Below are positions 1 through 64,000 of a stretch of DNA of 64,000 nt, piece after piece. Every line of letters begins with the position of its first letter. Positions within the stretch are counted from its first letter, which is position 1. The notes below the pieces were generated by a model, which was not told where the DNA came from, did not search any database, and worked only from the letters and a program-made list of their open reading frames with translations. Made by a program: the position numbers and the translations under genes. Origin of the DNA: a virus; IMG/VR virus record IMGVR_UViG_3300011116_000225, positions 1 to 64,000 of that record; one strand, given 5' to 3'.

Positions 1-127
1 CGGGTCCAATGAATTTGGCCGAAGCGGCCAACGCTCTCGAGGGAATACTGCCAGTTGATGGAGAACAGTCGCCCGAAGAGACGCAGTTGCCAGAGTCCGA
101 AGAGGATGATGGCGCGGCCTTGAGCGA
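1..127 (+). repeat. Exact 127-base repeat, first copy at the window edge
   Basis: Bases 1-127 are identical to 35506-35632; base 128 is the first difference (g here, a in the other copy). The repeat lies inside the scaffold gene. A perfect match of exactly 127 bases that begins at the first base is the length of a common assembler k-mer. Confidence 0.9.
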
Positions 128-962
128 GGAATCATCAGCGGATGCAGACGCTGCTGATGAGGAAACGCAAGAGGAACAGTCCGAAGAAAATGAGGAATCC
201 GAGGAGCAAGAACAGCCAACCGTCTTCACCGTCAAAGTTGACGGCAAAGAAGTTGAGGTGACGCTGGACGAGCTCCAAAAGGGTTACTCACGGACCCAGG
301 ACTACACACGCAAAACGCAGCAGATCGCTGAGATCAGGAAACAGGTCGAGGCTGAGACTGAGGCAGTGCGTGCCGAACGTGCGCAGTACGCACAGATGTT
401 GGGAGCGTTACAGGCCCAGCTCCAAAATGCTGAACCTCAAGTCGATTGGGACCGTCTTTACCAAGAAGACCCCATCGAGTGGGTGCGGCAAAAAGAGGTG
501 ATGCGCGAGAGACAAGAAAAACTCCAAGCGATTCAATTTGAACAGCAACGGGTGGCTCAACTCTCGCAGCAAGAGCAGCAACAGCATTTTGAGTCGCATT
601 TGAAAGAGCAGCACACAAAGCTGCTCGAGGTCATTCCCGAGTGGAAAGACCCGGCAAAGGCGAAAGCAGAAAAGCAAATGCTGGTCGAATTCGGTCAAAA
701 GACTGGATTCACACCTGAGGAGCTCAAAGCCATTGTGGATCACAGGGCGGTTGTCGCGTTGCGTAAAGCAGCGCTTTACGACCAGATGATGACCAAGCGA
801 AAAGCAATCACCCCCGTGACCAATAACGGTCCACGGCCTGCCAAGCCAGGTGCAGCAGGCCGGGTATCCCAAACAACTGAGGCAACTCGCGCCAAACAGC
901 GTCTCGCAAAGACTGGCCGTGTCGATGATGCGGCCTCCGCAATCTATCAACTTTTGAGGTAA
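3..962 (+). CDS. Scaffold-like protein, 5' end cut by window
   Basis: The frame is open to the window edge. The complete homologue at 35472 has 14 more residues, so the first methionine here (base 9) is internal. The N-terminal third is strongly acidic (runs of E, D and S). The middle and C-terminal parts are rich in Q, E, K and A and should form long coiled coils, as in phage scaffolding proteins. It sits directly before the major capsid gene, with only 4 bases between stop and start, which is the usual place for a scaffold. Its role would be to guide procapsid assembly and then leave the head. The family is assigned from composition and position, not from a conserved motif. Confidence 0.8.
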   Translation, partial: GPMNLAEAANALEGILPVDGEQSPEETQLPESEEDDGAALSEESSADADAADEETQEEQSEENEESEEQEQPTVFTVKVDGKEVEVTLDELQKGYSRTQDYTRKTQQIAEIRKQVEAETEAVRAERAQYAQMLGALQAQLQNAEPQVDWDRLYQEDPIEWVRQKEVMRERQEKLQAIQFEQQRVAQLSQQEQQQHFESHLKEQHTKLLEVIPEWKDPAKAKAEKQMLVEFGQKTGFTPEELKAIVDHRAVVALRKAALYDQMMTKRKAITPVTNNGPRPAKPGAAGRVSQTTEATRAKQRLAKTGRVDDAASAIYQLLR

Positions 963-966
963 CACC

Positions 967-1929
967 ATGACTATCGTCACCAATACCTTCACGAGCTACT
1001 CTGCAAAGGGTATCCGCGAAGACCTGAGCAATGTGATCACCAACATTGCTCCCGAAGAAACTCCATTCCAATCCAACATTGGCCGCGAAACCATCTCCAA
1101 CACTTTGTTTGAGTGGCAGACCGATACCCTGGCAGATGCCGCAGCAAATGCGCAGCTCGAGGGTGATGACGTTGGATCGTTTGATGCTGTCACCGCCACC
1201 GTGCGTTTGACCAACTATGCTCAGATTTCGCGCAAGACCATCATCTTGTCGAACACTGAGGAAGTGGTCAACAAGGCAGGACGCCGCAGTGAACTAGCTT
1301 ATCAAATCGCGAAACGCGGGAGCGAGCTAAAGCGCGATCAAGAATTCATTTTCTTGAATGGCGGTGTTGCTGTTGCAGGCAATACGACCACTGCTCGCGT
1401 GACTGCCTCTTTGGGCGCATTTGTCAAGACCAACACTGACAAGCAGACCAACGGCGTTGATCCCAGCTACACCACGCTGCCCAACAGTGCTCGCACTGAC
1501 GGCAACGTGCGCACCTTCACTGAGACGATCCTCAAGAACGTCATCCAGAAGGTGTGGACTGCTGGCGGCACTCCAAAGATCCTGATGGTTGGCCCTGTCA
1601 ACAAGCAGCGCGTCTCTGGTTTCTCTGGCATTGCCTCTTCACGTTTCAACATCGATGGCGGTGCAAAACCCGCAACATTGATCGGCGCTGTAGATATTTA
1701 TGTCTCAGATTTCGGAAATGTGAGTACTATAGCCAACAGGTTCCAACGCGAGCGTGATGCATGGGTGATCGACCCCGACTACGCCAAGATGACTGTGCTG
1801 CGTCCTTACCAGCAAGTCGAATTGGCTAAGACTGGTGACGCTGAAAAGCGTATGTTGTTGATTGAGTACGGCTTGAAAGTGCTGGCTGAAAATGCCCACG
1901 GCCTGGCCGCTGACTTGGTCACCTCCTGA
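967..1929 (+). CDS. Major capsid protein, SU10/DUF5309 type
   Basis: This 320-residue protein opens with a segment (TYSAKGIREDLSNVI-like, then PEETPFQSNIG) typical of the SU10-type major capsid family, formerly DUF5309. Members adopt the HK97 fold and form the icosahedral shell. Residues 130-170 (GGVAVAGNTTTARV, then TNTDKQTNGVDPSY) and the C-terminal part on positions and velocity of the fold are also typical. It follows the scaffold gene by 4 bases. A tract near bases 1670-1745 is almost unchanged at DNA level between A and B, including a rare ATA codon, although the gene otherwise differs at many synonymous sites. Confidence 0.88.
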   Translation: MTIVTNTFTSYSAKGIREDLSNVITNIAPEETPFQSNIGRETISNTLFEWQTDTLADAAANAQLEGDDVGSFDAVTATVRLTNYAQISRKTIILSNTEEVVNKAGRRSELAYQIAKRGSELKRDQEFIFLNGGVAVAGNTTTARVTASLGAFVKTNTDKQTNGVDPSYTTLPNSARTDGNVRTFTETILKNVIQKVWTAGGTPKILMVGPVNKQRVSGFSGIASSRFNIDGGAKPATLIGAVDIYVSDFGNVSTIANRFQRERDAWVIDPDYAKMTVLRPYQQVELAKTGDAEKRMLLIEYGLKVLAENAHGLAADLVTS

Positions 1930-1938
1930 TAACTGACT

Positions 1939-1967
1939 AGGAGACGGGGCCAGGGAAACCTGGCCCC
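1939..1967 (+). promoter_or_regulatory. Ribosome-binding site separated from its start by a perfect hairpin
   Basis: AGGAG at 1939-1943 is followed by a perfect 9-bp stem with a GAAA tetraloop (1946-1967), then ATG at 1974. Without the hairpin the SD-to-start distance would be 31 bases; with it folded out the effective spacing is 8 bases (2 before, 6 after). No other SD lies near the start. The layout is identical in unit B. There is no U-tract after the stem, so it is not a standard terminator. Confidence 0.7.
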
Positions 1968-1973
1968 ACTTAC

Positions 1974-2288
1974 ATGGACAAAATAATTCTTGATGTAAGC
2001 CCCGACAAGGGCATCACGCGCACCTGGCATTTCAATCCTGATACCGAAGAAACCACGATCCAAACTTCTCAGGACGTGACGGCAGTGATTGAGGCCAACA
2101 AGCGTGACTTTGCAGCGATTGACAACAGGGCAAACTGGCAAGGCGAATGGCATCACGTTGCCAGCATCCCAGAGGCCTTGTATTACAAGCTCAAGGCTGA
2201 AGGCAAGCTCGATGATGAGGCTTACATGAAGAAGTGGCTTAACGATCCAGACAATCGATTCTTTCGCGTGAGGCCTGGCCAAGTATGA
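1974..2288 (+). CDS. Conserved small phage protein after the capsid
   Basis: 104 residues with no membrane segment or recognised motif. The C-terminus (MKKWLNDPDNRFFRVRPGQV) is strongly conserved between A and B. It overlaps the next gene by ATGA, so the two are translationally coupled. Translation seems to rely on the SD placed before the hairpin at 1946-1967. Its place between capsid and adaptor suggests a virion or head-completion role, but nothing in the sequence proves it. Confidence 0.75.
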   Translation: MDKIILDVSPDKGITRTWHFNPDTEETTIQTSQDVTAVIEANKRDFAAIDNRANWQGEWHHVASIPEALYYKLKAEGKLDDEAYMKKWLNDPDNRFFRVRPGQV

Positions 2289-2938
2289 ATTACATTGCCG
2301 TTTGCACGCCAGCGCGTGACCAGGTACACACCAATTACACATATTGCATGGTCAACATGGTGGCGTATCACACGCTCAACACCACTGATGCCATCAGTCT
2401 GAAACTGTTGCAGGGCACGCTGATTCAGAACCAGCGTGCTGACTTGTGCCTGGATGCGTTGCGTGAAGGCTGCACGCATATCTTGTTCATTGACTCAGAC
2501 ATGACCTTTCCCCAGGACATGATCCAGCGGCTACTGAAACATGACGTTGACCTGGTTGCGGCCAACTGCGCCAGGCGCAGAATGCCCACAGGTCCAACCG
2601 CGCAAAACTATGACGAGAACGGCAAGCGCAAACCGATCTATTCAATGCCAGAATCCACTGGTCTGGAAGAAGTTGGCAGCGTTGGCACCGGCATCATGCT
2701 GATCAAGCGCGGCGTCTTTGAGGGTATGTCAGAACCTTGGTTTGATATGCCTTGGCAGTACGACACCAGGGGCTACATGGGCGAGGACGTGTTCTTTTGC
2801 AAGAAGGCAAAAGAGCTTGGGTTCAAGGTGTATATTGACCATGACGTGAGCAAAGAGATCGGCCACATTGGCACGTTTGAATTCAGACATGAGCACACCT
2901 GGATCGTCAAAGAGGAAATGGAAAAAGAGGCAAGCTGA
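2285..2938 (+). CDS. Glycosyltransferase-like protein, GT-A fold
   Basis: 217 residues. The segment HILFIDSDMTF around residues 65-75 carries a DxD-type motif (D70-S-D72), which in GT-A enzymes holds the metal and nucleotide-sugar. The N-terminus (YIAVCTPARDQVHTNY) and a conserved RADLCLDA stretch near 51-58 match a phage-encoded family related to GT2 transferases. A likely role is to add sugar to virion proteins, since it lies between capsid and adaptor genes; the acceptor and sugar donor are unknown. Start and stop overlap neighbours by 4 and 1 bases. Confidence 0.75.
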   Translation: MNYIAVCTPARDQVHTNYTYCMVNMVAYHTLNTTDAISLKLLQGTLIQNQRADLCLDALREGCTHILFIDSDMTFPQDMIQRLLKHDVDLVAANCARRRMPTGPTAQNYDENGKRKPIYSMPESTGLEEVGSVGTGIMLIKRGVFEGMSEPWFDMPWQYDTRGYMGEDVFFCKKAKELGFKVYIDHDVSKEIGHIGTFEFRHEHTWIVKEEMEKEAS

Positions 2939-3561
2939 TGGCACTCACAACATACACCGAGCTGAAAACATCAGTTGGCGATTGGCTCAACCGCACCGAC
3001 CTGACAACGGTAATACCTGATTTCATCGCGTTGGCCGAGGCCCAGATTGAGCGCCAATTGCGCACCCGGCAGATGATCGTGAGATCCACGGCATCAATCT
3101 CCACCGAGTACAGCGCGGTGCCTGATGATTTCCTGGAGACAAAGTCCATCAAGCTCACCGGCACCAACCCTGTCACGCCTTTGGGGTTTGAGACTGTCGA
3201 TTCACTTGATGCCTTGAGCGTGCAGTACCGATCCAGTGGCGTGCCGATCTTCTTTGGCATTGTTGGCGGCCAGATCCGAGTCCTGCCGATTCCTGACGCT
3301 GCCTATACCGCAGAGCTTGCGTATTACGCCAAGTTGACGAAGTTGTCATCTACCGTGTCAACCAACTGGCTGCTGGCGCAAGCGCCTGACGTTTACCTGT
3401 ACGGCGCATTGCTCCAGGCTGCGCCTTACCTGCAAGATGATGCGAGAATTACGGTGTGGTCATCGTTGTACCAAGCAGGCCTGGATCAGTTGCAGATTGC
3501 AGATGATCGAGGGTCAACCAGTGGCGGTGCATTGCTGACCAGGGCAAAAACATTTGGGTGA
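2938..3561 (+). CDS. Head-tail adaptor, SU10 adaptor type
   Basis: 207 residues. The N-terminal pattern (TYTELKTSVGDWLNRTDLTTVIPDFIALAEAQIER, spread over residues 4-38) is the hallmark of the phage adaptor family found with SU10-type capsids. These proteins form a ring below the portal and join it to the tail. The frame overlaps the preceding gene at TGATG. The homologue in unit B differs at only a few residues. Confidence 0.85.
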   Translation: MALTTYTELKTSVGDWLNRTDLTTVIPDFIALAEAQIERQLRTRQMIVRSTASISTEYSAVPDDFLETKSIKLTGTNPVTPLGFETVDSLDALSVQYRSSGVPIFFGIVGGQIRVLPIPDAAYTAELAYYAKLTKLSSTVSTNWLLAQAPDVYLYGALLQAAPYLQDDARITVWSSLYQAGLDQLQIADDRGSTSGGALLTRAKTFG

Positions 3562-3565
3562 TTAG

Positions 3566-3751
3566 ATGGTAACGACAACCAAAGGCGAGATGGACGAGTC
3601 ACTGCTGGAAAAGCGTGAGGGGTCTATTGATACTGATACCGAGACAACGAGCTGGGTTGAGTATTGGCATGAGGGTGAGTTGGTGCATCGATCAGTCAAC
3701 ATGGTGCTGAAACGTGGCGTCTTTGCTGACGGCATCAGTCAACAAATTTAA
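3566..3751 (+). CDS. Small conserved protein of unknown function
   Basis: 61 residues, acidic first half (EMDESLLEKREGS) and a short conserved core (WVEYWHEGELVHRSVNMVLKR). It sits 4 bases after the adaptor and 10 before a virion protein gene, and unit B keeps it nearly unchanged, so it is a real gene. I do not recognise a family. Confidence 0.7.
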   Translation: MVTTTKGEMDESLLEKREGSIDTDTETTSWVEYWHEGELVHRSVNMVLKRGVFADGISQQI

Positions 3752-3761
3752 GAGGTAAATC

Positions 3762-4217
3762 ATGGCGAATACTCAGGCAATGTGTACCAGTTTTAAGGGT
3801 GAGCTGCTTGTCGGCCACCACAACTTTGGCACTGGTGTTGTCCGAGCTGCCACTACGGCAGACACATTCAAGGCTGCCCTGTACCTGGCAAGCGCCACCG
3901 TCAATGCGTCCACCACGGCATACAGCTCAACTGGTGAAGTGACCGGCACCGGATACACGGCTGGTGGCGTCACAGTGACGTTTGGCACGCCTCCAAGCAC
4001 CTCTGGAACCACGGCATTCGTTACCCCCAGCGCCAGCATCAGTTACAGCGCGGTGACCCTCTCAACGGCCTTTGATGCAGTCTTGATCTACAACTCGACC
4101 CAGTCAAACAAGGCAGTCAGCGTCCACACTTTCGGCAGCCAGACCGTGACTGCTGGAACCTTCACGCTGACCATGCCAACCAATGATGCAAGCACCGGCC
4201 TGATCCGGTTGGCTTGA
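3762..4217 (+). CDS. Putative virion structural protein, Thr/Ser/Ala rich
   Basis: 151 residues, rich in T, S, A and V with alternating hydrophobics, which suggests a beta-sandwich. No Cys clusters beyond C8 and no membrane segment. The layout after adaptor genes fits a decoration or tail-surface protein; this is inference from position. A good SD (AGAGG, then TAAATC) precedes ATG 3762. Unit B's copy differs mainly between residues 28 and 95. Confidence 0.65.
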   Translation: MANTQAMCTSFKGELLVGHHNFGTGVVRAATTADTFKAALYLASATVNASTTAYSSTGEVTGTGYTAGGVTVTFGTPPSTSGTTAFVTPSASISYSAVTLSTAFDAVLIYNSTQSNKAVSVHTFGSQTVTAGTFTLTMPTNDASTGLIRLA

Positions 4218-4233
4218 TCTAAGGGGCAGCGCC

Positions 4234-4938
4234 ATGGCTGCTTACGGCACAGGGTACTACGGCCTTGGCGTCTATGGCATAGGCAATGTCGTTATCAGCG
4301 GCAACCAGGCAACTGGTGCCGTTGGCAGCGTCCTAGCCAGCAGATCAATTCAAGAAGATGGCACCATTGCCACCGGCAATGTCGGAACCGTCACTCTCAC
4401 CATCACCATTGCCATCACGGGCAATGCAGCCACGGGTGCCGTTGGCACGCTGGCACCAGACTCATCCAAAGCAGTCACCGGCAATGCGGCCACATTGGCC
4501 GTTGGCACTGTTGCACCTGCTAGGTCAATTGACCTCAACGGCAACGCTGCCACGGGTGCTGTTGACTCTGTTGGGGTTTCTAGGTCCACGGCAACAACTG
4601 GCAACGCTGCCACGGGTGCTGTTGGCACCATGTCGGCAGAGGTGATTTCTTTCCAGGACATTACAGGTGTTTCTGGGACTGGTGAAGTTGGCAGTGCGTC
4701 AAACGTCATCTCAGTTGCGATAATCGGCAATGAGGCGGTTGGATCTGCTGGAGTAATGGTTGGGTTTGGATGGGGTGCAGTACCTGATACATCTGAAACC
4801 TGGACTGACCAGTCAGATACACCAGAGACGTGGTCACCAGTGTCAGACACGGCAGAGACATGGACTCCAGAGTCAGACACCACTGAAACATGGACCGAGA
4901 TCGCAGACAATTCAACATCGTGGCAGCAGGCCGCATAG
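4234..4938 (+). CDS. Repeat-built virion protein with DTxETW tail
   Basis: 234 residues made of tandem units. Residues about 15-130 repeat a unit of about 19-20 residues around G-N-x-A-T-x-A-V-G-(S/T)-V. The C-terminal part (about 185-230) repeats a 10-residue unit of form (S/A)D-T-x-E-T-W-(T/S), five copies here. N-terminus is Gly/Tyr rich. Repeats like these form extended beta structure on virion surfaces. It lies between a probable decoration protein and the tail fibre. Unit B has fewer copies of both repeats. Confidence 0.65.
   Translation: MAAYGTGYYGLGVYGIGNVVISGNQATGAVGSVLASRSIQEDGTIATGNVGTVTLTITIAITGNAATGAVGTLAPDSSKAVTGNAATLAVGTVAPARSIDLNGNAATGAVDSVGVSRSTATTGNAATGAVGTMSAEVISFQDITGVSGTGEVGSASNVISVAIIGNEAVGSAGVMVGFGWGAVPDTSETWTDQSDTPETWSPVSDTAETWTPESDTTETWTEIADNSTSWQQAA
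4290..4640 (+). repeat. Tandem repeats of about 57-60 bp coding for GNxATGAVG units
   Basis: The core GGCAA(T/C)GC(A/T)GCCACNGGTGC-like element recurs at a spacing of roughly 57-60 bases inside the gene at 4234, encoding one GNAATGAVG motif per unit. Copies differ by several bases, so the array is old and not a recent slippage product. Confidence 0.7.
4785..4925 (+). repeat. About 30-bp repeats coding for the DTxETW motif
   Basis: Five successive units read as SDTxETWxxx, the last degenerate (DNSTSW). Unit B carries three at 40285-40380, so copy number changes between sister phages. Confidence 0.7.
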
Positions 4939-4947
4939 GGGTAAAAA

Positions 4948-6273
4948 ATGGCAGATACGACAACGACCAATCTTTTATTGACCAAACCAGAGGTGGGTGC
5001 AAGCACCGACACCTGGGGCACAAAGATCAATACTGACCTTGACACTGTTGACGCAGTATTCAAGGGCGATGGCACTGGCACCAGCGTTGGATTGAATGTT
5101 GGAGCTGGCAAGACGCTGGCAGTTGCTGGGACGTTGACAGTGACTGGATCGGCAACTGTTGAGTTTGCTGATGGGTCTGCCGCATCCCCATCAATTACCA
5201 ATGATGGCGATACCAACACGGGCATCTTGTTCCCCGCTGCTGATACTGTTGCCATTGCTACTGGCGGGACTGAGATCGCAAGATTTGACAGCGCAGGTAA
5301 CTTGGGATTGGGTGTTACGCCTAGTGCTTGGGGAACTGCAAGTGGGCAAAAAGCATTTCAAATTGGAACTAGCGGTTTTGCTTTATCTTCTAGTGGCGCT
5401 GGCTCTGGTGACGGTTCGCTTACATGGAACGGTTACTACAACGGTACAAACTGGATTTACAGTTACACAGGTGGTGCAGCTAGTCGTTTCCGCTTGAATG
5501 AAGCAGGTGCGGCATGGTTTACCGCCCCATCAGGAACAGCAGGTAACGCAATCACCTTCACCCAAGCAATGACGCTTGATGCTAGTGGGAATTTGGGTGT
5601 TAACCAAACATCACCCAGCTTCAAGATTGATGCCATTGGAAGCACGACAAATAGTTCTGGCATTGTTACCACATTGCGTTTAAAGAATGGTGGTACAGCG
5701 GCAAATGATGGCGCAAAGATTCTTTTTACAGCAGGAACATCAACTGATGGCGCTGGTATTGGCTCTGGTGGGCAAGCATTAGATTCTGCTGACTTGCGGT
5801 TTTATGCTGGAGGTAATACAGAGCGTGCCCGTATCGACTCCAGCGGTAACTTGCTGTTGGGGACTACTGCAAACATTACCAGCGCCAAATTTAATTTGGC
5901 ACAAGGCGCATCAAACGGCGTCATGTACCAACTTGCACAGTTCACTGGTGGCTCGGGAACAGGTGGTAATAATGTTGGTGGATTAAAGCGCCAATCTACT
6001 GCATCTGTTGCAAACAGCGCCACAACAATCTTAAGTTCAATGAGTTTTGGAGAATTGATTGTTGTAACAGGAACAGGTTCGGGTGCTATTTTTGCAGACT
6101 TGTTAATGGGAAGCTACAACACAATTGCAGTTATCTCATCAAACACTCAGCAAGGAAGCCCTGCCTCCAGAACTTATTCAGTGTCTTCTGGTGCATTGCA
6201 ATTGACAATGGGAAGTGCTACTGCAATGGCAGTCACGGCGCAATCAATAGTCACTGGCGCTTTAGGAACTTAA
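4948..6273 (+). CDS. Tail fibre / receptor-binding protein, variant A
   Basis: 441 residues. The first 68 residues ([21 protein letters not shown], then [19 protein letters not shown]) are shared with unit B and probably anchor the fibre to the tail. After base 5152 the two diverge fully. The variable part has repeated fibre motifs such as [29 protein letters not shown] and [14 protein letters not shown], which are typical of phage fibre beta-helices. The region is lower in G+C than neighbouring genes. It should recognise the host surface; the receptor cannot be told. Confidence 0.8.
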
Positions 6274-6286
6274 AAAGGAGTTAATC

Positions 6287-6580
6287 ATGTCAACAATCGT
6301 TTGGAATATATCTCAACTTGACCGACAAACCTCAGATGGTTTTGTCACAACCGCCCATTGGCAAGCAACTGCAACAGATGGGGATTACTCTGCATCCATT
6401 GTGAACACTTGCTCATGGAGTGATGGTTCTCCAACAGTGCCCTACGCCTCTCTGACACAAGAAACTGTATTGGGATGGATATGGGCCAATGGTGTTGATA
6501 AAGACGCTGTTGAAGAGGCTTTAGCTGCTCAGATTGAGTTGCAGAAAAACCCTGTTAAAGCCACTGGAGTACCTTGGTAA
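6287..6580 (+). CDS. Small protein paired with tail fibre, variant A
   Basis: 97 residues (VWNISQLDRQTSDGFV, then QATATDGDYSAS). Similar small proteins follow fibre genes in many podoviruses and are sometimes annotated as DUF7936, but I cannot confirm the family here. A strong SD (AAAAAGGAG) precedes ATG 6287. Unit B has an unrelated 81-residue protein in this slot, so this gene probably moves with the fibre. Confidence 0.65.
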   Translation: MSTIVWNISQLDRQTSDGFVTTAHWQATATDGDYSASIVNTCSWSDGSPTVPYASLTQETVLGWIWANGVDKDAVEEALAAQIELQKNPVKATGVPW

Positions 6581-6774
6581 TGGACAGCGTGGAAAAAGAA
6601 TTCGCCATCCACCAGGCCATTTGCGATCAGCGATACAAAGCGATTGAGGAAAAGCTCGAGTCTGGAAAAAGCCGAATGCAAAAGATCGAGATCCAGCTCT
6701 ATATCGTTATCGCTGCCATCTTGTTTGGCCCTGGCGTTGCCGCTGACATTGTGAAAAAACTGCTTGGCATCTAA
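6580..6774 (+). CDS. Small single-span membrane protein
   Basis: 64 residues. A charged helical N-half (VEKEFAIHQAICDQRY) precedes one hydrophobic segment at the C-terminus (LYIVIAAILFGPGVAADIV). I chose ATG 6580, which overlaps the previous stop, over the upstream TTG at 6574, because unit B's homologue supports the start MDS/MTDS. It begins the membrane and lysis cluster. The function is unknown; a holin-like or anti-holin-like role is possible. Confidence 0.65.
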   Translation: MDSVEKEFAIHQAICDQRYKAIEEKLESGKSRMQKIEIQLYIVIAAILFGPGVAADIVKKLLGI

Positions 6775-6777
6775 GAT

Positions 6778-7455
6778 GTGGATCCAATCAGCATCCTACT
6801 TATGGCCTCAAGCGCATTCAGCGCCATCAAACAGGGCATTGCAACGTACAAGGATGTTAAGAACACTGCCGGTGACGTTAAGAAGATCGTCAATGAAATT
6901 GCTGGGATGTTTGGGCCAAACCCAACCAAAGAGCAAAAAAAGCAGATCATTGCAGAGCAAAAGCGCGTCCAGGAAGTTGCAGCCTACGACCCCAACCAGG
7001 TCATGGGTGACATTGCAAAGCGCTTGGGTGAATTCATGCGGCATATGCAGCAGATCCAAGACTTCTATAAAGAAGAAGAACGCAAGTCAAAAGAAGAGGT
7101 ATACGAAGGTGTTGACTCTTTGGCCGAGCGTGCCTTGCAGCGTACCCTTGTGCTCACCCAGTTGAGGCAGATGGAGACTGACTTGCGCGAGCAAATGATC
7201 TATCAGTCGCCGCCAGAGTTGGGAGATTTGTGGACGCGGTTCAATGAGATGCGCGAGCAGATTGCAGTTGAGCAAGAGCAAGCCAGGGAAGTGCGTGATC
7301 AGCGTGAGGCGCAGGCAAGATGGCAACGAAGAAGAATGATCGGGGATCTGCAAGACAAAGCAATCTACCTGGCCGCCGCCTTGTTGATAATCGTCTACCT
7401 GAGCGTGTTCTGGTCACTCCTCGTGATGGACAGAAAAGTGCGATGGGGTTTCTGA
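6778..7455 (+). CDS. Coiled-coil protein with C-terminal membrane anchor
   Basis: 225 residues from a GTG start; the ATG two bases upstream is out of frame. Residues 20-195 are charged and helical with long coiled-coil stretches (KEQKKQIIAEQKRVQEV; LREQM; EIAVEQEQAREVRDQREAQARWQRR). One membrane span lies near the end (IYLAAALLIIVYLSVFWSLLVM), followed by a short basic tail. Very similar in unit B. It may be a virion or membrane-associated assembly protein; I do not recognise a family. Confidence 0.7.
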   Translation: MDPISILLMASSAFSAIKQGIATYKDVKNTAGDVKKIVNEIAGMFGPNPTKEQKKQIIAEQKRVQEVAAYDPNQVMGDIAKRLGEFMRHMQQIQDFYKEEERKSKEEVYEGVDSLAERALQRTLVLTQLRQMETDLREQMIYQSPPELGDLWTRFNEMREQIAVEQEQAREVRDQREAQARWQRRRMIGDLQDKAIYLAAALLIIVYLSVFWSLLVMDRKVRWGF

Positions 7456-7637
7456 TTGCGCTCATCGCAATGGTCTTGGTGTTTTGCTTGATGCTGCCAA
7501 TTGTGGGGATCATGTACTTTGATACCTTGTCAACGCAAAAGGAAAGCAAAGCGCAGATTGAGCGAATGGAGAGATTGCGCAAACAACTTGAGGAAGAACG
7601 CAAGAAGATGGATCAGGCCAACAGGAAGGAAGAGTAA
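7443..7637 (+). CDS. Small single-span membrane protein with basic coiled tail
   Basis: 64 residues from ATG 7443, which overlaps the end of the preceding gene by 13 bases. N-terminal span (MGFLIALIAMVLVFCLMLPIV) followed by a highly charged helix (KAQIERMERLRKQLEEERKKM). The same frame is open back to 7320, but that would create a long overlap with the coding sequence at 6778; the downstream start is preferred. Topology resembles small phage membrane proteins near lysis genes. Confidence 0.6.
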   Translation: MGFLIALIAMVLVFCLMLPIVGIMYFDTLSTQKESKAQIERMERLRKQLEEERKKMDQANRKEE

Positions 7638-7838
7638 ATGCGAATGCTGCTTTGTCTGACCATCATGGTGCTGGCTGGGTGCGAGGATCGTTATCGCTAC
7701 GTTTGCCAGAACCCAAACAACTTTGAATTGAAAGAGTGCCAAAAACCTCAGTGTCAATTCACGCAGACGTGCCCAGAGTACCTTGTTGCTCCAGTGCTTG
7801 AAAAGAAGGTGGAACCCGATGTTGTCAAGTCAAAATAA
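7638..7838 (+). CDS. Small Cys-rich phage lipoprotein
   Basis: 66 residues. The N-terminus is a lipoprotein signal: basic MRM, hydrophobic LLCLTIMVL, lipobox LAGC with C15 as the lipid-modified residue. The mature part has four more cysteines (C23, C34, C39, C45), enough for two disulphides in the periplasm. Similar lipoproteins occur beside lysis genes in podoviruses. It could act in lysis or block superinfection at the outer membrane; the sequence does not decide. Confidence 0.75.
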   Translation: MRMLLCLTIMVLAGCEDRYRYVCQNPNNFELKECQKPQCQFTQTCPEYLVAPVLEKKVEPDVVKSK

Positions 7839-8295
7839 ATATAGCCCCGAAGAGATCGAGGTCAGGATCTGGGGTTTTGTTGTGGTGATGATCACCATCA
7901 TCTTGTTTGGCATTGTGATCGCCCTGCTATACAGCGTGACGTTTGTGACGCAACCCATCAAGTCAATGGCACCCATTGACCAGGCATACACCAAGATGCT
8001 CAATGACATTGTGTTGCTGATTGTTGGCGGTATCGGCGGCATTGTTGGCAAGCGTGCCGTGGGGGCCGTCAGTCAGGCCGTTACACCTACACCGCCACCT
8101 ACACCTGCCCCGGCTGCACCAGCGCCTTCTATGCCTGTTTCTGCGCCTCCCAGCGGTGCTTTGCCAGTCTGGATCAATCCACCTTTGGATGAGAGCTGGA
8201 CGCCACCGCCTCCACCGACCACGCCACCCGAGCACCTGGAACCAGATCACGTCCGCGAGGAGATCGCGGCAGCAAGACGTGAGGCCGGGCAGTGA
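7819..8295 (+). CDS. Probable holin, two membrane spans
   Basis: 158 residues from ATG 7819, 20 bases inside the preceding lipoprotein gene; a frame open to 7783 is unlikely to be used. Two hydrophobic segments, WGFVVVMITIILFGIVIALLY and MLNDIVLLIVGGIGGIVGKR, are joined by a short loop. The C-terminal 75 residues are rich in Pro and Ala and end with a charged helix. Followed at once by spanin genes and an endolysin, this is the best holin candidate in the cassette: it would open the inner membrane to release the endolysin. The long Pro-rich tail is unusual for a holin. Confidence 0.6.
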   Translation: MLSSQNKYSPEEIEVRIWGFVVVMITIILFGIVIALLYSVTFVTQPIKSMAPIDQAYTKMLNDIVLLIVGGIGGIVGKRAVGAVSQAVTPTPPPTPAPAAPAPSMPVSAPPSGALPVWINPPLDESWTPPPPPTTPPEHLEPDHVREEIAAARREAGQ

Positions 8296-8759
8296 ATCCA
8301 TACCTGATCATTGCGGCCATGATTGCTGTTGGCAGTGCATACGTTTATGGCCATCACAGTGGATATGCCGACCGTGACGCTGAGATGCAGGCTCATATTG
8401 CCAAGCTCAATGAAGAGTCACGCGCCAAAGAGCAAGAGATGGCAGCGTCTCTCAACAACCAAACAGAAACATTGCGAAAGGCCAAGAATGAGATCAACAA
8501 AAAACAGTCTGACATTAATGCTCTTGTTGATGCTGGCCGGTTGCGCCTCCCGATCCCAGCCGCCACAAGTTGCGTACAAACCACCCCAGATGCCAGCCCT
8601 CCCATCAGAGATCGGGGAGAAGAAAGACCCGACCCTTACCGAGAGGCTATTAAAGCTGTTGTCGCCATCGCCATTGAAGGAGATAGAAACACAGTCCAGC
8701 TCAATGCCTGCATCGACACCTACAACAAAGTGAGGGAGCAGATCAATGGTCAACGCTGA
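8292..8759 (+). CDS. Rz: Inner-membrane spanin (Rz-like)
   Basis: 155 residues from a GTG start at 8292, overlapping the previous stop. One N-terminal span or signal anchor (YLIIAAMIAVGSAYVYG) is followed by a long charged coiled coil (residues 30-85), as in i-spanins. With the embedded Rz1 lipoprotein it would link inner and outer membranes and fuse them in the last step of Gram-negative lysis. Sits directly before the endolysin gene. A single conserved Cys pair is seen in the C-terminal half. Confidence 0.85.
   Translation: MNPYLIIAAMIAVGSAYVYGHHSGYADRDAEMQAHIAKLNEESRAKEQEMAASLNNQTETLRKAKNEINKKQSDINALVDAGRLRLPIPAATSCVQTTPDASPPIRDRGEERPDPYREAIKAVVAIAIEGDRNTVQLNACIDTYNKVREQINGQR
8488..8733 (+). 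CDS. Rz1: Outer-membrane spanin (Rz1-like), embedded in Rz
   Basis: 81 residues in the +1 frame wholly inside Rz. The signal peptide MRSTKNSLTLMLLLMLAGC ends in a clear lipobox (LAGC), and the mature protein is Pro-rich (SQPPQVAYKPPQMPALPSE), both typical of Rz1 o-spanins. The nested layout matches the lambda pair. The frame is open further upstream but ATG 8488 starts the signal peptide. Unit B keeps the same length and lipobox. Confidence 0.85.
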   Translation: MRSTKNSLTLMLLLMLAGCASRSQPPQVAYKPPQMPALPSEIGEKKDPTLTERLLKLLSPSPLKEIETQSSSMPASTPTTK

Positions 8760-9342
8760 TCAACTCAAAAAGCTGCACATTGGCCCTGAGTGGGTTGATG
8801 CGCTCAATGAAACCTTTGGCCGGTTCAATATATCCACCAAGAGACAGCAGGCCGCATTCATTGGTCAGTGCGGCCATGAATGTGGGAACTTCAAGGTGCT
8901 GCAAGAGAACTTGAATTACCGCGCAGCCACTCTGATGAAGTTGTGGCCCAAGCGTTTCCCCACTCTTGACATTGCCAACCAGTACGCTGGAAACCCAAAG
9001 AAGATCGCCAACATGGTCTATGCCAACCGCATGGGTAATCGTGACGAGGCATCAGGGGATGGGCACCGTTTTTTTGGCAGAGGTTGCATCCAATTGACTG
9101 GATACAGCAATTATTTTCACGCTGGCCAAGCCTTGGGCGTTGACTTTGTCATGCAGCCCGAGCTGGTGGCCACGCCAAAGTACGCTGCCTTAACGGCAGG
9201 CTGGTTCTGGTCAACGCATGACTGCAACCGCCTGGCCGAGGCCGGGGATTGGGCAGCACTCACCAAGAAGATCAACGGTGGGACAATTGGCCTTGAAGAC
9301 CGCATCAAACACACCAATGAGGCTTTGGCAGTCCTGACATGA
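8746..9342 (+). CDS. Endolysin, glycoside hydrolase family 19
   Basis: 198 residues. GQCGHECGNFK at 40-50 carries the family 19 catalytic Glu (E45), and RGCIQLTGYSNY near 112-123 is the conserved substrate-cleft motif. GH19 phage enzymes cut the glycan strands of peptidoglycan. No signal peptide, so it needs the holin for export. A good SD (AGGGAG) lies 7 bases before ATG 8746, inside the end of Rz. Confidence 0.9.
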   Translation: MVNADQLKKLHIGPEWVDALNETFGRFNISTKRQQAAFIGQCGHECGNFKVLQENLNYRAATLMKLWPKRFPTLDIANQYAGNPKKIANMVYANRMGNRDEASGDGHRFFGRGCIQLTGYSNYFHAGQALGVDFVMQPELVATPKYAALTAGWFWSTHDCNRLAEAGDWAALTKKINGGTIGLEDRIKHTNEALAVLT

Positions 9343-9992
9343 CAAACCTGTATCAGCAGCTCGAAACCCCGGCACCGCCAGATCTGCCCTCACCGGGTCA
9401 GGTCTATGACGAGCGCCTGACTGCGCAAACCCATCGCGGCTTGCTGGTGTACTTTCGCAAGCTGACCAATATCTTGTCAACGGTCCTTGGGCCTCGAGGT
9501 GGCAAGTACTTGAACCTGCCTTATGGCGCGTTTCAAGATGGGACAGACCAGACGGCAGCCAATACGACAACTGCCTACGCCATCACATTTGACACGACAG
9601 ACTATTCAAATGGGATCACTTTGTCAAATTCATCACGTCTGAACGTGTCCCAGGGTGGTTTGTACAACGTGCAATTCAGCGTGCAATTCAAAAACACAAC
9701 AAATGACACGCAAGACGTTGAGGTCTGGTTTCGCAAGAATGGCACTGACATTGCAAAGTCCAACTCAAGGTTTGGTCTATCCCAAAGAAAAAGTGCTGGA
9801 GATCCATCTCACACTGTTGCAGCATTGAATTACTTTGTGGACCTGGCCGAGAACGATTACCTGCAACTCATGTGGCGGCCATCAGACGTTGGTGTGTCCA
9901 TTGAGCAGTACGCTGCCGGGACCAGTCCAACCAGGCCAGCGATTCCATCAGTGATTGCCACCGTGAGTTTTGTATCGAATCTTTCCGCATAA
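9339..9992 (+). CDS. Virion protein with jelly-roll-like C-terminal half
   Basis: 217 residues, start overlapping the endolysin stop (ATGA). The N-terminal part (RLTAQTHRGLLVYFRKLTNILSTVLG) looks helical and may attach to the particle. The rest (GGLYNVQFSVQFKN; DVEVWFRKNGTDI; DYLQLMWRPSD; SVIATVSFVS) has the strand pattern of C1q/TNF-like jelly rolls often found on phage tails and fibres. Assigned by strand pattern, not by an exact motif. Confidence 0.65.
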   Translation: MTNLYQQLETPAPPDLPSPGQVYDERLTAQTHRGLLVYFRKLTNILSTVLGPRGGKYLNLPYGAFQDGTDQTAANTTTAYAITFDTTDYSNGITLSNSSRLNVSQGGLYNVQFSVQFKNTTNDTQDVEVWFRKNGTDIAKSNSRFGLSQRKSAGDPSHTVAALNYFVDLAENDYLQLMWRPSDVGVSIEQYAAGTSPTRPAIPSVIATVSFVSNLSA

Positions 9993-9999
9993 TCCCATC

Positions 10000-11481
10000 A
10001 TGGCACTCACCGCACTCAGAATCCCCCCAGGCGTGTACCGCAACGGCACTGAATATCAGTCAGCCGGGCGGTGGTTTGACGCCAACCTGGTTCGATGGTT
10101 TGAGGGTACTTTGCGGCCCTGGGGTGGATGGCGCAAGAGATCGAGCAGCCAACTGACCGGGTCATGCCGGGGACTGATCACCTGGCGCGACAACTCAGGG
10201 GACCGCTGGATCGCTGCCGGTACGAATTCCAAGCTCTACGCCATGAATGAGGCTGGCACGCTCAAAGACATTACGCCAACAGGCTTGACTGCCGGTGTTG
10301 CTGATGCCGTCATCAAGACCGGGTATGGGTATTCCACTTATGGAAACTATGCCTATGGTGTAGCAAGGCCTGACACTGGCACCGTGACGCCAGCCACGAC
10401 CTGGAGTCTGGATACCTGGGGCGAGTACCTGGTCGCGTGCTCAGACGCTGATGGCAAGCTCTACGAGTGGCAATTGGGATTTTCAACTCCAACCCTGGCC
10501 GTTGCCATCACCAACGCGCCAACAGGCTGCAATGCCGTGATGACCACGGCAGAGCGCTTTGTATTTGCGCTGGGCGCTGGTGGCAATCCCCGTAAGGTTC
10601 AGTGGTGCGATCAGGAAAATAACACCGTATGGACCCCGGCAGCCACCAACCAGGCAGGGGATTTTGAGCTTGCAACTGTCGGTTCTCTCAAGGCAGGCAA
10701 GCGCGTGCGAGGTGTCAATCTGCTCTTTACAGATGTTGACGTTCACGTTGGCACCTACATTGGCCTGCCATACGTTTACTCATTTGAAAAAGCCGGGTCT
10801 GGCTGCGGGTTGATCTCCACACAGTCTGTGGCGGCCATTGACACAGCAGCGATCTGGATGAGCAAATCAGGTTTCTGGGTTTATGACGGGTATGTCAAGC
10901 CACTGGTTTCTGATGTTGGTGACTACATTTTCCAAAACATCAACTACAACCAGGCCAGCAAGATTTATTGCGTCCACAACTCAAAGTATGGCGAGATCAT
11001 CTGGTTTTACCCGTCAAGCCAGTCAAATGAAAATGACTCATATGTCACCTACAACTACCGCGAGAACCACTGGTCGATTGGCAGTCTGGCTCGCACCGCG
11101 GGAACTGACCGCGGCGTCTACTTGAATCCCTTGATGGTTTCATCTGACGGGTACATTTACGAGCACGAGGTTGGGTTTGCGTATGACTCTGTCGCGCCTT
11201 ACGCCGAGTCTGGCCCGGTGGAGATCGGAACTGGTGAGCAGGTGATGCGGGTGCGTCAAATCATCCCTGACGAGCAAACACTGGGCGAGGTTGTTGTGTC
11301 GTTCAAGACGCGAATGTATCCAACCTCAACTGAGACAACTTACGGACCCTATGCGGCAAGCCAGCCGACAGACGTGCGGTTTACTGGTCGCCAGGTCAAG
11401 GTCAGGTACACAGGGGCGGTGCTCGATGACTGGAGAGTCGGCATCAACCGTTTGGACGTGATCGCCGCTGGCAAGCGTTGA
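10000..11481 (+). CDS. Tail structural protein, P22 gp10-like candidate
   Basis: 493 residues from ATG 10000; a frame open to 9970 overlaps the previous gene and is not preferred. Opens with ALRIPPGVYRNGTEYQSAGRW, FDANLVRW and LRPWGGWRKR, a pattern shared by podovirus proteins that close the head or build the tail hub (packaged-DNA stabilisation type). The body is rich in aromatic strands (WSLDTWGEYLVACSDADGKLYEW; GEIIWFYPSS) suggesting a beta-propeller. Strongly conserved in unit B. Confidence 0.7.
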   Translation: MALTALRIPPGVYRNGTEYQSAGRWFDANLVRWFEGTLRPWGGWRKRSSSQLTGSCRGLITWRDNSGDRWIAAGTNSKLYAMNEAGTLKDITPTGLTAGVADAVIKTGYGYSTYGNYAYGVARPDTGTVTPATTWSLDTWGEYLVACSDADGKLYEWQLGFSTPTLAVAITNAPTGCNAVMTTAERFVFALGAGGNPRKVQWCDQENNTVWTPAATNQAGDFELATVGSLKAGKRVRGVNLLFTDVDVHVGTYIGLPYVYSFEKAGSGCGLISTQSVAAIDTAAIWMSKSGFWVYDGYVKPLVSDVGDYIFQNINYNQASKIYCVHNSKYGEIIWFYPSSQSNENDSYVTYNYRENHWSIGSLARTAGTDRGVYLNPLMVSSDGYIYEHEVGFAYDSVAPYAESGPVEIGTGEQVMRVRQIIPDEQTLGEVVVSFKTRMYPTSTETTYGPYAASQPTDVRFTGRQVKVRYTGAVLDDWRVGINRLDVIAAGKR

Positions 11482-11497
11482 GGCTTAAAATTTGACC

Positions 11498-11899
11498 ATG
11501 AAAGACATTAGGCAAATCCTCACCGAAGACCTGGCGAAGAACTATGGCGGCTTTGCCATGACGGTTGATGCCTATTTTGATGGTTTGATGAATGCGCCCA
11601 AGACGGGGAACTTTGTTGTGCGTCAGGGTGACACTCTGATCTTGACAAAGAAGATTGAGAAAAACGGCATCGAGTTTCATTGCATCAATGGTGAGCGCGC
11701 AAAAGACCTTGTTGCCAATGTGCAAAAGTACCTTGATGACTTGAAGGAGCATGGGTATGACTATGCCGTCACGTTCTACGACAACCCCCGAATCAATGAC
11801 TTGATTGCACAACTCACTTACCCATCAGAGATCAAGAAGATTGATGATGGATTGTTCAGAACATACGAAGCCACAATGAGGTTCAAATGGGCGCATTAA
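11498..11899 (+). CDS. Conserved small phage protein before ejection genes
   Basis: 133 residues from ATG 11498 (an in-frame TTG lies 6 bases upstream). Mixed alpha/beta, e.g. DTLILTKKIEKNGIEFHCING and YDYAVTFYDNPR. No membrane span or catalytic motif that I recognise. A position between the tail protein and ejection proteins is like that of T7 gp13, but I see no sequence match. Unit B is nearly identical except near residues 105-125. Confidence 0.65.
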   Translation: MKDIRQILTEDLAKNYGGFAMTVDAYFDGLMNAPKTGNFVVRQGDTLILTKKIEKNGIEFHCINGERAKDLVANVQKYLDDLKEHGYDYAVTFYDNPRINDLIAQLTYPSEIKKIDDGLFRTYEATMRFKWAH

Positions 11900-13263
11900 A
11901 TAAATTAGGACAGGCCGCATCCAACTTTGTTGCTGCCCCTGCGGCAAGTATTAGTACTGGTTTCGCAGAGTTGGCAAAGCCAGCAGAGGCAGCCTTAAAA
12001 TTTTCCACAGAAAAGCCGCTAGAGGCTTTGGCTCTGGGGACTGGAGCATACTTTGCAGCTCCATATATTATGGGAGCATTGGGTGGCGCTGGAGCAGGCG
12101 CTGCTGGTGCAGGCGCTGCCGATCTGGCTGCGTATGACGCTATGGCTGGTTTGACTGCTGGTGGCGCAGGCGCTGGCGCTGCTGGCGCTGGCGCTGCTGG
12201 CGCTGGTCTTGCTGGCGGTGCCGCTGCTGGTGCTGGCAGTGCTGCCGGTGGCAGTTTTCTCAGTAATATCACGCCAACCCAGGCAATCATAGGCGCAGGT
12301 CTGGCCGCAAAGGCATTGGGTGGCAGCAGCACGCCGTCATCTTCAACAAGCTCAACGTCCATTGACCCTGACATTAAGGCCGCATATTTGCAGCAGTTAA
12401 CTGACGCCAGAACCGCAGCGGCGGGTCTTGGAACCCGGCAATTTGAGGGTTTTACACCTGGCTATGCAACGGCAGAGCAGCAGCTCACGGCCACCGGCAT
12501 TGGCGGCGCTGGTCAACAGACCACCAACCGGGCTGCCGAGCTGGCACTGGCAGAGGCTGGCTACACACCCCAGCAGATCCAGGCCATGACGGGTGCCCAG
12601 TACATGGGTGCATATCAAAACCCTTACGAGACACAAGTTGTGCAGGGTACGCTGGCAGATATTGAGCGTCAGCGCCAGATTGCCCAGCAGGCCCAGCAGG
12701 TCAAAGCAATTGGGGCTAAAGCATTTGGCGGTTCGCGTCAGGCAGTGGCTGAGTCACTTGCAAACGAGGACTACACGCGCCAGGTAGCAAACATTGCTGC
12801 CCAGTTGCGTGCCCAAGGATTCACCACGGCTGCCGGGCTTGGCCAGACTGATGCTGCCAGGGCCATGGAGGCGGCCAGGGCCAACATTGCCAACCAGATT
12901 GCTGGTGCAGGCATACGCCAGACTGCCGTGGGCCAGTTGGGTGCTTTGGGTGCCCAACAGCAAAACCTTGGCATGACGGGTGCGCAGGCCGTGATGACTG
13001 CCGAGCAGCAGCGCCAGCAGTTGGCCCAGGCGCGGCTTGACGCTGCACGCAACCTGGCTGCCGAGCGCCTTGGCCTGACTGGCAGTGCTTTGGGACAGAA
13101 CGTGCCAAACCTTGGCGGCACGACAACCACGCCGATTTACCGCAATCAGATGGCAAGTGGTCTTGGCGGTGCTCTTGGTGGCGCTCAGTTGGGCAGCATC
13201 TTGGGTGGCAAGGAATACGCTGGTTATGGTGCCATCTTGGGCGGTTTGCTGGGCTTGGGTTAA
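11887..13263 (+). CDS. Ejection (internal virion) protein 1, Ala/Gly rich
   Basis: 458 residues. The N-terminal 130 residues are very rich in Ala and Gly (GAGAGAAGAGAA-type runs) and the rest is Gln/Ala-rich helix (TPQQIQAMTGAQY; ANQIAGAGIRQTAVGQLGALGAQQQN). The C-terminus ends in a Gly/Leu hydrophobic segment (GAILGGLLGLG) that could insert into a membrane. These are traits of podovirus proteins stored in the head and ejected to form the DNA channel. It starts 13 bases inside the previous gene. Confidence 0.7.
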   Translation: MGALNKLGQAASNFVAAPAASISTGFAELAKPAEAALKFSTEKPLEALALGTGAYFAAPYIMGALGGAGAGAAGAGAADLAAYDAMAGLTAGGAGAGAAGAGAAGAGLAGGAAAGAGSAAGGSFLSNITPTQAIIGAGLAAKALGGSSTPSSSTSSTSIDPDIKAAYLQQLTDARTAAAGLGTRQFEGFTPGYATAEQQLTATGIGGAGQQTTNRAAELALAEAGYTPQQIQAMTGAQYMGAYQNPYETQVVQGTLADIERQRQIAQQAQQVKAIGAKAFGGSRQAVAESLANEDYTRQVANIAAQLRAQGFTTAAGLGQTDAARAMEAARANIANQIAGAGIRQTAVGQLGALGAQQQNLGMTGAQAVMTAEQQRQQLAQARLDAARNLAAERLGLTGSALGQNVPNLGGTTTTPIYRNQMASGLGGALGGAQLGSILGGKEYAGYGAILGGLLGLG

Positions 13264-13275
13264 GGGAAAAACATC

Positions 13276-14913
13276 ATGGCAGATTTCAATCTTGGCTTGC
13301 TGGGCGACATTTTTGGCGGCGGCACGTCTGCCCTGAGTGAGTACCTGACGCCTCAACAACAAGAGTCAATGCAGCGCCAAGCGCTGCTGTCCACGGCTGC
13401 GGCCCTGCTCCAAGCAGGTGGCCCATCAACAACCCCCATATCCCTTGGCCAAGCGCTTGGTGCAGGCTTGCAGGCTGGGACTGGCGCATATGGCAAGGCT
13501 CAAGAGGGTGCGATTCAGCAGCTGCTGACACGGCAGAAGTTGGATGAGTACAAGCGCCAGATGACCATGCAAGAAAACATTGCAAAGATTCTTGGTGGCG
13601 GTGGTGCTGCTGCACCGATGCCTGCGCGTGGTGCGCCCATCACGCCCGAGCAGGCCATTGCGATGCCTGGGCTGCCTGCTGGGCCTACGATGCAACGCGC
13701 TGAGATGATCAGGCAACCTGCACCGGCAGCAGCTCCAGTGCCTCAAAACGTCATCAAGGCCAACCAATACCGCCAATTGGCAGACTTGATGGCCGCATCA
13801 GGCAAGGGCGAGGATGCCAAGCGTTACCAAGAAATGGCCGAAAAGTTGGCCCCGACCTTTGAAGAGACTCAAGGCGACATTTACTTCAACGCTCAAGGCG
13901 AGGCAATACAGCGCACCAAGACTGGTGGCTTTAAGGTTGTGCCGTCAGAGTTTGCCCCGATGGACAAGCCAACCGGCACTCCCATGATGATGACTGATGC
14001 TCAAGGCAAACCTGTCCAGGTGCAGCGTTATGAGTCTGGAAAATTACAGGCCATCACTGACTTTGGACCTCCGCGAGAAATTGTGCTTGAGAAGTTGGGT
14101 GACCGAGTCATCGCGGTTGACAAAAACAAAGTCACGGCAGGCCAGCAATTCAATGTCGGCCTTGCGCCTCAAGTGGTTGGCGGTGCTGAGACGGGTTACT
14201 ACGTAGTCGGTGGCGCTGGCCGAGGTGCTGGTCTGGCCGCGCCCATGCCTGCGCCTGCTGGTGCGCCTGGTGCTGTTGTGCCTCCACCTGTTGCTGGAGG
14301 CGCACCTCGAGCACCTGCGGCACCGGCTGCTGGCGCTGCTGCACCTACTGGTCCCCAGCCCATCATTCCTGGAACTGGCAAGGCATTTGGCAACGAGAAA
14401 GATCTGCGCTCTGAATTTACTGCACAGGCAAAACCTTTTGTTGAACTGGCGCAGGCATATCAAAAGATTGAGACTGCCGCAAAGAACAACACAAGTGCTG
14501 GTGACATTGCACTGATTTATGGGTTTATGAAGGTTTTGGATCCCGGCTCAGTTGTGCGTGAGGGTGAATTTGCAACTGCTGCCAATGCCGGCGGCGTTGC
14601 TGATACCGTCAGGAATATGTACAACCGTGCATTAAATGGTCAGCGCATTGGTGAAAACATCAGGAATGATTTTCTGGGTCAGGCTCGCAACATCATTGAG
14701 TCGCAGCGTGTGCTGTCAGATGACATGGTTGCACGTTATACAAGCGTGGCGCAAAACTATAAACTCGACCCCAATCAAGTTGTTTTTGACCCGTTCAAGC
14801 GCATGAAGACGCCTGCTCAGATTGCTGGTGCTGCCGCTGCTGAAAAAACCACTGCGCCTGCACAGTCGGGCAATTTCTACGACAGATTTAACCTTGTTCC
14901 GAGGGCCAAATAA
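13276..14913 (+). CDS. Ejection (internal virion) protein 2
   Basis: 545 residues. N-terminal helical segment with hydrophobic face (NLGLLGDIFGGGTSALSEYLTPQQQE), long Ala/Gln coil, a central Pro/Ala/Gly linker (residues about 310-360), and a charged C-terminal domain (about 375-510). The stop overlaps the next start (TAATG). Unit B keeps the ends but differs in the region around residues 195-270, where unit B has different residues and a few more of them. Confidence 0.7.
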   Translation: MADFNLGLLGDIFGGGTSALSEYLTPQQQESMQRQALLSTAAALLQAGGPSTTPISLGQALGAGLQAGTGAYGKAQEGAIQQLLTRQKLDEYKRQMTMQENIAKILGGGGAAAPMPARGAPITPEQAIAMPGLPAGPTMQRAEMIRQPAPAAAPVPQNVIKANQYRQLADLMAASGKGEDAKRYQEMAEKLAPTFEETQGDIYFNAQGEAIQRTKTGGFKVVPSEFAPMDKPTGTPMMMTDAQGKPVQVQRYESGKLQAITDFGPPREIVLEKLGDRVIAVDKNKVTAGQQFNVGLAPQVVGGAETGYYVVGGAGRGAGLAAPMPAPAGAPGAVVPPPVAGGAPRAPAAPAAGAAAPTGPQPIIPGTGKAFGNEKDLRSEFTAQAKPFVELAQAYQKIETAAKNNTSAGDIALIYGFMKVLDPGSVVREGEFATAANAGGVADTVRNMYNRALNGQRIGENIRNDFLGQARNIIESQRVLSDDMVARYTSVAQNYKLDPNQVVFDPFKRMKTPAQIAGAAAAEKTTAPAQSGNFYDRFNLVPRAK

Positions 14914-16970
14914 TGGCTACATCTAACATTGAGCGCGTGCAAGAGAACGTGCGCAGAATGCAGGCCCAGAATGCAACTGAGGCCGATGTTGTTGGATACC
15001 TAAAAACTGAGGGTTACACCCCAACACGGTTTGAGTCAGCAGTCGCCAGCGCCAAAAAGGTTGGCGGCCCACCCATTGATGCAGGCTTTGGCCGGTCCTT
15101 ACTTCAAGGCTTGACGTTCAACACTGCTGACGAGATTGAGGCCGCAATGCGTGCCTTAATGTCCAAAGGCATGAGCGCTTTTGATGCCCAGCAGACCTTG
15201 AGTGGTTTGGTGACTGGTCAGGCACCGCAGTCGCAATACGAGAAAGAACTGGCCAGAGTCCGCGCTGGAATCAAGCAGTACGAGGAACAGTACCCTGGCC
15301 GCGCCTTCACGGGTGAGCTTGTCGGCGGTTTGCTGCCTACGGCTGCGGCCTTGATTGCAGCTCCATTCACTGGAGGTGCCACGGCACCCGCTGCCGCTAC
15401 CGGAGCAGCTCGCACGGCTGCTGCTTTGCCGACCCTTGGCTCAATGACTCTCAGAGGTCTGGGCTATGGCGCTGCATCAGGTGCGGCTGCCGGGGCTGGC
15501 GGTGCCACTGGCGGCCCTGAGAGCAGGGTCATGGGTGGACTTGTTGGCGCTGGGTTTGGTGGTGTTCTTGGTGCTGCTGCACCGACAGTGACCAGTGCCA
15601 TTGGTAGTGGTGTAGGTAAATTTACACAGGCCGTTGGCATGACGCAACCTGTTGACGCTGCCACCAAGGCGCGTGAACTGATCGCCAAAAAGTTGGCCCA
15701 AGAGGGTCTTTCACCAGATGAGTTGGCGGCACGCCAGGCTGCCGTGGTGCGTACCCTGGGGGCCAGAGATGAGACGCTGGCTGACATTGGTGGTGAGGCC
15801 ATGCGCCGCCTGGCACGCGGGTCAATGGCAATCCCACAAGGCGCACAGACAGAGGTGCGTCAGATGCTGACCGAGCGTGCAGCAGGCGCTGGGCCGCGCA
15901 TTACTCAAGACATTACTGACTTGACGGCCATTGGTGCGCGTGACATTGGTGAGGTGGCAGATGAGATCATTCAGCGCAGATCTTTGTTGGCCTCTCCACT
16001 GTATAAGCAAGCATATGATGCCGGTCAGATCAATTCATTTGCCATTGACAATTTGCTGAAAAAGTCGAAAGACATTCAGTACGCCATTAGTGAGGCTCGC
16101 AGACTGCCTGAGTATGCAGATCTGCCAGACAACTCAATGCTGATGTTGGATAAGGCTTACAAGTATGTTGGTGGTCTTGCAAACAATGCCAAGTTATCTG
16201 GCAAAACATCACAGGCTGATGATTTAAATAATTTGCGTATATCTTTGCGCAATGCCATCACAGATCAAGTGCCTGTTTACGGCAAAGCTCTGGATACGTT
16301 CTCCAGCGAATCCCTACTCAAAGACGCGCTTGAGCTGGGTTCAAAGAACTTCTTGAAGAAGACCCCGGCAGAGATCAACCGTGAGATCAAGAAATTCCCA
16401 GGGGATGCCGAGCAGCAGATGTATCGCCTTGGCGCGGTTCAGTCTTTGCGTGACGAGATTTATGGGATGCGCGAGACGGCCAACATCGCTGACAAATTCC
16501 TCAACTCGCGTGAGATGCGTGACCGTATGCGCACTGTTTTCAACTCGCAAGGCGAGTACGAGGCATTCATCAAGAACTTGGAGCGTGAGCGCCAGATGGC
16601 CGTGACCAGGGGGAAAATTGAGGGGAATTCAGTTACCACTCCATTGGCTCAAGATGTTGCCGAAATAACTGCTCAGTCACCATCAGAGATGCTGCAAGCC
16701 GGTGCCCAGATGGTTGGTGGCAATATCACTGGTGGTGCTATGAACTTGATGCGCCAACTTGGACCACGTCTGCAAGGCATGAATGAGAATGTGGCAGAGC
16801 AAGTGGCTCGCAGCGTGCTTGACCCGAGGTTCATGCAACAGCAAGAATTCTTGTTGGGCTTGACCCCACTCATGGATCAACTGCGTCAGCGTGCGCTGCA
16901 ACAGCAAACCCGTGCTGCTGGGACCTCCACCAGCGCAGGCCAATTGGTTCCCGGCTTACTGGCAGACTAA
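14913..16970 (+). CDS. Ejection (internal virion) protein 3, large
   Basis: 685 residues. An N-terminal domain (IERVQENVRRMQAQNATEAD, VVGYLKTEGYTPTRF) resembles small helical domains of phage ejection proteins. A hydrophobic Gly/Ala block (about 130-235) follows, then a long charged helical region with DEIEAAMRALMSKGMSAFD earlier and EINREIKKFPGDAEQQ later. The layout suggests a membrane-crossing part and a soluble coiled part, as for the large ejection proteins of T7- and P22-like phages. No transglycosylase motif seen. Confidence 0.7.
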   Translation: MATSNIERVQENVRRMQAQNATEADVVGYLKTEGYTPTRFESAVASAKKVGGPPIDAGFGRSLLQGLTFNTADEIEAAMRALMSKGMSAFDAQQTLSGLVTGQAPQSQYEKELARVRAGIKQYEEQYPGRAFTGELVGGLLPTAAALIAAPFTGGATAPAAATGAARTAAALPTLGSMTLRGLGYGAASGAAAGAGGATGGPESRVMGGLVGAGFGGVLGAAAPTVTSAIGSGVGKFTQAVGMTQPVDAATKARELIAKKLAQEGLSPDELAARQAAVVRTLGARDETLADIGGEAMRRLARGSMAIPQGAQTEVRQMLTERAAGAGPRITQDITDLTAIGARDIGEVADEIIQRRSLLASPLYKQAYDAGQINSFAIDNLLKKSKDIQYAISEARRLPEYADLPDNSMLMLDKAYKYVGGLANNAKLSGKTSQADDLNNLRISLRNAITDQVPVYGKALDTFSSESLLKDALELGSKNFLKKTPAEINREIKKFPGDAEQQMYRLGAVQSLRDEIYGMRETANIADKFLNSREMRDRMRTVFNSQGEYEAFIKNLERERQMAVTRGKIEGNSVTTPLAQDVAEITAQSPSEMLQAGAQMVGGNITGGAMNLMRQLGPRLQGMNENVAEQVARSVLDPRFMQQQEFLLGLTPLMDQLRQRALQQQTRAAGTSTSAGQLVPGLLAD

Positions 16971-16976
16971 GGTGCA

Positions 16977-18209
16977 ATGATGGCGACAGAGGCATACACA
17001 GGAAACCCGAACATCGCAAGACAGGGTGCCAGAGCGCGTCAGATCGCCCAGGCACGCAATGTTTCAGACATTGCTGACCCGCGCACCTACGGGTTCATGC
17101 AGGGCCTTCTAGGCTCCACGCCTGACGAGTTGGGTTACAGCATATTCGATGACCCAGAGACAAGACGAGCTGCCCAGCAAGCTGCGGAAGTTGGCCTTGT
17201 TGGCGGTGGTCTGCTGCAAGCGATACCAGTCATTGGCCCAGCGTTGAAGGGTTATGGTCGCCTGGCTGCTGGTCAGGTCAACCGGGCCATGATGGGTGAA
17301 GGTGGTTTGCTGGGTCCGATCACGCCGCAGCCAATGTATGTTGTGCCGCCTGGGAAGAGTATTAATCCACTTAATCTGAACAAAGGAATTTACAAACCAG
17401 AGTTAACGATGGAGGAAATGCTCAAGGTCAAAGACATTCCTACTGTTGATCGAGTGAAGCAATCAATTGATTTGGTTGGCGAAAAAGAATTTGAAAAGAT
17501 GGTTAATGCTCAGTATAAAAAATATAAACCATCAGACCAAGATCAAGAGGCAATGCTTGTTGAGTCTGTAACTCTTGACATTCTTGGAAGAGCGCAAAGA
17601 TCCCCCTACCCCCAACAGGCAGCATTAGATCTTGCGCAGCAACGGGCCGCACTGCCTGTCAGTGAAGGTGGTTTAGGTTTGCCAGCGAACAATACGCCTG
17701 AGATGAGAGCGCAGGCGATGGGGTTTGATACCCCTGTTTATCATGCAACTGATGTTAATTTCACTTCAATAAATCCATCTGTCAAAGGAAAATATGGCGC
17801 TGGTGTTTATACAGCTACAACACCAAAATATGCGGAAATATATGCACAAGGTGAAAACGCAAGAACTCTTCCTTTAATGGCAAGAGGAAAATTAGCAAGT
17901 GATGATGAAAGAATTGCAATTGCAGATCAGATGCTTGAACAATATCAAACCAAAGAAGGTATGGATGTTCCTCTTTGGAAAAAAATGACAAAAGAAGAAT
18001 TAGCTAATAGAGGATATACAGGCGTAAGTATTGGAAAAGAAAGATTAATGTTCAACCCATCTGATTTACGCTCACGTTTTGCCGCATTTGACCCATTCCG
18101 CAAAGATGTGGCAACTGCAACGGCAATGGGGGTTGCACTGCCAGATCTGCTGGCAGCAGAACCTACGCCGCAACCTCAATCATCTGGGTTGCTATATCCA
18201 TTCCCATAA
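16977..18209 (+). CDS. Terminal ejection-cassette gene with ADP-ribosyltransferase-like domain
   Basis: 410 residues. Residues 1-110 are like the neighbouring ejection proteins, with a hydrophobic Gly-rich block (VGLVGGGLLQAIPVIGPALKG, about 72-92). Residues about 250-375 match the ART-PolyVal type of ADP-ribosyltransferase: VYHATD (254-259, His256), a G-x-G-V-Y strand and helix (272-290, Tyr278, YAEIYA) and the closing LMFNPSDLRSRF, AAFDP part (357-373). Such enzymes move ADP-ribose from NAD to a protein or nucleic acid. If ejected with the DNA, it would act on host targets at infection. The third catalytic residue is not certain. Bases 17350-18070 are far richer in A+T than the flanks. The last 34 bases overlap the convergent gene at 18176. 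Confidence 0.7.
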   Translation: MMATEAYTGNPNIARQGARARQIAQARNVSDIADPRTYGFMQGLLGSTPDELGYSIFDDPETRRAAQQAAEVGLVGGGLLQAIPVIGPALKGYGRLAAGQVNRAMMGEGGLLGPITPQPMYVVPPGKSINPLNLNKGIYKPELTMEEMLKVKDIPTVDRVKQSIDLVGEKEFEKMVNAQYKKYKPSDQDQEAMLVESVTLDILGRAQRSPYPQQAALDLAQQRAALPVSEGGLGLPANNTPEMRAQAMGFDTPVYHATDVNFTSINPSVKGKYGAGVYTATTPKYAEIYAQGENARTLPLMARGKLASDDERIAIADQMLEQYQTKEGMDVPLWKKMTKEELANRGYTGVSIGKERLMFNPSDLRSRFAAFDPFRKDVATATAMGVALPDLLAAEPTPQPQSSGLLYPFP

Positions 18210-18568
18210 AAAGCCGCCACCAGCGGATCACGTTTAATCTTTACTCTGCGGCCACGCTGCCGGGCCATTCTGAATGCCTTGTCATCGAGTGACTCTTTGC
18301 GCCGCCACTTGCGCACTCTGTCTGTTGAGCTGACAGGTGGCTGCCTCACGGCATCAACCCCGATGCCATACCGATAGACGGCCACAGGGTTGTGGTATCC
18401 ATCGAGCTTGACCCACTGCTGGATATGGACCAGGTTATCGTCTCTGAGTCTTTTAACCAGCATCCTGGCCGACCTGGGCGTGCAATAGATCGTCTCAGCA
18501 ATCTCTGTCGTGGTCATGCCAATGTCAGTGATTGCCTTGATGAGACGTGGCAGCCGGGTTGATTTCAT
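18176..18568 (-). CDS. Winged-helix-like DNA-binding protein, last gene of early operon
   Basis: 130 residues. Residues 3-60 (LIKAITDIGMTTTEIAETIYCTPRSARMLVKRL) read as a helix-turn-helix with a following wing (VHIQQWV, AVYRYGIG). The C-terminal 50 residues are very basic (RKWRRKES; RQRGRRVKIKRD). Likely a phage transcription regulator. Overlaps the 3' end of the ejection-cassette gene by 34 bases and its own upstream neighbour by 4. Confidence 0.7.
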   Translation of the reverse strand: MKSTRLPRLIKAITDIGMTTTEIAETIYCTPRSARMLVKRLRDDNLVHIQQWVKLDGYHNPVAVYRYGIGVDAVRQPPVSSTDRVRKWRRKESLDDKAFRMARQRGRRVKIKRDPLVAAFYGNGYSNPDD

Positions 18569-18834
18569 TTGGCAGCGGCAATGACTTCAAGCTCAAGGTC
18601 TTTGACCCTCTCGCGCAAGAGCTGGTTTTCATGCTCCATGTCCCGGTACTTGCGCTCCATGCGCTCACGGGTGAATGTCTCGCCATGAACGTACCCGATC
18701 AAGGTGCCATTGGTGATGGCCTTGCGAATGAGTTGCTCATACTCATGGCGGTTCAGCATGACCCCTGCCATGCCGCCAGGGGCACGCATCTTGTTGACCT
18801 CGAGGTCGATCTGGTTTTGCATGGATTCGCTCAT
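18565..18834 (-). CDS. Conserved small early protein with coiled-coil end
   Basis: 89 residues. The N-terminal half is conserved in unit B (IDLEVNKMRAPGGMAGV, NRHEYEQ) and includes a patch, TNGTLIGYVHGETFTRERME. The C-terminal 30 residues form a Leu/Glu coiled coil. The family is not recognised. Overlaps both neighbours by 4 bases. Confidence 0.7.
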   Translation of the reverse strand: MSESMQNQIDLEVNKMRAPGGMAGVMLNRHEYEQLIRKAITNGTLIGYVHGETFTRERMERKYRDMEHENQLLRERVKDLELEVIAAAK

Positions 18835-19046
18835 TGTTCCCTCGCTTTCAGCATGGCGTCTGCCATCGCGTATGCGTACTCAGCCGCTTTTTCAACGGGG
18901 CTACCAAGGGCGGTTCCCTGAGACTGAGCAAGCAGCCCTTGCATCGCTTTGGCTGCAAAGTAATCGCGCAAGGTCATGCCTTGAAATGCTGCCGCATGAC
19001 CGGCGCCTGTTTCTGGAAACACTGGAAATGCTGGATCGTTGTTCAT
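18831..19046 (-). CDS. Small early protein present only in unit A
   Basis: 71 residues from the ATG at 19046 (MNNDPAFPVFPETG). A common phage pattern follows: GMTLRDYFAAKAMQGLL, then AAEYAYAMADAMLKARE. Proteins like this are widespread in phages and prophages without a known role. The frame continues upstream to 19070, but unit-wide spacing and the usual MNNDPAFP start favour 19046. Missing from unit B, where its neighbours are joined directly. Confidence 0.65.
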   Translation of the reverse strand: MNNDPAFPVFPETGAGHAAAFQGMTLRDYFAAKAMQGLLAQSQGTALGSPVEKAAEYAYAMADAMLKAREQ

Positions 19047-19048
19047 GC

Positions 19049-19234
19049 TTAAACCCTCCAAACCAAACAATCCAATGCCACCACGATCAGGCCAATGAGA
19101 CTGATCACGCGAATGATCTTCTCAGCGGTGCTGCACTCATGGACGTGGATCTCAATGGCCGCGCCATTCTCAAGTGAGTTGGGAAAGGCCTCTGTGAAGG
19201 TCCTGGGGAATTTTCGGGTTGTGTTGTTTTCCAT
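19049..19234 (-). CDS. Small single-span membrane protein of early operon
   Basis: 61 residues from ATG 19234 (SD AAGGAG lies 8 bases before it). A conserved soluble N-half (TRKFPRTFTEAFPNSLENGAA) is followed by a single hydrophobic segment at the C-terminus (IIRVISLIGLIVVALDCLVW). Almost identical in unit B. Possible anti-host membrane factor; function unknown. Confidence 0.7.
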   Translation of the reverse strand: MENNTTRKFPRTFTEAFPNSLENGAAIEIHVHECSTAEKIIRVISLIGLIVVALDCLVWRV

Positions 19235-19263
19235 GATGGGACTCCTTTTGGTTGGTTGCGTGA

Positions 19264-19440
19264 TCAAATGACACCTCTCATTTCTTGAGGCATCACGCCT
19301 CTCATTTCCCAGCCTGCCAGGAAATAATTCCATCTGCCCTGCATGGCGGGATTAGAGTACTTGTCGCCTGTCATGGCCAGGTCGGCCTCGGTGTAGCCTT
19401 TTGATGACATCAGTGCGTGGAAAACTTGTCGTGCTTTCAT
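19264..19440 (-). CDS. Small early protein, 58 residues
   Basis: Below the usual length cut-off but supported by a homologue in unit B (54854-55006). Shared residues include MKA-QVF-ALM-SKGYT-ADLA, then RWNYFL-GWEMRGVM. The copy here continues 8 residues further because the stop seen in B after GVM is absent. No known family. Confidence 0.6.
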   Translation of the reverse strand: MKARQVFHALMSSKGYTEADLAMTGDKYSNPAMQGRWNYFLAGWEMRGVMPQEMRGVI

Positions 19441-19829
19441 GTGTTTTCCTTTATGCCGTGTGCGGCTTCAATCTGTCGCACCCATGTTTTGCATTGCTCT
19501 TGGCTTAACCAATTGGGGCAGTTCATGTAAATCTGCTCATCTGTCAGCGGCTTGCGCTGTGGTGGGGATGTGTAGAGCGGTTGTGGTTTGCTGTAAATGA
19601 CATTTGGTTTGTTCAGCCACATTAATTCGCCGTGCGTCCCAATACACGCCACAGGCTCTTGCTCAATCTCTTGCCCAAGCCTTTGCACTTCACGCATGGC
19701 GTGTTCTGCCAATGCTTCATTGAGGGCAGACCTTACTTTCGCTCGTAGTTCGGCATATCCGTCATCCGTGTGGTGCATGGTCGCCAAATCAAGCGCCAGC
19801 TTCATGGCATTTAGTTGTTGTGGTGTCAT
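19437..19829 (-). CDS. Early protein found only in unit A
   Basis: 130 residues from ATG 19829 (MTPQQLNAMKLALDLA). Ends overlap neighbours by 4 bases. The C-terminal half has the pattern PVACIGTHGELMWLNKP, then PQPLYTSPPQRKPLTDEQI, seen in many phage early proteins of unknown role. Charged helical N-half. Confidence 0.65.
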   Translation of the reverse strand: MTPQQLNAMKLALDLATMHHTDDGYAELRAKVRSALNEALAEHAMREVQRLGQEIEQEPVACIGTHGELMWLNKPNVIYSKPQPLYTSPPQRKPLTDEQIYMNCPNWLSQEQCKTWVRQIEAAHGIKENT

Positions 19830-20095
19830 GCTTGTCCCCTTGCTTCGATTGCCTCTATACACGCCGCAACAGCATGACGCTCCTTAAAACTTGACAATGG
19901 TTGCCCAGTGGCATATTTAGAAGACAAAAAAACTTTGAACAACTTTTTGCACTCTTTCACACACCTCTCACGCTCTATTGCTGTGGCTTTTTCTTCAACC
20001 AATGCGGCAAACTCTTCAGCCGCCTTTAGCCAGTGTGGGTGCTGTATTGGAAAACCAACCTGCTTTGCAAGTGCAATGATTTCATCTTGTGTCAT
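19826..20095 (-). CDS. Early protein found only in unit A
   Basis: 89 residues, helical. Opens with MTQDEIIALAKQVGF and PIQHPHWLKAAEEFAALVEEK. Two cysteines (VKECKK, AACIEA) and a basic middle. Start overlaps the downstream gene stop. It resembles short helical proteins common in beta- and gammaproteobacterial phages; no function known. Confidence 0.65.
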   Translation of the reverse strand: MTQDEIIALAKQVGFPIQHPHWLKAAEEFAALVEEKATAIERERCVKECKKLFKVFLSSKYATGQPLSSFKERHAVAACIEAIEARGQA

Positions 20096-20241
20096 AACTT
20101 CACTCCTTCATACCAACCCTCGACATATGCCTCATGGAATCCCCAAGCGAATAGCCAAGTCCAACTGAGCTTTTCATCGCGGGGGTAAGTAATCTTGGCC
20201 ATCAACAGGCACAAGTCTTTGCTTGGTGGCGGCGCTTTCAT
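20092..20241 (-). CDS. Very small early protein, 49 residues, unit A only
   Basis: Read directly from the strand: starts MKAPPPSKDLCLLMAKI and is rich in Trp (WTWLFAWGF, EGWYEG). Its start and stop overlap both neighbours by 4 bases, the same coupling seen along this operon, which supports it as a gene. No homologue in unit B. Confidence 0.55.
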   Translation of the reverse strand: MKAPPPSKDLCLLMAKITYPRDEKLSWTWLFAWGFHEAYVEGWYEGVKL

Positions 20242-20486
20242 TGGTTGCGCTCCTTTAATGCTTGTTCAATGGATCTCGCAAATCGCACTCTAAAGTTTGG
20301 CACTACCCCAACAAAATTTTCGTTTGCGACCTTATCGGCAATGGTTTCAATCTCCTCATCAGTCAGCCCAACCCATGTGCGCTTTAAACACAGAGGCCAC
20401 ACTTGACCAAGCGGGGTGAACAAAGGGCAGTCTCTGTCTGTGCTGACCACGCCATTAGACGGGTCATGCCATGCAATTGGTTTCAT
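20238..20486 (-). CDS. Small early protein with GLTDEEI motif
   Basis: 82 residues from ATG 20486 (MKPIAWHDPSNGVVSTDRD). The segment RTWVGLTDEEIETIADKVANE occurs in many phage early proteins; unit B's 54546 gene carries a related GLTDREI. An SD (AGGAG) lies 11 bases before the start. Function unknown. Confidence 0.6.
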   Translation of the reverse strand: MKPIAWHDPSNGVVSTDRDCPLFTPLGQVWPLCLKRTWVGLTDEEIETIADKVANENFVGVVPNFRVRFARSIEQALKERNQ

Positions 20487-20524
20487 TGATTCTTGCTCCT
20501 TAATTTGTTTCTTGCGCCAGCCAC

Positions 20525-20632
20525 TCACAGCGCGTGATACCCATAAAGGAAAAGCTCCACGGCCACCCGGCACAGGAACCCGATGAATGGCAGCATCACC
20601 GCCAAGAAAACACCAAACCTAAATGCGCTCAT
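20525..20632 (-). CDS. Tiny membrane protein, 35 residues
   Basis: MSAFRFGVFLAVMLPFIGFL followed by CRVAVELFLYGYHAL. One strong hydrophobic span. Kept in unit B with only three residue changes and the same neighbours, so it is under selection despite its size. Confidence 0.65.
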   Translation of the reverse strand: MSAFRFGVFLAVMLPFIGFLCRVAVELFLYGYHAL

Positions 20633-20787
20633 TTGCTTTGCTCCTTATGTTTCTGAATTGACTCACGCAGCTGCTGGCGCAGCCAGTTGACGCCGCCAAG
20701 ACGTTTCCATTCAGCATAGTGCGCCGGGATCAGTCTGGCGCTCACCGTGACGGCCACACTTGTCATCTCACTCTTGGGTCTGGGCAT
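20629..20787 (-). CDS. Small basic protein, possible ribbon-helix-helix
   Basis: 52 residues, MPRPKSEMTSVAVTVSARLI then PAHYAEWKRLGGVNWLRQQL. A short strand followed by two helices fits an Arc-type DNA-binding fold, but no decisive motif is present. Identical length in unit B. Overlaps the downstream gene by 4 bases. Confidence 0.55.
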   Translation of the reverse strand: MPRPKSEMTSVAVTVSARLIPAHYAEWKRLGGVNWLRQQLRESIQKHKEQSK

Positions 20788-20789
20788 GA

Positions 20790-21035
20790 TCACCTCCAGG
20801 CCGCGAGGGCCGTTGCAAGGTCTTTGGTGGACACGATAAGCTGATCAAGGCGCATGGACTCATCACGCACAACAAAGAGTCCAGGTCCTCGCTTGGTGCG
20901 TCCCCAGGCGTCTTTGCGGTTGACGTTTAACAACTCATTCTTGCGCACCGCGTTGTACACCTGATGGGTTGTGAACCCCTCATCGAGGCACTCGCGCATG
21001 GTCCGAGGAACCCGGCAAAAGTCACTGATCGTCAT
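20790..21035 (-). CDS. Early protein, probable DNA-binding
   Basis: 81 residues from ATG 21035; an ATG at 21044 is in frame but would touch the SD (GAGG). Residues about 10-40 (RTMRECLDEGFTTHQVYNAVRKNELLN) look like a helix-turn-helix, then a basic patch (KDAWGRTKRGPG). Conserved in unit B. Confidence 0.6.
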   Translation of the reverse strand: MTISDFCRVPRTMRECLDEGFTTHQVYNAVRKNELLNVNRKDAWGRTKRGPGLFVVRDESMRLDQLIVSTKDLATALAAWR

Positions 21036-21135
21036 CTTCTTCATCCTCTACTGGGGGTTCATCATCAGGGTTGTAATCTGCGCGGCGGGTGAGGATCTGT
21101 CCCCACCGCCACTCTTCATAATCTTCTTGGTACAT
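21022..21135 (-). CDS. Tiny acidic early protein, 37 residues
   Basis: Starts MYQEDYEEWRWGQILTRR and ends in an acidic tail (DDEPPVEDEEDDDQ). The core EWRWxQILTR and acidic tail are kept in unit B. It overlaps the next gene by 14 bases. Very acidic small early proteins can mimic DNA, but that is speculation here. Confidence 0.6.
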   Translation of the reverse strand: MYQEDYEEWRWGQILTRRADYNPDDEPPVEDEEDDDQ

Positions 21136-21145
21136 GGTTGGCCTC

Positions 21146-21373
21146 TCAGCGAGGCTTTGCACGCGCAATGACGGCACTGTCGATCCAGTCACCCATCTGA
21201 ATGGGCATCCACCCATTCTTTTGCTGACGACCACGGGTGAGGTTTGCCAGATGGCAATAGGTGCTGCCATTGCGCTCCGCGCCGATGCCGACAATGCGCC
21301 ATAACTCACCGGCATACACAATGATGCAGTCAACCTTGCTGCGGTCACCGATGGTTGCTTGTACTTCTGCCAT
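21146..21373 (-). CDS. First leftward early gene, variant A
   Basis: 75 residues from ATG 21373 with SD (AGGAG) 7 bases before it. Strand-rich (KVDCIIVYAGELWRIVGIGAE; CHLANLTRGRQQ), two cysteines. First gene after the leftward promoter. Unit B has an unrelated protein here (55699), so the slot is exchangeable. No family recognised. Confidence 0.6.
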   Translation of the reverse strand: MAEVQATIGDRSKVDCIIVYAGELWRIVGIGAERNGSTYCHLANLTRGRQQKNGWMPIQMGDWIDSAVIARAKPR

Positions 21374-21406
21374 TTCGTTTCTCCTGGTTGGGTTGTTGAT
21401 ATGCGG

Positions 21407-21434
21407 ATCATACACCGATTGACTATCTCATCAA
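21407..21434 (-). promoter_or_regulatory. Leftward early promoter with overlapping operator-like site
   Basis: On the minus strand: -35 TTGATG (21429-21434), 16-bp spacer, -10 TATGAT (21407-21412), 33 bases before the first early gene. The -35 lies in an inverted repeat (TTGA at 21419, TCAA at 21431), which could bind the Cro-like protein encoded just to the right. Unit B has a better version (TTGACA, TATGAT). Confidence 0.65.
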
Positions 21435-21466
21435 ATCCCCTACGCTACACTCAACTATTCCACCCG

Positions 21467-21572
21467 TACAATCAACCCGGCGGGTTCATCCTCCCGCTGA
21501 TTGCACCGGGCACTCCACCCGATGCGGTTGCCACTTAGGGGGCTGGGCAGCGTTGTCTGGCCCCCATTTTTT
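21467..21572 (+). ncRNA. Candidate small structured RNA with own -10 box and terminator
   Basis: TACAAT (21467-21472) could be a -10 box; the -35 is weak. The next 95 bases are non-coding but conserved in unit B. They hold a GCGGG/CCCGC hairpin (about 21480-21498), a CGGG/CCCG hairpin (about 21507-21521), and a terminal GGGGGC/GCCCCC stem (21538-21543 with 21560-21565) followed by TTTTTT. Unit B keeps or improves each stem. Confidence 0.5.
21538..21572 (+). terminator. Rho-independent terminator in the divergent control region
   Basis: Stem GGGGGC (21538-21543) with GCCCCC (21560-21565), loop of 16, then A and six T. In unit B the stem is a perfect 7 bp with seven T. It ends the candidate small RNA before the start of the regulator gene. 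Confidence 0.7.
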
Positions 21573-21616
21573 CATGGTCTTGCACAAGTTGTCAATTTGG
21601 GGTTAACATCCAAGAC

Positions 21617-21853
21617 ATGAAAACAACCGACAACCCCATCAAAGACGTGCTGGTCAAGGCCAGCGCTGCTGGCTACACAATGGCAGACGTGTGCCGGGTC
21701 GCGCAGATCGACCAGTCCCAGGTCAGTCGCTGGCTCAGTGGCCGCACCAAGCCCCTTTATGACAGCGTCAAGCGCCTCAATGACGCCACTGATGCCTTGG
21801 TAGCGGCCAGGCTTGAAGTGCTCAACAAGGCCATGGATGAGGCGCTCAAATGA
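21617..21853 (+). CDS. Cro/CI-type helix-turn-helix regulator
   Basis: 78 residues. TMADVCRVAQIDQSQVSRWLSGR (21-43) is a clear HTH of the Cro/CI type, with the recognition helix at SQVSRWLSG. Short, like Cro, with no dimerisation or cleavage domain of CI. It starts the rightward operon beside the divergent control region and overlaps the next gene by 4 bases. A TTGTCAA half-site lies 22 bases before the start. No good SD, so translation is probably weak or leaderless. Confidence 0.8.
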   Translation: MKTTDNPIKDVLVKASAAGYTMADVCRVAQIDQSQVSRWLSGRTKPLYDSVKRLNDATDALVAARLEVLNKAMDEALK

Positions 21854-22320
21854 GGCACATTGGCATCGACCCAGGTCTGTCTGGTGCTGTGGCCATCATC
21901 TCTGATGACTCACTCAAGGTCTTTGATATGCCCACCATGACTGTGGACAGAAATGGGAAGGCAAAGCGGCAGGTCAGCGCAAATGAGCTGGCCGAACTGC
22001 TGAACCTGTACGCAGGCAAAGACTGCCATGTTTACGTTGAGCGCGTCTCAGCCATGGCCGGGCAGGGCGTGACAAGTGTCTTTTCGTTTGGCCGGTCATT
22101 CGGGATGATCGAGGGAATCTTGGCAGCGCTCAAGATGCCCGTCACCTTTGTGGCACCTGCCACTTGGGTCAAGGGTGTTGGCCGTGGCCCTGGCAAAGAT
22201 GCCAGCCGGGCCAGGGCAATGGAGCTTTTCCCCAATTACGAATACTTCTTCAAGCGCGTCAAAGATGATGGCCGTGCTGACGCTGCACTCATTGCACATT
22301 GGGGGTGTAAACATGGCTAG
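21850..22320 (+). CDS. RuvC-like Holliday junction resolvase
   Basis: 156 residues with the RuvC/RNase H-fold acidic residues: D7 in GIDPGLSG, E64 in VYVERV, D140 and D144 in DDGRADAALIAHW. Cuts branched DNA during recombination or before packaging. Overlaps the upstream regulator by ATGA and the PAPS-reductase-like gene by 8 bases. Confidence 0.88.
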   Translation: MRHIGIDPGLSGAVAIISDDSLKVFDMPTMTVDRNGKAKRQVSANELAELLNLYAGKDCHVYVERVSAMAGQGVTSVFSFGRSFGMIEGILAALKMPVTFVAPATWVKGVGRGPGKDASRARAMELFPNYEYFFKRVKDDGRADAALIAHWGCKHG

Positions 22321-23143
22321 CCCATTCATCATTGATGGCCCAACTTGCATCAGCTTTAGCGGTGGCAGGACCAGCGCATATATGCTTTGGCGGGTGCTGC
22401 AAGAGCACGGCGGGAAACTGCCAGAGGAGGCCATTGTGTGCTTTGCCAACACTGGCAAAGAGGATGAGGCCACCTTAAGGTTTGTCCAGGCCTGCTCTGA
22501 CAAATGGGGCGTTGAGATCCATTGGGTTGAGTATCGCGATGCAGACCCTGCCTTTGTGCGCGTTGACTTTGAAACCGCCAGCAGAAATGGTGAACCATTC
22601 GAGGCGCTCATTCGCAAGCGTCAGTATCTGCCCAACCCGGTGACAAGATTTTGCACGTCAGAGTTGAAGATTCGCACCATTCACAAGTACTTGAAGTCAA
22701 TTGGCTGGGATGACCATAACGAAACCATGGACTGGGTTGGCATGAGAGCTGACGAGCAAAGACGTGCCGCGAAGATTGCCGACAAGTCAAGGATTCCACT
22801 GGTGACTGCTGGCGTGACAAAAGAGACTGTTGGCGAATTCTGGCGCAATCACTCTTTCGACCTTATGCTGCCAAACAACAATGGCGTGACCATGCATGGG
22901 AACTGTGATCTTTGCTTTTTAAAGGGTGGCGCACAGGTGCTATCTCTAATTGCAGAAAAGCCAGAACGTGGTATCTGGTGGGCCAAAATGGAGGCGTTGG
23001 CGTTGGCGTTGGCGTCCAAGCCAAGCGGTGCGGTGTTTCGTTCCGACCGCCCATCTTATTCCGCAATGATGCAATTCGCATCAGAACAAATTGATATGTT
23101 TGACCCCAATGAAGAAGCCATTGCGTGCTTTTGTGGAGACTGA
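22313..23143 (+). CDS. PAPS-reductase-like (adenine nucleotide alpha hydrolase) protein, unit A only
   Basis: 276 residues from ATG 22313; the frame is open upstream inside the RuvC gene but no start there fits. SFSGGRTS (14-21) is the PP-loop of the PAPS reductase/DndC superfamily. RFCTSELKI (112-120) and GNCDLCF (196-202) carry cysteines, and the C-terminus is ACFCGD; together these could bind a metal or Fe-S cluster. The phage proteins of this group are of unknown substrate, but relatives include the sulphur-transfer enzyme of DNA phosphorothioation. There are no other dnd-type genes here. It is inserted between two genes that are adjacent in unit B. Confidence 0.8.
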   Translation: MASPFIIDGPTCISFSGGRTSAYMLWRVLQEHGGKLPEEAIVCFANTGKEDEATLRFVQACSDKWGVEIHWVEYRDADPAFVRVDFETASRNGEPFEALIRKRQYLPNPVTRFCTSELKIRTIHKYLKSIGWDDHNETMDWVGMRADEQRRAAKIADKSRIPLVTAGVTKETVGEFWRNHSFDLMLPNNNGVTMHGNCDLCFLKGGAQVLSLIAEKPERGIWWAKMEALALALASKPSGAVFRSDRPSYSAMMQFASEQIDMFDPNEEAIACFCGD

Positions 23144-23144
23144 T

Positions 23145-23366
23145 ATGGATGACGCAGAACGCAAAGCCATGAGGGATCAGATCGTCTGGCTCACCCAGGA
23201 ACTCGAGAAGGCCCGGCGCGCCAACCAGGACAAGACGCTGCTGCTGAGTCGGATGCTCAGTCCCGAGGACCTAGGGCACGCAGTCAGCAATGAGGTGCGG
23301 CAATTGATCTACACAATTTTCATCAACGAACAGGATGCAGAAAGAGAATCATGGAGCAAAAAATAA
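23145..23366 (+). CDS. Small helical replication-operon protein
   Basis: 73 residues from ATG 23145. Charged helices (DDAERKAMRDQIVWLTQELEK, then HAVSNEVRQLIYTI). Overlaps the next gene by 16 bases. Nearly unchanged in unit B, where it follows RuvC directly. May be an accessory to the nuclease encoded next; no motif found. Confidence 0.7.
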   Translation: MDDAERKAMRDQIVWLTQELEKARRANQDKTLLLSRMLSPEDLGHAVSNEVRQLIYTIFINEQDAERESWSKK

Positions 23367-24466
23367 TCCTCAGACCCAGTGCAGCATCGCGCTGGATCGC
23401 CTGCCCGGCCAGCGTGCGCCTGTCCCAAGGCATCGAGCAAGAACCTGCCGGGGAGGCTGCGCAGATTGGCACGGCCATCCATGCCCTGGCTGAGTTGTGT
23501 TTCAAGGCTGGCTCAAACCCCCATGACTATGTCGGCAAGGCGGTGGAAGGTATCACCATGACCCAGGCAAACGCTGACTATGCCCAGCTCCACCTCGATG
23601 AGATCAAGCGCGTGCATGAGGAACTGGGGCACGTCAAGGTTGAGCAGTACGTCACGGTGCTGGACAACGACACGCTCAAGCTGGGTGGGACTGCTGACGT
23701 TGTTGGCATTGGTGCCGGGAAACTCATTGTGTCGGATCTGAAGACGGGCAAGGGCTGGGTGGACGCTGACTCTGATCAGTTGAAGATCTACGCCTTGGGG
23801 GCCATCAGATCGGCCTCAAAGAACGGTATCCCACCGCCTGGGCAGATTGAGCTGCGCATTGTGCAGCCACACCATGGTGACGTGCGCAGCCACTCAATGA
23901 CCTATGAGGAACTCTGGAACTGGTATCAAAACACCTTGCGCCCCGCGGTGCAGGCGGTTTCCAATCCAGACTCTCAACCCCAGCCCAGTGACAAGGCCTG
24001 CCAGTACTGTTTGGCCAAGGTTGTCTGCCCGGCCCAGCAGCAAGGTTTTGCCGTGATGGCAGCCCAGCCTGACCTGACAAAACTGGACAAGGAACAGATC
24101 CAGGCCGTCATGCTGACCCTATCAGTTGAGCAGATCGCTGACCTCTTGGAGCGCGCGCCAGTGGTTGAGAAATTCATTGACGCAGTGCGAGATCACGCAG
24201 TGCAACGCATAAGGAAAGGTGATTCAATTCATGGCTGGCAGATGGTGCCCAAGCGTGCAACACGCAAATGGACTGATGAGGCTGCTGCCTTGCAAGCGCT
24301 CACTGACGCTGGCATCGACAAGTCCAAACTGGTCTTGACAGAGATGGTGACGCCTGCCGTGGCTGAAAAGCTCCTGGGCAAGGACAAAAAAGCCATGGTG
24401 GATGAACTCACCACAAAAGAATCATCGGGTTTGACTCTAGGCCGCGCAGTAGAGTTTGCCCAATAA
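23351..24466 (+). CDS. RecB/Cas4-like nuclease (DUF2800)
   Basis: 371 residues. PD-(D/E)XK signature: GTAIH (40-44), GTADV (D116) and SDLKTG (D129, K131). Four cysteines (C18, C217, C220, C226) are placed as in Cas4/AddB-type enzymes with a [4Fe-4S] cluster. Such DUF2800 proteins are common in phage recombination modules next to an ssDNA-binding protein, as here. Probable role: DNA end processing in phage recombination and replication. Confidence 0.85.
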   Translation: MEQKIILRPSAASRWIACPASVRLSQGIEQEPAGEAAQIGTAIHALAELCFKAGSNPHDYVGKAVEGITMTQANADYAQLHLDEIKRVHEELGHVKVEQYVTVLDNDTLKLGGTADVVGIGAGKLIVSDLKTGKGWVDADSDQLKIYALGAIRSASKNGIPPPGQIELRIVQPHHGDVRSHSMTYEELWNWYQNTLRPAVQAVSNPDSQPQPSDKACQYCLAKVVCPAQQQGFAVMAAQPDLTKLDKEQIQAVMLTLSVEQIADLLERAPVVEKFIDAVRDHAVQRIRKGDSIHGWQMVPKRATRKWTDEAAALQALTDAGIDKSKLVLTEMVTPAVAEKLLGKDKKAMVDELTTKESSGLTLGRAVEFAQ

Positions 24467-24482
24467 TCCCATTCCCCCAACC

Positions 24483-24496
24483 GTGTCAATTGACAC
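24483..24496. promoter_or_regulatory. 14-bp perfect palindrome before the ssDNA-binding gene
   Basis: GTGTCAATTGACAC lies in the 55-bp leader of the gene at 24522. Unit B has a one-base-shorter palindrome, GTGTCAATGACAC, at the same place. It contains the TTGAC/GTCAA half-site also seen near the early promoter, in opposite arrangement. Likely a protein-binding site. Confidence 0.5.
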
Positions 24497-24521
24497 ACAA
24501 CCTTGAAAGCGAGAAAGCAAA

Positions 24522-25109
24522 ATGCTAAATCTGTCCTCTGGTGGCGGCTCAGGCTCCTACATTCGTTTTTCCCCCCAGGCCAATGCTTGGACAAATGCCG
24601 ATGGAGAGATCCAATTGGGCAAAGTGGTCTTTGACATTGACAACGTCCAAACAGGCTGGCTCGAGCTGGGAGTCGGCGTGCGTGACTGGCAGCCTGATGT
24701 AGCCCTGGGCAAGAAGGGTCCGCAGCCCAGCGCAAACCATAAACGCGGGTTCAACGTGAAGTTTTATTCCAAGGCATTGGGTACTGTGGAGTGGTCCAGC
24801 AATGGCGTTGGCCCCAACATGGGACTTGAGGCCCTGTACAAGCAATGTGCTGAACAGCGTACTGGTACAAACCTAGACAAGCTCCCGGTGATCGAGTACA
24901 CCGGCTCGCGCATGGAGAAGATCGGTAAGGGCACAACCCGCATTCCGGCATTCACCGTGACGGGTTGGATTGACAGGCCAGCAGGAATGGATGCAGAGGC
25001 TGCTGCACCCGTTGACGAGTTTGATCCATTCCCAGCACCGGCACCTGCACCCGCAAAGGCTGCGCACGCTGCGCCTATCCCCGTTCACTCTGACGAGGAT
25101 CTGTTTTAA
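24522..25109 (+). CDS. Single-stranded DNA-binding protein-like
   Basis: 195 residues. Strand-rich core with aromatic residues (SYIRFSPQANAWTN; GWLELGVGVRDWQPD; GTVEWSSNGVGPN) and a Pro/Ala linker that leads to an acidic tip ending in HSDEDLF. An acidic tail with terminal Phe is the protein-interaction signature of SSB and of T7 gp2.5. Its position between a RecB-like nuclease and primase-helicase supports this. The exact OB-fold family is not recognised. Confidence 0.78.
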   Translation: MLNLSSGGGSGSYIRFSPQANAWTNADGEIQLGKVVFDIDNVQTGWLELGVGVRDWQPDVALGKKGPQPSANHKRGFNVKFYSKALGTVEWSSNGVGPNMGLEALYKQCAEQRTGTNLDKLPVIEYTGSRMEKIGKGTTRIPAFTVTGWIDRPAGMDAEAAAPVDEFDPFPAPAPAPAKAAHAAPIPVHSDEDLF

Positions 25110-25126
25110 GACGTAACGAATTAAGG

Positions 25127-25154
25127 GCCGGGGCTTTGTCCCCGGCTTTTTTTT
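25127..25154 (+). terminator. Rho-independent terminator after ssDNA-binding gene
   Basis: Perfect 7-bp stem GCCGGGG/CCCCGGC with loop CTTTGT and eight T. It closes the early rightward block. The same sequence is at 58883-58910 in unit B. Confidence 0.92.
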
Positions 25155-25159
25155 CCCTC

Positions 25160-25273
25160 ATGGAATCAAAAGAAGAATTCTGGCAACTGCTGGTGCTCAT
25201 GTTGGCACGGCGGGTGTACGAATTAGAAGAACGGCTCAAGAAATTGGAGAAGAAATGCAAGCCGAACAAATAG
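25160..25273 (+). CDS. Coiled-coil microprotein, 37 residues
   Basis: Begins MESKEEFWQLLVLMLARRVY and ends in a basic coiled tail. Its last 19 bases overlap the primase start. In unit B the first 24 or so residues are unchanged and a methyltransferase gene is inserted at its end. It starts only 5 bases after the terminator U-tract. Confidence 0.6.
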   Translation: MESKEEFWQLLVLMLARRVYELEERLKKLEKKCKPNK

Positions 25274-27348
25274 CAAAGGCGCTTGGCAACGCAAAGAGAG
25301 TTGGCAAAGGATGGTTGGCAAGTTGCCCATTGCCAGGGCATGGACAGGGCCATGGAGACAAGAACCCGAGTCTTTCCATCAGTGATGGAGATGACGGCAA
25401 ACCCCTCTTTAAGTGCCACTCTGGTTGCGATCAGCATGAAGTGTTTGCGGCCATCAGGGATTACGGGCTGCTGCCAGACATTGAGATACGTGACCCTTTG
25501 GCATCGATCAAGCCACTGCCTGCGCTCCAGGCACCAGTCCTTGAGCATGAGTGGGTTTATGTTGACGAGTATGGGGACCCGCTGTTTGTCAAGCAGAGAT
25601 TTAAGACCAGCACGGCCAAGGGTAAAGATTACAAGCTCATGCGCTGCGTCAAACAGCCAGATGGAACCCATGCCAGGTTTCCAGGGTTCAAAGACACGCG
25701 CCTGGTGCCCTATCGATTCCCCGAACTGCTGAACGCAAAGGCTGCGGGAAGGACCATCTTTTTGACCGAAGGCGAGAAGGCAGCCGATGCCTTGGTATCA
25801 ATTGGAGTCATTGCCACAAGTGCTCATGCGGGATCAGGGTCATGGCCCGAGGAGATCACCCAGTATTTTGCTGGGGCAGTTGTCATCATGGTCCCAGACA
25901 ACGACCTGGCGGGTTGGAAGTACGCCCACAAGGTGGCCGCAGCCTTGGTCCCGGTGGTGAAGTCCTTGAGGATCTTGGACCTGCCAGTTGAAGCGGCAAC
26001 AGATGATGCCTGGGAATGGGTCAACGTCTTGGGCGGCACCAGGCAAGAACTGGTCGAATTGGCAAAGGTCAGCCCATTGGTGACCTCGCAAGATGATGTA
26101 ACGATCCCGGCAAGATTGGTGGCGGCACCGCAAAGCTCAGTTGCAGAACCATTTGCCGAATCTGCCGAACAGGTTGCAGAACCCAAAACCCAGGAACCTT
26201 ACAAACCCTTCAAGATCGAGTCCTGGCAGTCAGTCAAGGATGAACCCGTCAACTGGTTAATCGAAGGCGTGATCCCTGAGAAGTCTTTTGTGGCCCTGTA
26301 TGGGCCGCCAGCGTCATTCAAGTCATTCATTGCCATGGACATTGCCGAGTGCATCGCATCAGGCCGTGACTGGTTGGGAAACAAGATCAACGGCACCGGG
26401 CCAGTCCTATACATTGCCGGCGAAGGTCATGGCGGTATCGGTGCCAGGATTGCAGCCATCAAGCAGCACCACAACACGCCAGATGATGCACAGGTGTACG
26501 TTGTGCGCTCCCAGATCAACCTCAGATCAAGCGTTGATGATTTCTTGGCGCTCATTTCGGCCATCGATGAGCTGGTCAAGGAACTGGGTGTCGACCTGCG
26601 CATGATCATCATCGATACCCTGGCCAGAGCATTTGGCGGGGGAAATGAGAACTCGAGTGATGACATGGGTGCCTTCATCCAGGCCACGGGAAAGATCCAA
26701 AACAGGTACAGGTGCTCACTTATGCTGCTGCACCACGCTGGCAAGGACACGACAAAAGGACTGCGTGGGCACTCCAGTCTGCTGGGTGCCGTGGACACGC
26801 AAATGGAGATCATGCGGTTTCCAGAAACCACCAAAGGCTTGATCCTCATGTCCAAGCAAAAGGACGGTGAGGACGGTCAGAGGTACGGGTTTGAGGCCAT
26901 CACGGTGGACATTGACAGGTCAGATCTGGGCCTGGAGAACGGCTCCAGCCTGGTCATTGAGGCGTCAGAGGTTGGCGAGATGAGGTCAGCAGACGCAGAA
27001 AATAAGCCAGAAAAAGGCAAAGCAATTGGCGCAAAACAGAAGATTGCTGAGAAGTCACTAATTGTTGCAATTAAAACCTTTGGCTCCATTATGGACACGC
27101 CAGAGGGACGCAAAAACACCATCAGTTTGGAGCAGTGGAAGGCCGAATTCACGGCCATGATCGGGTCAGATGTGACCTCAAACCAGCTCGCAACGTACTG
27201 GGGAAGGGCCAAGGATCACGTCATAAAGAGTGGATTCGGGACCATCAGGAACAGCAGCGTTTGGGCAAACCGTAAGGACGTGACCACTGGTTTTGAGGCA
27301 GAGGCGCTGCTGAAAGCCGGGAAACTGGCTGCGTTGGTTGATGAATGA
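25255..27348 (+). CDS. Primase-helicase with CHC2 zinc finger, TOPRIM and RecA-like ATPase
   Basis: 697 residues. Zinc-binding C24, H29, C54 and C58; TOPRIM with TEGEK (171-175) and PDND (214-217); linker about 285-315; then a RepA/AAA_25-like ATPase with Walker A GPPASFKS (350-357), Walker B IIIDTLARAF (D454) and downstream LMLLHHAGKD and RGHSSLLGAVD. It should lay primers and unwind DNA for phage replication. No polymerase is encoded, so host polymerase must extend. SD GGAGAAG precedes ATG 25255. Confidence 0.9.
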   Translation: MQAEQIAKALGNAKRVGKGWLASCPLPGHGQGHGDKNPSLSISDGDDGKPLFKCHSGCDQHEVFAAIRDYGLLPDIEIRDPLASIKPLPALQAPVLEHEWVYVDEYGDPLFVKQRFKTSTAKGKDYKLMRCVKQPDGTHARFPGFKDTRLVPYRFPELLNAKAAGRTIFLTEGEKAADALVSIGVIATSAHAGSGSWPEEITQYFAGAVVIMVPDNDLAGWKYAHKVAAALVPVVKSLRILDLPVEAATDDAWEWVNVLGGTRQELVELAKVSPLVTSQDDVTIPARLVAAPQSSVAEPFAESAEQVAEPKTQEPYKPFKIESWQSVKDEPVNWLIEGVIPEKSFVALYGPPASFKSFIAMDIAECIASGRDWLGNKINGTGPVLYIAGEGHGGIGARIAAIKQHHNTPDDAQVYVVRSQINLRSSVDDFLALISAIDELVKELGVDLRMIIIDTLARAFGGGNENSSDDMGAFIQATGKIQNRYRCSLMLLHHAGKDTTKGLRGHSSLLGAVDTQMEIMRFPETTKGLILMSKQKDGEDGQRYGFEAITVDIDRSDLGLENGSSLVIEASEVGEMRSADAENKPEKGKAIGAKQKIAEKSLIVAIKTFGSIMDTPEGRKNTISLEQWKAEFTAMIGSDVTSNQLATYWGRAKDHVIKSGFGTIRNSSVWANRKDVTTGFEAEALLKAGKLAALVDE

Positions 27349-27373
27349 GTCATGCGAACGTTGACAATGTCAT

Positions 27374-27500
27374 CCACCACAAACACCACAAACACCACAG
27401 ATGTGGTGAGGTTGTGGTGCCACATTCACCACAAACACCACAAACACCCCTATAAGGGGTTGTTTGTGGTGTGGTGTGTGGTGTGGTGTTTTGTTGGTGT
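27374..27500. repeat. Iteron-like array with central hairpin, candidate origin
   Basis: About 125 bases built from (C)ACCACAAACA units on one strand and their complement (TGTTTGTGGTG) to the right, around CCCC-TATAA-GGGG. A hairpin of about 15 bp with one bulge can form at 27436-27471. In unit B the same units read (T)ACTACAAACA, changed in many copies on both arms together. It follows the primase-helicase and leaves a 194-base gap before the next gene. Such arrays bind replication initiators. Confidence 0.65.
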
Positions 27501-27542
27501 AGTGTTTAGCAAATTGATGATTAATGGATTGGAGGTAAAAGG

Positions 27543-28241
27543 ATGAGCGCAAAACAGGGTCAGGTGGGTCAGGGCAAAAGTCGGATGCCAGGTCGTGGGG
27601 TCAAGCCAGATTTCCCGGCGACCGATTTTGAGATCAGGCAGGCATCATGGTTGGCTGAAATTGAGCGCGTTAAGGTGGATCAGGATCGAAAATGGGGTAC
27701 TGATAGATTGTGTACTTTAGTTGATCTAGGGTTTCGGGAGAAATTCTGGCAGCAACAGCAAAGGGTTTGGCAGGCTTGTCAGGCCAGGGACAGTGAAAGG
27801 CTTGAGAAGTCAGCAGCAGGCATGGTCAGGGCGTATCAGGCGCTCGAGGCCTGGGCAGTCCAGCACGCAGTGCCTGTGCGGCCTGCCGTGGGCGCGGTTG
27901 AGCACGTTGGCAAAGATGGGAAACTGATGGTGGTGGTCGCAACCAAGCAAGATGCGGTCTGGTATCGCGAGAACCGTCCAGACGTTGAAGGCCAGCACGT
28001 TTGGTCCATGGAGGAGATCGAGCTGCTGATTGAGGCTGAGATCAACCAGGCAGTGGTCGAGGCAAAGATCAGGTACGCTAGGTTTGACCCGGTGGTGGTC
28101 AATGTGGAGAAGTTGGGGGGTGAGACGGGCTTTGATGATTTTGTCAATGACCTGGATCTGTCAGCGCCAACGAAGGCACCTAAAATGTTTGACAGCAAAA
28201 CAGCGGAGAAATTCAAGCATGGACAAAATCAGGCGATTTAA
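27543..28241 (+). CDS. Conserved phage protein downstream of iteron array
   Basis: 232 residues. Very good SD (GGAGG) 7 bases before ATG 27543. Helical with a basic N-terminus (SAKQGQVGQGKSRMPGRGVKP), then WLAEIERVKVDQDRKWG and REKFWQQQQRVWQACQ. The middle (HVGKDGKLMVVVATKQDAVWYR) is a mixed alpha/beta segment. I do not recognise a family. It precedes the small terminase and might act in replication or as a packaging regulator. Confidence 0.7.
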   Translation: MSAKQGQVGQGKSRMPGRGVKPDFPATDFEIRQASWLAEIERVKVDQDRKWGTDRLCTLVDLGFREKFWQQQQRVWQACQARDSERLEKSAAGMVRAYQALEAWAVQHAVPVRPAVGAVEHVGKDGKLMVVVATKQDAVWYRENRPDVEGQHVWSMEEIELLIEAEINQAVVEAKIRYARFDPVVVNVEKLGGETGFDDFVNDLDLSAPTKAPKMFDSKTAEKFKHGQNQAI

Positions 28242-28305
28242 GGCACTTTGTGCCAAATGCTGGGGTTGGGTACTTGGGCGCGTAAAAAGCGCTGGAAGGG
28301 GCTAA
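28219..28305 (+). CDS. CxxC microprotein, 28 residues
   Basis: MDK(I)xRFKALCAKCWGWVL with a basic end. It overlaps the previous gene by 23 bases and ends 4 bases before the small terminase. Unit B keeps a 28-residue frame, the CAKC pair and the aromatic patch, with five differences, all in the flanks. Coding pressure on so small a frame suggests a real peptide. Confidence 0.5.
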   Translation: MDKIRRFKALCAKCWGWVLGRVKSAGRG

Positions 28306-28309
28306 AAAC

Positions 28310-28741
28310 ATGGCTGGAAGACCTAAGATGCGCCGCGATCTCGAGCTGCTCGAGGATTTGCCCGAGGATATGGTCTTTGCCATGTTTGAGGCAGGCAAGC
28401 CGATCAGCACAATCTGCTATGAGCTTGGAATCGGGCGCAGGGCGCTTGAGAAGTGGATCGAGGAAAATGACCGCGATGATATGATTGCGCGTGCGCGCGC
28501 CAAGGCCGCCGATGAGCTTGCGTGCGAGACGCTGGCGATAGCGGACAGCGCCGATCCGGAGCACGCCGCGCACGCTCGCGTCCGCATCCAGACGCGCCAG
28601 TGGCTGGCTGAGAAGTGGAAACCAAGCGTTTATGGCACCAAACAGGCAGCGATCCAGGTCAACATTCACTCGATGCGCATGGACGCGCTGCGCCATGCCG
28701 AGGTCATCGAGGCCGAGTTATCCACAGGCGAAGGCAAATAA
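28310..28741 (+). CDS. terS: Terminase small subunit
   Basis: 143 residues. An HTH-like N-half (MVFAMFEAGKPISTICYELG, IGRRALEKWIEEN) and a C-terminal segment, ACETLAIADSADPEHAAHAR then QTRQWLAEKWKPSVYGTK, typical of phage small terminases. It would recognise the packaging site and load DNA on TerL. Bases 28508-28623 are almost identical to unit B (1 mismatch in 116), much more than the rest of the gene; pac sites often lie inside terS. Confidence 0.82.
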   Translation: MAGRPKMRRDLELLEDLPEDMVFAMFEAGKPISTICYELGIGRRALEKWIEENDRDDMIARARAKAADELACETLAIADSADPEHAAHARVRIQTRQWLAEKWKPSVYGTKQAAIQVNIHSMRMDALRHAEVIEAELSTGEGK

Positions 28742-28803
28742 GTGACAACTTATCCACAGATCAGCACTGGTTGCCTGTGGATAACTGTCATTTCTGTGCA
28801 TAA
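28718..28803. promoter_or_regulatory. Cluster of DnaA boxes
   Basis: Perfect TTATCCACA at 28718-28726 and 28750-28758, its complement TGTGGATAA at 28776-28784, and a near box TGTGCATAA at 28795-28803. All four are kept with the same spacing in unit B. Four DnaA boxes in 86 bases is far above chance. Confidence 0.75.
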
Positions 28804-29059
28804 CTGCCAGAGCACGCATGGAATAACTTAACATAATGGACAATGTAACGATTAGGCTTTTGGTAACGATCAGCAGATTCCAGCATCCATGCCGCATTGC
28901 ACGCAAGCAGTCACTAACCAGCAATTCACAGGCGCGTGCAAGTTGCGCACAGGCTGCTGGCCGCGGTGGCGCTGACCCTGGCCAGCCTGGCCGCGCCGAA
29001 CCCCCCCTTCGCGCTCGCGGCGGGGGCAGGCTGACGCAGCACCTTGAGAAACACCGACC
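28742..29059 (+). other. 318-base non-coding gap between small and large terminase
   Basis: Contains, in order: three of the four DnaA boxes; an AT-rich stretch with two direct copies of GTAACGAT (28845, 28863); 64 bases identical to unit B (28902-28965); and a very GC-rich stretch to the TerL start. A reading frame at 28836-29063 exists in both units but lacks an SD and coding traits. The gap is a good place for an origin and for the packaging start site. Confidence 0.6.
28936..29034 (+). CDS. Possible hydrophobic peptide, 32 residues, GTG start
   Basis: Frame reads (V)QVAHRLLAAVALTLASLA, then PNPPFALAAGAG, like a signal peptide. In unit B the visible part reads VQVAHRLLAAPVLALA, so differences keep it hydrophobic. 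No SD seen. Could equally be a by-product of a GC-rich packaging site. Confidence 0.25.
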   Translation: MQVAHRLLAAVALTLASLAAPNPPFALAAGAG

Positions 29060-30544
29060 ATGACCCACCCCCCTACCCCAACCCCCATCGCGCCCAGCGT
29101 CCCAAAAAAAATTAAAAAAATTGAGACAACGCTCGACCCAAACCAGAACCCGTTTGTCGAATTCGTAAGACTCTACAAGAACAACCCTGTAAGGTTTGTG
29201 CAAGAAGTGCTGGGCGTCACGCCTGACCCGTGGCAGGCTGAATTTCTGATGCACATTGCCAAGGGCAACCGCCGCATCTCTGTCAGGTCTGGACACGGCG
29301 TTGGCAAATCAACCGCTGGCGCTTGGGCCATGCTTTGGTATTTGCACTTACGGTTCCCGGTCAAGATTGTGGTCACGGCCCCCACCAGCAGCCAGTTGTA
29401 TGACGCCTTGTTTGCGGAACTCAAGCGCTGGATCAAGGCCATGCCGCAGCTCTTGCAGGATCAGCTCGAGGTCAAACAAGACCGCATCGAGGTCAAGGAT
29501 GCCGCCACCGAGGCCTTCATTTCAGCGAGAACATCCAGAGCCGAGCAGCCCGAGGCCTTGCAAGGCGTGCACAGCGACAACGTGATGCTGGTGGGAGATG
29601 AGGCATCGGGTATTCCAGAACAGGTATTCGAGGCCGCTGGTGGCTCCATGTCTGGACACAATGCTGTCACCTTGCTGCTGGGCAACCCGGTGCGCAGCTC
29701 AGGATTTTTCTACGACACCCACAACAGACTTGCTGATGACTGGGTGACTATGAAGGTAGCGTGCGCTGACTCACCTCAAGTCAGCGAGGCCTACATTGAG
29801 GAGATGAAGGCGCGTTACAGTGAAGAGTCCAATGCTTACCGCATTCGCGTCTTGGGTGAATTCCCGCGCAGTGACGATGACACGGTGATCCCCATGGAGT
29901 TGCTGGAGATGGCCTCCAATCGGGATGTTGAGGCGAGTCAGCACGCCAGGATGGTGTGGGGCTTGGACGTTGCCAGGTTTGGTTCTGATAAGTCAGCCTT
30001 GTGTAAGAGGCAGGGCAATGCTGTCACTGAACCCATCAGGACGTGGAAGAACTTGGATTTGATGCAACTCACGGGTGCCATTGTGGCTGAGTGGGAAGTC
30101 TTGATGCCAAGCGCCAGGCCGCAAGAGATCTTGGTTGACTCGATTGGTTTGGGCGCTGGGGTTGTTGACCGGCTGCGGGAGTTGGGGTTACCGGCTCGCG
30201 GGATCAATGTGGCCGAGAGTCCTGCCATGGGCAATACTTACAGGAATCTGAAAGCTGAACTCTGGCACAAGGCCAAGGCTTGGCTTGAGGCGCGGGATTG
30301 TCGGATGCCCAAAGATGAGGCGTTGATCGCTGAGTTGGCCACAGTGCGGTATTCGTTCACGTCCAGCGGCAAGATCCAGATTGAGGGCAAAGACGAGATC
30401 AGAAAGCGCGGCCTGCCATCCCCTGACCGGGCAGATGCGTTTTGTTTGACCTTTGCGTCTGACGCCGTTGTGGGGATGTACGGGTCGGCTGGGTCTGCCA
30501 AGTGGTCGCAGCCTTTGCGCCGCAACCTGCCAAGGGTTGCATAA
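29060..30544 (+). CDS. terL: Terminase large subunit
   Basis: 494 residues. ATPase: Walker A SGHGVGKS (77-84), Walker B LVGDEA (177-182). Nuclease: D303 in GLDVARFG, D360 in ILVDSIG and a late Asp in PDRADAFCL. The motor pumps DNA through the portal and cuts it. A Pro/Thr-rich and basic first 20 residues precede the fold. Unit B's copy lies beyond the window. Confidence 0.93.
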   Translation: MTHPPTPTPIAPSVPKKIKKIETTLDPNQNPFVEFVRLYKNNPVRFVQEVLGVTPDPWQAEFLMHIAKGNRRISVRSGHGVGKSTAGAWAMLWYLHLRFPVKIVVTAPTSSQLYDALFAELKRWIKAMPQLLQDQLEVKQDRIEVKDAATEAFISARTSRAEQPEALQGVHSDNVMLVGDEASGIPEQVFEAAGGSMSGHNAVTLLLGNPVRSSGFFYDTHNRLADDWVTMKVACADSPQVSEAYIEEMKARYSEESNAYRIRVLGEFPRSDDDTVIPMELLEMASNRDVEASQHARMVWGLDVARFGSDKSALCKRQGNAVTEPIRTWKNLDLMQLTGAIVAEWEVLMPSARPQEILVDSIGLGAGVVDRLRELGLPARGINVAESPAMGNTYRNLKAELWHKAKAWLEARDCRMPKDEALIAELATVRYSFTSSGKIQIEGKDEIRKRGLPSPDRADAFCLTFASDAVVGMYGSAGSAKWSQPLRRNLPRVA

Positions 30545-30551
30545 TTGGGGG

Positions 30552-30683
30552 GCGTCAACACGCATGGGGATTGCAAGGCTAACCATTTCCGACCTGCCGG
30601 AGCCCGAGAGGTTAGCTGTAAGCAGGACAGTCCCCAGCCGTGTTGGTTGGCCTTACCCGTTCACAGAAACTGCGGATAGACGC
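30552..30683 (+). ncRNA. Candidate structured RNA after the large terminase
   Basis: The 190-base gap holds nested complementary arms: GCGTC (30552-30556) with GACGC (30679-30683); CAACAC (30556-30561) with GTGTTG (30640-30645); TGGGGA (30565-30570) with TCCCCA (30631-30636); GCTAACC (30578-30584) with GGTTAGC (30610-30616); TCCG with CGGA in the loop. Long, exactly nested arms suggest a folded RNA. It is not followed by a U-tract. The B copy is outside the window, so covariation cannot be tested. Confidence 0.4.
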
Positions 30684-30734
30684 TACGGCTGATGGATACG
30701 TCAACCAACAAACTATTTTCAAGGAGCAATGACT

Positions 30735-30899
30735 GTGAAGATGACCAAAGCGCAAAAGAAGGTTGGCAAGGTGATGGGCGAGTACAAGTCTGGGACTTTG
30801 CATTCAGGCAAGGGCGGCAAGGTTGTGAAAAACCCCAAGCAAGCCATTGCCATTGCGTTGTCCGAGGCCAAGATCAAGCCCAAGAAGGCGATGAAATGA
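30735..30899 (+). CDS. Small basic protein, DUF6496-like
   Basis: 54 residues from GTG 30735, 8 bases after the SD AAGGAG; ATG 30729 is also in frame but too close to the SD. Sequence includes GEYKSGTLHSGKGGKVVKNP then KQAIAIALSEAKIK, the pattern of DUF6496 found beside terminases. Very basic, so may bind DNA. Overlaps the next gene by 4 bases. Confidence 0.7.
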   Translation: MKMTKAQKKVGKVMGEYKSGTLHSGKGGKVVKNPKQAIAIALSEAKIKPKKAMK

Positions 30900-31051
30900 A
30901 GGCCGGTTTGTACGCCAATATCCACGCCAAGCAGGCACGCATTGCGGCTGGCTCCAAAGAGAAGATGAGAAAGCCTGGCTCGCCAGGCGCTCCCACTGCC
31001 AAGGCTTTCAAGCAGGCAGCCAAGACGGCCAAAGTGGCCAAGAAGAAATGA
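30896..31051 (+). CDS. Small Lys/Ala-rich phage protein
   Basis: 51 residues: MKAGLYANIHAKQARIAAGS, then KEKMRKPGSPGAPTAKAFKQ and a Lys-rich end. Common in podovirus and siphovirus packaging regions, function unknown. Coupled to both neighbours by 4-base overlaps. Confidence 0.7.
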   Translation: MKAGLYANIHAKQARIAAGSKEKMRKPGSPGAPTAKAFKQAAKTAKVAKKK

Positions 31052-31299
31052 TCAAGCGCGGATCTGAGACGTTCTCAGGCTACAACACGCCCAAGCGCAC
31101 GCCTGGCCACAAGACCAAGAGTCATGCGGTGCTGGCGAAGTCTGGGGACGAGGTCAAGCTCATCAGGTTTGGGCAGCAGGGTGTGACTGGGTCCCCTGAT
31201 GGGTCCAAGAGAAACGAGGCCTTCAAGGCCAGGCACGCGAAGAACATTGCCAAGGGCAAGATGAGCGCGGCATACTGGGCAGACCGCGTTAAGTGGTGA
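31048..31299 (+). CDS. Small basic conserved phage protein
   Basis: 83 residues, basic. SGYNTPKRTPGHKTKSHAVL, then KLIRFGQQGVTGSPDGSKR and FKARHAKNIAKGKMSAAYWA are a widespread phage pattern with no known role. Third in a row of small basic proteins, all probably co-translated. Confidence 0.72.
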   Translation: MIKRGSETFSGYNTPKRTPGHKTKSHAVLAKSGDEVKLIRFGQQGVTGSPDGSKRNEAFKARHAKNIAKGKMSAAYWADRVKW

Positions 31300-31322
31300 A
31301 TAAATTGAAATGGTGAGGACAT

Positions 31323-31829
31323 ATGGCAACTAAAGACTATGAACGCGCAGCCGAGCAGATGATGAAGGCCAACGGCGCCAAGTGCCCGGTGGCTACTCAA
31401 GACATTACGGTGAACTTGAAGAACCGTGGCAAGGCCATCAATTCGGCAGAGTACGGCCCTGAGAACCCGGCACTGCCAAATAAGCAGTTTTGGATGAAAA
31501 AGGCAAACACCTGGGAAGTGAGCGAGAAAGACGCTAAGACCTGTCTTTGCGGTAACTGCGCCGCATTCAATCAAGAGAAGTCAATGCTTGACTGCATCGC
31601 CAAGGGCATTGGGGATGAGGGTGACCCTTGGGCCATGATCGAGGCCGGGGACCTGGGTTACTGCGAGATCTTTGACTTCAAGTGCGCATCGAGTCGTACT
31701 TGTGATGCCTGGGTTGCTGGTGGTGACCAGGCTGACGGTGAAGACAATGGCCAAGAGTACGGTGGAAACGACATGGGTTCTGCCGGTATGGGGTCGCTGA
31801 TCACGATCAATGTTGAGGGTAAGGATTGA
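31323..31829 (+). CDS. Cys-cluster phage protein
   Basis: 168 residues. Conserved YGPENPALPNKQFWMKKANT, then CLCGNCAAFN, a DCIAKG cysteine, GYCEIFDFKCAS and TCDAW. Seven or so cysteines in 70 residues suggest a zinc or iron-sulphur site. The C-terminal 30 residues are Gly/Asp-rich and flexible. Seen in many podovirus-like genomes between terminase and portal; function unknown. Confidence 0.7.
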   Translation: MATKDYERAAEQMMKANGAKCPVATQDITVNLKNRGKAINSAEYGPENPALPNKQFWMKKANTWEVSEKDAKTCLCGNCAAFNQEKSMLDCIAKGIGDEGDPWAMIEAGDLGYCEIFDFKCASSRTCDAWVAGGDQADGEDNGQEYGGNDMGSAGMGSLITINVEGKD

Positions 31830-32521
31830 TCGCACCCATCGCTGTTGCCACGGTCAAGGGCAAGTGCTTGCGCATGATGATGATGAGTGTGCGCGAGTAC
31901 GCCAGCGAAGTGCCCATTTATTTGCGCGGCCCTGAGTCAGTCATTGGCCCACATGATGCCGATCACCAGATCCACGGCCAACCGTCTACGTTTGGCGAGT
32001 GCTACAACGAGGTGATTGATGCCGTCTTTGCTGACGGGTTTGATTCTGTCGTTGTGGCCAATGATGACATTGTGCTCACGCCCACAAGTTACCAAGTACT
32101 GATGGATGACGTGGCGCTGCTCAAGAAAGAGGTGCCCAAGCTGGGCTGGGTGGCCGCTAGGTGTGATGCGTCCAGGGCTACGCAAAACATCAGGTCTAAC
32201 CCGTTTGGTGAGGATCTGTACTACTTCAAGCACCCCTGGGAAGATCACATCATGCCCATGGAGTGCCCATCTCCCATCTTTGCCTGGATCTCGCGTGAGG
32301 CCTGGGAAGTGGCCAAGTATCCACCGCTGAATTGGTACTCTGATGACGTGCAATGCACAGATTTGCTGGCCGCCGGGTTCCAGCACTACTTGTCCAGGTC
32401 ATATGTGCATCACGTTGGCAGCCAGACAATTGGCCTTGATGGCGCCAAGTTGATTCAGCAGGCAACGCCATGGTTGAGAAAGAACCGACCCGAATATGCC
32501 AAGCAATGGTTTGACACTTAA
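31826..32521 (+). CDS. Second glycosyltransferase-like protein
   Basis: 231 residues from a TTG start that overlaps the previous stop; ATG codons at 31874-31883 are alternatives. DSVVVANDDIVLTPTSYQVL (73-92) carries a DD motif in the position of GT-A metal sites, and WYSDDVQCTDLLAAGFQ is the usual late acidic motif. It stands in a row with a methyltransferase, so a virion glycan that is also methylated is possible. Confidence 0.7.
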   Translation: MIAPIAVATVKGKCLRMMMMSVREYASEVPIYLRGPESVIGPHDADHQIHGQPSTFGECYNEVIDAVFADGFDSVVVANDDIVLTPTSYQVLMDDVALLKKEVPKLGWVAARCDASRATQNIRSNPFGEDLYYFKHPWEDHIMPMECPSPIFAWISREAWEVAKYPPLNWYSDDVQCTDLLAAGFQHYLSRSYVHHVGSQTIGLDGAKLIQQATPWLRKNRPEYAKQWFDT

Positions 32522-33029
32522 CCTGGGATCTGGCCGGGACCGGCGCACTGAGTGCGTGAACGCTGATATTCGCGCCGATGTTGGCGCTGACTGGATCGTT
32601 GACATTTCCAAATTGTCATATGGTGAGGTGGTTCAGTCGCCAATTGATTTGGTGACTATTCGGCCAGGGATGTTTTCAAAGATCATCGCCATTGACGTGC
32701 TCGAGCATATCCATGACCTGGTCGCGGCCATGACCAATTGCCGGGATCTGCTGGAGATGGGTGGCGAGATGCACATATCAGTACCCTATGACCTGAGTCT
32801 GGGTGCTTGGCAAGACCCCACCCATGTGCGTGCATTCAACGAGAACTCATGGGTTTATTACTGTGCATGGGCTTGGTACTTGGGTTGGACGGGTTCAAGG
32901 TTCAACATGGAGCACCTGGAGTTTAGATTTAGCCCAGGCACAGACTTAGAATTGCCGCAAGATCAATTGCTGCGCACGCCCAGGGCGGTTGAGTCCATGT
33001 ATGTGGTTTTGAAGAAAGTCAAAATATGA
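32496..33029 (+). CDS. SAM-dependent methyltransferase, class I
   Basis: 177 residues. LNLGSGRD (8-15) is the SAM-binding loop; CVNADIR follows, and FSKIIAIDVLEHIHDLVAAM is the usual motif around the end of strand 4 of the fold. Related phage and bacterial enzymes often act on sugars, and this gene overlaps a glycosyltransferase by 26 bases. DNA is a less likely substrate, as the NPPY/DPPY motif is absent. Confidence 0.75.
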   Translation: MPSNGLTLNLGSGRDRRTECVNADIRADVGADWIVDISKLSYGEVVQSPIDLVTIRPGMFSKIIAIDVLEHIHDLVAAMTNCRDLLEMGGEMHISVPYDLSLGAWQDPTHVRAFNENSWVYYCAWAWYLGWTGSRFNMEHLEFRFSPGTDLELPQDQLLRTPRAVESMYVVLKKVKI

Positions 33030-35218
33030 TCAACGATCTGGAAATTAGCACCGACATTGCGTCCACCGAGCAGATGGACGACAGCGAGCTGCAAGGCATC
33101 ATCACGTCTGACCTCGAGGACGCGATCAGCTACATCGATTCGGACCTGAGTCCCATTCGCGCCAAGGGCACCGAGTACTACCGTGGCGACCCCTTTGGCA
33201 ATGAGGAAGAGGGGCGCTCCCAGGTTGTGGCCATGGAGGTGCGCGACACGGTGAGCGCCATGATGCCAAGCCTCATGCGCGTGTTTTTCAGCACCGAGAA
33301 TGTTGTTGAGTACATCCCCCGTGGACCAGAGGACGTAAAGGGTGCGCAGCAGGCAACTGACTATGCCAACCTGATCTTCACGTCTGACAACAACGGGTTT
33401 ATGACCACCTATGCCTTGTTCAAAGACGCATTGGTGCGCAAATGCGGCATCGCAAAGTACTGGTGGGAAGAAGAGGAAAAGGTCCGCATTGAAGAGTATT
33501 CGGGCCTGGATGACCAGACCCTGCAAATCTTGTCCCAGGAAAATGCCGAGGTCAAGATTGTTGTGTCTTACCCTGACCCGTCAATTTCCCAGGAAATGAT
33601 CGACCAGGTCAACGCGCAGGCAATGGCAGCAGGCCAGCCAGCACCGCCCGTGCCCATGATCCATGACGTGCAGATCAAGCGCGTGATCAAAGATGGGCGC
33701 GTGCGGATCATGGCCGTGCCGCCAGAGGAGCTGGTGATTGATCGCCGGGCACGGTCCTTTGAGGATGCTGCCATCATTGCGCACCGCCAGATGTTGACCG
33801 TGGCCGATCTGATCGCCATGGGCTATGACGAGGATGAGGTGCGCGACAACCTGACCTCAAACGACCTGGACTCCAACGAGGAGTTTTTGGCGCGACAGCC
33901 TTTGAACAACATCACGGGCAACAACAACACGACCAACCCTATGATGCAGCGCGTTTTGTACGTTGAGGCGTACTCTCGGGTGGACTATGACGGGGACGGC
34001 ATCCCCGAGCTGCGCAAGATCTGCTGCATGGGGTCTGGCTACAACATTGTGCGCAACCTGCCTGCCAGTTATATCCCCTTTGTGGACTTTCCCTGCGATC
34101 CAGAACCCCACACCTCGCCCCTGGAGTCCATGTCGATTTTCGATATCACGCATGATTTGCAAGAGATCAAGTCTGAGATTTTGCGCAACACGCTGGACTC
34201 TTTGGCCCAGTCGATCCACCCCAGGACCGCGATTGTTGAGGGCCAGGTCAACATCGATGACGTGCTCAACAACGAAACGGGTGCCGTGATCAGGATGCGT
34301 GCTCCCGGCATGGTGCAGCCATTCAACACCCCCTTTGTGGGCCAGGCCGCATTTCCCATGCTGGACTATGTGGACCAGATCAAGGAAGACCGCACCGGCA
34401 TGAGCAAGGCCGCCATGGGTTTGAACGCTGACGCCTTGCAGTCGAGCACCAAGGCAGCGGTGGCCGCCACCATCAGCGCAAGCCAAGGCCGCATTGAGCT
34501 GACCTCGCGCATCTTGGCCGAGGGCATGAAAAAGCTCTTTAAGGGAATCTTGTTCTTGATCACCACCCACCAGGACAAACCCCGCATGGTGCGGCTGCGC
34601 AACGAGTGGGTGCAGATCGACCCCCGCGCCTGGGACAACTCCATGGACGTGTCGATCAACATTGGTCTGGGCCAGGGTGACGTGAACGAGCGCTTGCAGG
34701 GTCTGATGATGATCTTGCAAAAGCAAGAGCAGGCCTTGAGCACCATGGGTGCCGATAACCCATTTGTGACCATGACCCAGTTTTCGCGCACGCTGCGCAA
34801 GATTGTGGAATTGTCCGGGTTCAAGGATGCCAGCCAGTACTTCAAGGACGTGCCCGAGGGCTATATGCCGCCTCAGAAACCCGAGCGCCCAACACCAGAA
34901 CAGGTGCTGGCCCAGGTTCAGGCCGAGTCCATCCAGGCCGATATTCAGAAAAAGGCTGCCGAGCTTGAATTGAAGCGTGATCAGATGATTCGGGATGATG
35001 ATTATCGAAGAGATCAACTCGCCCAGGACTTAATGCTCAAGAAGTACGAGCTTGAGTTAAAGTACGGGGTGCAGATTAGCACTGCCGAGATTGAAGCCCG
35101 GCAGGCTATGGACAGAGAGGCACTGATCCAGCAGTCAGCTCTCATGGCCCAGGCCATGCAGCAGCCGACCCAGGCACCAGTGCCGCCCATCAACCCTAAT
35201 AGTGGAATGGTTCAATGA
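33026..35218 (+). CDS. Portal protein, P22/SU10-type
   Basis: 730 residues. The N-terminal region has DLSPIRAKGTEYYRGDPFGN and RSQVVAMEVRDTVSAMMPSL, features of P22-like portals. The C-terminal 120 residues are Gln/Glu-rich helix (ADIQKKAAELELKRDQMI), the barrel seen in this type of portal. The dodecamer is the DNA gate at one vertex and docks TerL and the adaptor. Conserved FFSTENVVEYIPR and RTGMSKAAMGL also fit. Overlaps neighbours by 4 bases on both sides. Confidence 0.9.
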   Translation: MINDLEISTDIASTEQMDDSELQGIITSDLEDAISYIDSDLSPIRAKGTEYYRGDPFGNEEEGRSQVVAMEVRDTVSAMMPSLMRVFFSTENVVEYIPRGPEDVKGAQQATDYANLIFTSDNNGFMTTYALFKDALVRKCGIAKYWWEEEEKVRIEEYSGLDDQTLQILSQENAEVKIVVSYPDPSISQEMIDQVNAQAMAAGQPAPPVPMIHDVQIKRVIKDGRVRIMAVPPEELVIDRRARSFEDAAIIAHRQMLTVADLIAMGYDEDEVRDNLTSNDLDSNEEFLARQPLNNITGNNNTTNPMMQRVLYVEAYSRVDYDGDGIPELRKICCMGSGYNIVRNLPASYIPFVDFPCDPEPHTSPLESMSIFDITHDLQEIKSEILRNTLDSLAQSIHPRTAIVEGQVNIDDVLNNETGAVIRMRAPGMVQPFNTPFVGQAAFPMLDYVDQIKEDRTGMSKAAMGLNADALQSSTKAAVAATISASQGRIELTSRILAEGMKKLFKGILFLITTHQDKPRMVRLRNEWVQIDPRAWDNSMDVSINIGLGQGDVNERLQGLMMILQKQEQALSTMGADNPFVTMTQFSRTLRKIVELSGFKDASQYFKDVPEGYMPPQKPERPTPEQVLAQVQAESIQADIQKKAAELELKRDQMIRDDDYRRDQLAQDLMLKKYELELKYGVQISTAEIEARQAMDREALIQQSALMAQAMQQPTQAPVPPINPNSGMVQ

Positions 35219-35475
35219 ACGAAGATCAAGTGCGTAAGGGCCGCAAGGCCGAGCAGTTGCTGCAAGACGAGGTCTTTGCGGCTGCGCTGGAAAAGCTCGA
35301 AAACGAGCAGTTGTGGGCATTCAAGGGCAGCAAGCCTGAGGAGGCCGACAAGCGCGAACAAGCATACGCAATGATCAAGGCCATTGAGTTGTTCAAGACC
35401 GAAGTCACCAAGATGGTGGACAACGGCAAACTGGCGCAGCGAGCAATTGAACGCGCCCAGAAAGTCACCGTATGA
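35215..35475 (+). CDS. Small helical protein between portal and scaffold
   Basis: 86 residues, mostly helix and highly charged (EDQVRKGRKAEQLLQDEVF; AMIKAIELFKTEVTKMVDNG). Coupled by 4-base overlaps to portal and scaffold genes. Similar small proteins lie here in many SU10-like phages; role in head assembly is likely but not shown. Confidence 0.7.
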   Translation: MNEDQVRKGRKAEQLLQDEVFAAALEKLENEQLWAFKGSKPEEADKREQAYAMIKAIELFKTEVTKMVDNGKLAQRAIERAQKVTV

Positions 35476-36467
35476 GCACGCAGGCAGCACAAGTAAGCGC
35501 CCCTGCGGGTCCAATGAATTTGGCCGAAGCGGCCAACGCTCTCGAGGGAATACTGCCAGTTGATGGAGAACAGTCGCCCGAAGAGACGCAGTTGCCAGAG
35601 TCCGAAGAGGATGATGGCGCGGCCTTGAGCGAAGAATTGTCAGCGGATGCAGACGCTGCTGACGAGGAAACGCAAGAGGAACAGTCCGAGGAAGATGAGG
35701 AATCTGAGGAGCAAGAACAGCCACAGGCTTTCACCGTCAAGGTTGACGGCAAAGAAGTTGAGGTGACGCTGGACGAGCTGCAAAAAGGTTACTCGCGGAC
35801 CCAGGACTACACACGCAAAACGCAGCAGATCGCCGAGATCAGGAAACAGGTCGAGGTTGAGACTGAGGCAGTGCGTGCCGAACGTGCGCAATACGCACAG
35901 ATGTTGGGAGCGTTACAGGCCCAGCTCCAGAGTGCCGACACACAGATCGATTGGGACCGTCTTTACCAAGAAGACCCCATCGAATGGGTGCGGCAAAAAG
36001 AGGTGATGCGTGAGAAACAGGAAAAGCTCCAAGCTATTCAGTTTGAACAGCAGCGAGTTGCCCAGCTCACGCAGCAAGAACAGCAGCAGCATTTTCAGAC
36101 GCATTTGCAAGAGCAGCATTCAAAGCTGCTCGAGGTCATTCCTGAATGGAAAGACGTGGCAAAGGCGAAAACAGAAAAGCAGCTACTGGTCGAATTCGGT
36201 AAAAAAACTGGATTTTCTCCCGAGGAGTTGAGTGCCATTGTGGATCACAGGGCTGTCGTTGCGTTGCGTAAAGCAGCGCTCTACGACCAGATGATGACCA
36301 AGCGAAAAGCAATCACCCCCGTGACCAATAACGGTCCACGGCCAGCCAAGCCAGGTGCAGCAGGCCGGGTCTCCCAAACAACTGAAGCAGTGCGTGCAAA
36401 ACAGCGTCTCGCAAAGACTGGCCGTGTCGATGATGCGGCCTCCGCAATCTACCAACTTTTGAGGTAA
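35472..36467 (+). CDS. Scaffold-like protein, complete (A/B junction gene)
   Basis: 331 residues; gives the full N-terminus (STQAAQVSAPAGPMNLAEAA) missing at the window edge. Its first 34 bases belong to unit A and the rest, from 35506, to unit B. Acidic N-third, then long coiled coil. Differs from the copy at base 3 mainly around residues 45-75, 140-150 and 200-245. Confidence 0.8.
   Translation: MSTQAAQVSAPAGPMNLAEAANALEGILPVDGEQSPEETQLPESEEDDGAALSEELSADADAADEETQEEQSEEDEESEEQEQPQAFTVKVDGKEVEVTLDELQKGYSRTQDYTRKTQQIAEIRKQVEVETEAVRAERAQYAQMLGALQAQLQSADTQIDWDRLYQEDPIEWVRQKEVMREKQEKLQAIQFEQQRVAQLTQQEQQQHFQTHLQEQHSKLLEVIPEWKDVAKAKTEKQLLVEFGKKTGFSPEELSAIVDHRAVVALRKAALYDQMMTKRKAITPVTNNGPRPAKPGAAGRVSQTTEAVRAKQRLAKTGRVDDAASAIYQLLR
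35506..35632 (+). repeat. Exact 127-base repeat, second copy at the A/B junction
   Basis: This is the internal copy of the 127-base repeat at the window start and marks where unit A passes into unit B. It lies within an uninterrupted scaffold reading frame, so the junction leaves no broken gene. Confidence 0.9.
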
Positions 36468-36471
36468 CACC

Positions 36472-37434
36472 ATGACAATCGTAAGCAACACCTTTACGAC
36501 CTACTCTGCAAAGGGTATTCGGGAAGATTTGAGCAATGTGATCACCAACATCGCTCCCGAAGAAACTCCATTCCAATCCAACATTGGCCGCGAAACCATC
36601 TCCAACACTCTGTTTGAATTCCAAACAGATACCCTGGCAGATGCCGCAGCAAATGCGCAGCTCGAGGGTGATGACGTTGGCACCTTTGACTCTGTTGTCG
36701 CAACTGTGCGCGTGACCAATTACGCTCAGATCAGTCGTAAAACTATTGTTCTCTCTAACACAGAGGAAGTAGTTAATAAGGCAGGCAGACGCAGTGAGCT
36801 TGCTTATCAAATTGCGAAAAGAGGCAGCGAGCTAAAGCGCGATCAAGAATTCATTTTCTTGAACGGCGGCATTGCTGTTGCAGGCAACACCACCACTGCT
36901 CGCGTGACCGCATCCTTGGGCGCGTTTGTCAAGACCAACACTGACAAGCAGACCAACGGTGTCGATCCCAGCTATACCACGCTGCCCAACAGCGCTCGCA
37001 CTGACGGCAACGTGCGTACCTTCACCGAGACGATCTTGAAGAACGTCATTCAAAAGGTGTGGTCCGCTGGCGGTACTCCGAAGATCCTGATGGTTGGCCC
37101 TGTCAACAAGCAGCGCGTCTCTGGTTTCTCTGGCATTGCATCTTCACGTTTCAACATTGATGGCGGCGCAAAACCCGCGACATTGATTGGCGCTGTAGAT
37201 ATTTATGTCTCAGATTTCGGGAATGTGAGTACTATAGCTAACAGGTTCCAACGTGAGCGTGATGCATGGGTGCTTGATCCCGACTATGCCAAGATGGTTG
37301 TGCTGCGTCCTTACCAGCAAGTTGAGTTGGCAAAGACTGGTGACGCTGAGAAGCGTATGTTGTTGATCGAATACGGCTTAAAAATCACGGCTGAAAATGC
37401 CCATGGTTTGGCGGCTGACTTGATCACTTCTTGA
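36472..37434 (+). CDS. Major capsid protein of unit B
   Basis: 320 residues, same length as 967-1929. Substitutions are few and conservative (e.g. T/S near residue 5, W to F at 49). Synonymous changes are frequent except in the stretch near 37175-37250. SU10/DUF5309 family. Confidence 0.88.
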   Translation: MTIVSNTFTTYSAKGIREDLSNVITNIAPEETPFQSNIGRETISNTLFEFQTDTLADAAANAQLEGDDVGTFDSVVATVRVTNYAQISRKTIVLSNTEEVVNKAGRRSELAYQIAKRGSELKRDQEFIFLNGGIAVAGNTTTARVTASLGAFVKTNTDKQTNGVDPSYTTLPNSARTDGNVRTFTETILKNVIQKVWSAGGTPKILMVGPVNKQRVSGFSGIASSRFNIDGGAKPATLIGAVDIYVSDFGNVSTIANRFQRERDAWVLDPDYAKMVVLRPYQQVELAKTGDAEKRMLLIEYGLKITAENAHGLAADLITS

Positions 37435-37443
37435 TAACTGACT

Positions 37444-37472
37444 AGGAGACGGGGCCAGGGAAACCTGGCCCC
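37444..37472 (+). promoter_or_regulatory. SD-hairpin-start arrangement, unit B copy
   Basis: AGGAG at 37444-37448, the same perfect 9-bp GAAA hairpin at 37451-37472, and ATG at 37479. Effective spacing is again 8 bases. Hairpin and spacing are invariant while the base right after the stem differs. Confidence 0.7.
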
Positions 37473-37478
37473 TCTTAC

Positions 37479-37793
37479 ATGGACAAAAAAATTCTTGATG
37501 TAAGCCCCGACACGGGGATCACTCGCACCTGGCACTACAACGCAGACACTGACGAGGCGACTATCCAGACCTCTCAGGACGTGACTGATGTGATCGAGGC
37601 CAACAAGCGTGACTTTGCAGCGATTGACAACAGGGCCAACTGGCAAGGCGAGTGGCATCATGTCGCCAGCATCCCAGAGTCTTTGTATTACAAGCTCAAG
37701 GCCGAAGGCAAGCTCGATGACCAGGCTTACATGAAGAAGTGGCTTAATGACCCCGACAATCGATTCTTTCGCGTGAGGCCCGGCCAAGTATGA
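37479..37793 (+). CDS. Conserved small protein after capsid, unit B
   Basis: 104 residues, homologue of 1974-2288. Changes cluster at residues 10-40; the C-terminal half is nearly invariant. Unknown function. Confidence 0.75.
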   Translation: MDKKILDVSPDTGITRTWHYNADTDEATIQTSQDVTDVIEANKRDFAAIDNRANWQGEWHHVASIPESLYYKLKAEGKLDDQAYMKKWLNDPDNRFFRVRPGQV

Positions 37794-38443
37794 ACTACAT
37801 CGCGGTTTGCACGCCAGCGCGTGACCAAGTCCACACCAACTACACCTACTGCATGGTCAACATGGTGGCGTATCACACGCTCAACACCACTGATGCCATC
37901 AGTCTGAAACTGTTGCAGGGAACGCTGATTCAGAACCAGCGTGCTGACTTGTGCCTGGATGCGTTGCGTGAGGGTTGCACGCACATCTTGTTCATCGACT
38001 CTGACATGACCTTCCCCCAGGACATGATCCAGCGGCTGCTGAAACATGACGTTGACCTGGTTGCGGCCAACTGCGCCAGACGCAGAATGCCCACAGGTCC
38101 AACCGCGCAAAACTATGACGAGAACGGCAAGCGCAAACCCGTCTATTCGATGCCAGAATCAACTGGTCTTGAAGAGGTTGGCAGCGTTGGCACCGGCATC
38201 ATGCTGATTAAGCGCAACGTCTTTGAGGGCATGAGCGAACCCTGGTTCGATATGCCTTGGCAGTACGACACGCGAGGCTACATGGGCGAGGACGTGTTCT
38301 TTTGCAAGAAGGCGCAAGAGCTTGGGTTCAAGGTGTATATTGACCATGACGTGAGCAAAGAGATCGGCCACATTGGCACGTTTGAATTTAAGCATGAGCA
38401 CACCTGGATCGTCAAAGAGGAAATGGAAAAAGAGGCAAGCTGA
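37790..38443 (+). CDS. Glycosyltransferase-like protein, unit B
   Basis: 217 residues, homologue of 2285-2938 with the DSD motif unchanged. Only a handful of residues differ (for example P to V near 115 and R to N near 142), so strong constraint acts on it. Confidence 0.75.
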   Translation: MNYIAVCTPARDQVHTNYTYCMVNMVAYHTLNTTDAISLKLLQGTLIQNQRADLCLDALREGCTHILFIDSDMTFPQDMIQRLLKHDVDLVAANCARRRMPTGPTAQNYDENGKRKPVYSMPESTGLEEVGSVGTGIMLIKRNVFEGMSEPWFDMPWQYDTRGYMGEDVFFCKKAQELGFKVYIDHDVSKEIGHIGTFEFKHEHTWIVKEEMEKEAS

Positions 38444-39066
38444 TGGCACTGACTACATATACCGAGCTGAAAACATCAGTTGGCGACTGGCTCAACCGCA
38501 CCGACCTGACAACGGTCATCCCTGACTTTATTGCGCTGGCCGAGGCTCAGATCGAGAGACAACTGCGCACCCGGCAGATGATCGTGAGATCCACGGCATC
38601 GATTGCCACCGAGTACAGCGCGGTGCCTGATGATTTTCTGGAGACAAAGTCCATCAAGCTCACCGGCACAAACCCCGTCACGCCTTTGGGCTTTGAGACG
38701 ATTGATTCACTTGACTCCTTGAGTGTGCAGTACCGATCCAGCGGCGTGCCGATCTTCTTTGGCATTGTCGGCGGCCAGATCCGAGTGCTGCCGATCCCTG
38801 ACGCTGCCTACACCGCAGAGCTGGCGTATTACGCCAAGTTGTCAAAGTTGTCATCTACCGTGTCAACCAACTGGCTGCTGGCGCAAGCACCTGACGTTTA
38901 CCTGTACGGTGCATTGCTCCAGGCTGCGCCTTACCTGCAAGATGATGCGAGAATTACGGTGTGGTCAGCGCTGTACCAAGCAGGCCTGGATCAGTTGCAG
39001 ATTGCAGATGATCGAGGTTCAACAAGTGGCGGTGCATTGCTGACCAGGGCAAAAACATTTGGGTGA
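38443..39066 (+). CDS. Head-tail adaptor, unit B
   Basis: 207 residues, homologue of 2938-3561; differences include S to A near residue 54 and V to I, A to S near 85-90. SU10 adaptor type. Confidence 0.85.
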   Translation: MALTTYTELKTSVGDWLNRTDLTTVIPDFIALAEAQIERQLRTRQMIVRSTASIATEYSAVPDDFLETKSIKLTGTNPVTPLGFETIDSLDSLSVQYRSSGVPIFFGIVGGQIRVLPIPDAAYTAELAYYAKLSKLSSTVSTNWLLAQAPDVYLYGALLQAAPYLQDDARITVWSALYQAGLDQLQIADDRGSTSGGALLTRAKTFG

Positions 39067-39070
39067 TTAA

Positions 39071-39256
39071 ATGGTAACGACAACCAAGGGCGAGATGGAC
39101 GAGTCATTGCTTGAAAAGCGTGAGGGGTCTGTTGATACTAATACCGAGACAACGAGCTGGGTTGAGTATTGGCATGAGGGTGAGTTGGTCCATCGATCAG
39201 TCAACATGGTGCTAAAGCGCGGCGTCTTTGCCGATGGCATCAGTCAACAAATTTGA
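39071..39256 (+). CDS. Small conserved protein, unit B
   Basis: 61 residues, differs from 3566-3751 at two positions in the acidic N-half. Function unknown. Confidence 0.7.
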   Translation: MVTTTKGEMDESLLEKREGSVDTNTETTSWVEYWHEGELVHRSVNMVLKRGVFADGISQQI

Positions 39257-39266
39257 GAGGTAAATC

Positions 39267-39722
39267 ATGGCGAATACTCAGGCAATGTGCACGAGCTTCA
39301 AAGGCGAGCTGCTTGTCGGCCACCACAACTTTGGCACTGGCGTTGTCCGAGGCGCCACCACGGCAGACACTTTCAAGGCTGCGCTGTACCTAGCCTCTGC
39401 CACCGTCAACGCAACCACCACGGCCTACAGCGCGACAAATGAAGTGTCTGGCACCGGGTACACGGCTGGTGGCGTCACAGTGACCTTTGGCACGGCCCCA
39501 AGCACCTCTGGGACCACGGCATTCGTTACCCCCAGCGCCAGCATTGCCTACACCTCAGTGACTCTCTCCACGGCCTTTGACGCAGTCCTGATCTACAACT
39601 CGACCCAGTCAAACAAGGCAGTCAGCGTCCACACTTTCGGCAGCCAGACCGTGACTGCTGGAACCTTCACGCTGACCATGCCAACCAATGATGCAAGCAC
39701 CGGCCTGATCCGGCTGGCGTAA
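39267..39722 (+). CDS. Putative virion structural protein, unit B
   Basis: 151 residues, homologue of 3762-4217. Differences lie between residues 28 and 95; the C-terminal third is identical. Confidence 0.65.
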   Translation: MANTQAMCTSFKGELLVGHHNFGTGVVRGATTADTFKAALYLASATVNATTTAYSATNEVSGTGYTAGGVTVTFGTAPSTSGTTAFVTPSASIAYTSVTLSTAFDAVLIYNSTQSNKAVSVHTFGSQTVTAGTFTLTMPTNDASTGLIRLA

Positions 39723-39737
39723 CGCAGGGGCAGCACC

Positions 39738-40385
39738 ATGGCTGCTTACGGCACAGGCTATTACGGCAAGGGCGTCTACAACATTGGCAATGTTGTCATC
39801 AGTGGCAACGCTGCCACTGGTGCCGTTGGCAGCGTCCTAGCCAGCAGATCAATTCAGGAAGATGGGACCATTGCCACCGGCAATGTCGGTACCGTCACGC
39901 TCACCATCACCATTGCCATCACGGGCAATGCAGCCACTTGTGCCGTTGGCACGCTGGCGCCAGATTCATCCCAAGCAGTCACCGGCAATGCGGCCACACT
40001 GGCCGTGGGCACTGTTGCGCCTGCTAGGTCAATAGACCTCAGTGGCAATTCGGCCACTGGTGCGGTTGGTTCTGCTGAGGTGGGATACCCGGTTGACATT
40101 TCTGGCAACTCATCAACAGGATCTGTCGGCACTATGTCGGCAAGTATTGTTTTCTCGCAGGCCATTACAAGTGTTTCCGCTACTGGTGGCGTCGGCAGTG
40201 CGTCAAATGTCATTGCAGTTGCGATAATCGGCAATGAGGCATCTGGATCTGTTGGGTCCATGATTGGTTTTGGATGGGGAGTTATTCAAGACACGGCAGA
40301 GACATGGACTCCAGAGTCTGACACGTCAGAGACCTGGACACAGATCGCAGACAATTCAGAAACATGGACGCAAGTCCCAGCATGA
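39738..40385 (+). CDS. Repeat-built virion protein, shorter variant
   Basis: 215 residues against 234 in unit A. GNxATGAVG-type units persist, but the C-terminal ETW repeat has three copies (DTAETW, DTSETW, DNSETW) instead of five. One GNAATC unit shows a Gly to Cys change in the motif. Confidence 0.65.
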   Translation: MAAYGTGYYGKGVYNIGNVVISGNAATGAVGSVLASRSIQEDGTIATGNVGTVTLTITIAITGNAATCAVGTLAPDSSQAVTGNAATLAVGTVAPARSIDLSGNSATGAVGSAEVGYPVDISGNSSTGSVGTMSASIVFSQAITSVSATGGVGSASNVIAVAIIGNEASGSVGSMIGFGWGVIQDTAETWTPESDTSETWTQIADNSETWTQVPA

Positions 40386-40394
40386 AAGTGAACT

Positions 40395-41420
40395 ATGGCA
40401 GATACCACAACAACCAACCTTTTATTGACCAAGCCCGAGGTGGGGGCCAGCACTGACACTTGGGGTACAAAGATCAATACTGACCTTGACAGCGTTGACG
40501 CAGTCTTTGCGGCTGCTGGCACAGGCACCAGCGTTGGCCTGAATGTTGGAGCTGGCAAGACATTAAGCGTTGCCGGTACTTTGACAGTCACTGGTGCGGC
40601 AAGTACGATCAACGCAACATCCATTGGCGCAACTACACCAGACACTGGTGCGTTTACTACAGTCAGTGCTACATCTTCTATTTCAGCAAGTAACAACCAA
40701 AACGCAGTATCAACGCTTGCCACATTCAACAACAATACACAAGGCACGGGGGCAGTAACAGAGGTTTATCTTACTGATAATACTACAGGAACTATGCGTT
40801 TTAATGTGTTTTCTGGGTCATACACAACTGCTGGACTTTTTGATTACGCATCTGGGGCAAAAATATTTCACTCGGGTTCTGGTGGGTTATCTGTCGGCGC
40901 ATCTGGTGGAAATCTAACGCTGTTCTCTGGATCAAATAGTGCTGTTCTGTCTTCCACAGGATTAAAAACTGCAACAACTATCGGCGTTGGCAACGCAACC
41001 CCATCAACCTCTGGTGCTGGCATCACCTTCCCTGCAACTCAATCAGCATCCACTAATGCAAACACTTTGGATGATTATGAGGAGGGGACTTGGACACCAA
41101 CATTAACAGCGTATGCCGGATCAATAACAGCTTACACATCACAAGGTTCTTATGTAAAAATTGGAAGGATAGTATTTGCTACTGTATATGCCGTTGTATC
41201 AAACGCTGGAACTGCATCAGGTGCTTATATTATTTCTAATCTGCCGTTTTCACTTGCAACTTCCGCCGAAGTTTACGGATATGGTGTAAACCTACTAAAC
41301 AACGTTGGTTTAGTTGGATACGGATCAGGTTCAACTTCTTTATACTGCTTCACAGCTGCGGGAGCATTTCCGGGTGGAAGTGGAACTTATGTAACACTCA
41401 ATTTTAATTACAGCATTTAA
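40395..41420 (+). CDS. Tail fibre / receptor-binding protein, variant B
   Basis: 341 residues. The first 68 or so match unit A; from about 40599 the sequence is unrelated. The new part ends in a typical fibre tip: [27 protein letters not shown] and a Tyr/Gly-rich end. Implies a different host receptor from unit A. Lower G+C than flanks. Confidence 0.8.
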
Positions 41421-41430
41421 GGAACAAACC

Positions 41431-41676
41431 ATGTCAATCACCAAAACCACCAACATTGACCAAATCACCGTCACCGAAAACGGCATCGTTCTCTACCGTG
41501 AAGCCACCCGCATCATGGAAGATGGCAACGAACTGAGCAAGACCTTCCATCGTTCTAGCCTCACGCCGGGTCAAGACTTGACGGGCATCCCTGCCAATGT
41601 CGTGGCAATCTGCAATGTGGCTTGGACTGCTGATGTTGTGGCGGCTTATCAGGCGGCACAAGCTGAGAATGCTTGA
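41431..41676 (+). CDS. Small protein paired with tail fibre, variant B
   Basis: 81 residues (MSITKTTNIDQITVTENGIV, LYREATRIMEDGNELSKT). Not related to the 97-residue protein at 6287 but in the same slot. This type, with YREATR and PGQDL motifs, commonly follows fibre genes in phages. Function unknown. Confidence 0.65.
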   Translation: MSITKTTNIDQITVTENGIVLYREATRIMEDGNELSKTFHRSSLTPGQDLTGIPANVVAICNVAWTADVVAAYQAAQAENA

Positions 41677-41681
41677 CCGTA

Positions 41682-41879
41682 ATGACCGACTCCACTGAGA
41701 CCAGGCTGGCGGTGCATGAGGCCATTTGCACAGAGAGGATGAAATTTATTTCTGACTCTCTTGCAAATGGGTCAGAGCGCATGACAAAGATAGAGTATTT
41801 GCTCTACGCCGTGATCGTGGCCGTCTTGCTGGGTCCTGGCGCTGCTGCCTCGCTGTTTTCTAAGATCTTTGGTTTGTAG
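41682..41879 (+). CDS. Small single-span membrane protein, unit B
   Basis: 65 residues from ATG 41682 (an upstream TTG at 41673 is in frame). Distant homologue of 6580-6774: same plan, a charged helix then LYAVIVAVLLGPGAAASLF. More divergent than the neighbours, so within the exchanged fibre block. Confidence 0.65.
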   Translation: MTDSTETRLAVHEAICTERMKFISDSLANGSERMTKIEYLLYAVIVAVLLGPGAAASLFSKIFGL

Positions 41880-41884
41880 CAAAT

Positions 41885-42562
41885 GTGGACCCCATCAGCA
41901 TCCTCCTTTTGGCCTCGAGTGCATTCTCTGCAATCAAGCAGGGCATTGCCACATACAAGGATGTTAAGAACACTGCTGGTGACGTTAAAAAGATCGTCAA
42001 CGAGATCGCTGGCATGTTTGGGCCAAACCCAAGCAAGGAACAAAAGAAGCAGATCGTTGCTGAACAGAAGCGCGTGCAAGAAGTGGCAGCCTATGACCCC
42101 AACCAGGTCATGGGAGACATTGCAAAGCGCTTGGGTGAATTCATGCGGCATATGCAGCAGATCCAAGACTACTACCATGAGGAAGAGCGCAAGTCAAAAG
42201 AGGAAGTCTATGACGGGGCAGACTCTCTGGCAGAGCGTGCCTTACAGCGCACACTTGTACTCACCCAGTTGACGCAAATGGAGACCGACTTGCGCGAGCA
42301 AATGGTTTACGGGGCACCTCCAGAATTAGGCAACCTGTGGACACGGTTTAACGAGATGCGTGAGCAGATTTCAATTGAGCAAGAGCAAGCCAGGGCAGTG
42401 CGAGATCAACGTGAGGCGCAGGCGAGATGGCAACGAAGACGGGTAATCGCGGACCTGCAAGACAAAGCAATCTACCTGGGAGCCGCCTTGTGCGTGATCC
42501 TATACCTGGCCGTGTTTTGGTCACTCCTGGTGATGGACCGAAAGACCAGATGGGGTTTCTGA
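41885..42562 (+). CDS. Coiled-coil membrane-anchored protein, unit B
   Basis: 225 residues from GTG, homologue of 6778-7455. The N-half is almost identical, which marks the right edge of the exchanged fibre block. Confidence 0.7.
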   Translation: MDPISILLLASSAFSAIKQGIATYKDVKNTAGDVKKIVNEIAGMFGPNPSKEQKKQIVAEQKRVQEVAAYDPNQVMGDIAKRLGEFMRHMQQIQDYYHEEERKSKEEVYDGADSLAERALQRTLVLTQLTQMETDLREQMVYGAPPELGNLWTRFNEMREQISIEQEQARAVRDQREAQARWQRRRVIADLQDKAIYLGAALCVILYLAVFWSLLVMDRKTRWGF

Positions 42563-42744
42563 TCGCGCTCATATGTATGGTGCTGGTTTTCTGTTTGATG
42601 CTGCCGATAATTACAGTAATCTACTTTGATACCCTGGCGGTGCAAAAGGAAAGCAAAGCCCAGATTGATCGAATGGAGAGGCTGCGCAAGCAGCTCGAGG
42701 AAGACCGAAAGAAGATGGACCAGGCCAACAGAAAGGAAGACTGA
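42550..42744 (+). CDS. Small single-span membrane protein, unit B
   Basis: 64 residues from ATG 42550, homologue of 7443-7637. The span is altered (PIITVIYFD) but the charged tail is conserved. Confidence 0.6.
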   Translation: MGFLIALICMVLVFCLMLPIITVIYFDTLAVQKESKAQIDRMERLRKQLEEDRKKMDQANRKED

Positions 42745-42951
42745 ATGAGACTGCTGCTTTGTCTGACCATCATGGTGCTTGCTGGGTGCGAGGATCGGTA
42801 TCGATACACCTGCCAGAACCCTGACAACTTTGAACTCAAAGAGTGCCAGAAACCTCGCTGCTTATTTACGCAAACCTGCCCTGAGTATTTAGTTGCCCCG
42901 GTATTGACAAACAAGATTGAACCAGCAAAGGCCGAAGATGCTAAAAAGTAA
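42745..42951 (+). CDS. Cys-rich phage lipoprotein, unit B
   Basis: 68 residues. Signal and lipobox LAGC identical to 7638-7838; the four mature cysteines are kept while the C-terminal 15 residues differ. Confidence 0.75.
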   Translation: MRLLLCLTIMVLAGCEDRYRYTCQNPDNFELKECQKPRCLFTQTCPEYLVAPVLTNKIEPAKAEDAKK

Positions 42952-43408
42952 ATACACCCCTGAAGAGATTGAGGTTCGTATCTGGGGCTTTGTTGTGGTG
43001 ATGATCACCGTCATTTTGCTTGGCATTGTGTTTGCCCTGCTCTATTCAGTGACGTTTGTCACCCAACCCATCAAGTCCATGGCGCCCATCGACCAGGCTT
43101 ACACCAAGATGCTCAACGACATTGTGCTGCTGATCGTTGGCGGTATCGGCGGCATTGTGGGCAAGCGTGCCGTGGGGGCCGTCACCGCTGCAATAAACCC
43201 AGCACCGGCACCTACACCTTCCCCGGCTGCACCAGTGCCTTCTAGCCCTGTTTCTGCCCCTCCCAGCGGTGCTCTGCCAGCCTGGATCAATCCACCTCTG
43301 GATGAAACCTGGACGCCGCCACCTCCACCGACAACGCCACCCGAGCACCTGGAACCCGATCATGTCCGCGAGGAGATCGCAGCAGCAAGACGTGAGGCTG
43401 GGCAGTGA
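42938..43408 (+). CDS. Probable holin, unit B
   Basis: 156 residues from ATG 42938, homologue of 7819-8295. Both spans are kept; the Pro/Ala-rich linker varies. Confidence 0.6.
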   Translation: MLKSKYTPEEIEVRIWGFVVVMITVILLGIVFALLYSVTFVTQPIKSMAPIDQAYTKMLNDIVLLIVGGIGGIVGKRAVGAVTAAINPAPAPTPSPAAPVPSSPVSAPPSGALPAWINPPLDETWTPPPPPTTPPEHLEPDHVREEIAAARREAGQ

Positions 43409-43869
43409 ATCCATACCTGATCATCGCGGCCATGATCGCCATTGGCGGTGCCTATGGATATGGCCATCATGTTGGTTATGCTGACCGGGACGCTGAGATG
43501 CAGGCTCACATTGCCAAGCTCAATGAAGAGTCACGCGCCAAGGAGCAAGAGCTGGCAAGCTCACTGAACAATCAAACCGAAACATTGCGAAAGGCCAAGA
43601 ATGAGATCAACAAAAAACAGTCTGACATTAATGCTCTTGTTGATGCTGGCCGGTTGCGCCTCCCGGTCCCAGCCGCCCCAAGTTGCGTACAAGCCACCCC
43701 AGATGCCGCCCCTGCCGTCAGAGATCGGGACGAAGCAAGACCCGACCCTTACAGAGAGGCTATTAAGGCTGTTGTCGCCATCGCCATCGAGGGAGACAGA
43801 AACACCGTCCAACTCAACGCCTGCATCGATACCTATAACAAAGTGAGGGAGCAGATCAATGGTAAATAG
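43405..43869 (+). CDS. Rz: Inner-membrane spanin, unit B
   Basis: 154 residues, GTG start, homologue of 8292-8759 with the same signal anchor and coiled coil. Confidence 0.85.
   Translation: MNPYLIIAAMIAIGGAYGYGHHVGYADRDAEMQAHIAKLNEESRAKEQELASSLNNQTETLRKAKNEINKKQSDINALVDAGRLRLPVPAAPSCVQATPDAAPAVRDRDEARPDPYREAIKAVVAIAIEGDRNTVQLNACIDTYNKVREQINGK
43601..43846 (+). CDS. Rz1: Outer-membrane spanin embedded in Rz, unit B
   Basis: 81 residues nested in Rz in the +1 frame; lipobox LAGC and Pro-rich mature part as at 8488-8733. Confidence 0.85.
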   Translation: MRSTKNSLTLMLLLMLAGCASRSQPPQVAYKPPQMPPLPSEIGTKQDPTLTERLLRLLSPSPSRETETPSNSTPASIPITK

Positions 43870-44455
43870 TGATCAACTCAAAAAGCTGCACATTGGCCCC
43901 GAGTGGGTTGATGCGCTCAATGAAACCTTTGGCCGGTTCAATATCTCCACCAAGAAGCAGCAGGCTGCATTCATTGGTCAATGCGGCCATGAATGTGGGA
44001 ACTTCAAGGTTCTGCAAGAGAACTTGAACTACCGCGCAGCCACCTTGATGAAGTTGTGGCCCAAGCGTTTCCCCACTCTTGACGTTGCCAACCAGTACGC
44101 TGGGAACCCAAAGAAGATCGCCAATATGGTCTATGCCAACCGCATGGGGAACCGTGACGAGGCATCAGGGGATGGTTTTCGTTTTTCGGGAAAAGGTTGC
44201 ATCCAATTGACCGGCCACAGCAACTATTTTCACGCAGGCCAAGCCCTGGGCGTTGACTTTGTCATGCAGCCCGAACTGGTCGCCACTCCCAAGTACGCTG
44301 CCTTGACGGCAGGATGGTTCTGGTCAACGCATGACTGCAATCGTCTGGCTGAGGCAGGAGACTGGGCAGCCTTAACGCGCAAGATTAATGGCGGGATAAT
44401 CGGTTTGGAAGACCGCATCAAACACACCAATGAGGCTTTGGCAGTCCTGACATGA
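43859..44455 (+). CDS. Endolysin, GH19, unit B
   Basis: 198 residues with HECGNF (E45) intact. The cleft segment reads RFSGKGCIQLTGHSNY where unit A has RFFGRGCIQLTGYSNY. Confidence 0.9.
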   Translation: MVNSDQLKKLHIGPEWVDALNETFGRFNISTKKQQAAFIGQCGHECGNFKVLQENLNYRAATLMKLWPKRFPTLDVANQYAGNPKKIANMVYANRMGNRDEASGDGFRFSGKGCIQLTGHSNYFHAGQALGVDFVMQPELVATPKYAALTAGWFWSTHDCNRLAEAGDWAALTRKINGGIIGLEDRIKHTNEALAVLT

Positions 44456-45105
44456 CAAACCTGTACCAGCAGCTCGAAACCCCGGCACCGCCAGATCTGC
44501 CATCACCCGGCAGTGCGTATGACGAGCGCCTGACAGCGCAAACCCATCGCGGCTTGCTGGTGTACTTTCGCAAGCTGACCAATATCCTGTCAACGGTCCT
44601 TGGGCCGCGAGGTGGCAAGTACTTGAACCTGCCTTATGGGTCATTTCAAGATGGGACCGACCAGGCAGCAGCCAACACCACAACGGCCTACGCCATCACA
44701 TTTGACACAACTGACTATGCAAATGGGATCACTCTGTCAAATACTTCACGTCTAAACGTGTCCCAGGGCGGTTTGTACAACGTGCAATTTAGCGTGCAAT
44801 TCAAAAACACAACAAATGACACGCAAGACGTTGAGGTCTGGTTTCGCAAGAATGGCGCTGACATTGCCAAGTCAGGATCACGTTTTGGGTTGGGGCCGAG
44901 GAAAAGCGCTGGAGATCCATCGCACACCATCGCAGCCTTGAACTACTTTGTTGATCTGGCCGAGAGCGATTACATCCAACTAATGTGGCGGCCATCAGAT
45001 ATTGGCGTCTCCATTGAGCAGTACCCTGCCGGGACCAGCCCAACCCGGCCAGCAACTCCCTCAGTCATTGCCACAGTGAGTTTTGTGTCCAATCTTTCCG
45101 CATAA
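44452..45105 (+). CDS. Virion protein with jelly-roll-like half, unit B
   Basis: 217 residues, homologue of 9339-9992; changes concentrate in loops (QVYD to SAYD, LSQRK to LGPRK). Confidence 0.65.
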   Translation: MTNLYQQLETPAPPDLPSPGSAYDERLTAQTHRGLLVYFRKLTNILSTVLGPRGGKYLNLPYGSFQDGTDQAAANTTTAYAITFDTTDYANGITLSNTSRLNVSQGGLYNVQFSVQFKNTTNDTQDVEVWFRKNGADIAKSGSRFGLGPRKSAGDPSHTIAALNYFVDLAESDYIQLMWRPSDIGVSIEQYPAGTSPTRPATPSVIATVSFVSNLSA

Positions 45106-45112
45106 TCCCATC

Positions 45113-46594
45113 ATGGCACTCACCGCACTCAGAATCCCCCCAGGCGTTTACCGCAACGGCACTGAATATCAGTCAGCCGGGCGATGGTTTGACGCCAACC
45201 TGGTTCGCTGGTTTGAGGGTACGTTGCGGCCCATTGGTGGATGGCGCAAAAGATCGGCATCCCAACTGACCGGGTCATGCCGTGGCTTGATCACCTGGCG
45301 CAACAACTCAGGGGATCGGTTTATTGCAGCGGGAACTCATTCCAAGCTGTACGCCATGAATGCGGCAGGGACTCTCAAAGACATTACGCCAACTGGGCTG
45401 ACTGTTGGCATTGCCGATGCGGCCACAAAGACCGGGTATGGGTACTCCACCTATGGCAACTTTGCCTATGGTGTGGCAAGACCAGACACAGGCAGCGTCA
45501 CTCCAGCAACAACCTGGAGTCTGGATACCTGGGGCGAGTACCTGGTCGCCTGCTCAGATGCCGATGGCAAGCTCTACGAGTGGCAGTTGGGCTTTTCAAC
45601 GCCGACCCTGGCCGCTGTCATTACCAACGCGCCAACGGGCTGCAACGCCGTTATGACCACGGCAGAGCGCTTTGTCTTTGCCCTGGGTGCCGGTGGAGAT
45701 CCCCGCAAGGTCCAATGGTGTGATCAGGAAAACAACACCATCTGGACCCCGGCAGCCACCAACCAGGCAGGTTCATTTGAGCTGATTACTGTTGGGTCAC
45801 TGAAAGCTGGCAAGCGCGTGCGCGGTGTCAACTTGCTGTTCACTGATGTCGATGTCCACGTCAGCACCTACATTGGCCTGCCTTACGTTTACTCCTTTGA
45901 GAAGGCCGGGTCAGGTTGTGGCTTGATCTCCTCCCAGGCCGTTGCGGCCATTGATACGGCTGCGATCTGGATGAGCAATTCTGGTTTTTGGGTCTACGAT
46001 GGATACGTCAAGCCACTGGCTTGTGACGTTGGCGACTACATCTTCCAAAACATCAACGCCAACCAAGTCAGCAAAGTCTATGCTGTACACAACTCAAAGT
46101 ATGGCGAGATCATTTGGTTCTACCCATCGAATGCCAGCAATGAGAACGATTCTTATGTGACGTATAACTACCGTGAGAATCACTGGGCGATTGGATCTCT
46201 GTCTCGCACGGCTGGCACTGACCGGGGCGTTTTCTTGAATCCCTTGATGGTCTCTGCTGACAGCTATATCTACGAGCATGAGGTTGGCTTTGCGTATGAC
46301 TCTGTTGCGCCTTTCGTTGAGTCTGGCCCCGTTGAGATCCAACCAGGTGAAAACATTATGAATGTGCGTCAGTTGATCCCTGACGAGCAGACCCTGGGAG
46401 AGGTTGTTGTGTCCTTCAAGACTCGCATGTACCCCACTGCCACAGAAACAACTTATGGACCCTACAGCGCCACCGAACCCACCAGCGTGCGGTTTTCAGC
46501 GCGTCAGGTCAAGATCAGATACACCGGGGCGGTGCTGGGTGACTGGCGAGTTGGCCTGAACCGTTTGGACGTGACACCCGCTGGCAAGCGTTGA
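45113..46594 (+). CDS. Tail structural protein, P22 gp10-like candidate, unit B
   Basis: 493 residues from ATG 45113, same length as the unit A copy, with substitutions spread along the length. Confidence 0.7.
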   Translation: MALTALRIPPGVYRNGTEYQSAGRWFDANLVRWFEGTLRPIGGWRKRSASQLTGSCRGLITWRNNSGDRFIAAGTHSKLYAMNAAGTLKDITPTGLTVGIADAATKTGYGYSTYGNFAYGVARPDTGSVTPATTWSLDTWGEYLVACSDADGKLYEWQLGFSTPTLAAVITNAPTGCNAVMTTAERFVFALGAGGDPRKVQWCDQENNTIWTPAATNQAGSFELITVGSLKAGKRVRGVNLLFTDVDVHVSTYIGLPYVYSFEKAGSGCGLISSQAVAAIDTAAIWMSNSGFWVYDGYVKPLACDVGDYIFQNINANQVSKVYAVHNSKYGEIIWFYPSNASNENDSYVTYNYRENHWAIGSLSRTAGTDRGVFLNPLMVSADSYIYEHEVGFAYDSVAPFVESGPVEIQPGENIMNVRQLIPDEQTLGEVVVSFKTRMYPTATETTYGPYSATEPTSVRFSARQVKIRYTGAVLGDWRVGLNRLDVTPAGKR

Positions 46595-46610
46595 GACTTA
46601 AAATTCAGCC

Positions 46611-47012
46611 ATGAAAGACATCAGACAAATCCTCACCGAAGACCTGGCAAAGAACTATGGTGGCTTTGCCATGACAGTTGATGCCTATTTTGATGGTCTG
46701 ATGAATGCACCCAAGACGGGTAACTTTGTTGTGCGCCAGGGCGACACTCTGATCCTGACAAAGAAGATCGAGAAGAACGGCATCGAATTTCATTGCATCA
46801 ATGGTGAGCGCGCCAAAGACCTTGTGTCCAACGTGCAGAAGTACCTCGATGACTTGAAGGAAAACGGGTATGACTATGCCGTCACGTTCTACGACAACCC
46901 CAGGATCAGCGAACTATTCCAGCAACAACCATATCCATTTGAAGTGAAAAAAATTGATGATGGTTTATTTAGAACATACGAAACAATTGTGAGGTTTAAA
47001 TGGGCGCACTAA
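46611..47012 (+). CDS. Conserved small phage protein, unit B
   Basis: 133 residues. Here the ATG has no upstream in-frame start, which fixes the start of its homologue at 11498. Residues 105-125 differ (SELFQQQPYPFEV). Confidence 0.65.
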   Translation: MKDIRQILTEDLAKNYGGFAMTVDAYFDGLMNAPKTGNFVVRQGDTLILTKKIEKNGIEFHCINGERAKDLVSNVQKYLDDLKENGYDYAVTFYDNPRISELFQQQPYPFEVKKIDDGLFRTYETIVRFKWAH

Positions 47013-48418
47013 ATCAACTGGGCAATGCCGCGAGCAGCTTTGTGCAAGATCCAATTGGGAGCACCAGCAATGCGCTGGCACAAGCAGACAAAGACCTGAG
47101 CTTGTCTCAGAATGCGCCTGCAATAGCAGCAGCAGTTGCTGCATATTATGGTGTGCCAATGGCAATGGAATATTTTGGTGCTGGCGCTGCTGGTGCTGGA
47201 GCAGGCGCTGGAACGGCAGCCGGAGCACTCGCTGCTGATAACGCATATTTGGCTGCGTCTGCATTAACTCCAGCTCAGGCCGCTGCGGCTGCCGCCGGAT
47301 CAATTGAGGCGTCTCAATTAGCTGGCCTTGCAGGTTCTTCAGCGGCTGCTGGAGGTGCTGGCGCTGCCGCTGCCACTCCTGGCCTACTTGGTAGCGCAGT
47401 GAACTTTGCAAAAGAAAACCCCAATCTTGCACTGGCTGGCGCAGGCTTGGCCGCAAAGGCATTGGGTGGCAGCAGCACGCCGTCATCTTCAACAAGCTCA
47501 ACGTCCATCGATCCTGACATCAAGGCTGCATATTTGCAGCAGTTGGCTGATGCCAGAACCGCTGCGGCTGGCCTTGGTACAAGGCAGTTTGAGGGGTTCA
47601 CCCCAGGCTATGCCACGGCAGAGCAGCAGCTCACGGCCACCGGCATTGGCGGTGCTGGTCAGCAGACAACCAACCGGGCTGCTGAATTGGCACTTGCAGA
47701 GGCAGGCTACACACCCCAGCAGATCCAGGCCATGACGGGTGCGCAGTACATGTCTGCATACCAAAACCCTTACGAGCAACAAGTGGTGCAGGGTACGCTG
47801 GCAGACATTGAGCGTCAGCGCCAGATCTCTCAGCAGGCACAGCAAGCTCGAGCAACAGGTGCCAGGGCATTTGGTGGCTCGCGCCAGGCAGTGGCCGAGT
47901 CACTCGCAAATGAGGACTTCACGCGCCAGGCAGCCAACACTGCGGCCCAGTTGCGCTCTGCCGGGTTCACCACGGCAGCCGGGTTCGGCCAGACTGATGC
48001 TGCCAGGGCCATGGAAGCGGCCAGGGCCAACGCTGCCAACCAGATCGCTGGTGCTGGCATACGCCAGACTGCCGTGGGCCAGTTGGGTGCTTTGGGTGCC
48101 CAGCAGCAAAACCTGGGCATGACGGGTGCGCAGGCCGTGATGACTGCCGAGCAGCAACGCCAGCAGTTGGCCCAGGCGCGGCTTGACGCTGCACGCAATC
48201 TGGCCTCTGAGCGTCTTGGCCTGACTGGCAGTGCCCTGGGGCAGCAAGTGCCGAATCTGGGTGCATCTACGACAACTCCCATCTACCGCAACCAATTGGC
48301 AGGCGGCCTTGGCGGTGCTCTGGGTGGTGCTCAGTTGGGCAGCATCTTGGGTGGCGCTGGCAACCCTCAGTATGCAGGTTATGGCGCAATCCTTGGTGGC
48401 TTGCTGGGTCTAGGTTAA
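47000..48418 (+). CDS. Ejection protein 1, unit B
   Basis: 472 residues. The N-terminal 150 residues differ strongly from unit A (LAQADKDLSLSQNAPAIAAA) but keep the Ala/Gly-rich nature; from LAAKALGGSSTPSSSTSSTS onward the two are close. N-terminal exchange at constant composition. Confidence 0.7.
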   Translation: MGALNQLGNAASSFVQDPIGSTSNALAQADKDLSLSQNAPAIAAAVAAYYGVPMAMEYFGAGAAGAGAGAGTAAGALAADNAYLAASALTPAQAAAAAAGSIEASQLAGLAGSSAAAGGAGAAAATPGLLGSAVNFAKENPNLALAGAGLAAKALGGSSTPSSSTSSTSIDPDIKAAYLQQLADARTAAAGLGTRQFEGFTPGYATAEQQLTATGIGGAGQQTTNRAAELALAEAGYTPQQIQAMTGAQYMSAYQNPYEQQVVQGTLADIERQRQISQQAQQARATGARAFGGSRQAVAESLANEDFTRQAANTAAQLRSAGFTTAAGFGQTDAARAMEAARANAANQIAGAGIRQTAVGQLGALGAQQQNLGMTGAQAVMTAEQQRQQLAQARLDAARNLASERLGLTGSALGQQVPNLGASTTTPIYRNQLAGGLGGALGGAQLGSILGGAGNPQYAGYGAILGGLLGLG

Positions 48419-48430
48419 GGAACAAACATC

Positions 48431-50083
48431 ATGGCAGATTTCAATATAGGCTTGCTGGGTGACATTTTTGGCGGTGGTACGTCTGCCCTGAGTGAGTATC
48501 TGACGCCTCAACAACAAGAGTCGATGCAACGCCAGGCGCTGTTGTCCACTGCTGCTGCCCTACTCCAAGCAGGTGGACCCTCTGCCACTCCCATCTCACT
48601 GGGCCAAGCGCTTGGTGCAGGCTTGCAAGCTGGGACTTCATCCTATGGCAAAGCTCAAGAGGGTGCGATTCAGCAGCTCTTAACCCGTCAGAAGTTGGAC
48701 GAGTACAAGCGCCAGATGACTATGCAAGAAAACATTGCAAAGATTCTTGGCGGTGGTGGAGCTGCTCAAATGCCTACACCTGGCGCACCCATTACGCCTG
48801 ACCAGGCCATCGCCATGCCTGGACTGCCTGCTGGACCCACTGTGCAGCGTGCTGAGTTAATTGGACAAGCAGCGCCTGCTGCTCCAGCAATGCCAGCCAA
48901 CGTGATGAAGGCCAACCAGTATCGCCAATTGGCAGATTTGATGGCCGCATCAGGTAGAGGAGAGGACGCCAAGCGATATTTGGATATGGCTGAAAACCTT
49001 GCGCCTTCATTTGAAGAGACTGTCGGCGAACCATTTAAGGCTGCTGACAACAACTTTTATTTACGCACCAAAAGAGGTGGAGTTATACCAATGCAACAAG
49101 CGTTGGCGGTTAAGCCTGTCGGCACTCCCCAGCAGGTATTGGGCGCTGATGGCAAGCCAACTCTTGTGCAGATGTATGACGATGGAACCTTCAAGCCCAT
49201 CACTGGCGTTTCACCATTAATACCGCCAGAAAAGATCGACACTGGTGCAGGCATAAGGTTTGTCAACCCTTACGAAATCAAGCCCGGCACGGTGTTTCCA
49301 AAGACACTGCCACCTCAAGTGGTTGGCGGTGCAGAGACGGGTTACTACATAGTCGGTGGCGGTGGCGGTGCTGGCCGAGGTGCTGGCCTGACTGCACCCA
49401 TGCCTGCGCCTGCTGGTGCTCCTGGTGCTGTTGCAGCTCCCACTGTCCCAGGTGCTGCACCTCGCGCACAAGTGGCCCCGGCTGCTGGCGCTGCCGCACC
49501 TACTGGCCCCCAGCCCATCATCCCCGGCACTGGCAAGGCATTCGGCAACGAGAAGGATCTGCGCACTGAATTTACCGCCCAGATGAAACCCTACACTGAG
49601 CTGGCGCAGGCATTTCGGAAGGTTGAAGCGGCGGCGCTTAATCCATCAGCAGCGGGTGACATTTCCCTGGTCTATGGATACATGAAGATCCTGGACCCTG
49701 GCTCAACCGTTATGCAAGGCGAGCAAGCAACTGCGCAGAATGCTGGTGGCGTACCAGATCGAATTCGCGCCACATACAACAAGGCTTTGACTGGAGAGTC
49801 CCTTGCAGATAACGTGAGACTTGATTTTTATTCTCAGGCTAGAAATTTAATTGAATCACAACGTCAAATGGCAGCAGATGTTGGTGACAGATACAGGCAG
49901 TACGCCGATGCATACAAACTGGACTCAAACCAGATCGTGTTTGATCCATTCAAGCGCATCAAGACCCCAGCAGAGATTGCTGCTGATGCTGCTAAAAAAG
50001 CACCAGCGACAACCACTACGCCTGCACCGGCATCATCAGGTTCTTGGTTCAACAGATTCAACCTTATCCCGAGGCCCCAATAA
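48431..50083 (+). CDS. Ejection protein 2, unit B
   Basis: 550 residues, five more than unit A. The central part (about residues 195-275) has a different sequence (FKAADNNFYLRTKRGGVIPM), so this is an exchanged internal block. Confidence 0.7.
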   Translation: MADFNIGLLGDIFGGGTSALSEYLTPQQQESMQRQALLSTAAALLQAGGPSATPISLGQALGAGLQAGTSSYGKAQEGAIQQLLTRQKLDEYKRQMTMQENIAKILGGGGAAQMPTPGAPITPDQAIAMPGLPAGPTVQRAELIGQAAPAAPAMPANVMKANQYRQLADLMAASGRGEDAKRYLDMAENLAPSFEETVGEPFKAADNNFYLRTKRGGVIPMQQALAVKPVGTPQQVLGADGKPTLVQMYDDGTFKPITGVSPLIPPEKIDTGAGIRFVNPYEIKPGTVFPKTLPPQVVGGAETGYYIVGGGGGAGRGAGLTAPMPAPAGAPGAVAAPTVPGAAPRAQVAPAAGAAAPTGPQPIIPGTGKAFGNEKDLRTEFTAQMKPYTELAQAFRKVEAAALNPSAAGDISLVYGYMKILDPGSTVMQGEQATAQNAGGVPDRIRATYNKALTGESLADNVRLDFYSQARNLIESQRQMAADVGDRYRQYADAYKLDSNQIVFDPFKRIKTPAEIAADAAKKAPATTTTPAPASSGSWFNRFNLIPRPQ

Positions 50084-52146
50084 TGGCTACGCAACTACCA
50101 AACGTTGAGCGCGTGCAAGAAAACGTGCGCAGAATGCAGGCTCAGAATGCAACTCAGGCCGATGTTGTTGGATACCTAAAGGCTGAGGGTTACACCCCGA
50201 CAAGGTTTGAGGCGGCAGTCGCCAGCGCCAAAAAGGTTGGCGGTCCACCTGTTGAAGCTGGCTTTGGACGGTCCTTACTTCAAGGCTTGACGTTCAACAC
50301 TGCCGATGAGATTGAGGCTGCAATGCGTGCCTTGATGTCAAAAGGCATGAGCGCTTTTGATGCCCAGCAGACCTTGAGTGGTTTGGTAACTGGTCAGCAG
50401 CCACAGTCCCAGTACGAGAAAGAGTTATCCAGAGTCCGCGCTGGCATCAAGCAGTACGAGGAGCAGTACCCTGGCCGCGCATTCACTGGCGAGCTTATGG
50501 GTGGCCTGCTGCCTACGGCTGCGGCCCTGATCGCGGCCCCATTCACTGGCGGTGCTACGGCACCCGCTGCCGCTGCCGGTGCAGCTCGCACTGTTGCTGC
50601 TTTGCCAACTCTGGGCCAGACAATGGCTCGAGGTCTGGGCTATGGCGCGGCATCAGGTGCGGCTGCCGGTGCTGGCGGCGCCACTGGTGGACTTGAGAGC
50701 AGGGTCATGGGTGGTGCAATTGGTGGTACTGCTGGTGCTGTCCTGGGCGGTGTTGCTCCAGCAGTCACTGGTGCAGTTGGTGCTGGTGGCCGTAAAGTGC
50801 TTGAGGCAACTGGTCTGATGCAAGCGCCAGACGCTGCCACTAAGGCGCGTGAGTTGATTGCCAAGAAGTTGGCCCAAGAGGGTATATCACCAGAAGAACT
50901 GGCGGCACGCCAGGCTGCTGTGGTGCGTACCCTTGGGGGCCGGGATGAGACGCTGGCAGACATTGGTGGTGAGGCCGTGCGCCGCCTGGCGCGTGGCTCA
51001 ATGGCAATTCCCAATGCTGCGCAGACAGACGTGCGTCAGATGCTGACAGAGCGTGCCATTGGCGCCGGTCCTCGAATCACTCAAGACATTACTGACTTGA
51101 CGGCCATTGGTGCGCGTGACATTGGTGATGTGGTTGAAGAGATCATCAGGAACAGATCAATGCTGGCATCCCCACTTTATGACCAGGCATATGCCGCCGG
51201 TCAGATCAACTCATTTGCCATTGACAATTTGCTGAAGAAGTCGAAAGACGTGCAGTACGCCATCAATGAGGCACGCAAGCTGCCACAGTATGCAGATCTG
51301 CCTGACAACCACATGCTGATGCTGGACAAGGCGTACAAGTACGTTGGCGACCTTGCAAACAACGCTAAGTTGTCTGGCAAATCATCTCAGGCCAATGACT
51401 TGAATGATCTGCGCATTTCTTTGCGCAATGCCATCACGCAAGAAGTGCCTGTTTATGGCAAAGCGTTGGATACGTTCTCCAGCGAATCCCTGCTCAAAGA
51501 TGCTCTCGAGCTGGGTGCAAAGAACTTCTTGCGCAAGACCCCGGCAGAGATCAACCGCGAGATTAAGAAATTTCCAGGGGACGCAGAGCAGCAGATGTAC
51601 CGCCTGGGCGCGGTGCAATCAGTGCGTGACGAGATCTATGGGATGCGCGAGACGGGCAACATCGCTGACAAATTCCTCAACTCGCGTGAGATGCGGGACC
51701 GTATGCGTACTGTCTTCAACTCGCAAGGTGAGTATGAGACGTTCATCAAGAACTTGGAGCGTGAACGCCAGATGGCCGTGACCAGGTCACGCATTGAAGG
51801 TAATTCAGTTACCACTCCATTGGCTCAGGATGTTGCTGAGATAACTGCTCAATCGCCATCAGAGATGCTGCGAGCTGGCGCTCAGATGGCAGGTGGAGAC
51901 TTAATGGGTGGCGCTACCAACTTGATGCGCCAACTTGCACCTCGCCTTCAAGGCATGAATGAAAACGTGGCAGAGCAGATCTCTCGCAGCGTGCTTGATC
52001 CCAGGTTCAACCAACAGCAAGAATTTTTGCTAGGCTTGACCCCACTCATGGATCAACTGCGCAGACAGGCGCTGCAACAGCAGACCCGTGCTGCTGGCAC
52101 GTCCACAAGCGCAGGCCAGTTGGTCCCAGGCTTACTCGCAGATTGA
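50083..52146 (+). CDS. Ejection protein 3, unit B
   Basis: 687 residues from ATG 50083 (overlap TAATG). Close to 14913-16970, apart from a stretch near residues 205-245. Confidence 0.7.
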   Translation: MATQLPNVERVQENVRRMQAQNATQADVVGYLKAEGYTPTRFEAAVASAKKVGGPPVEAGFGRSLLQGLTFNTADEIEAAMRALMSKGMSAFDAQQTLSGLVTGQQPQSQYEKELSRVRAGIKQYEEQYPGRAFTGELMGGLLPTAAALIAAPFTGGATAPAAAAGAARTVAALPTLGQTMARGLGYGAASGAAAGAGGATGGLESRVMGGAIGGTAGAVLGGVAPAVTGAVGAGGRKVLEATGLMQAPDAATKARELIAKKLAQEGISPEELAARQAAVVRTLGGRDETLADIGGEAVRRLARGSMAIPNAAQTDVRQMLTERAIGAGPRITQDITDLTAIGARDIGDVVEEIIRNRSMLASPLYDQAYAAGQINSFAIDNLLKKSKDVQYAINEARKLPQYADLPDNHMLMLDKAYKYVGDLANNAKLSGKSSQANDLNDLRISLRNAITQEVPVYGKALDTFSSESLLKDALELGAKNFLRKTPAEINREIKKFPGDAEQQMYRLGAVQSVRDEIYGMRETGNIADKFLNSREMRDRMRTVFNSQGEYETFIKNLERERQMAVTRSRIEGNSVTTPLAQDVAEITAQSPSEMLRAGAQMAGGDLMGGATNLMRQLAPRLQGMNENVAEQISRSVLDPRFNQQQEFLLGLTPLMDQLRRQALQQQTRAAGTSTSAGQLVPGLLAD

Positions 52147-52152
52147 GGTGAA

Positions 52153-53541
52153 ATGATGGCAACTGGTTTACTGGATTACCTCGAGGCAATTGGTGAGACG
52201 GGTGCAACTCTGGGTAGCGGTGCCGCTGCCACCATGGCCGGGATTCCTTACGGCATCTTGCAAAACATCAGGTCCGGCAAGTACGGCACAAAGGAAGGCG
52301 TCAAGCTGGCCGACAAGGCCACTCAAGACTTCATCAAGCAGTACACCTATGCACCTCGCGGCCAGATGGCCCAGAACGCGCTGCAAAGCGTTGCTGGCCT
52401 GCTTGAATCCACCAAGCTGCCACCAGTATTGCCAGAGGCCGGGTTGCTGGCCGCGATCCCCAGGGCAGCGTATGCATCTCAACTTGAGCGTGCCGGTATG
52501 GCGGCAGAGCGTGCCATGGAGCCAGTCGCGGCCAACGTGATGGCGCGGGGCGGTTTGCCTGCTCAGTTGTTGACTGATTTGACTCAAGGCACGCGCAGCC
52601 AAATGCTGCCCGGCAACAATGTATTTGATCCAAGGTTTGACGCCAGGAAATTGGAGCAAGAACGACTCAGGAATTTAAAAACAAGCGTTGTTCCAATTTA
52701 CGACTACACCGTCCCAAAGATTAACCTCGCGGATTATCAAGACTATCCATTCATCACCAGCATGTCAGATCGAACCAGGACTGGTTTGTTGACTGACATT
52801 GATGGCGTCTCATTGAATCGACCTGTTTACTTGCAGGGTGGACAACCTTACATGTATGAAAACCCTGGACAGGTTTGGGCATCAGGCACAAAGCCAGCCA
52901 GTGACATTTACAAGATGGCGAACATGCTCAAAGAGACAACAGGCAAAGACCCGTTGTATATCCCTTGGGTTATGTCCCCATCAGGCAGTGACTTTGCCAA
53001 CATGACGGGCGAAACCATGCTCTCTTATGCGCAGACCGTCATGGGCAAAGACACGAAAAAGGGTCTTGATAGGCAAATCAAAAACAGATTTATTCCAGAC
53101 TGGCTTGGCCTTGATGACCCGGCAAGCATTGAGCAATTCAGAAATCTGTCTGACCGCAAACGCAAGTCAATGAAGAAGACATTGCTTGATAAGGAATTCA
53201 GAAATGAAGGCGGCTTGAGCATTGGCGAGGCCAGACTGGCGATTGCAGATCCCAATCAATTGAATTTGCCTGATGCAAGCATTTTGAATGTCGGACAAAT
53301 ATTCCCAGATCAACCATTGATCATGCAATCAGGTCACGCTGCATACCCATTGGGCGTGCCTGGTCAGGGACTTGGCGCAGTGGAAGGCGGCCAAAACATA
53401 TTTGATCTGCTGCTGATGCACCGGCTCAATCGGGGCATCATTGACCCATCCAACCCAAGCAGAAAAGATATTCGCACGCTCGAGATGAAACCCTACGCTG
53501 GTTTGCTTGATGCCGATTTGCTCAAGTCTTTGGGCAATTGA
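52153..53541 (+). CDS. Terminal ejection-cassette gene, variant B, no recognised domain
   Basis: 462 residues. It fills the slot of the ART-domain gene but is unrelated to it. N-terminal 150 residues: Gly/Ala segment (ATLGSGAAATMAGIPYGIL) and helices ending LLESTKLPPVLPEAGLLAA. Residues about 180-340 form a compact mixed domain with PFITSMSDRTRTGLLTDIDG, NPGQVWASGTKPASDIYKMA and LYIPWVMSPSGSDFANMTGE. No catalytic signature that I know. By position, an alternative ejected effector; that is inference. Confidence 0.65.
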   Translation: MMATGLLDYLEAIGETGATLGSGAAATMAGIPYGILQNIRSGKYGTKEGVKLADKATQDFIKQYTYAPRGQMAQNALQSVAGLLESTKLPPVLPEAGLLAAIPRAAYASQLERAGMAAERAMEPVAANVMARGGLPAQLLTDLTQGTRSQMLPGNNVFDPRFDARKLEQERLRNLKTSVVPIYDYTVPKINLADYQDYPFITSMSDRTRTGLLTDIDGVSLNRPVYLQGGQPYMYENPGQVWASGTKPASDIYKMANMLKETTGKDPLYIPWVMSPSGSDFANMTGETMLSYAQTVMGKDTKKGLDRQIKNRFIPDWLGLDDPASIEQFRNLSDRKRKSMKKTLLDKEFRNEGGLSIGEARLAIADPNQLNLPDASILNVGQIFPDQPLIMQSGHAAYPLGVPGQGLGAVEGGQNIFDLLLMHRLNRGIIDPSNPSRKDIRTLEMKPYAGLLDADLLKSLGN

Positions 53542-53728
53542 AAAGATATTCTGGCTTGAATTTATTTGCCATCTTTTCGCTGTATCGCAAGGTCAAAAAC
53601 TCGCGCACTGACTCTGGCGTGACCTCTTTGATCTTTGACCCAATGCAATAGAACTCATGCAAGGTGAGCGCCTCAAGAATATCCTTGGACATCTTCACGT
53701 CTACATTGACATACGGGGATAATTTCAC
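53522..53728 (-). CDS. Small early protein, unit B only
   Basis: 68 residues (MKLSPYVNVDVKMSKDILEA, LTLHEFYCIGSKIKEVTPES). Convergent with the effector gene and overlapping its end by 20 bases; overlaps the upstream early gene by 4. Absent from unit A. Unknown function. Confidence 0.6.
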   Translation of the reverse strand: MKLSPYVNVDVKMSKDILEALTLHEFYCIGSKIKEVTPESVREFLTLRYSEKMANKFKPEYLFNCPKT

Positions 53729-54102
53729 TTCACTTCTCCAAAAAAAGCAGCCACCAGCGGATCTCTCCTGATCTTCACTTTACGGCCTCGATCACGCGCC
53801 TGTCTGAAGGCTTTGTCATCGAGGGACTCTTTGCGTCTCCACTTGCGGACCCTGTCGCTGACGCTACTGGGCAAAGGCTTGATGGCATCAATGCCAATGC
53901 CGTACCTGTAGACGGCCACCGGGATACCCCTGACCTCTGACCGGGTCCACTCTTGGATGTGGACCAGGTGCTGCCGGCGCAGCCGGTTGATCAGCAGCCT
54001 GGCAGACCTGTCGGTGCAATGGATCGTCTCAGCCACCTCCGCTGAGGTCAGGCCAATGTCGGTGATGGCCTTGATCAAGCGGGGGAGCTGGGCAGACTTC
54101 AT
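53725..54102 (-). CDS. Winged-helix-like DNA-binding protein, unit B
   Basis: 125 residues, homologue of 18176-18568. The HTH is kept (LTSAEVAETIHCTDRSARLL) with changes in the recognition region; C-terminus is basic and 5 residues shorter. Confidence 0.7.
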   Translation of the reverse strand: MKSAQLPRLIKAITDIGLTSAEVAETIHCTDRSARLLINRLRRQHLVHIQEWTRSEVRGIPVAVYRYGIGIDAIKPLPSSVSDRVRKWRRKESLDDKAFRQARDRGRKVKIRRDPLVAAFFGEVK

Positions 54103-54374
54103 TTGGTGGCGGCAATGATTTCAAGCTCAAGGTCTTTGACCCTCTCGCGCAAGAGCTGCATCTCCTGGTCCATGTCCCGGTACTTGCGCTCCATGCGCTC
54201 GCGGGTGAATGTCTCGCCATGAACGTACCCAATGAGCGTGCCATTGGTGATTGCCTTGCGGATGATCTGCTCATATTCATGTCTGTTAAGAATTACCCCT
54301 GCCATGCCGCCAGGGGCACGCATCTTGTTGACCTCGAGGTCTATCTGTTGTTGCATTGTTTCGCTCATGCTCAA
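54099..54374 (-). CDS. Conserved small early protein with coiled-coil end, unit B
   Basis: 91 residues, homologue of 18565-18834, with two more residues at the N-terminus (MSMSETM). Confidence 0.7.
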   Translation of the reverse strand: MSMSETMQQQIDLEVNKMRAPGGMAGVILNRHEYEQIIRKAITNGTLIGYVHGETFTRERMERKYRDMDQEMQLLRERVKDLELEIIAATK

Positions 54375-54556
54375 GCCCTCCAGACCAAGCAGTCCATCGC
54401 CACCACGATCAGGCCAATGAGGCTGATCACGCGGATGAGCTTCTCAGCGGTGCTGCACTGATGGACGTGGATCTCGATGGCCGCGCCATTCTCGAGCGAG
54501 TTGGGGAATGCCTCTGTGAAGGTGCGGGGGAACTTGCGGGTTGTTTCATTTTCCAT
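54371..54556 (-). CDS. Small single-span membrane protein, unit B
   Basis: 61 residues, homologue of 19049-19234 with only a few changes. Here it joins the coiled-coil gene directly, since the 71-residue gene of unit A is missing. Confidence 0.7.
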   Translation of the reverse strand: MENETTRKFPRTFTEAFPNSLENGAAIEIHVHQCSTAEKLIRVISLIGLIVVAMDCLVWRA

Positions 54557-54827
54557 GGTTCAATTCCTTTAATTTGGTTTCGATTGCATCAACTATTTTT
54601 CTGCCGCTTTTTGACACTGGCCCACCACCGCCATTTAATCCAAAGTGATACCGCAATACATCGTCTGCCAGTATTTCCCTATCGGTCAACCCAACCCAGG
54701 GACGCTTTGAGTAACGCTCTTGAGGAGTCTGAGGAACGCCCCGAGTAATCGGCTGTATTCGATCAAACATCTTTTTTCCAAGATCATAAAATTCTTTGTC
54801 TTTGCCCGTACTGTTGTCAATTGCCAT
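54546..54827 (-). CDS. Early protein with GLTDREI motif, unit B
   Basis: 93 residues from ATG 54827, with SD AAGGAG 7 bases ahead. Sequence MAIDNSTGKDKEFYDLGKKM, then RPWVGLTDREILADDVLRYH. Shares only the GLTD(R/E)EI part with 20238-20486. Replaces four unit A genes. Confidence 0.6.
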   Translation of the reverse strand: MAIDNSTGKDKEFYDLGKKMFDRIQPITRGVPQTPQERYSKRPWVGLTDREILADDVLRYHFGLNGGGGPVSKSGRKIVDAIETKLKELNHGK

Positions 54828-54853
54828 GATTTCACTCCTTGTTTGCATATTGA

Positions 54854-55006
54854 TCACATTACACCTCTCATCTCCCAGCCCAGCAAAAAGTAATTCCAGC
54901 GGGTGGTGATGTTGGGGTTGGTGAACTTGGTCCCGTCCCAGGCCAGATCTGCTGGGGTGTAGCCCTTTGAGATCATCAGGGCCATGAAGACTTGTTGTGC
55001 TTTCAT
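54854..55006 (-). CDS. Small early protein, 50 residues, unit B
   Basis: Starts MKAQQVFMALMISKGYTPAD, ends GWEMRGVM. Homologue of 19264-19440, which supports both. Confidence 0.6.
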   Translation of the reverse strand: MKAQQVFMALMISKGYTPADLAWDGTKFTNPNITTRWNYFLLGWEMRGVM

Positions 55007-55044
55007 TGATTCTTGCTCCAATATTTGTCGTTTGCGCCAGCCAC

Positions 55045-55152
55045 TCACAGCGCGTGATACCCATAAAGAAAAAGCTCCACGGCCACCCGGCACAGGAACC
55101 CGATAAAGGGCAGCATCAGTGCCAGTGCCAGTCCAAATTTGAATGCACTCAT
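55045..55152 (-). CDS. Tiny membrane protein, 35 residues, unit B
   Basis: MSAFKFGLALALMLPFIGFL then CRVAVELFLYGYHAL; same length as 20525-20632, and the second half is identical. Confidence 0.65.
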   Translation of the reverse strand: MSAFKFGLALALMLPFIGFLCRVAVELFLYGYHAL

Positions 55153-55307
55153 TTGCTTTGCTCCTTTTGTTTTTGAATTGACTCGCGCAACTGCTGGCGC
55201 AGCCAGTTGACACCGCCCAGGCGTTTCCACTCAGCATAATGCGCCGGGATCAGCCTGGCGCTGACCGTGACGGCCACCGAGGTGATCTCACTCTTGGGTC
55301 TGGGCAT
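55149..55307 (-). CDS. Small basic protein, possible ribbon-helix-helix, unit B
   Basis: 52 residues, differs from 20629-20787 at two positions (M to I, H to Q). Confidence 0.55.
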   Translation of the reverse strand: MPRPKSEITSVAVTVSARLIPAHYAEWKRLGGVNWLRQQLRESIQKQKEQSK

Positions 55308-55309
55308 CT

Positions 55310-55555
55310 TCATCTCCAGGCCGCAAGGGCCGTTGCAAGGTCTTTGGTGGACACGATAAGCTGATCCAGGCGCATGGACTCATCACGCACGACAAAGAGT
55401 CCAGGGCCGCGCTTGGTGCGTCCCCAGGCATCTTTGCGGTTGACGTTGGAGAGTTGGTTCTTGCGAACTGCGTTGTAGACCTGGTGCGTTGTGAACCCCT
55501 CATCCAGGCACTCGCGCATGGTCCGAGGAACCCGGCAAAAGTCAATGATCATCAT
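55310..55555 (-). CDS. Early protein, probable DNA-binding, unit B
   Basis: 81 residues from ATG 55555, preceded by AGGAG at 9 bases; a second ATG follows directly. Homologue of 20790-21035. Confidence 0.6.
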   Translation of the reverse strand: MMIIDFCRVPRTMRECLDEGFTTHQVYNAVRKNQLSNVNRKDAWGRTKRGPGLFVVRDESMRLDQLIVSTKDLATALAAWR

Positions 55556-55661
55556 CTTCAAGCTCCTCATCTTCATCAATTGTGGGGGCGTCATCAGGGT
55601 GAATGGGCCGGGTCAAGATCTGCTGCCAGCGCCATTCGGATTCATCGATTTCTGAGTACAT
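55542..55661 (-). CDS. Tiny acidic early protein, 39 residues, unit B
   Basis: MYSEIDESEWRWQQILTRPI, then acidic DEDEELEDDDH. Keeps the EWRWxQILTR core and acidic end of 21022-21135. Confidence 0.6.
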   Translation of the reverse strand: MYSEIDESEWRWQQILTRPIHPDDAPTIDEDEELEDDDH

Positions 55662-55698
55662 GTTGGTCCTTGAAGCTGGGGCCGTGGCCCCGGCTGGT

Positions 55699-55959
55699 TT
55701 ACTTGCGCTCAACGGTGCCGACCAATTCGCCATCCATGATCAAAAACAAAATGTGTTTGGCAATGTTGAGAGTTTGGCGGCTGCGGTCTTGTGCGCCGCC
55801 AGCAATCAATTCTTGAGCATCACTCATCAGGCCAGCAACAACCATGTTGCCGCCTGTGAATTTGTAGGTGATGGAATCTTTGACTGACTCAACGTATGCG
55901 TCAATGTCTGCAAAGCCGTACATGGATTCGTTGCGGCTGGTTTGGGTTGCGTTTGTCAT
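55699..55959 (-). CDS. First leftward early gene, variant B
   Basis: 86 residues from ATG 55959 with SD AGGAG. MTNATQTSRNESMYGFADID, then YKFTGGNMVVAGLMSDAQEL. Unrelated to the unit A gene in this slot. No family recognised. Confidence 0.6.
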   Translation of the reverse strand: MTNATQTSRNESMYGFADIDAYVESVKDSITYKFTGGNMVVAGLMSDAQELIAGGAQDRSRQTLNIAKHILFLIMDGELVGTVERK

Positions 55960-55993
55960 TTCATTTACTCCTGGTTGCGTTGTTGATGAGTGA

Positions 55994-56022
55994 ATCATAC
56001 ATCGTTTGACCATCTTGTCAAA
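55994..56022 (-). promoter_or_regulatory. Strong leftward early promoter with operator, unit B
   Basis: Minus strand -35 TTGACA (56016-56021), 16-bp spacer, -10 TATGAT (55994-55999). A perfect inverted repeat TTTGAC-N6-GTCAAA (56005-56022) covers the -35, the expected place for a repressor site. Confidence 0.8.
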
Positions 56023-56053
56023 TCCCCTACGCATTAGTCAACTATTAACCCCA

Positions 56054-56161
56054 TACAATGACCCTGGCGGGTTCATCCTCCCGCTGATTGCACCGGGCAC
56101 TCCACCCGGGCGCAGTTGCCATTTAGGGGGCCGGTCATCACTGTCTGGCCCCCATTTTTTT
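56054..56161 (+). ncRNA. Candidate small structured RNA, unit B
   Basis: -10-like TACAAT at 56054-56059, then about 100 bases conserved with unit A. The second hairpin is stronger here (CCGGG/CCCGG) and the terminal stem is a perfect GGGGGCC/GGCCCCC. A short frame starting at 56058 ends after nine codons and is not conserved in A, so this is not a leader peptide. Confidence 0.5.
56126..56161 (+). terminator. Rho-independent terminator in control region, unit B
   Basis: GGGGGCC (56126-56132), GGCCCCC (56147-56153), A, then seven T. Confidence 0.78.
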
Positions 56162-56204
56162 GACTATTTGCACAAGTTGTCAAATTGGGGTTAACATCCA
56201 AGCC

Positions 56205-56441
56205 ATGAAAACAACCAACAACCCCATCAAAGACGTTATGGCCAAGGCCAGTGCCGCAGGCTACTCCATGGCCGATGTCTGCCGTGTCGCAGAGATTGAC
56301 CAGAGTCAAGCCAGCCGGTGGCTCAGTGGCCGCACCAAGCCACTCTATGCCTCTGTGGTGCGCCTCAATCAGGTGGTCGATGCCATGGTAGCGGCACGCC
56401 TTCAAGTGCTCAACAAGGCCATGGACGAGGCGCTCAAATGA
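56205..56441 (+). CDS. Cro/CI-type regulator, unit B
   Basis: 78 residues from ATG 56205. The HTH reads VAEIDQSQASRWLSG against VAQIDQSQVSRWLSG in unit A; Q to E and V to A lie in or next to the recognition helix. The presumed operator at the early promoter also differs. Confidence 0.8.
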   Translation: MKTTNNPIKDVMAKASAAGYSMADVCRVAEIDQSQASRWLSGRTKPLYASVVRLNQVVDAMVAARLQVLNKAMDEALK

Positions 56442-56908
56442 CGCACATAGGCATCGATCCAGGTCTTTCTGGCGCCATCGCGGTGCTCACAGATGACTCT
56501 CTCCAGATCCACGATATGCCGGTAATGACCGTGGACCGTAATGGCAAAGCCAAGCGGCAGGTGTCAGCAAATGAGCTGGCCGAGCTGCTGAATCTGTACG
56601 CAGGCAAAGACTGCCATGTTTACTGCGAGCGCGTGGGTGCTGTCAGTGGGCAGGGGGTAACCAGCGTTTTTAGTTTTGGCCGCAGTTTTGGAATGATTGA
56701 GGGGATTTTGGCAGCGCTCAAGATGCCGGTCACCTTTGTGGCCCCTGCCACCTGGACCCGTGCCATTGGGCGCAGCCCTGGCAAGGATGCCAGCCGGGCC
56801 AGGGCAATGGAGCTTTTCCCGAATTACGAATACTTCTTCAAGCGCGTCAAAGACGATGGCCGGGCTGACGCTGCACTCATTGCGCATTGGGGGCGTAAGC
56901 ATGGATGA
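56438..56908 (+). CDS. RuvC-like resolvase, unit B
   Basis: 156 residues from ATG 56438, all four acidic residues kept. Its 3' end overlaps the 73-residue helical gene directly, without the PAPS-reductase-like gene of unit A. Confidence 0.88.
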   Translation: MTHIGIDPGLSGAIAVLTDDSLQIHDMPVMTVDRNGKAKRQVSANELAELLNLYAGKDCHVYCERVGAVSGQGVTSVFSFGRSFGMIEGILAALKMPVTFVAPATWTRAIGRSPGKDASRARAMELFPNYEYFFKRVKDDGRADAALIAHWGRKHG

Positions 56909-57122
56909 CGCAGAACGCAAAGCCATGAGGGACCAGATTGTCTGGCTCACTCAGGAACTCGAGAAGGCCAGACGCGCAAACCAGGACAAGACGCTGCTCA
57001 TGGGCCGAATGCTTAACCCCGAGGATCTGGGGCACGCAGTGAGCAACGAGGTCAGGCAGCTCATCTACACGATCATCATCAACGAGCAGGATGCAGAGAG
57101 AGAATCATGGAACAAAAAATAA
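56901..57122 (+). CDS. Small helical replication-operon protein, unit B
   Basis: 73 residues, homologue of 23145-23366, now overlapping RuvC by 8 bases. Confidence 0.7.
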   Translation: MDDAERKAMRDQIVWLTQELEKARRANQDKTLLMGRMLNPEDLGHAVSNEVRQLIYTIIINEQDAERESWNKK

Positions 57123-58222
57123 TCCTCAGACCGTCAGCAGCGTCACGCTGGATCGCTTGCCCGGCCAGCGTTAAGTTGTCTGTTGGCATCCCAGAGCAAC
57201 CCTCTGGCGAGGCCGCGCAGGTCGGGACGGCCATTCACGCCCTGGCTGAGTTGTGCTTTAAGGCCAAGTCTGACCCCAAGGACTATGTCGGAAAGGAAGT
57301 GGAAGGCATCACCATGACGGCCACCAATGCCGAGTATGCGCAGCTCCACCTCGATGAGATCAAGCGGGTCCATGACGAGTTGGGGCACGTCAGAGTTGAG
57401 CGGTACGTCACCATTGTGGACACTGACGAGGTCAAGCTGGCGGGGACTGCTGACGTTGTGGGCCTGGGGTCTGGCAAGTTGATTGTGTCGGACTTAAAGA
57501 CGGGCAAAGGCTGGGTAGACGCTGACTCTCCGCAGCTCAAGATATATGCATTGGGCGCCATCAGATCAGCCGCAAAGAACGGTATCCCACCGCCTGGACA
57601 GATCGAGCTGCGCATTGTCCAACCGCACCATGGTGACGTGCGCAGCCACTCAATGACGTATAAAGAACTCTGGGACTGGTATCAGAACACGCTGCGCCCG
57701 GCCATTCAGGCCAGCACTGACGCAGCATCCCAGCCCACACCCAGTGACTCTGCCTGTCAGTACTGCCCGGCCAAGATCGTGTGCCCTGCCCAACGCAAAG
57801 GGTTTGAGGTCCTCGCGGCCAAGCCAGACCTCAGAACCCTGGACAAGGAACAGATCCAGGCCGTCATGCTGACCCTATCAGTCGAGCAGATCGCGGACCT
57901 CTTGGAGCGTGCGCCAGTGGTCGAGAAATTTATTGACGCTGTGCGTGACCATGCTGTGCAACGTATCAGGAACGGTGAGTCAATTCATGGCTGGCAGATG
58001 GTGCCTAAGCGTGCAACACGCAAATGGACCAATGAGGATGCTGCCTTGCAAGCGCTTACTGACGCTGGCATCGACAAGTCCAAACTGGTCTTAACTGAGA
58101 TGGTGACGCCTGCGGTGGCCGAGAAGCTGCTGGGCAAGGACAAGAAATCCATGGTCGATGACCTCACCACAAAAGAATCATCGGGTTTGACTCTAGGCCG
58201 TGCCGTAGAGATTGCCCAATAA
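57107..58222 (+). CDS. RecB/Cas4-like nuclease (DUF2800), unit B
   Basis: 371 residues. PD-(D/E)XK residues and all four cluster cysteines are conserved with 23351-24466. Confidence 0.85.
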   Translation: MEQKIILRPSAASRWIACPASVKLSVGIPEQPSGEAAQVGTAIHALAELCFKAKSDPKDYVGKEVEGITMTATNAEYAQLHLDEIKRVHDELGHVRVERYVTIVDTDEVKLAGTADVVGLGSGKLIVSDLKTGKGWVDADSPQLKIYALGAIRSAAKNGIPPPGQIELRIVQPHHGDVRSHSMTYKELWDWYQNTLRPAIQASTDAASQPTPSDSACQYCPAKIVCPAQRKGFEVLAAKPDLRTLDKEQIQAVMLTLSVEQIADLLERAPVVEKFIDAVRDHAVQRIRNGESIHGWQMVPKRATRKWTNEDAALQALTDAGIDKSKLVLTEMVTPAVAEKLLGKDKKSMVDDLTTKESSGLTLGRAVEIAQ

Positions 58223-58238
58223 TCCCATTCCCCCAACC

Positions 58239-58251
58239 GTGTCAATGACAC
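58239..58251. promoter_or_regulatory. 13-bp palindrome before the ssDNA-binding gene, unit B
   Basis: GTGTCAATGACAC; one base shorter than the palindrome at 24483 but still symmetric about its central A. Confidence 0.5.
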
Positions 58252-58274
58252 ACAACTCTGAAAGCGAAAGCAAA

Positions 58275-58865
58275 ATGCTAAATCTATCCTCTGGTGGCGG
58301 CTCAGGCTCCTACATTCGTTTCTCCCCCCAGGCCAATGCTTGGACCAATCAAGATGGAGAGATCCAACTTGGCAAAGTGGTCTTTGACATTGACAACATC
58401 CAAACAGGCTGGCTCGAGCTGGGCGTTGGTGTACGTGACTGGCAGCCTGATGCTGCCCTAGGCAAGAAGGGTCCGCAGCCCACTGCAAACCACAAGCGCG
58501 GGTTCTCCATCGTGTTTTATTCCAAGGCACTGGGAACTGTCGAGTGGTCATCCAACGGTGTTGGCCCCAACATGGGCTTGGAGCAGCTCTACAAGCAGTG
58601 CTCTGAACAGCGTGCTGCAAACCCTGACAAGCTCCCAGTGATCGAATACACCGGCAGCCGAATGGAAAAGATCGGCAAGGGCACAACTCGCATCCCGGCA
58701 TTTAACTTAACGGGTTGGATCGCCAGGCCAGCAGGCATGGACGCGCAGACACCGCCAGTTGATGAGTTTGATCCTTTCCCTGCGCCAGTACCGGCACCAG
58801 CAGCACCCGCAAAGGCTGCTCACGCCGCACCCATTCCCGTTCACTCTGACGAGGACTTGTTTTAA
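58275..58865 (+). CDS. Single-stranded DNA-binding protein-like, unit B
   Basis: 196 residues from ATG 58275; acidic end HSDEDLF identical to unit A. Confidence 0.78.
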   Translation: MLNLSSGGGSGSYIRFSPQANAWTNQDGEIQLGKVVFDIDNIQTGWLELGVGVRDWQPDAALGKKGPQPTANHKRGFSIVFYSKALGTVEWSSNGVGPNMGLEQLYKQCSEQRAANPDKLPVIEYTGSRMEKIGKGTTRIPAFNLTGWIARPAGMDAQTPPVDEFDPFPAPVPAPAAPAKAAHAAPIPVHSDEDLF

Positions 58866-58882
58866 GACGTAACGAATTAAGG

Positions 58883-58910
58883 GCCGGGGCTTTGTCCCCG
58901 GCTTTTTTTT
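58883..58910 (+). terminator. Rho-independent terminator, unit B
   Basis: Same 7-bp stem GCCGGGG/CCCCGGC and eight T as at 25127-25154. Confidence 0.92.
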
Positions 58911-58915
58911 CCCTC

Positions 58916-59017
58916 ATGGAATCAAAAGAAGAATTCTGGCAACTGCTGGTGCTCATGTTGGCGCGGCGGGTGTACGAATTGGAGCAAAGAATTAAAAAAA
59001 TGGAGAAGAAGAAGTGA
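58916..59017 (+). CDS. Coiled-coil microprotein, 33 residues, unit B
   Basis: Same first 23 residues as 25160-25273, then a different short tail. It ends at the methyltransferase start (GTGA overlap). Confidence 0.6.
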   Translation: MESKEEFWQLLVLMLARRVYELEQRIKKMEKKK

Positions 59018-60291
59018 GATATTTATCTGTGTGCTCTGGCATTGAGGCCGCCACAGTTGCTTGGCATCCACTTGGGTGGACGGCAGCGGCCTATTCAGAG
59101 ATCGAAAAATTCCCATCGCAGGTGCTTGCGCACCATTACCCAGACGTGCCCAATGTGGGCGACATGACCAAATTTAAGGAGTGGAACATTGGAGCAATTG
59201 ACCTTCTTGTTGGAGGAACCCCCTGCCAATCATTCAGCGTTGCAGGACTTAGAAAAGGATTGGATGACCCGCGTGGCAACCTCATGCTCACATTCCTTGC
59301 CATTGCTGACCAACATCGCCCCCGATGGTTGGTTTGGGAAAACGTCCCCGGCGTCTTGTCATCTAACGGAGGAAAAGATTTTGGCACCTTCCTCGGGGCG
59401 CTGGGGGAACTCGGGTATGGGTTCGCATACCGAATTCTTGACGCTCAGTACTTTGGAGTGGCCCAAAGACGCCGCCGTGTGTTTGTTGTCGGATACCTTG
59501 GAGACTGGAGAGTTGCCGCAGCGGTTCTTTTTGAGCGCCACAGCTTGTCAGGGGATTCTGCGCCGAGCAGAGAAAAGAGGGAAGGTGCTGCCGCCAATGC
59601 TAGAGAAAGCTCTGAAGTCGGTAGTCTGATTCCAGCAATGCACTCAGAACTATGCCCATCACTCAAAGCGCGTGATGCCAAAGGCCCATCAAGTGACGGT
59701 GACGGTGACGGTGCAATACTTGTGCCAATGGCGCAACCCATTGCATATGCCTTTGATAGTTTGTCATCCAACTCTATGAAAAGCGCAAACCCTGTCAGCG
59801 GATGCAATAAAGTCGAAATATCTAAATCGCTGGACACATCAAGAGGGCTTGATCCATCATGCAACCAAGGCGGTATTGGTGTGGCCCAACCCATCTCATT
59901 CAGCGCCCAGATGTCAAACCCTCAGACTGATGTTGAGATGTCAGCAACCCTGCAGGCAAAAAAACCAATGGCGGTGGCAGTTGGCACTGACCTCTACAAC
60001 GGGGCAATCACTGGCGATGTTGCTTGCACCATGTCAACGCATGGAGGTGATGGAAATGGAACTGGCCCGACCGTGATGCAACAAATGGCCGTGCGCCGCC
60101 TCACCCCTGTCGAATGCGAGCGCCTGCAAGGTTTCCCCGACAACTACACAGACATCCAACTCAAAGGCAAAGTCACGCCAGACGGACCCAGGTACAAGGC
60201 ACTAGGTAACTCAATGGCGGTGCCCGTGATGGCATGGATCGGCAAAAGAATACAAGAAGTGGAGCAGATGCAATGCAAGCCGAACAGATAG
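59014..60291 (+). CDS. DNA cytosine-C5 methyltransferase, unit B only
   Basis: 425 residues from a GTG start with SD GGAG 10 bases ahead. Motif I LSVCSGIEAATVAW, motif IV GGTPCQSFSVAG with catalytic C71, motif VI WENVPG, motif VIII QRRRRVF and late motif X ALGNSMAVP. The region between VIII and IX (about 165-350) is a long target-recognition part of low similarity to common enzymes. No partner nuclease is present, so it is a solitary methyltransferase that probably shields phage DNA from host restriction. Its end overlaps the primase start by 19 bases, copying the tail of the microprotein in unit A. Confidence 0.92.
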   Translation: MRYLSVCSGIEAATVAWHPLGWTAAAYSEIEKFPSQVLAHHYPDVPNVGDMTKFKEWNIGAIDLLVGGTPCQSFSVAGLRKGLDDPRGNLMLTFLAIADQHRPRWLVWENVPGVLSSNGGKDFGTFLGALGELGYGFAYRILDAQYFGVAQRRRRVFVVGYLGDWRVAAAVLFERHSLSGDSAPSREKREGAAANARESSEVGSLIPAMHSELCPSLKARDAKGPSSDGDGDGAILVPMAQPIAYAFDSLSSNSMKSANPVSGCNKVEISKSLDTSRGLDPSCNQGGIGVAQPISFSAQMSNPQTDVEMSATLQAKKPMAVAVGTDLYNGAITGDVACTMSTHGGDGNGTGPTVMQQMAVRRLTPVECERLQGFPDNYTDIQLKGKVTPDGPRYKALGNSMAVPVMAWIGKRIQEVEQMQCKPNR

Positions 60292-62369
60292 CAAAGGCGC
60301 TTGGCAACGCGAAGAGAGTTGGCAAAGGATGGTTGGCAAGTTGCCCACTGCCAACGCATGGACAAGGGCACGGGGACAAGAACCCGAGTCTGTCAATCAG
60401 TGATGGTGAGGACGGCAAACCGCTGTTTAAGTGCCACTCTGGCTGCGATCAGCATCAGCTGTTTCACGCCATCAGGGACTATGGCCTGCTGCCAGAGATC
60501 GAGAAACGCGATCCATTGGCATCAATCAAGCCACTGCCAACGCTCACGCCGCAAGTGTTGGAGCACGAATGGGTATATGTGGACGAGGACGGGGAACCCT
60601 TGTTTGTGAAGCAACGGTTTAAGACCGGCACGGCCAAGGGCAAAGACTACAGGCAGATGCGTTGCGTCAAGCAGCCAGATGGAACCCATGTCAGGTTTCC
60701 AGGGTTCAAAGACACGCGCCTGGTGCCATACAGGTTCCCCGAGTTGTTGTCTGCAAAAACTGCAGGCCGCACCATATTTCTAACTGAGGGGGAAAAGGCA
60801 GCCGATGCCCTGGTATCGATTGGAGTTATCGCCACTAGTGCTCATGCAGGGTCAGGGTCATGGCCTGAAGAGATAACGCAGTACTTTGCCGGTGCAGTGG
60901 TCATCATGGTCCCCGACAACGACCTGGCCGGTTGGATGTACGCAGGCAAGGTGGCAGCGGCGCTGATCCCTGTGGTGAAGTCACTCAGGATCTTGGACCT
61001 GCCAGTGGAAGGGTTGACAGATGATGCTTGGGAGTGGGTCAATGTCCTGGGAGGCACCAGGCAGGCATTGGTGGAGCTGGCAAAACTGAGTCCATTGATA
61101 CGCCATGAAGATGACGTAACGATCCCGGAAAGATTAAGTGGGGCAACACCAAACGCAACAAACGTAAACGCACCAAACGCAACCAATCCAGGCAACGTCC
61201 ACCAGGAAACTGACAAGACGTACAAGCCCTTCAAGATTGAGTCATGGCAGTCAGTCAAGGATGAACCTATTAAGTGGTTAATACAAGACGTGATTCCAGA
61301 TCAGTCTTTGGTTGCCCTCTTTGGGCCGCCAGCCTCATTCAAGTCATTCCATGCAATGTCCATTGCTGAGTGCATCGCCAGTGGCAGGCCTTGGATGGGC
61401 AAAGAGATCAACGGCAGCGGTCCAGTTTTGTATATCGCGGGGGAGGGGTATGGGGGAATAGGGGCCAGGATTGCCGCCATCAAGCAGCACCACAAGACCC
61501 CTGACTCAGCCCAGCTCTATGTTGTGCGCTCCATGATCAACCTCAGATCAAGTGTGGATGACTTCACGAACCTGATCCTGGCAATCGATGAGCTGGTGCA
61601 GTTGATCGGCGTTCAACTGCGCATGATTGTCATTGATACCTTGGCACGGTCATTTGGCGGGGGCAATGAGAATAATTCTGATGATATGGGGGTCTATATC
61701 CAGTCATTGGGCAAGATCCAGAACCGCTACAAGTGCAGCCTCATGTTGCTGCATCATGCAGGCAAGGACAGTAGTAAAGGGTTGCGTGGGCACTCAAGCC
61801 TCTTGGCCGCGGTGGACACCCAGATGGAGATCTTGAGGTTCACAGACTCCATGAAAGGGCAGATATTTCTGTCCAAACAGAAGGACGGCGAGCAAGGTGA
61901 AAGGTACGGGTTTGAGGCCATCACGGTGGACATTGACAGGTCAGATCTGGGCCTGGAAAACGGCAGCAGTCTGGTCATCGAGGCGTCAGATGTTGGCGAC
62001 ACGAAGGACAGTGACCCAGAAAATAAGCCACAAAAGGGCAAACCAATTGGGGCAAAACAGAAGATTGCTGAGAAATCACTGAATGTTGCAATTAAAACCT
62101 TTGGCTCCATTATGGACACTCCAGAGGGACGCAAAAACACCATCACTTTGGACCAGTGGAAGGCCGAATTCACGGCCATGATCGGGTCAGATGTGTCCGC
62201 AAAAGACCTGGCAACGTACTGGTTAAGGGCCAAGGATCACGTCATAAAGAGTGGCTTTGGGACCATCAGAAACAGCAGCGTATGGGCCAACCGCAAGGAC
62301 GTGACTACTGGATTTGAGGCAGAGGCATTGCTCAAGGCAGGGAAAATGGCGGCATTGGTTGATGAATGA
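60273..62369 (+). CDS. Primase-helicase, unit B
   Basis: 698 residues from ATG 60273. Zinc, TOPRIM and Walker motifs are as in unit A. The linker between TOPRIM and ATPase (about 287-315) is different: an Asn/Thr-rich repeat, NATNVNAPNATN. Confidence 0.9.
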   Translation: MQAEQIAKALGNAKRVGKGWLASCPLPTHGQGHGDKNPSLSISDGEDGKPLFKCHSGCDQHQLFHAIRDYGLLPEIEKRDPLASIKPLPTLTPQVLEHEWVYVDEDGEPLFVKQRFKTGTAKGKDYRQMRCVKQPDGTHVRFPGFKDTRLVPYRFPELLSAKTAGRTIFLTEGEKAADALVSIGVIATSAHAGSGSWPEEITQYFAGAVVIMVPDNDLAGWMYAGKVAAALIPVVKSLRILDLPVEGLTDDAWEWVNVLGGTRQALVELAKLSPLIRHEDDVTIPERLSGATPNATNVNAPNATNPGNVHQETDKTYKPFKIESWQSVKDEPIKWLIQDVIPDQSLVALFGPPASFKSFHAMSIAECIASGRPWMGKEINGSGPVLYIAGEGYGGIGARIAAIKQHHKTPDSAQLYVVRSMINLRSSVDDFTNLILAIDELVQLIGVQLRMIVIDTLARSFGGGNENNSDDMGVYIQSLGKIQNRYKCSLMLLHHAGKDSSKGLRGHSSLLAAVDTQMEILRFTDSMKGQIFLSKQKDGEQGERYGFEAITVDIDRSDLGLENGSSLVIEASDVGDTKDSDPENKPQKGKPIGAKQKIAEKSLNVAIKTFGSIMDTPEGRKNTITLDQWKAEFTAMIGSDVSAKDLATYWLRAKDHVIKSGFGTIRNSSVWANRKDVTTGFEAEALLKAGKMAALVDE

Positions 62370-62397
62370 GTCATGCAATGTCTGACAATGTTATCCA

Positions 62398-62521
62398 TTA
62401 CAAATACTACAAACACCACAGATGTAGTGCAGTTGTAGTGCTACACATACTACAAACACTACAAACACCCCGAAGGGGTTGTTTGTAGTGTGGTGTGTAG
62501 TGTGGTGTTTGTGGTGTAGTG
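62398..62521. repeat. Iteron-like array, variant B
   Basis: Units read ACTACAAACA and TGTTTGTAGTG where unit A has ACCACAAACA and TGTTTGTGGTG. The central hairpin (62457-62490) has loop GAA and a CACTAC/GTAGTG pair in place of CACCAC/GTGGTG, so pairing is kept by paired changes. Confidence 0.65.
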
Positions 62522-62558
62522 ATTATTGATTTGATGATTAATGGATTGGAGGCAAAGG

Positions 62559-63257
62559 ATGAACGCAAAGCAGGGTCAAGTGGGTCAGGTCAAAAGTCGC
62601 ATACCCAGCCGTGGTGTTAAGCCAGATTTCCCGGCAACAGATTTTGAGATCAGGCAGGCATCATGGCTGGCTGAGATTGATCGCATTAAGGTGGATCAGG
62701 ATCGGAAATGGGGGACTGATAGATTGTGTACTTTAGTTGATCCAGCGTTTCGGGAGAAATTCTGGCAGCAACAGCAGCGGGTCTGGTCTGCTTGTCAGGC
62801 CAGGGACAGCGAAAAGCTCGAGAAGTCGGCAGCCGGGATGGTCAGGGCTTATCAGGCGCTCGAGGCTTGGGCAGTGGGTGTCGGTGTGTCACAACGGCCA
62901 ACGGTTGGCGCGGTGGAGCATGTTGGGAAAGATGGGAAGCTGATGGTTGTGGTCGCCACCAAGCAAGATGCAACCTGGTACCGCGAAAACCGGCCAGACG
63001 TTACCGGGCAACACGTCTGGTGCATGGAGGAGATTGAGCTGCTGATTGAGGCTGAGATCAACCAGGCAGTGGTCGAGGCCAAGATCAGGTACGCTAAGTA
63101 CGACCCGGTGGTGGTCAAGGTAGAGAAGCTGGGTGGTGAAACGGGCTTTGATGACTTTGTCAATGACCTGGACACTTCAGCACCATCCAAGGCACCTAAA
63201 ATGTTCGATAGCAAAACAGCGGAGAAATTTAAGCATGGACATAATCAATCGATTTAA
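62559..63257 (+). CDS. Conserved phage protein downstream of iterons, unit B
   Basis: 232 residues from ATG 62559 with SD GGAGG. Close to 27543-28241, differing most at residues 110-118. Confidence 0.7.
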   Translation: MNAKQGQVGQVKSRIPSRGVKPDFPATDFEIRQASWLAEIDRIKVDQDRKWGTDRLCTLVDPAFREKFWQQQQRVWSACQARDSEKLEKSAAGMVRAYQALEAWAVGVGVSQRPTVGAVEHVGKDGKLMVVVATKQDATWYRENRPDVTGQHVWCMEEIELLIEAEINQAVVEAKIRYAKYDPVVVKVEKLGGETGFDDFVNDLDTSAPSKAPKMFDSKTAEKFKHGHNQSI

Positions 63258-63321
63258 GGCACTTTGTGCCAAGTGCTGGGGTTGGGTACTTGATCGCGTT
63301 AAAACCTCTGGAAAGGGCTGA
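63235..63321 (+). CDS. CxxC microprotein, 28 residues, unit B
   Basis: MDIINRFKALCAKCWGWVL then a basic end; same length and CAKC pair as 28219-28305. Confidence 0.5.
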   Translation: MDIINRFKALCAKCWGWVLDRVKTSGKG

Positions 63322-63325
63322 AAAC

Positions 63326-63757
63326 ATGCCTGGAAGACCTAAATTTAGACGTGACATTGCTTTGCTGGAGGAACTTCCAGAAGAGATGATCTTTGCAATG
63401 GTCGAGGCTGGCAAGCCAATGTCGGCGATTTGCATCGAGCTGGGCATTGGGCGCAAGGCGTTAGAGACGTGGATCGAAGATCAGGATCGTCCTGATATGA
63501 TCGCCCGTGCGCGCGCAAAAGCAGCCGATGAGCTTGCGTGCGAGACGCTGGCGATAGCGGACAGCGCCGACCCGGAGCACGCCGCGCACGCTCGCGTCCG
63601 CATCCAGACGCGCCAGTGGCTGGCTGAGAAGTGGAAACCGAGCGTCTACGGCACCAAACAGGCGCAGATCCAGGTCAATATCCACTCAATGCGGATGGAC
63701 GCACTGCGCCATGCCGAGGTCATCGAGGCCGAGTTATCCACAGGGCAGGACAAATAA
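63326..63757 (+). CDS. terS: Terminase small subunit, unit B
   Basis: 143 residues from ATG 63326. The N-terminal half differs at many positions; bases 63524-63639 are nearly identical to unit A. Confidence 0.82.
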   Translation: MPGRPKFRRDIALLEELPEEMIFAMVEAGKPMSAICIELGIGRKALETWIEDQDRPDMIARARAKAADELACETLAIADSADPEHAAHARVRIQTRQWLAEKWKPSVYGTKQAQIQVNIHSMRMDALRHAEVIEAELSTGQDK

Positions 63758-63819
63758 GTGACCACTTATCCACAGATCAGATGGGATTGCCTGTGGATAA
63801 TGGCCATATCTGTGCATAA
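63734..63819. promoter_or_regulatory. Cluster of DnaA boxes, unit B
   Basis: TTATCCACA at 63734 and 63766, TGTGGATAA at 63792 and TGTGCATAA at 63811; the offset between first and last is the same as in unit A. Confidence 0.75.
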
Positions 63820-64000
63820 CCACTGTCGTATGCCCGTAATAACTTAACATAATGGACAATGTAGCGATTAGGCTTTTGATAACGATCAGACGATTCCAGA
63901 GTACATGCGGCATCGAGCGCAAGCAGTCACTAACCAGCAATTCACAGGCGCGTGCAAGTTGCGCACAGGCTGCTGGCCGCGCCGGTGCTGGCGCTGGCGC
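63758..64000 (+). other. Non-coding gap before the large terminase, cut by window end
   Basis: Same layout as 28742-29059: DnaA boxes, AT-rich repeats, then 64 bases identical to unit A (63918-63981). The window ends before the TerL start. Confidence 0.6.

Follow-up and report, generated by a model that had tools for sequence, protein, structure and literature searches.

The virus record IMGVR_UViG_3300011116_000225 is almost certainly a misjoined assembly contig in which two related but separate freshwater phage genomes, here called A and B, stand one after the other. Our window was the first 64 kb (64,000 nucleotides) of this 69,407-bp IMG/VR record, and the record's final 5.4 kb were also read. 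Unit A occupies positions 1 to 35505 on the plus strand and is one complete, circularly closing phage genome of 35,505 bp. Unit B, on the same strand, begins at 35506, reaches the end of the window at 64000 and continues to 69407 outside it; 33,902 of the 34,690 bp of this second phage genome are present.

Self-comparison of the window showed that bases 1-127 are identical, letter for letter, to bases 35506-35632, and that the first base past the match differs (G at 128, A at 35633). The preliminary description had reported the match at these same coordinates, with a different base following. Among the exact repeats of the window this one is the longest. Those next in length, of 125, 105 and 87 bp, are all collinear pairs between the two units, as expected from two related genomes. 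Exactly one 127-mer is common to both units in the whole record, and it starts at 35506. When we compared the self-closed genomes themselves, taking B from its own single-copy record, the exact run common to both was 138 bp long and lay at A 35495-35632. Base 1 of the window is the start of the final 127-mer in this run, and because the contig begins there it displays only 127 of the 138 bp. The length of 127 given in the preliminary description thus holds for the copies in the contig, but for genomes A and B the common run is 138 bp.

These features are best understood in terms of how such data were assembled. For the Lake Soyang viromes 3300011114, 3300011115 and 3300007734 the assembler was SPAdes 3.5.0 or 3.8.2, run at k values of 27, 47, 67, 87, 107 and 127 (PMC7553992) on 2 x 300 bp reads of unamplified libraries of purified virions (ENA PRJEB15535). 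Because both units are nearly perfectly identical to Lake Soyang records, this record probably derives from the same series, and we take its assembler and k from those sister records. The repeat length of 127 equals the largest k of the sister assemblies, with this record's own sample presumed to belong among them.

We propose that phages A and B would have occurred in the same freshwater community, carrying the identical 138-bp stretch in common, and that in a de Bruijn graph with k = 127 each genome would form a loop through that stretch. The last vertex of the shared path would be the 127-mer found at base 1, from which A leads onward with G and B with A; the repeat is indeed the vertex at which A and B diverge. 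An assembler starting at this branching vertex on the A edge would circle A once (35,505 bases), re-enter the shared stretch at 35495-35632, cross there from A into B by exiting along B instead of A, and halt 788 bp short of closing B. The product would run through A and then B and hold the vertex k-mer twice, at base 1, where the path starts, and at 35506, from where the path exits into B-specific sequence at 35633. A path of this kind through a k = 127 vertex, if it is the one that the assembler chose, would explain why the match starts at base 1, why it is 127 bases long and why a single differing base follows it. One point counts against the misjoin: paired reads of 300 bp could span 138 bp, so that evidence against the join was available to the assembler, which left it unused.

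We asked how unusual the 138-bp run is by permuting the match and mismatch columns of the A/B comparison within windows of 300-1000 columns. A run of 138 bases was reached in about 0.6-3.4% of shuffles, and the longest run averaged 85-97 bases. The run is therefore modestly longer than chance given the local A/B identity, an ordinary conserved stretch that is somewhat long. The exact length of 127 and the start at base 1, on the other hand, require the assembler and not chance. The stretch sits at the boundary of the portal and scaffold genes, and the copy at 1-127 encodes the N-terminal part of the scaffolding protein. The exact 127-mer is present in 15 viral contigs. In several more distant relatives the alignment sets in only at about base 141-157; the region is thus not deeply conserved, and we rejected a specially conserved functional element at 1-127.

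Each unit is found alone elsewhere as a closed genome. For A this is IMGVR_UViG_3300011114_000234 (35,632 bp), which is 100% identical to record bases 1-35632. It consists of unit A and both begins and ends with the 127-mer, its cut falling on the same base as that of our record. A cut at this vertex would be expected if the vertex had branched in that assembly too, and by our estimate only one random break in some 35,000 would land on that base. It is conceivable in principle that the A-only record was itself trimmed out of this contig, in which case the identical cut point is not independent and the coincidence is void.

The 127 bp at both ends of the A-only record are also what would be seen if the repeat were a biological direct terminal repeat of this phage group, with two linear genomes joined at their repeats. 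This reading is negligible in our estimation, since close relatives carry a single, internal 127-mer. The related contig 3300007734_000623, also from the Lake Soyang study, has an exact 127-bp end repeat elsewhere, at a place matching A 22276 and in a different gene, which argues that the 127 bp are not a biological terminal repeat. Relatives from other studies have end repeats of 121 or 55 bp, or imperfect overlaps, at other genome positions, and this variety of lengths and places is what random breakage of a circular map gives. We accordingly rejected a physical terminal repeat, as both end positions and repeat lengths vary among relatives.

Unit B is found alone, circularly permuted, in IMGVR_UViG_3300011115_000140 (34,832 bp), the first and last 142 bp of which match but for one base, giving a circle of 34,690 bp. 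Over the 33,902 bp of B in our record there are only two differences from that genome, at 69374 and 69402, within the last 34 bases. Both are A-to-C differences from B, typical of an error-prone contig tip. In IMGVR_UViG_3300011115_000140 the end of B, the 127-mer and the start of B follow one another unbroken, so that the natural left neighbour of B is its own end and not the end of A. Our record stops within the portal gene of B and lacks the 788 bp needed to close the circle; a search of viral_contigs with the record's last 127 bases for a shared end vertex gave no match.

The flanks of the 127-mer in other contigs point in the same direction. Among the 15 contigs that carry it, an A-type left flank leads to an A-type right flank in both of the other, independent contigs of this type, L082 and L092, and a B-type left flank leads to a B-type right flank in all such contigs (AGAATTGTC). 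An A-type left flank with a B-type right flank was found in none of the 15 besides this record. The contigs with the 127-mer come from many samples, and their flanks mix A-like and B-like variants, which may reflect recombination among close strains.

That mixture, seen near the site in the relatives L079, L081, L084 and L090, together with the readiness of close phages to recombine in identical stretches, is what would be said for real recombination in a co-infected cell, the contig then being a minority molecule from a mixed head-to-tail concatemer of A and B. We consider this very unlikely. The start of the contig matches a k = 127 branching vertex to the base, both genomes are also found as monomers, and the A-left, B-right arrangement recurs in no other of the 15 contigs. 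The libraries were moreover unamplified and prepared from purified virions, and we would not expect a phage of 35 kb to hold a 69-kb molecule in its capsid. A more specific version, in which the two phages, infecting together, produce A-B hybrid concatemers, packaged or replicating, at a conserved portal/scaffold stretch prone to recombination and the contig has caught one of them, we regard as extremely unlikely.

The preliminary description had read the head-to-tail pair most simply as a graph path from A to B through one shared k-mer, and not as a biological tandem. This reading is borne out by the separate single-copy records of A and B, by the closure of B and of A relatives on themselves through the 127-mer, by the use of k up to 127 in the sister assemblies and by the cut of the A-only record on the same vertex. 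The record is continuous, with neither gap nor N, as would be the case for a true double-length phage or for a tandem of two integrated prophages, with A and B successive in one molecule. We nevertheless give this practically no credence: sister samples hold A and B as separate closed 35-kb genomes, the near-complete relatives are single copies of 34-37 kb, host sequence is absent both between and beside the units, and B breaks off within its portal gene.

Each unit is a 35-kb tailed phage, and A and B are about 82% identical overall. The annotation of unit A includes an SU10-type major capsid protein (Pfam SU10_MCP), a portal (SU10_portal), a terminase, a helicase/primase and a PD-(D/E)XK nuclease. 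At the join, a plus-strand ORF at 35472-36467 matches head scaffolding proteins and is chimeric, its upstream part coming from A and its downstream part from B. The reading frame is kept across the join because A and B do not differ there. Using BLASTP, we found a collinear partner in B for 27 of the 42 predicted A ORFs of at least 80 amino acids. That the A portal is without a partner is due solely to the end of the record, which falls within the portal gene of B. The preliminary description had warned that use of the whole contig would double-count every phage gene. Here "every" is a little too strong, since 27 of the 42 A ORFs are paired, the B portal is cut by the record end and A 16977-23350 is largely unpaired.

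The greatest difference between the units lies between A 16977-23350 and B 52153-57100, where most A ORFs have no BLASTP partner in B, and this most divergent stretch extends from the large internal virion-like protein to the PD-(D/E)XK nuclease. The tail-fibre-like proteins at 4948-6273 (A) and 40395-41420 (B) share about 70 residues at 90% identity and are divergent over the rest. Divergence of this kind is expected from host-range variation between co-occurring strains.

We believe that this artefact, which holds no biological novelty, deserves correction in the record. It ought to be divided into two genomes, A, which is complete at 35,505 bp, and B, which is 97.7% complete. Anyone treating the record as a single genome obtains the wrong genome size, a scaffold gene that is chimeric and gene counts that are doubled.

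Comparison with known systems places both the phages and the artefact. A megablast search of the phage collection gave no close DNA match to positions 1-20000. The nearest portal in that collection, 62% identical over 93% of its length, belongs to the uncultured Manatee Spring phage MW202879.1 (36,472 bp), a single-copy genome of similar size with a portal of the SU10 type; unlike the present record of A plus B, MW202879.1 holds one genome per record. As to the artefact, both k-mer-length end repeats and concatenated genomes have been described as products of assembly in the CheckV paper (PMC8116208). Our repeat resembles the end overlaps of k-mer length known from circular contigs (PMC8116208, Extended Data) in that its length equals the largest k, here 127. 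Those overlaps, however, arise at a random break in one genome, whereas the present one lies at the branching vertex of two genomes. The record likewise resembles the concatenated-genome contigs described in IMG/VR with CheckV (PMC8116208) in being a contig of approximately double length, which the assembler has made out of phage genomes that close circularly. CheckV-type concatemers consist of one genome repeated and are found by a k-mer frequency well above 1, whereas here two different genomes are joined, and the k-mer frequency was 1.026 at k = 31 and 1.09 at k = 15, close to the 1.0 of a single-copy genome. The units are so different from one another that the k-mer-frequency test yields nearly the value of one genome, and cross-strain joins of this kind may therefore escape notice in public virus collections.
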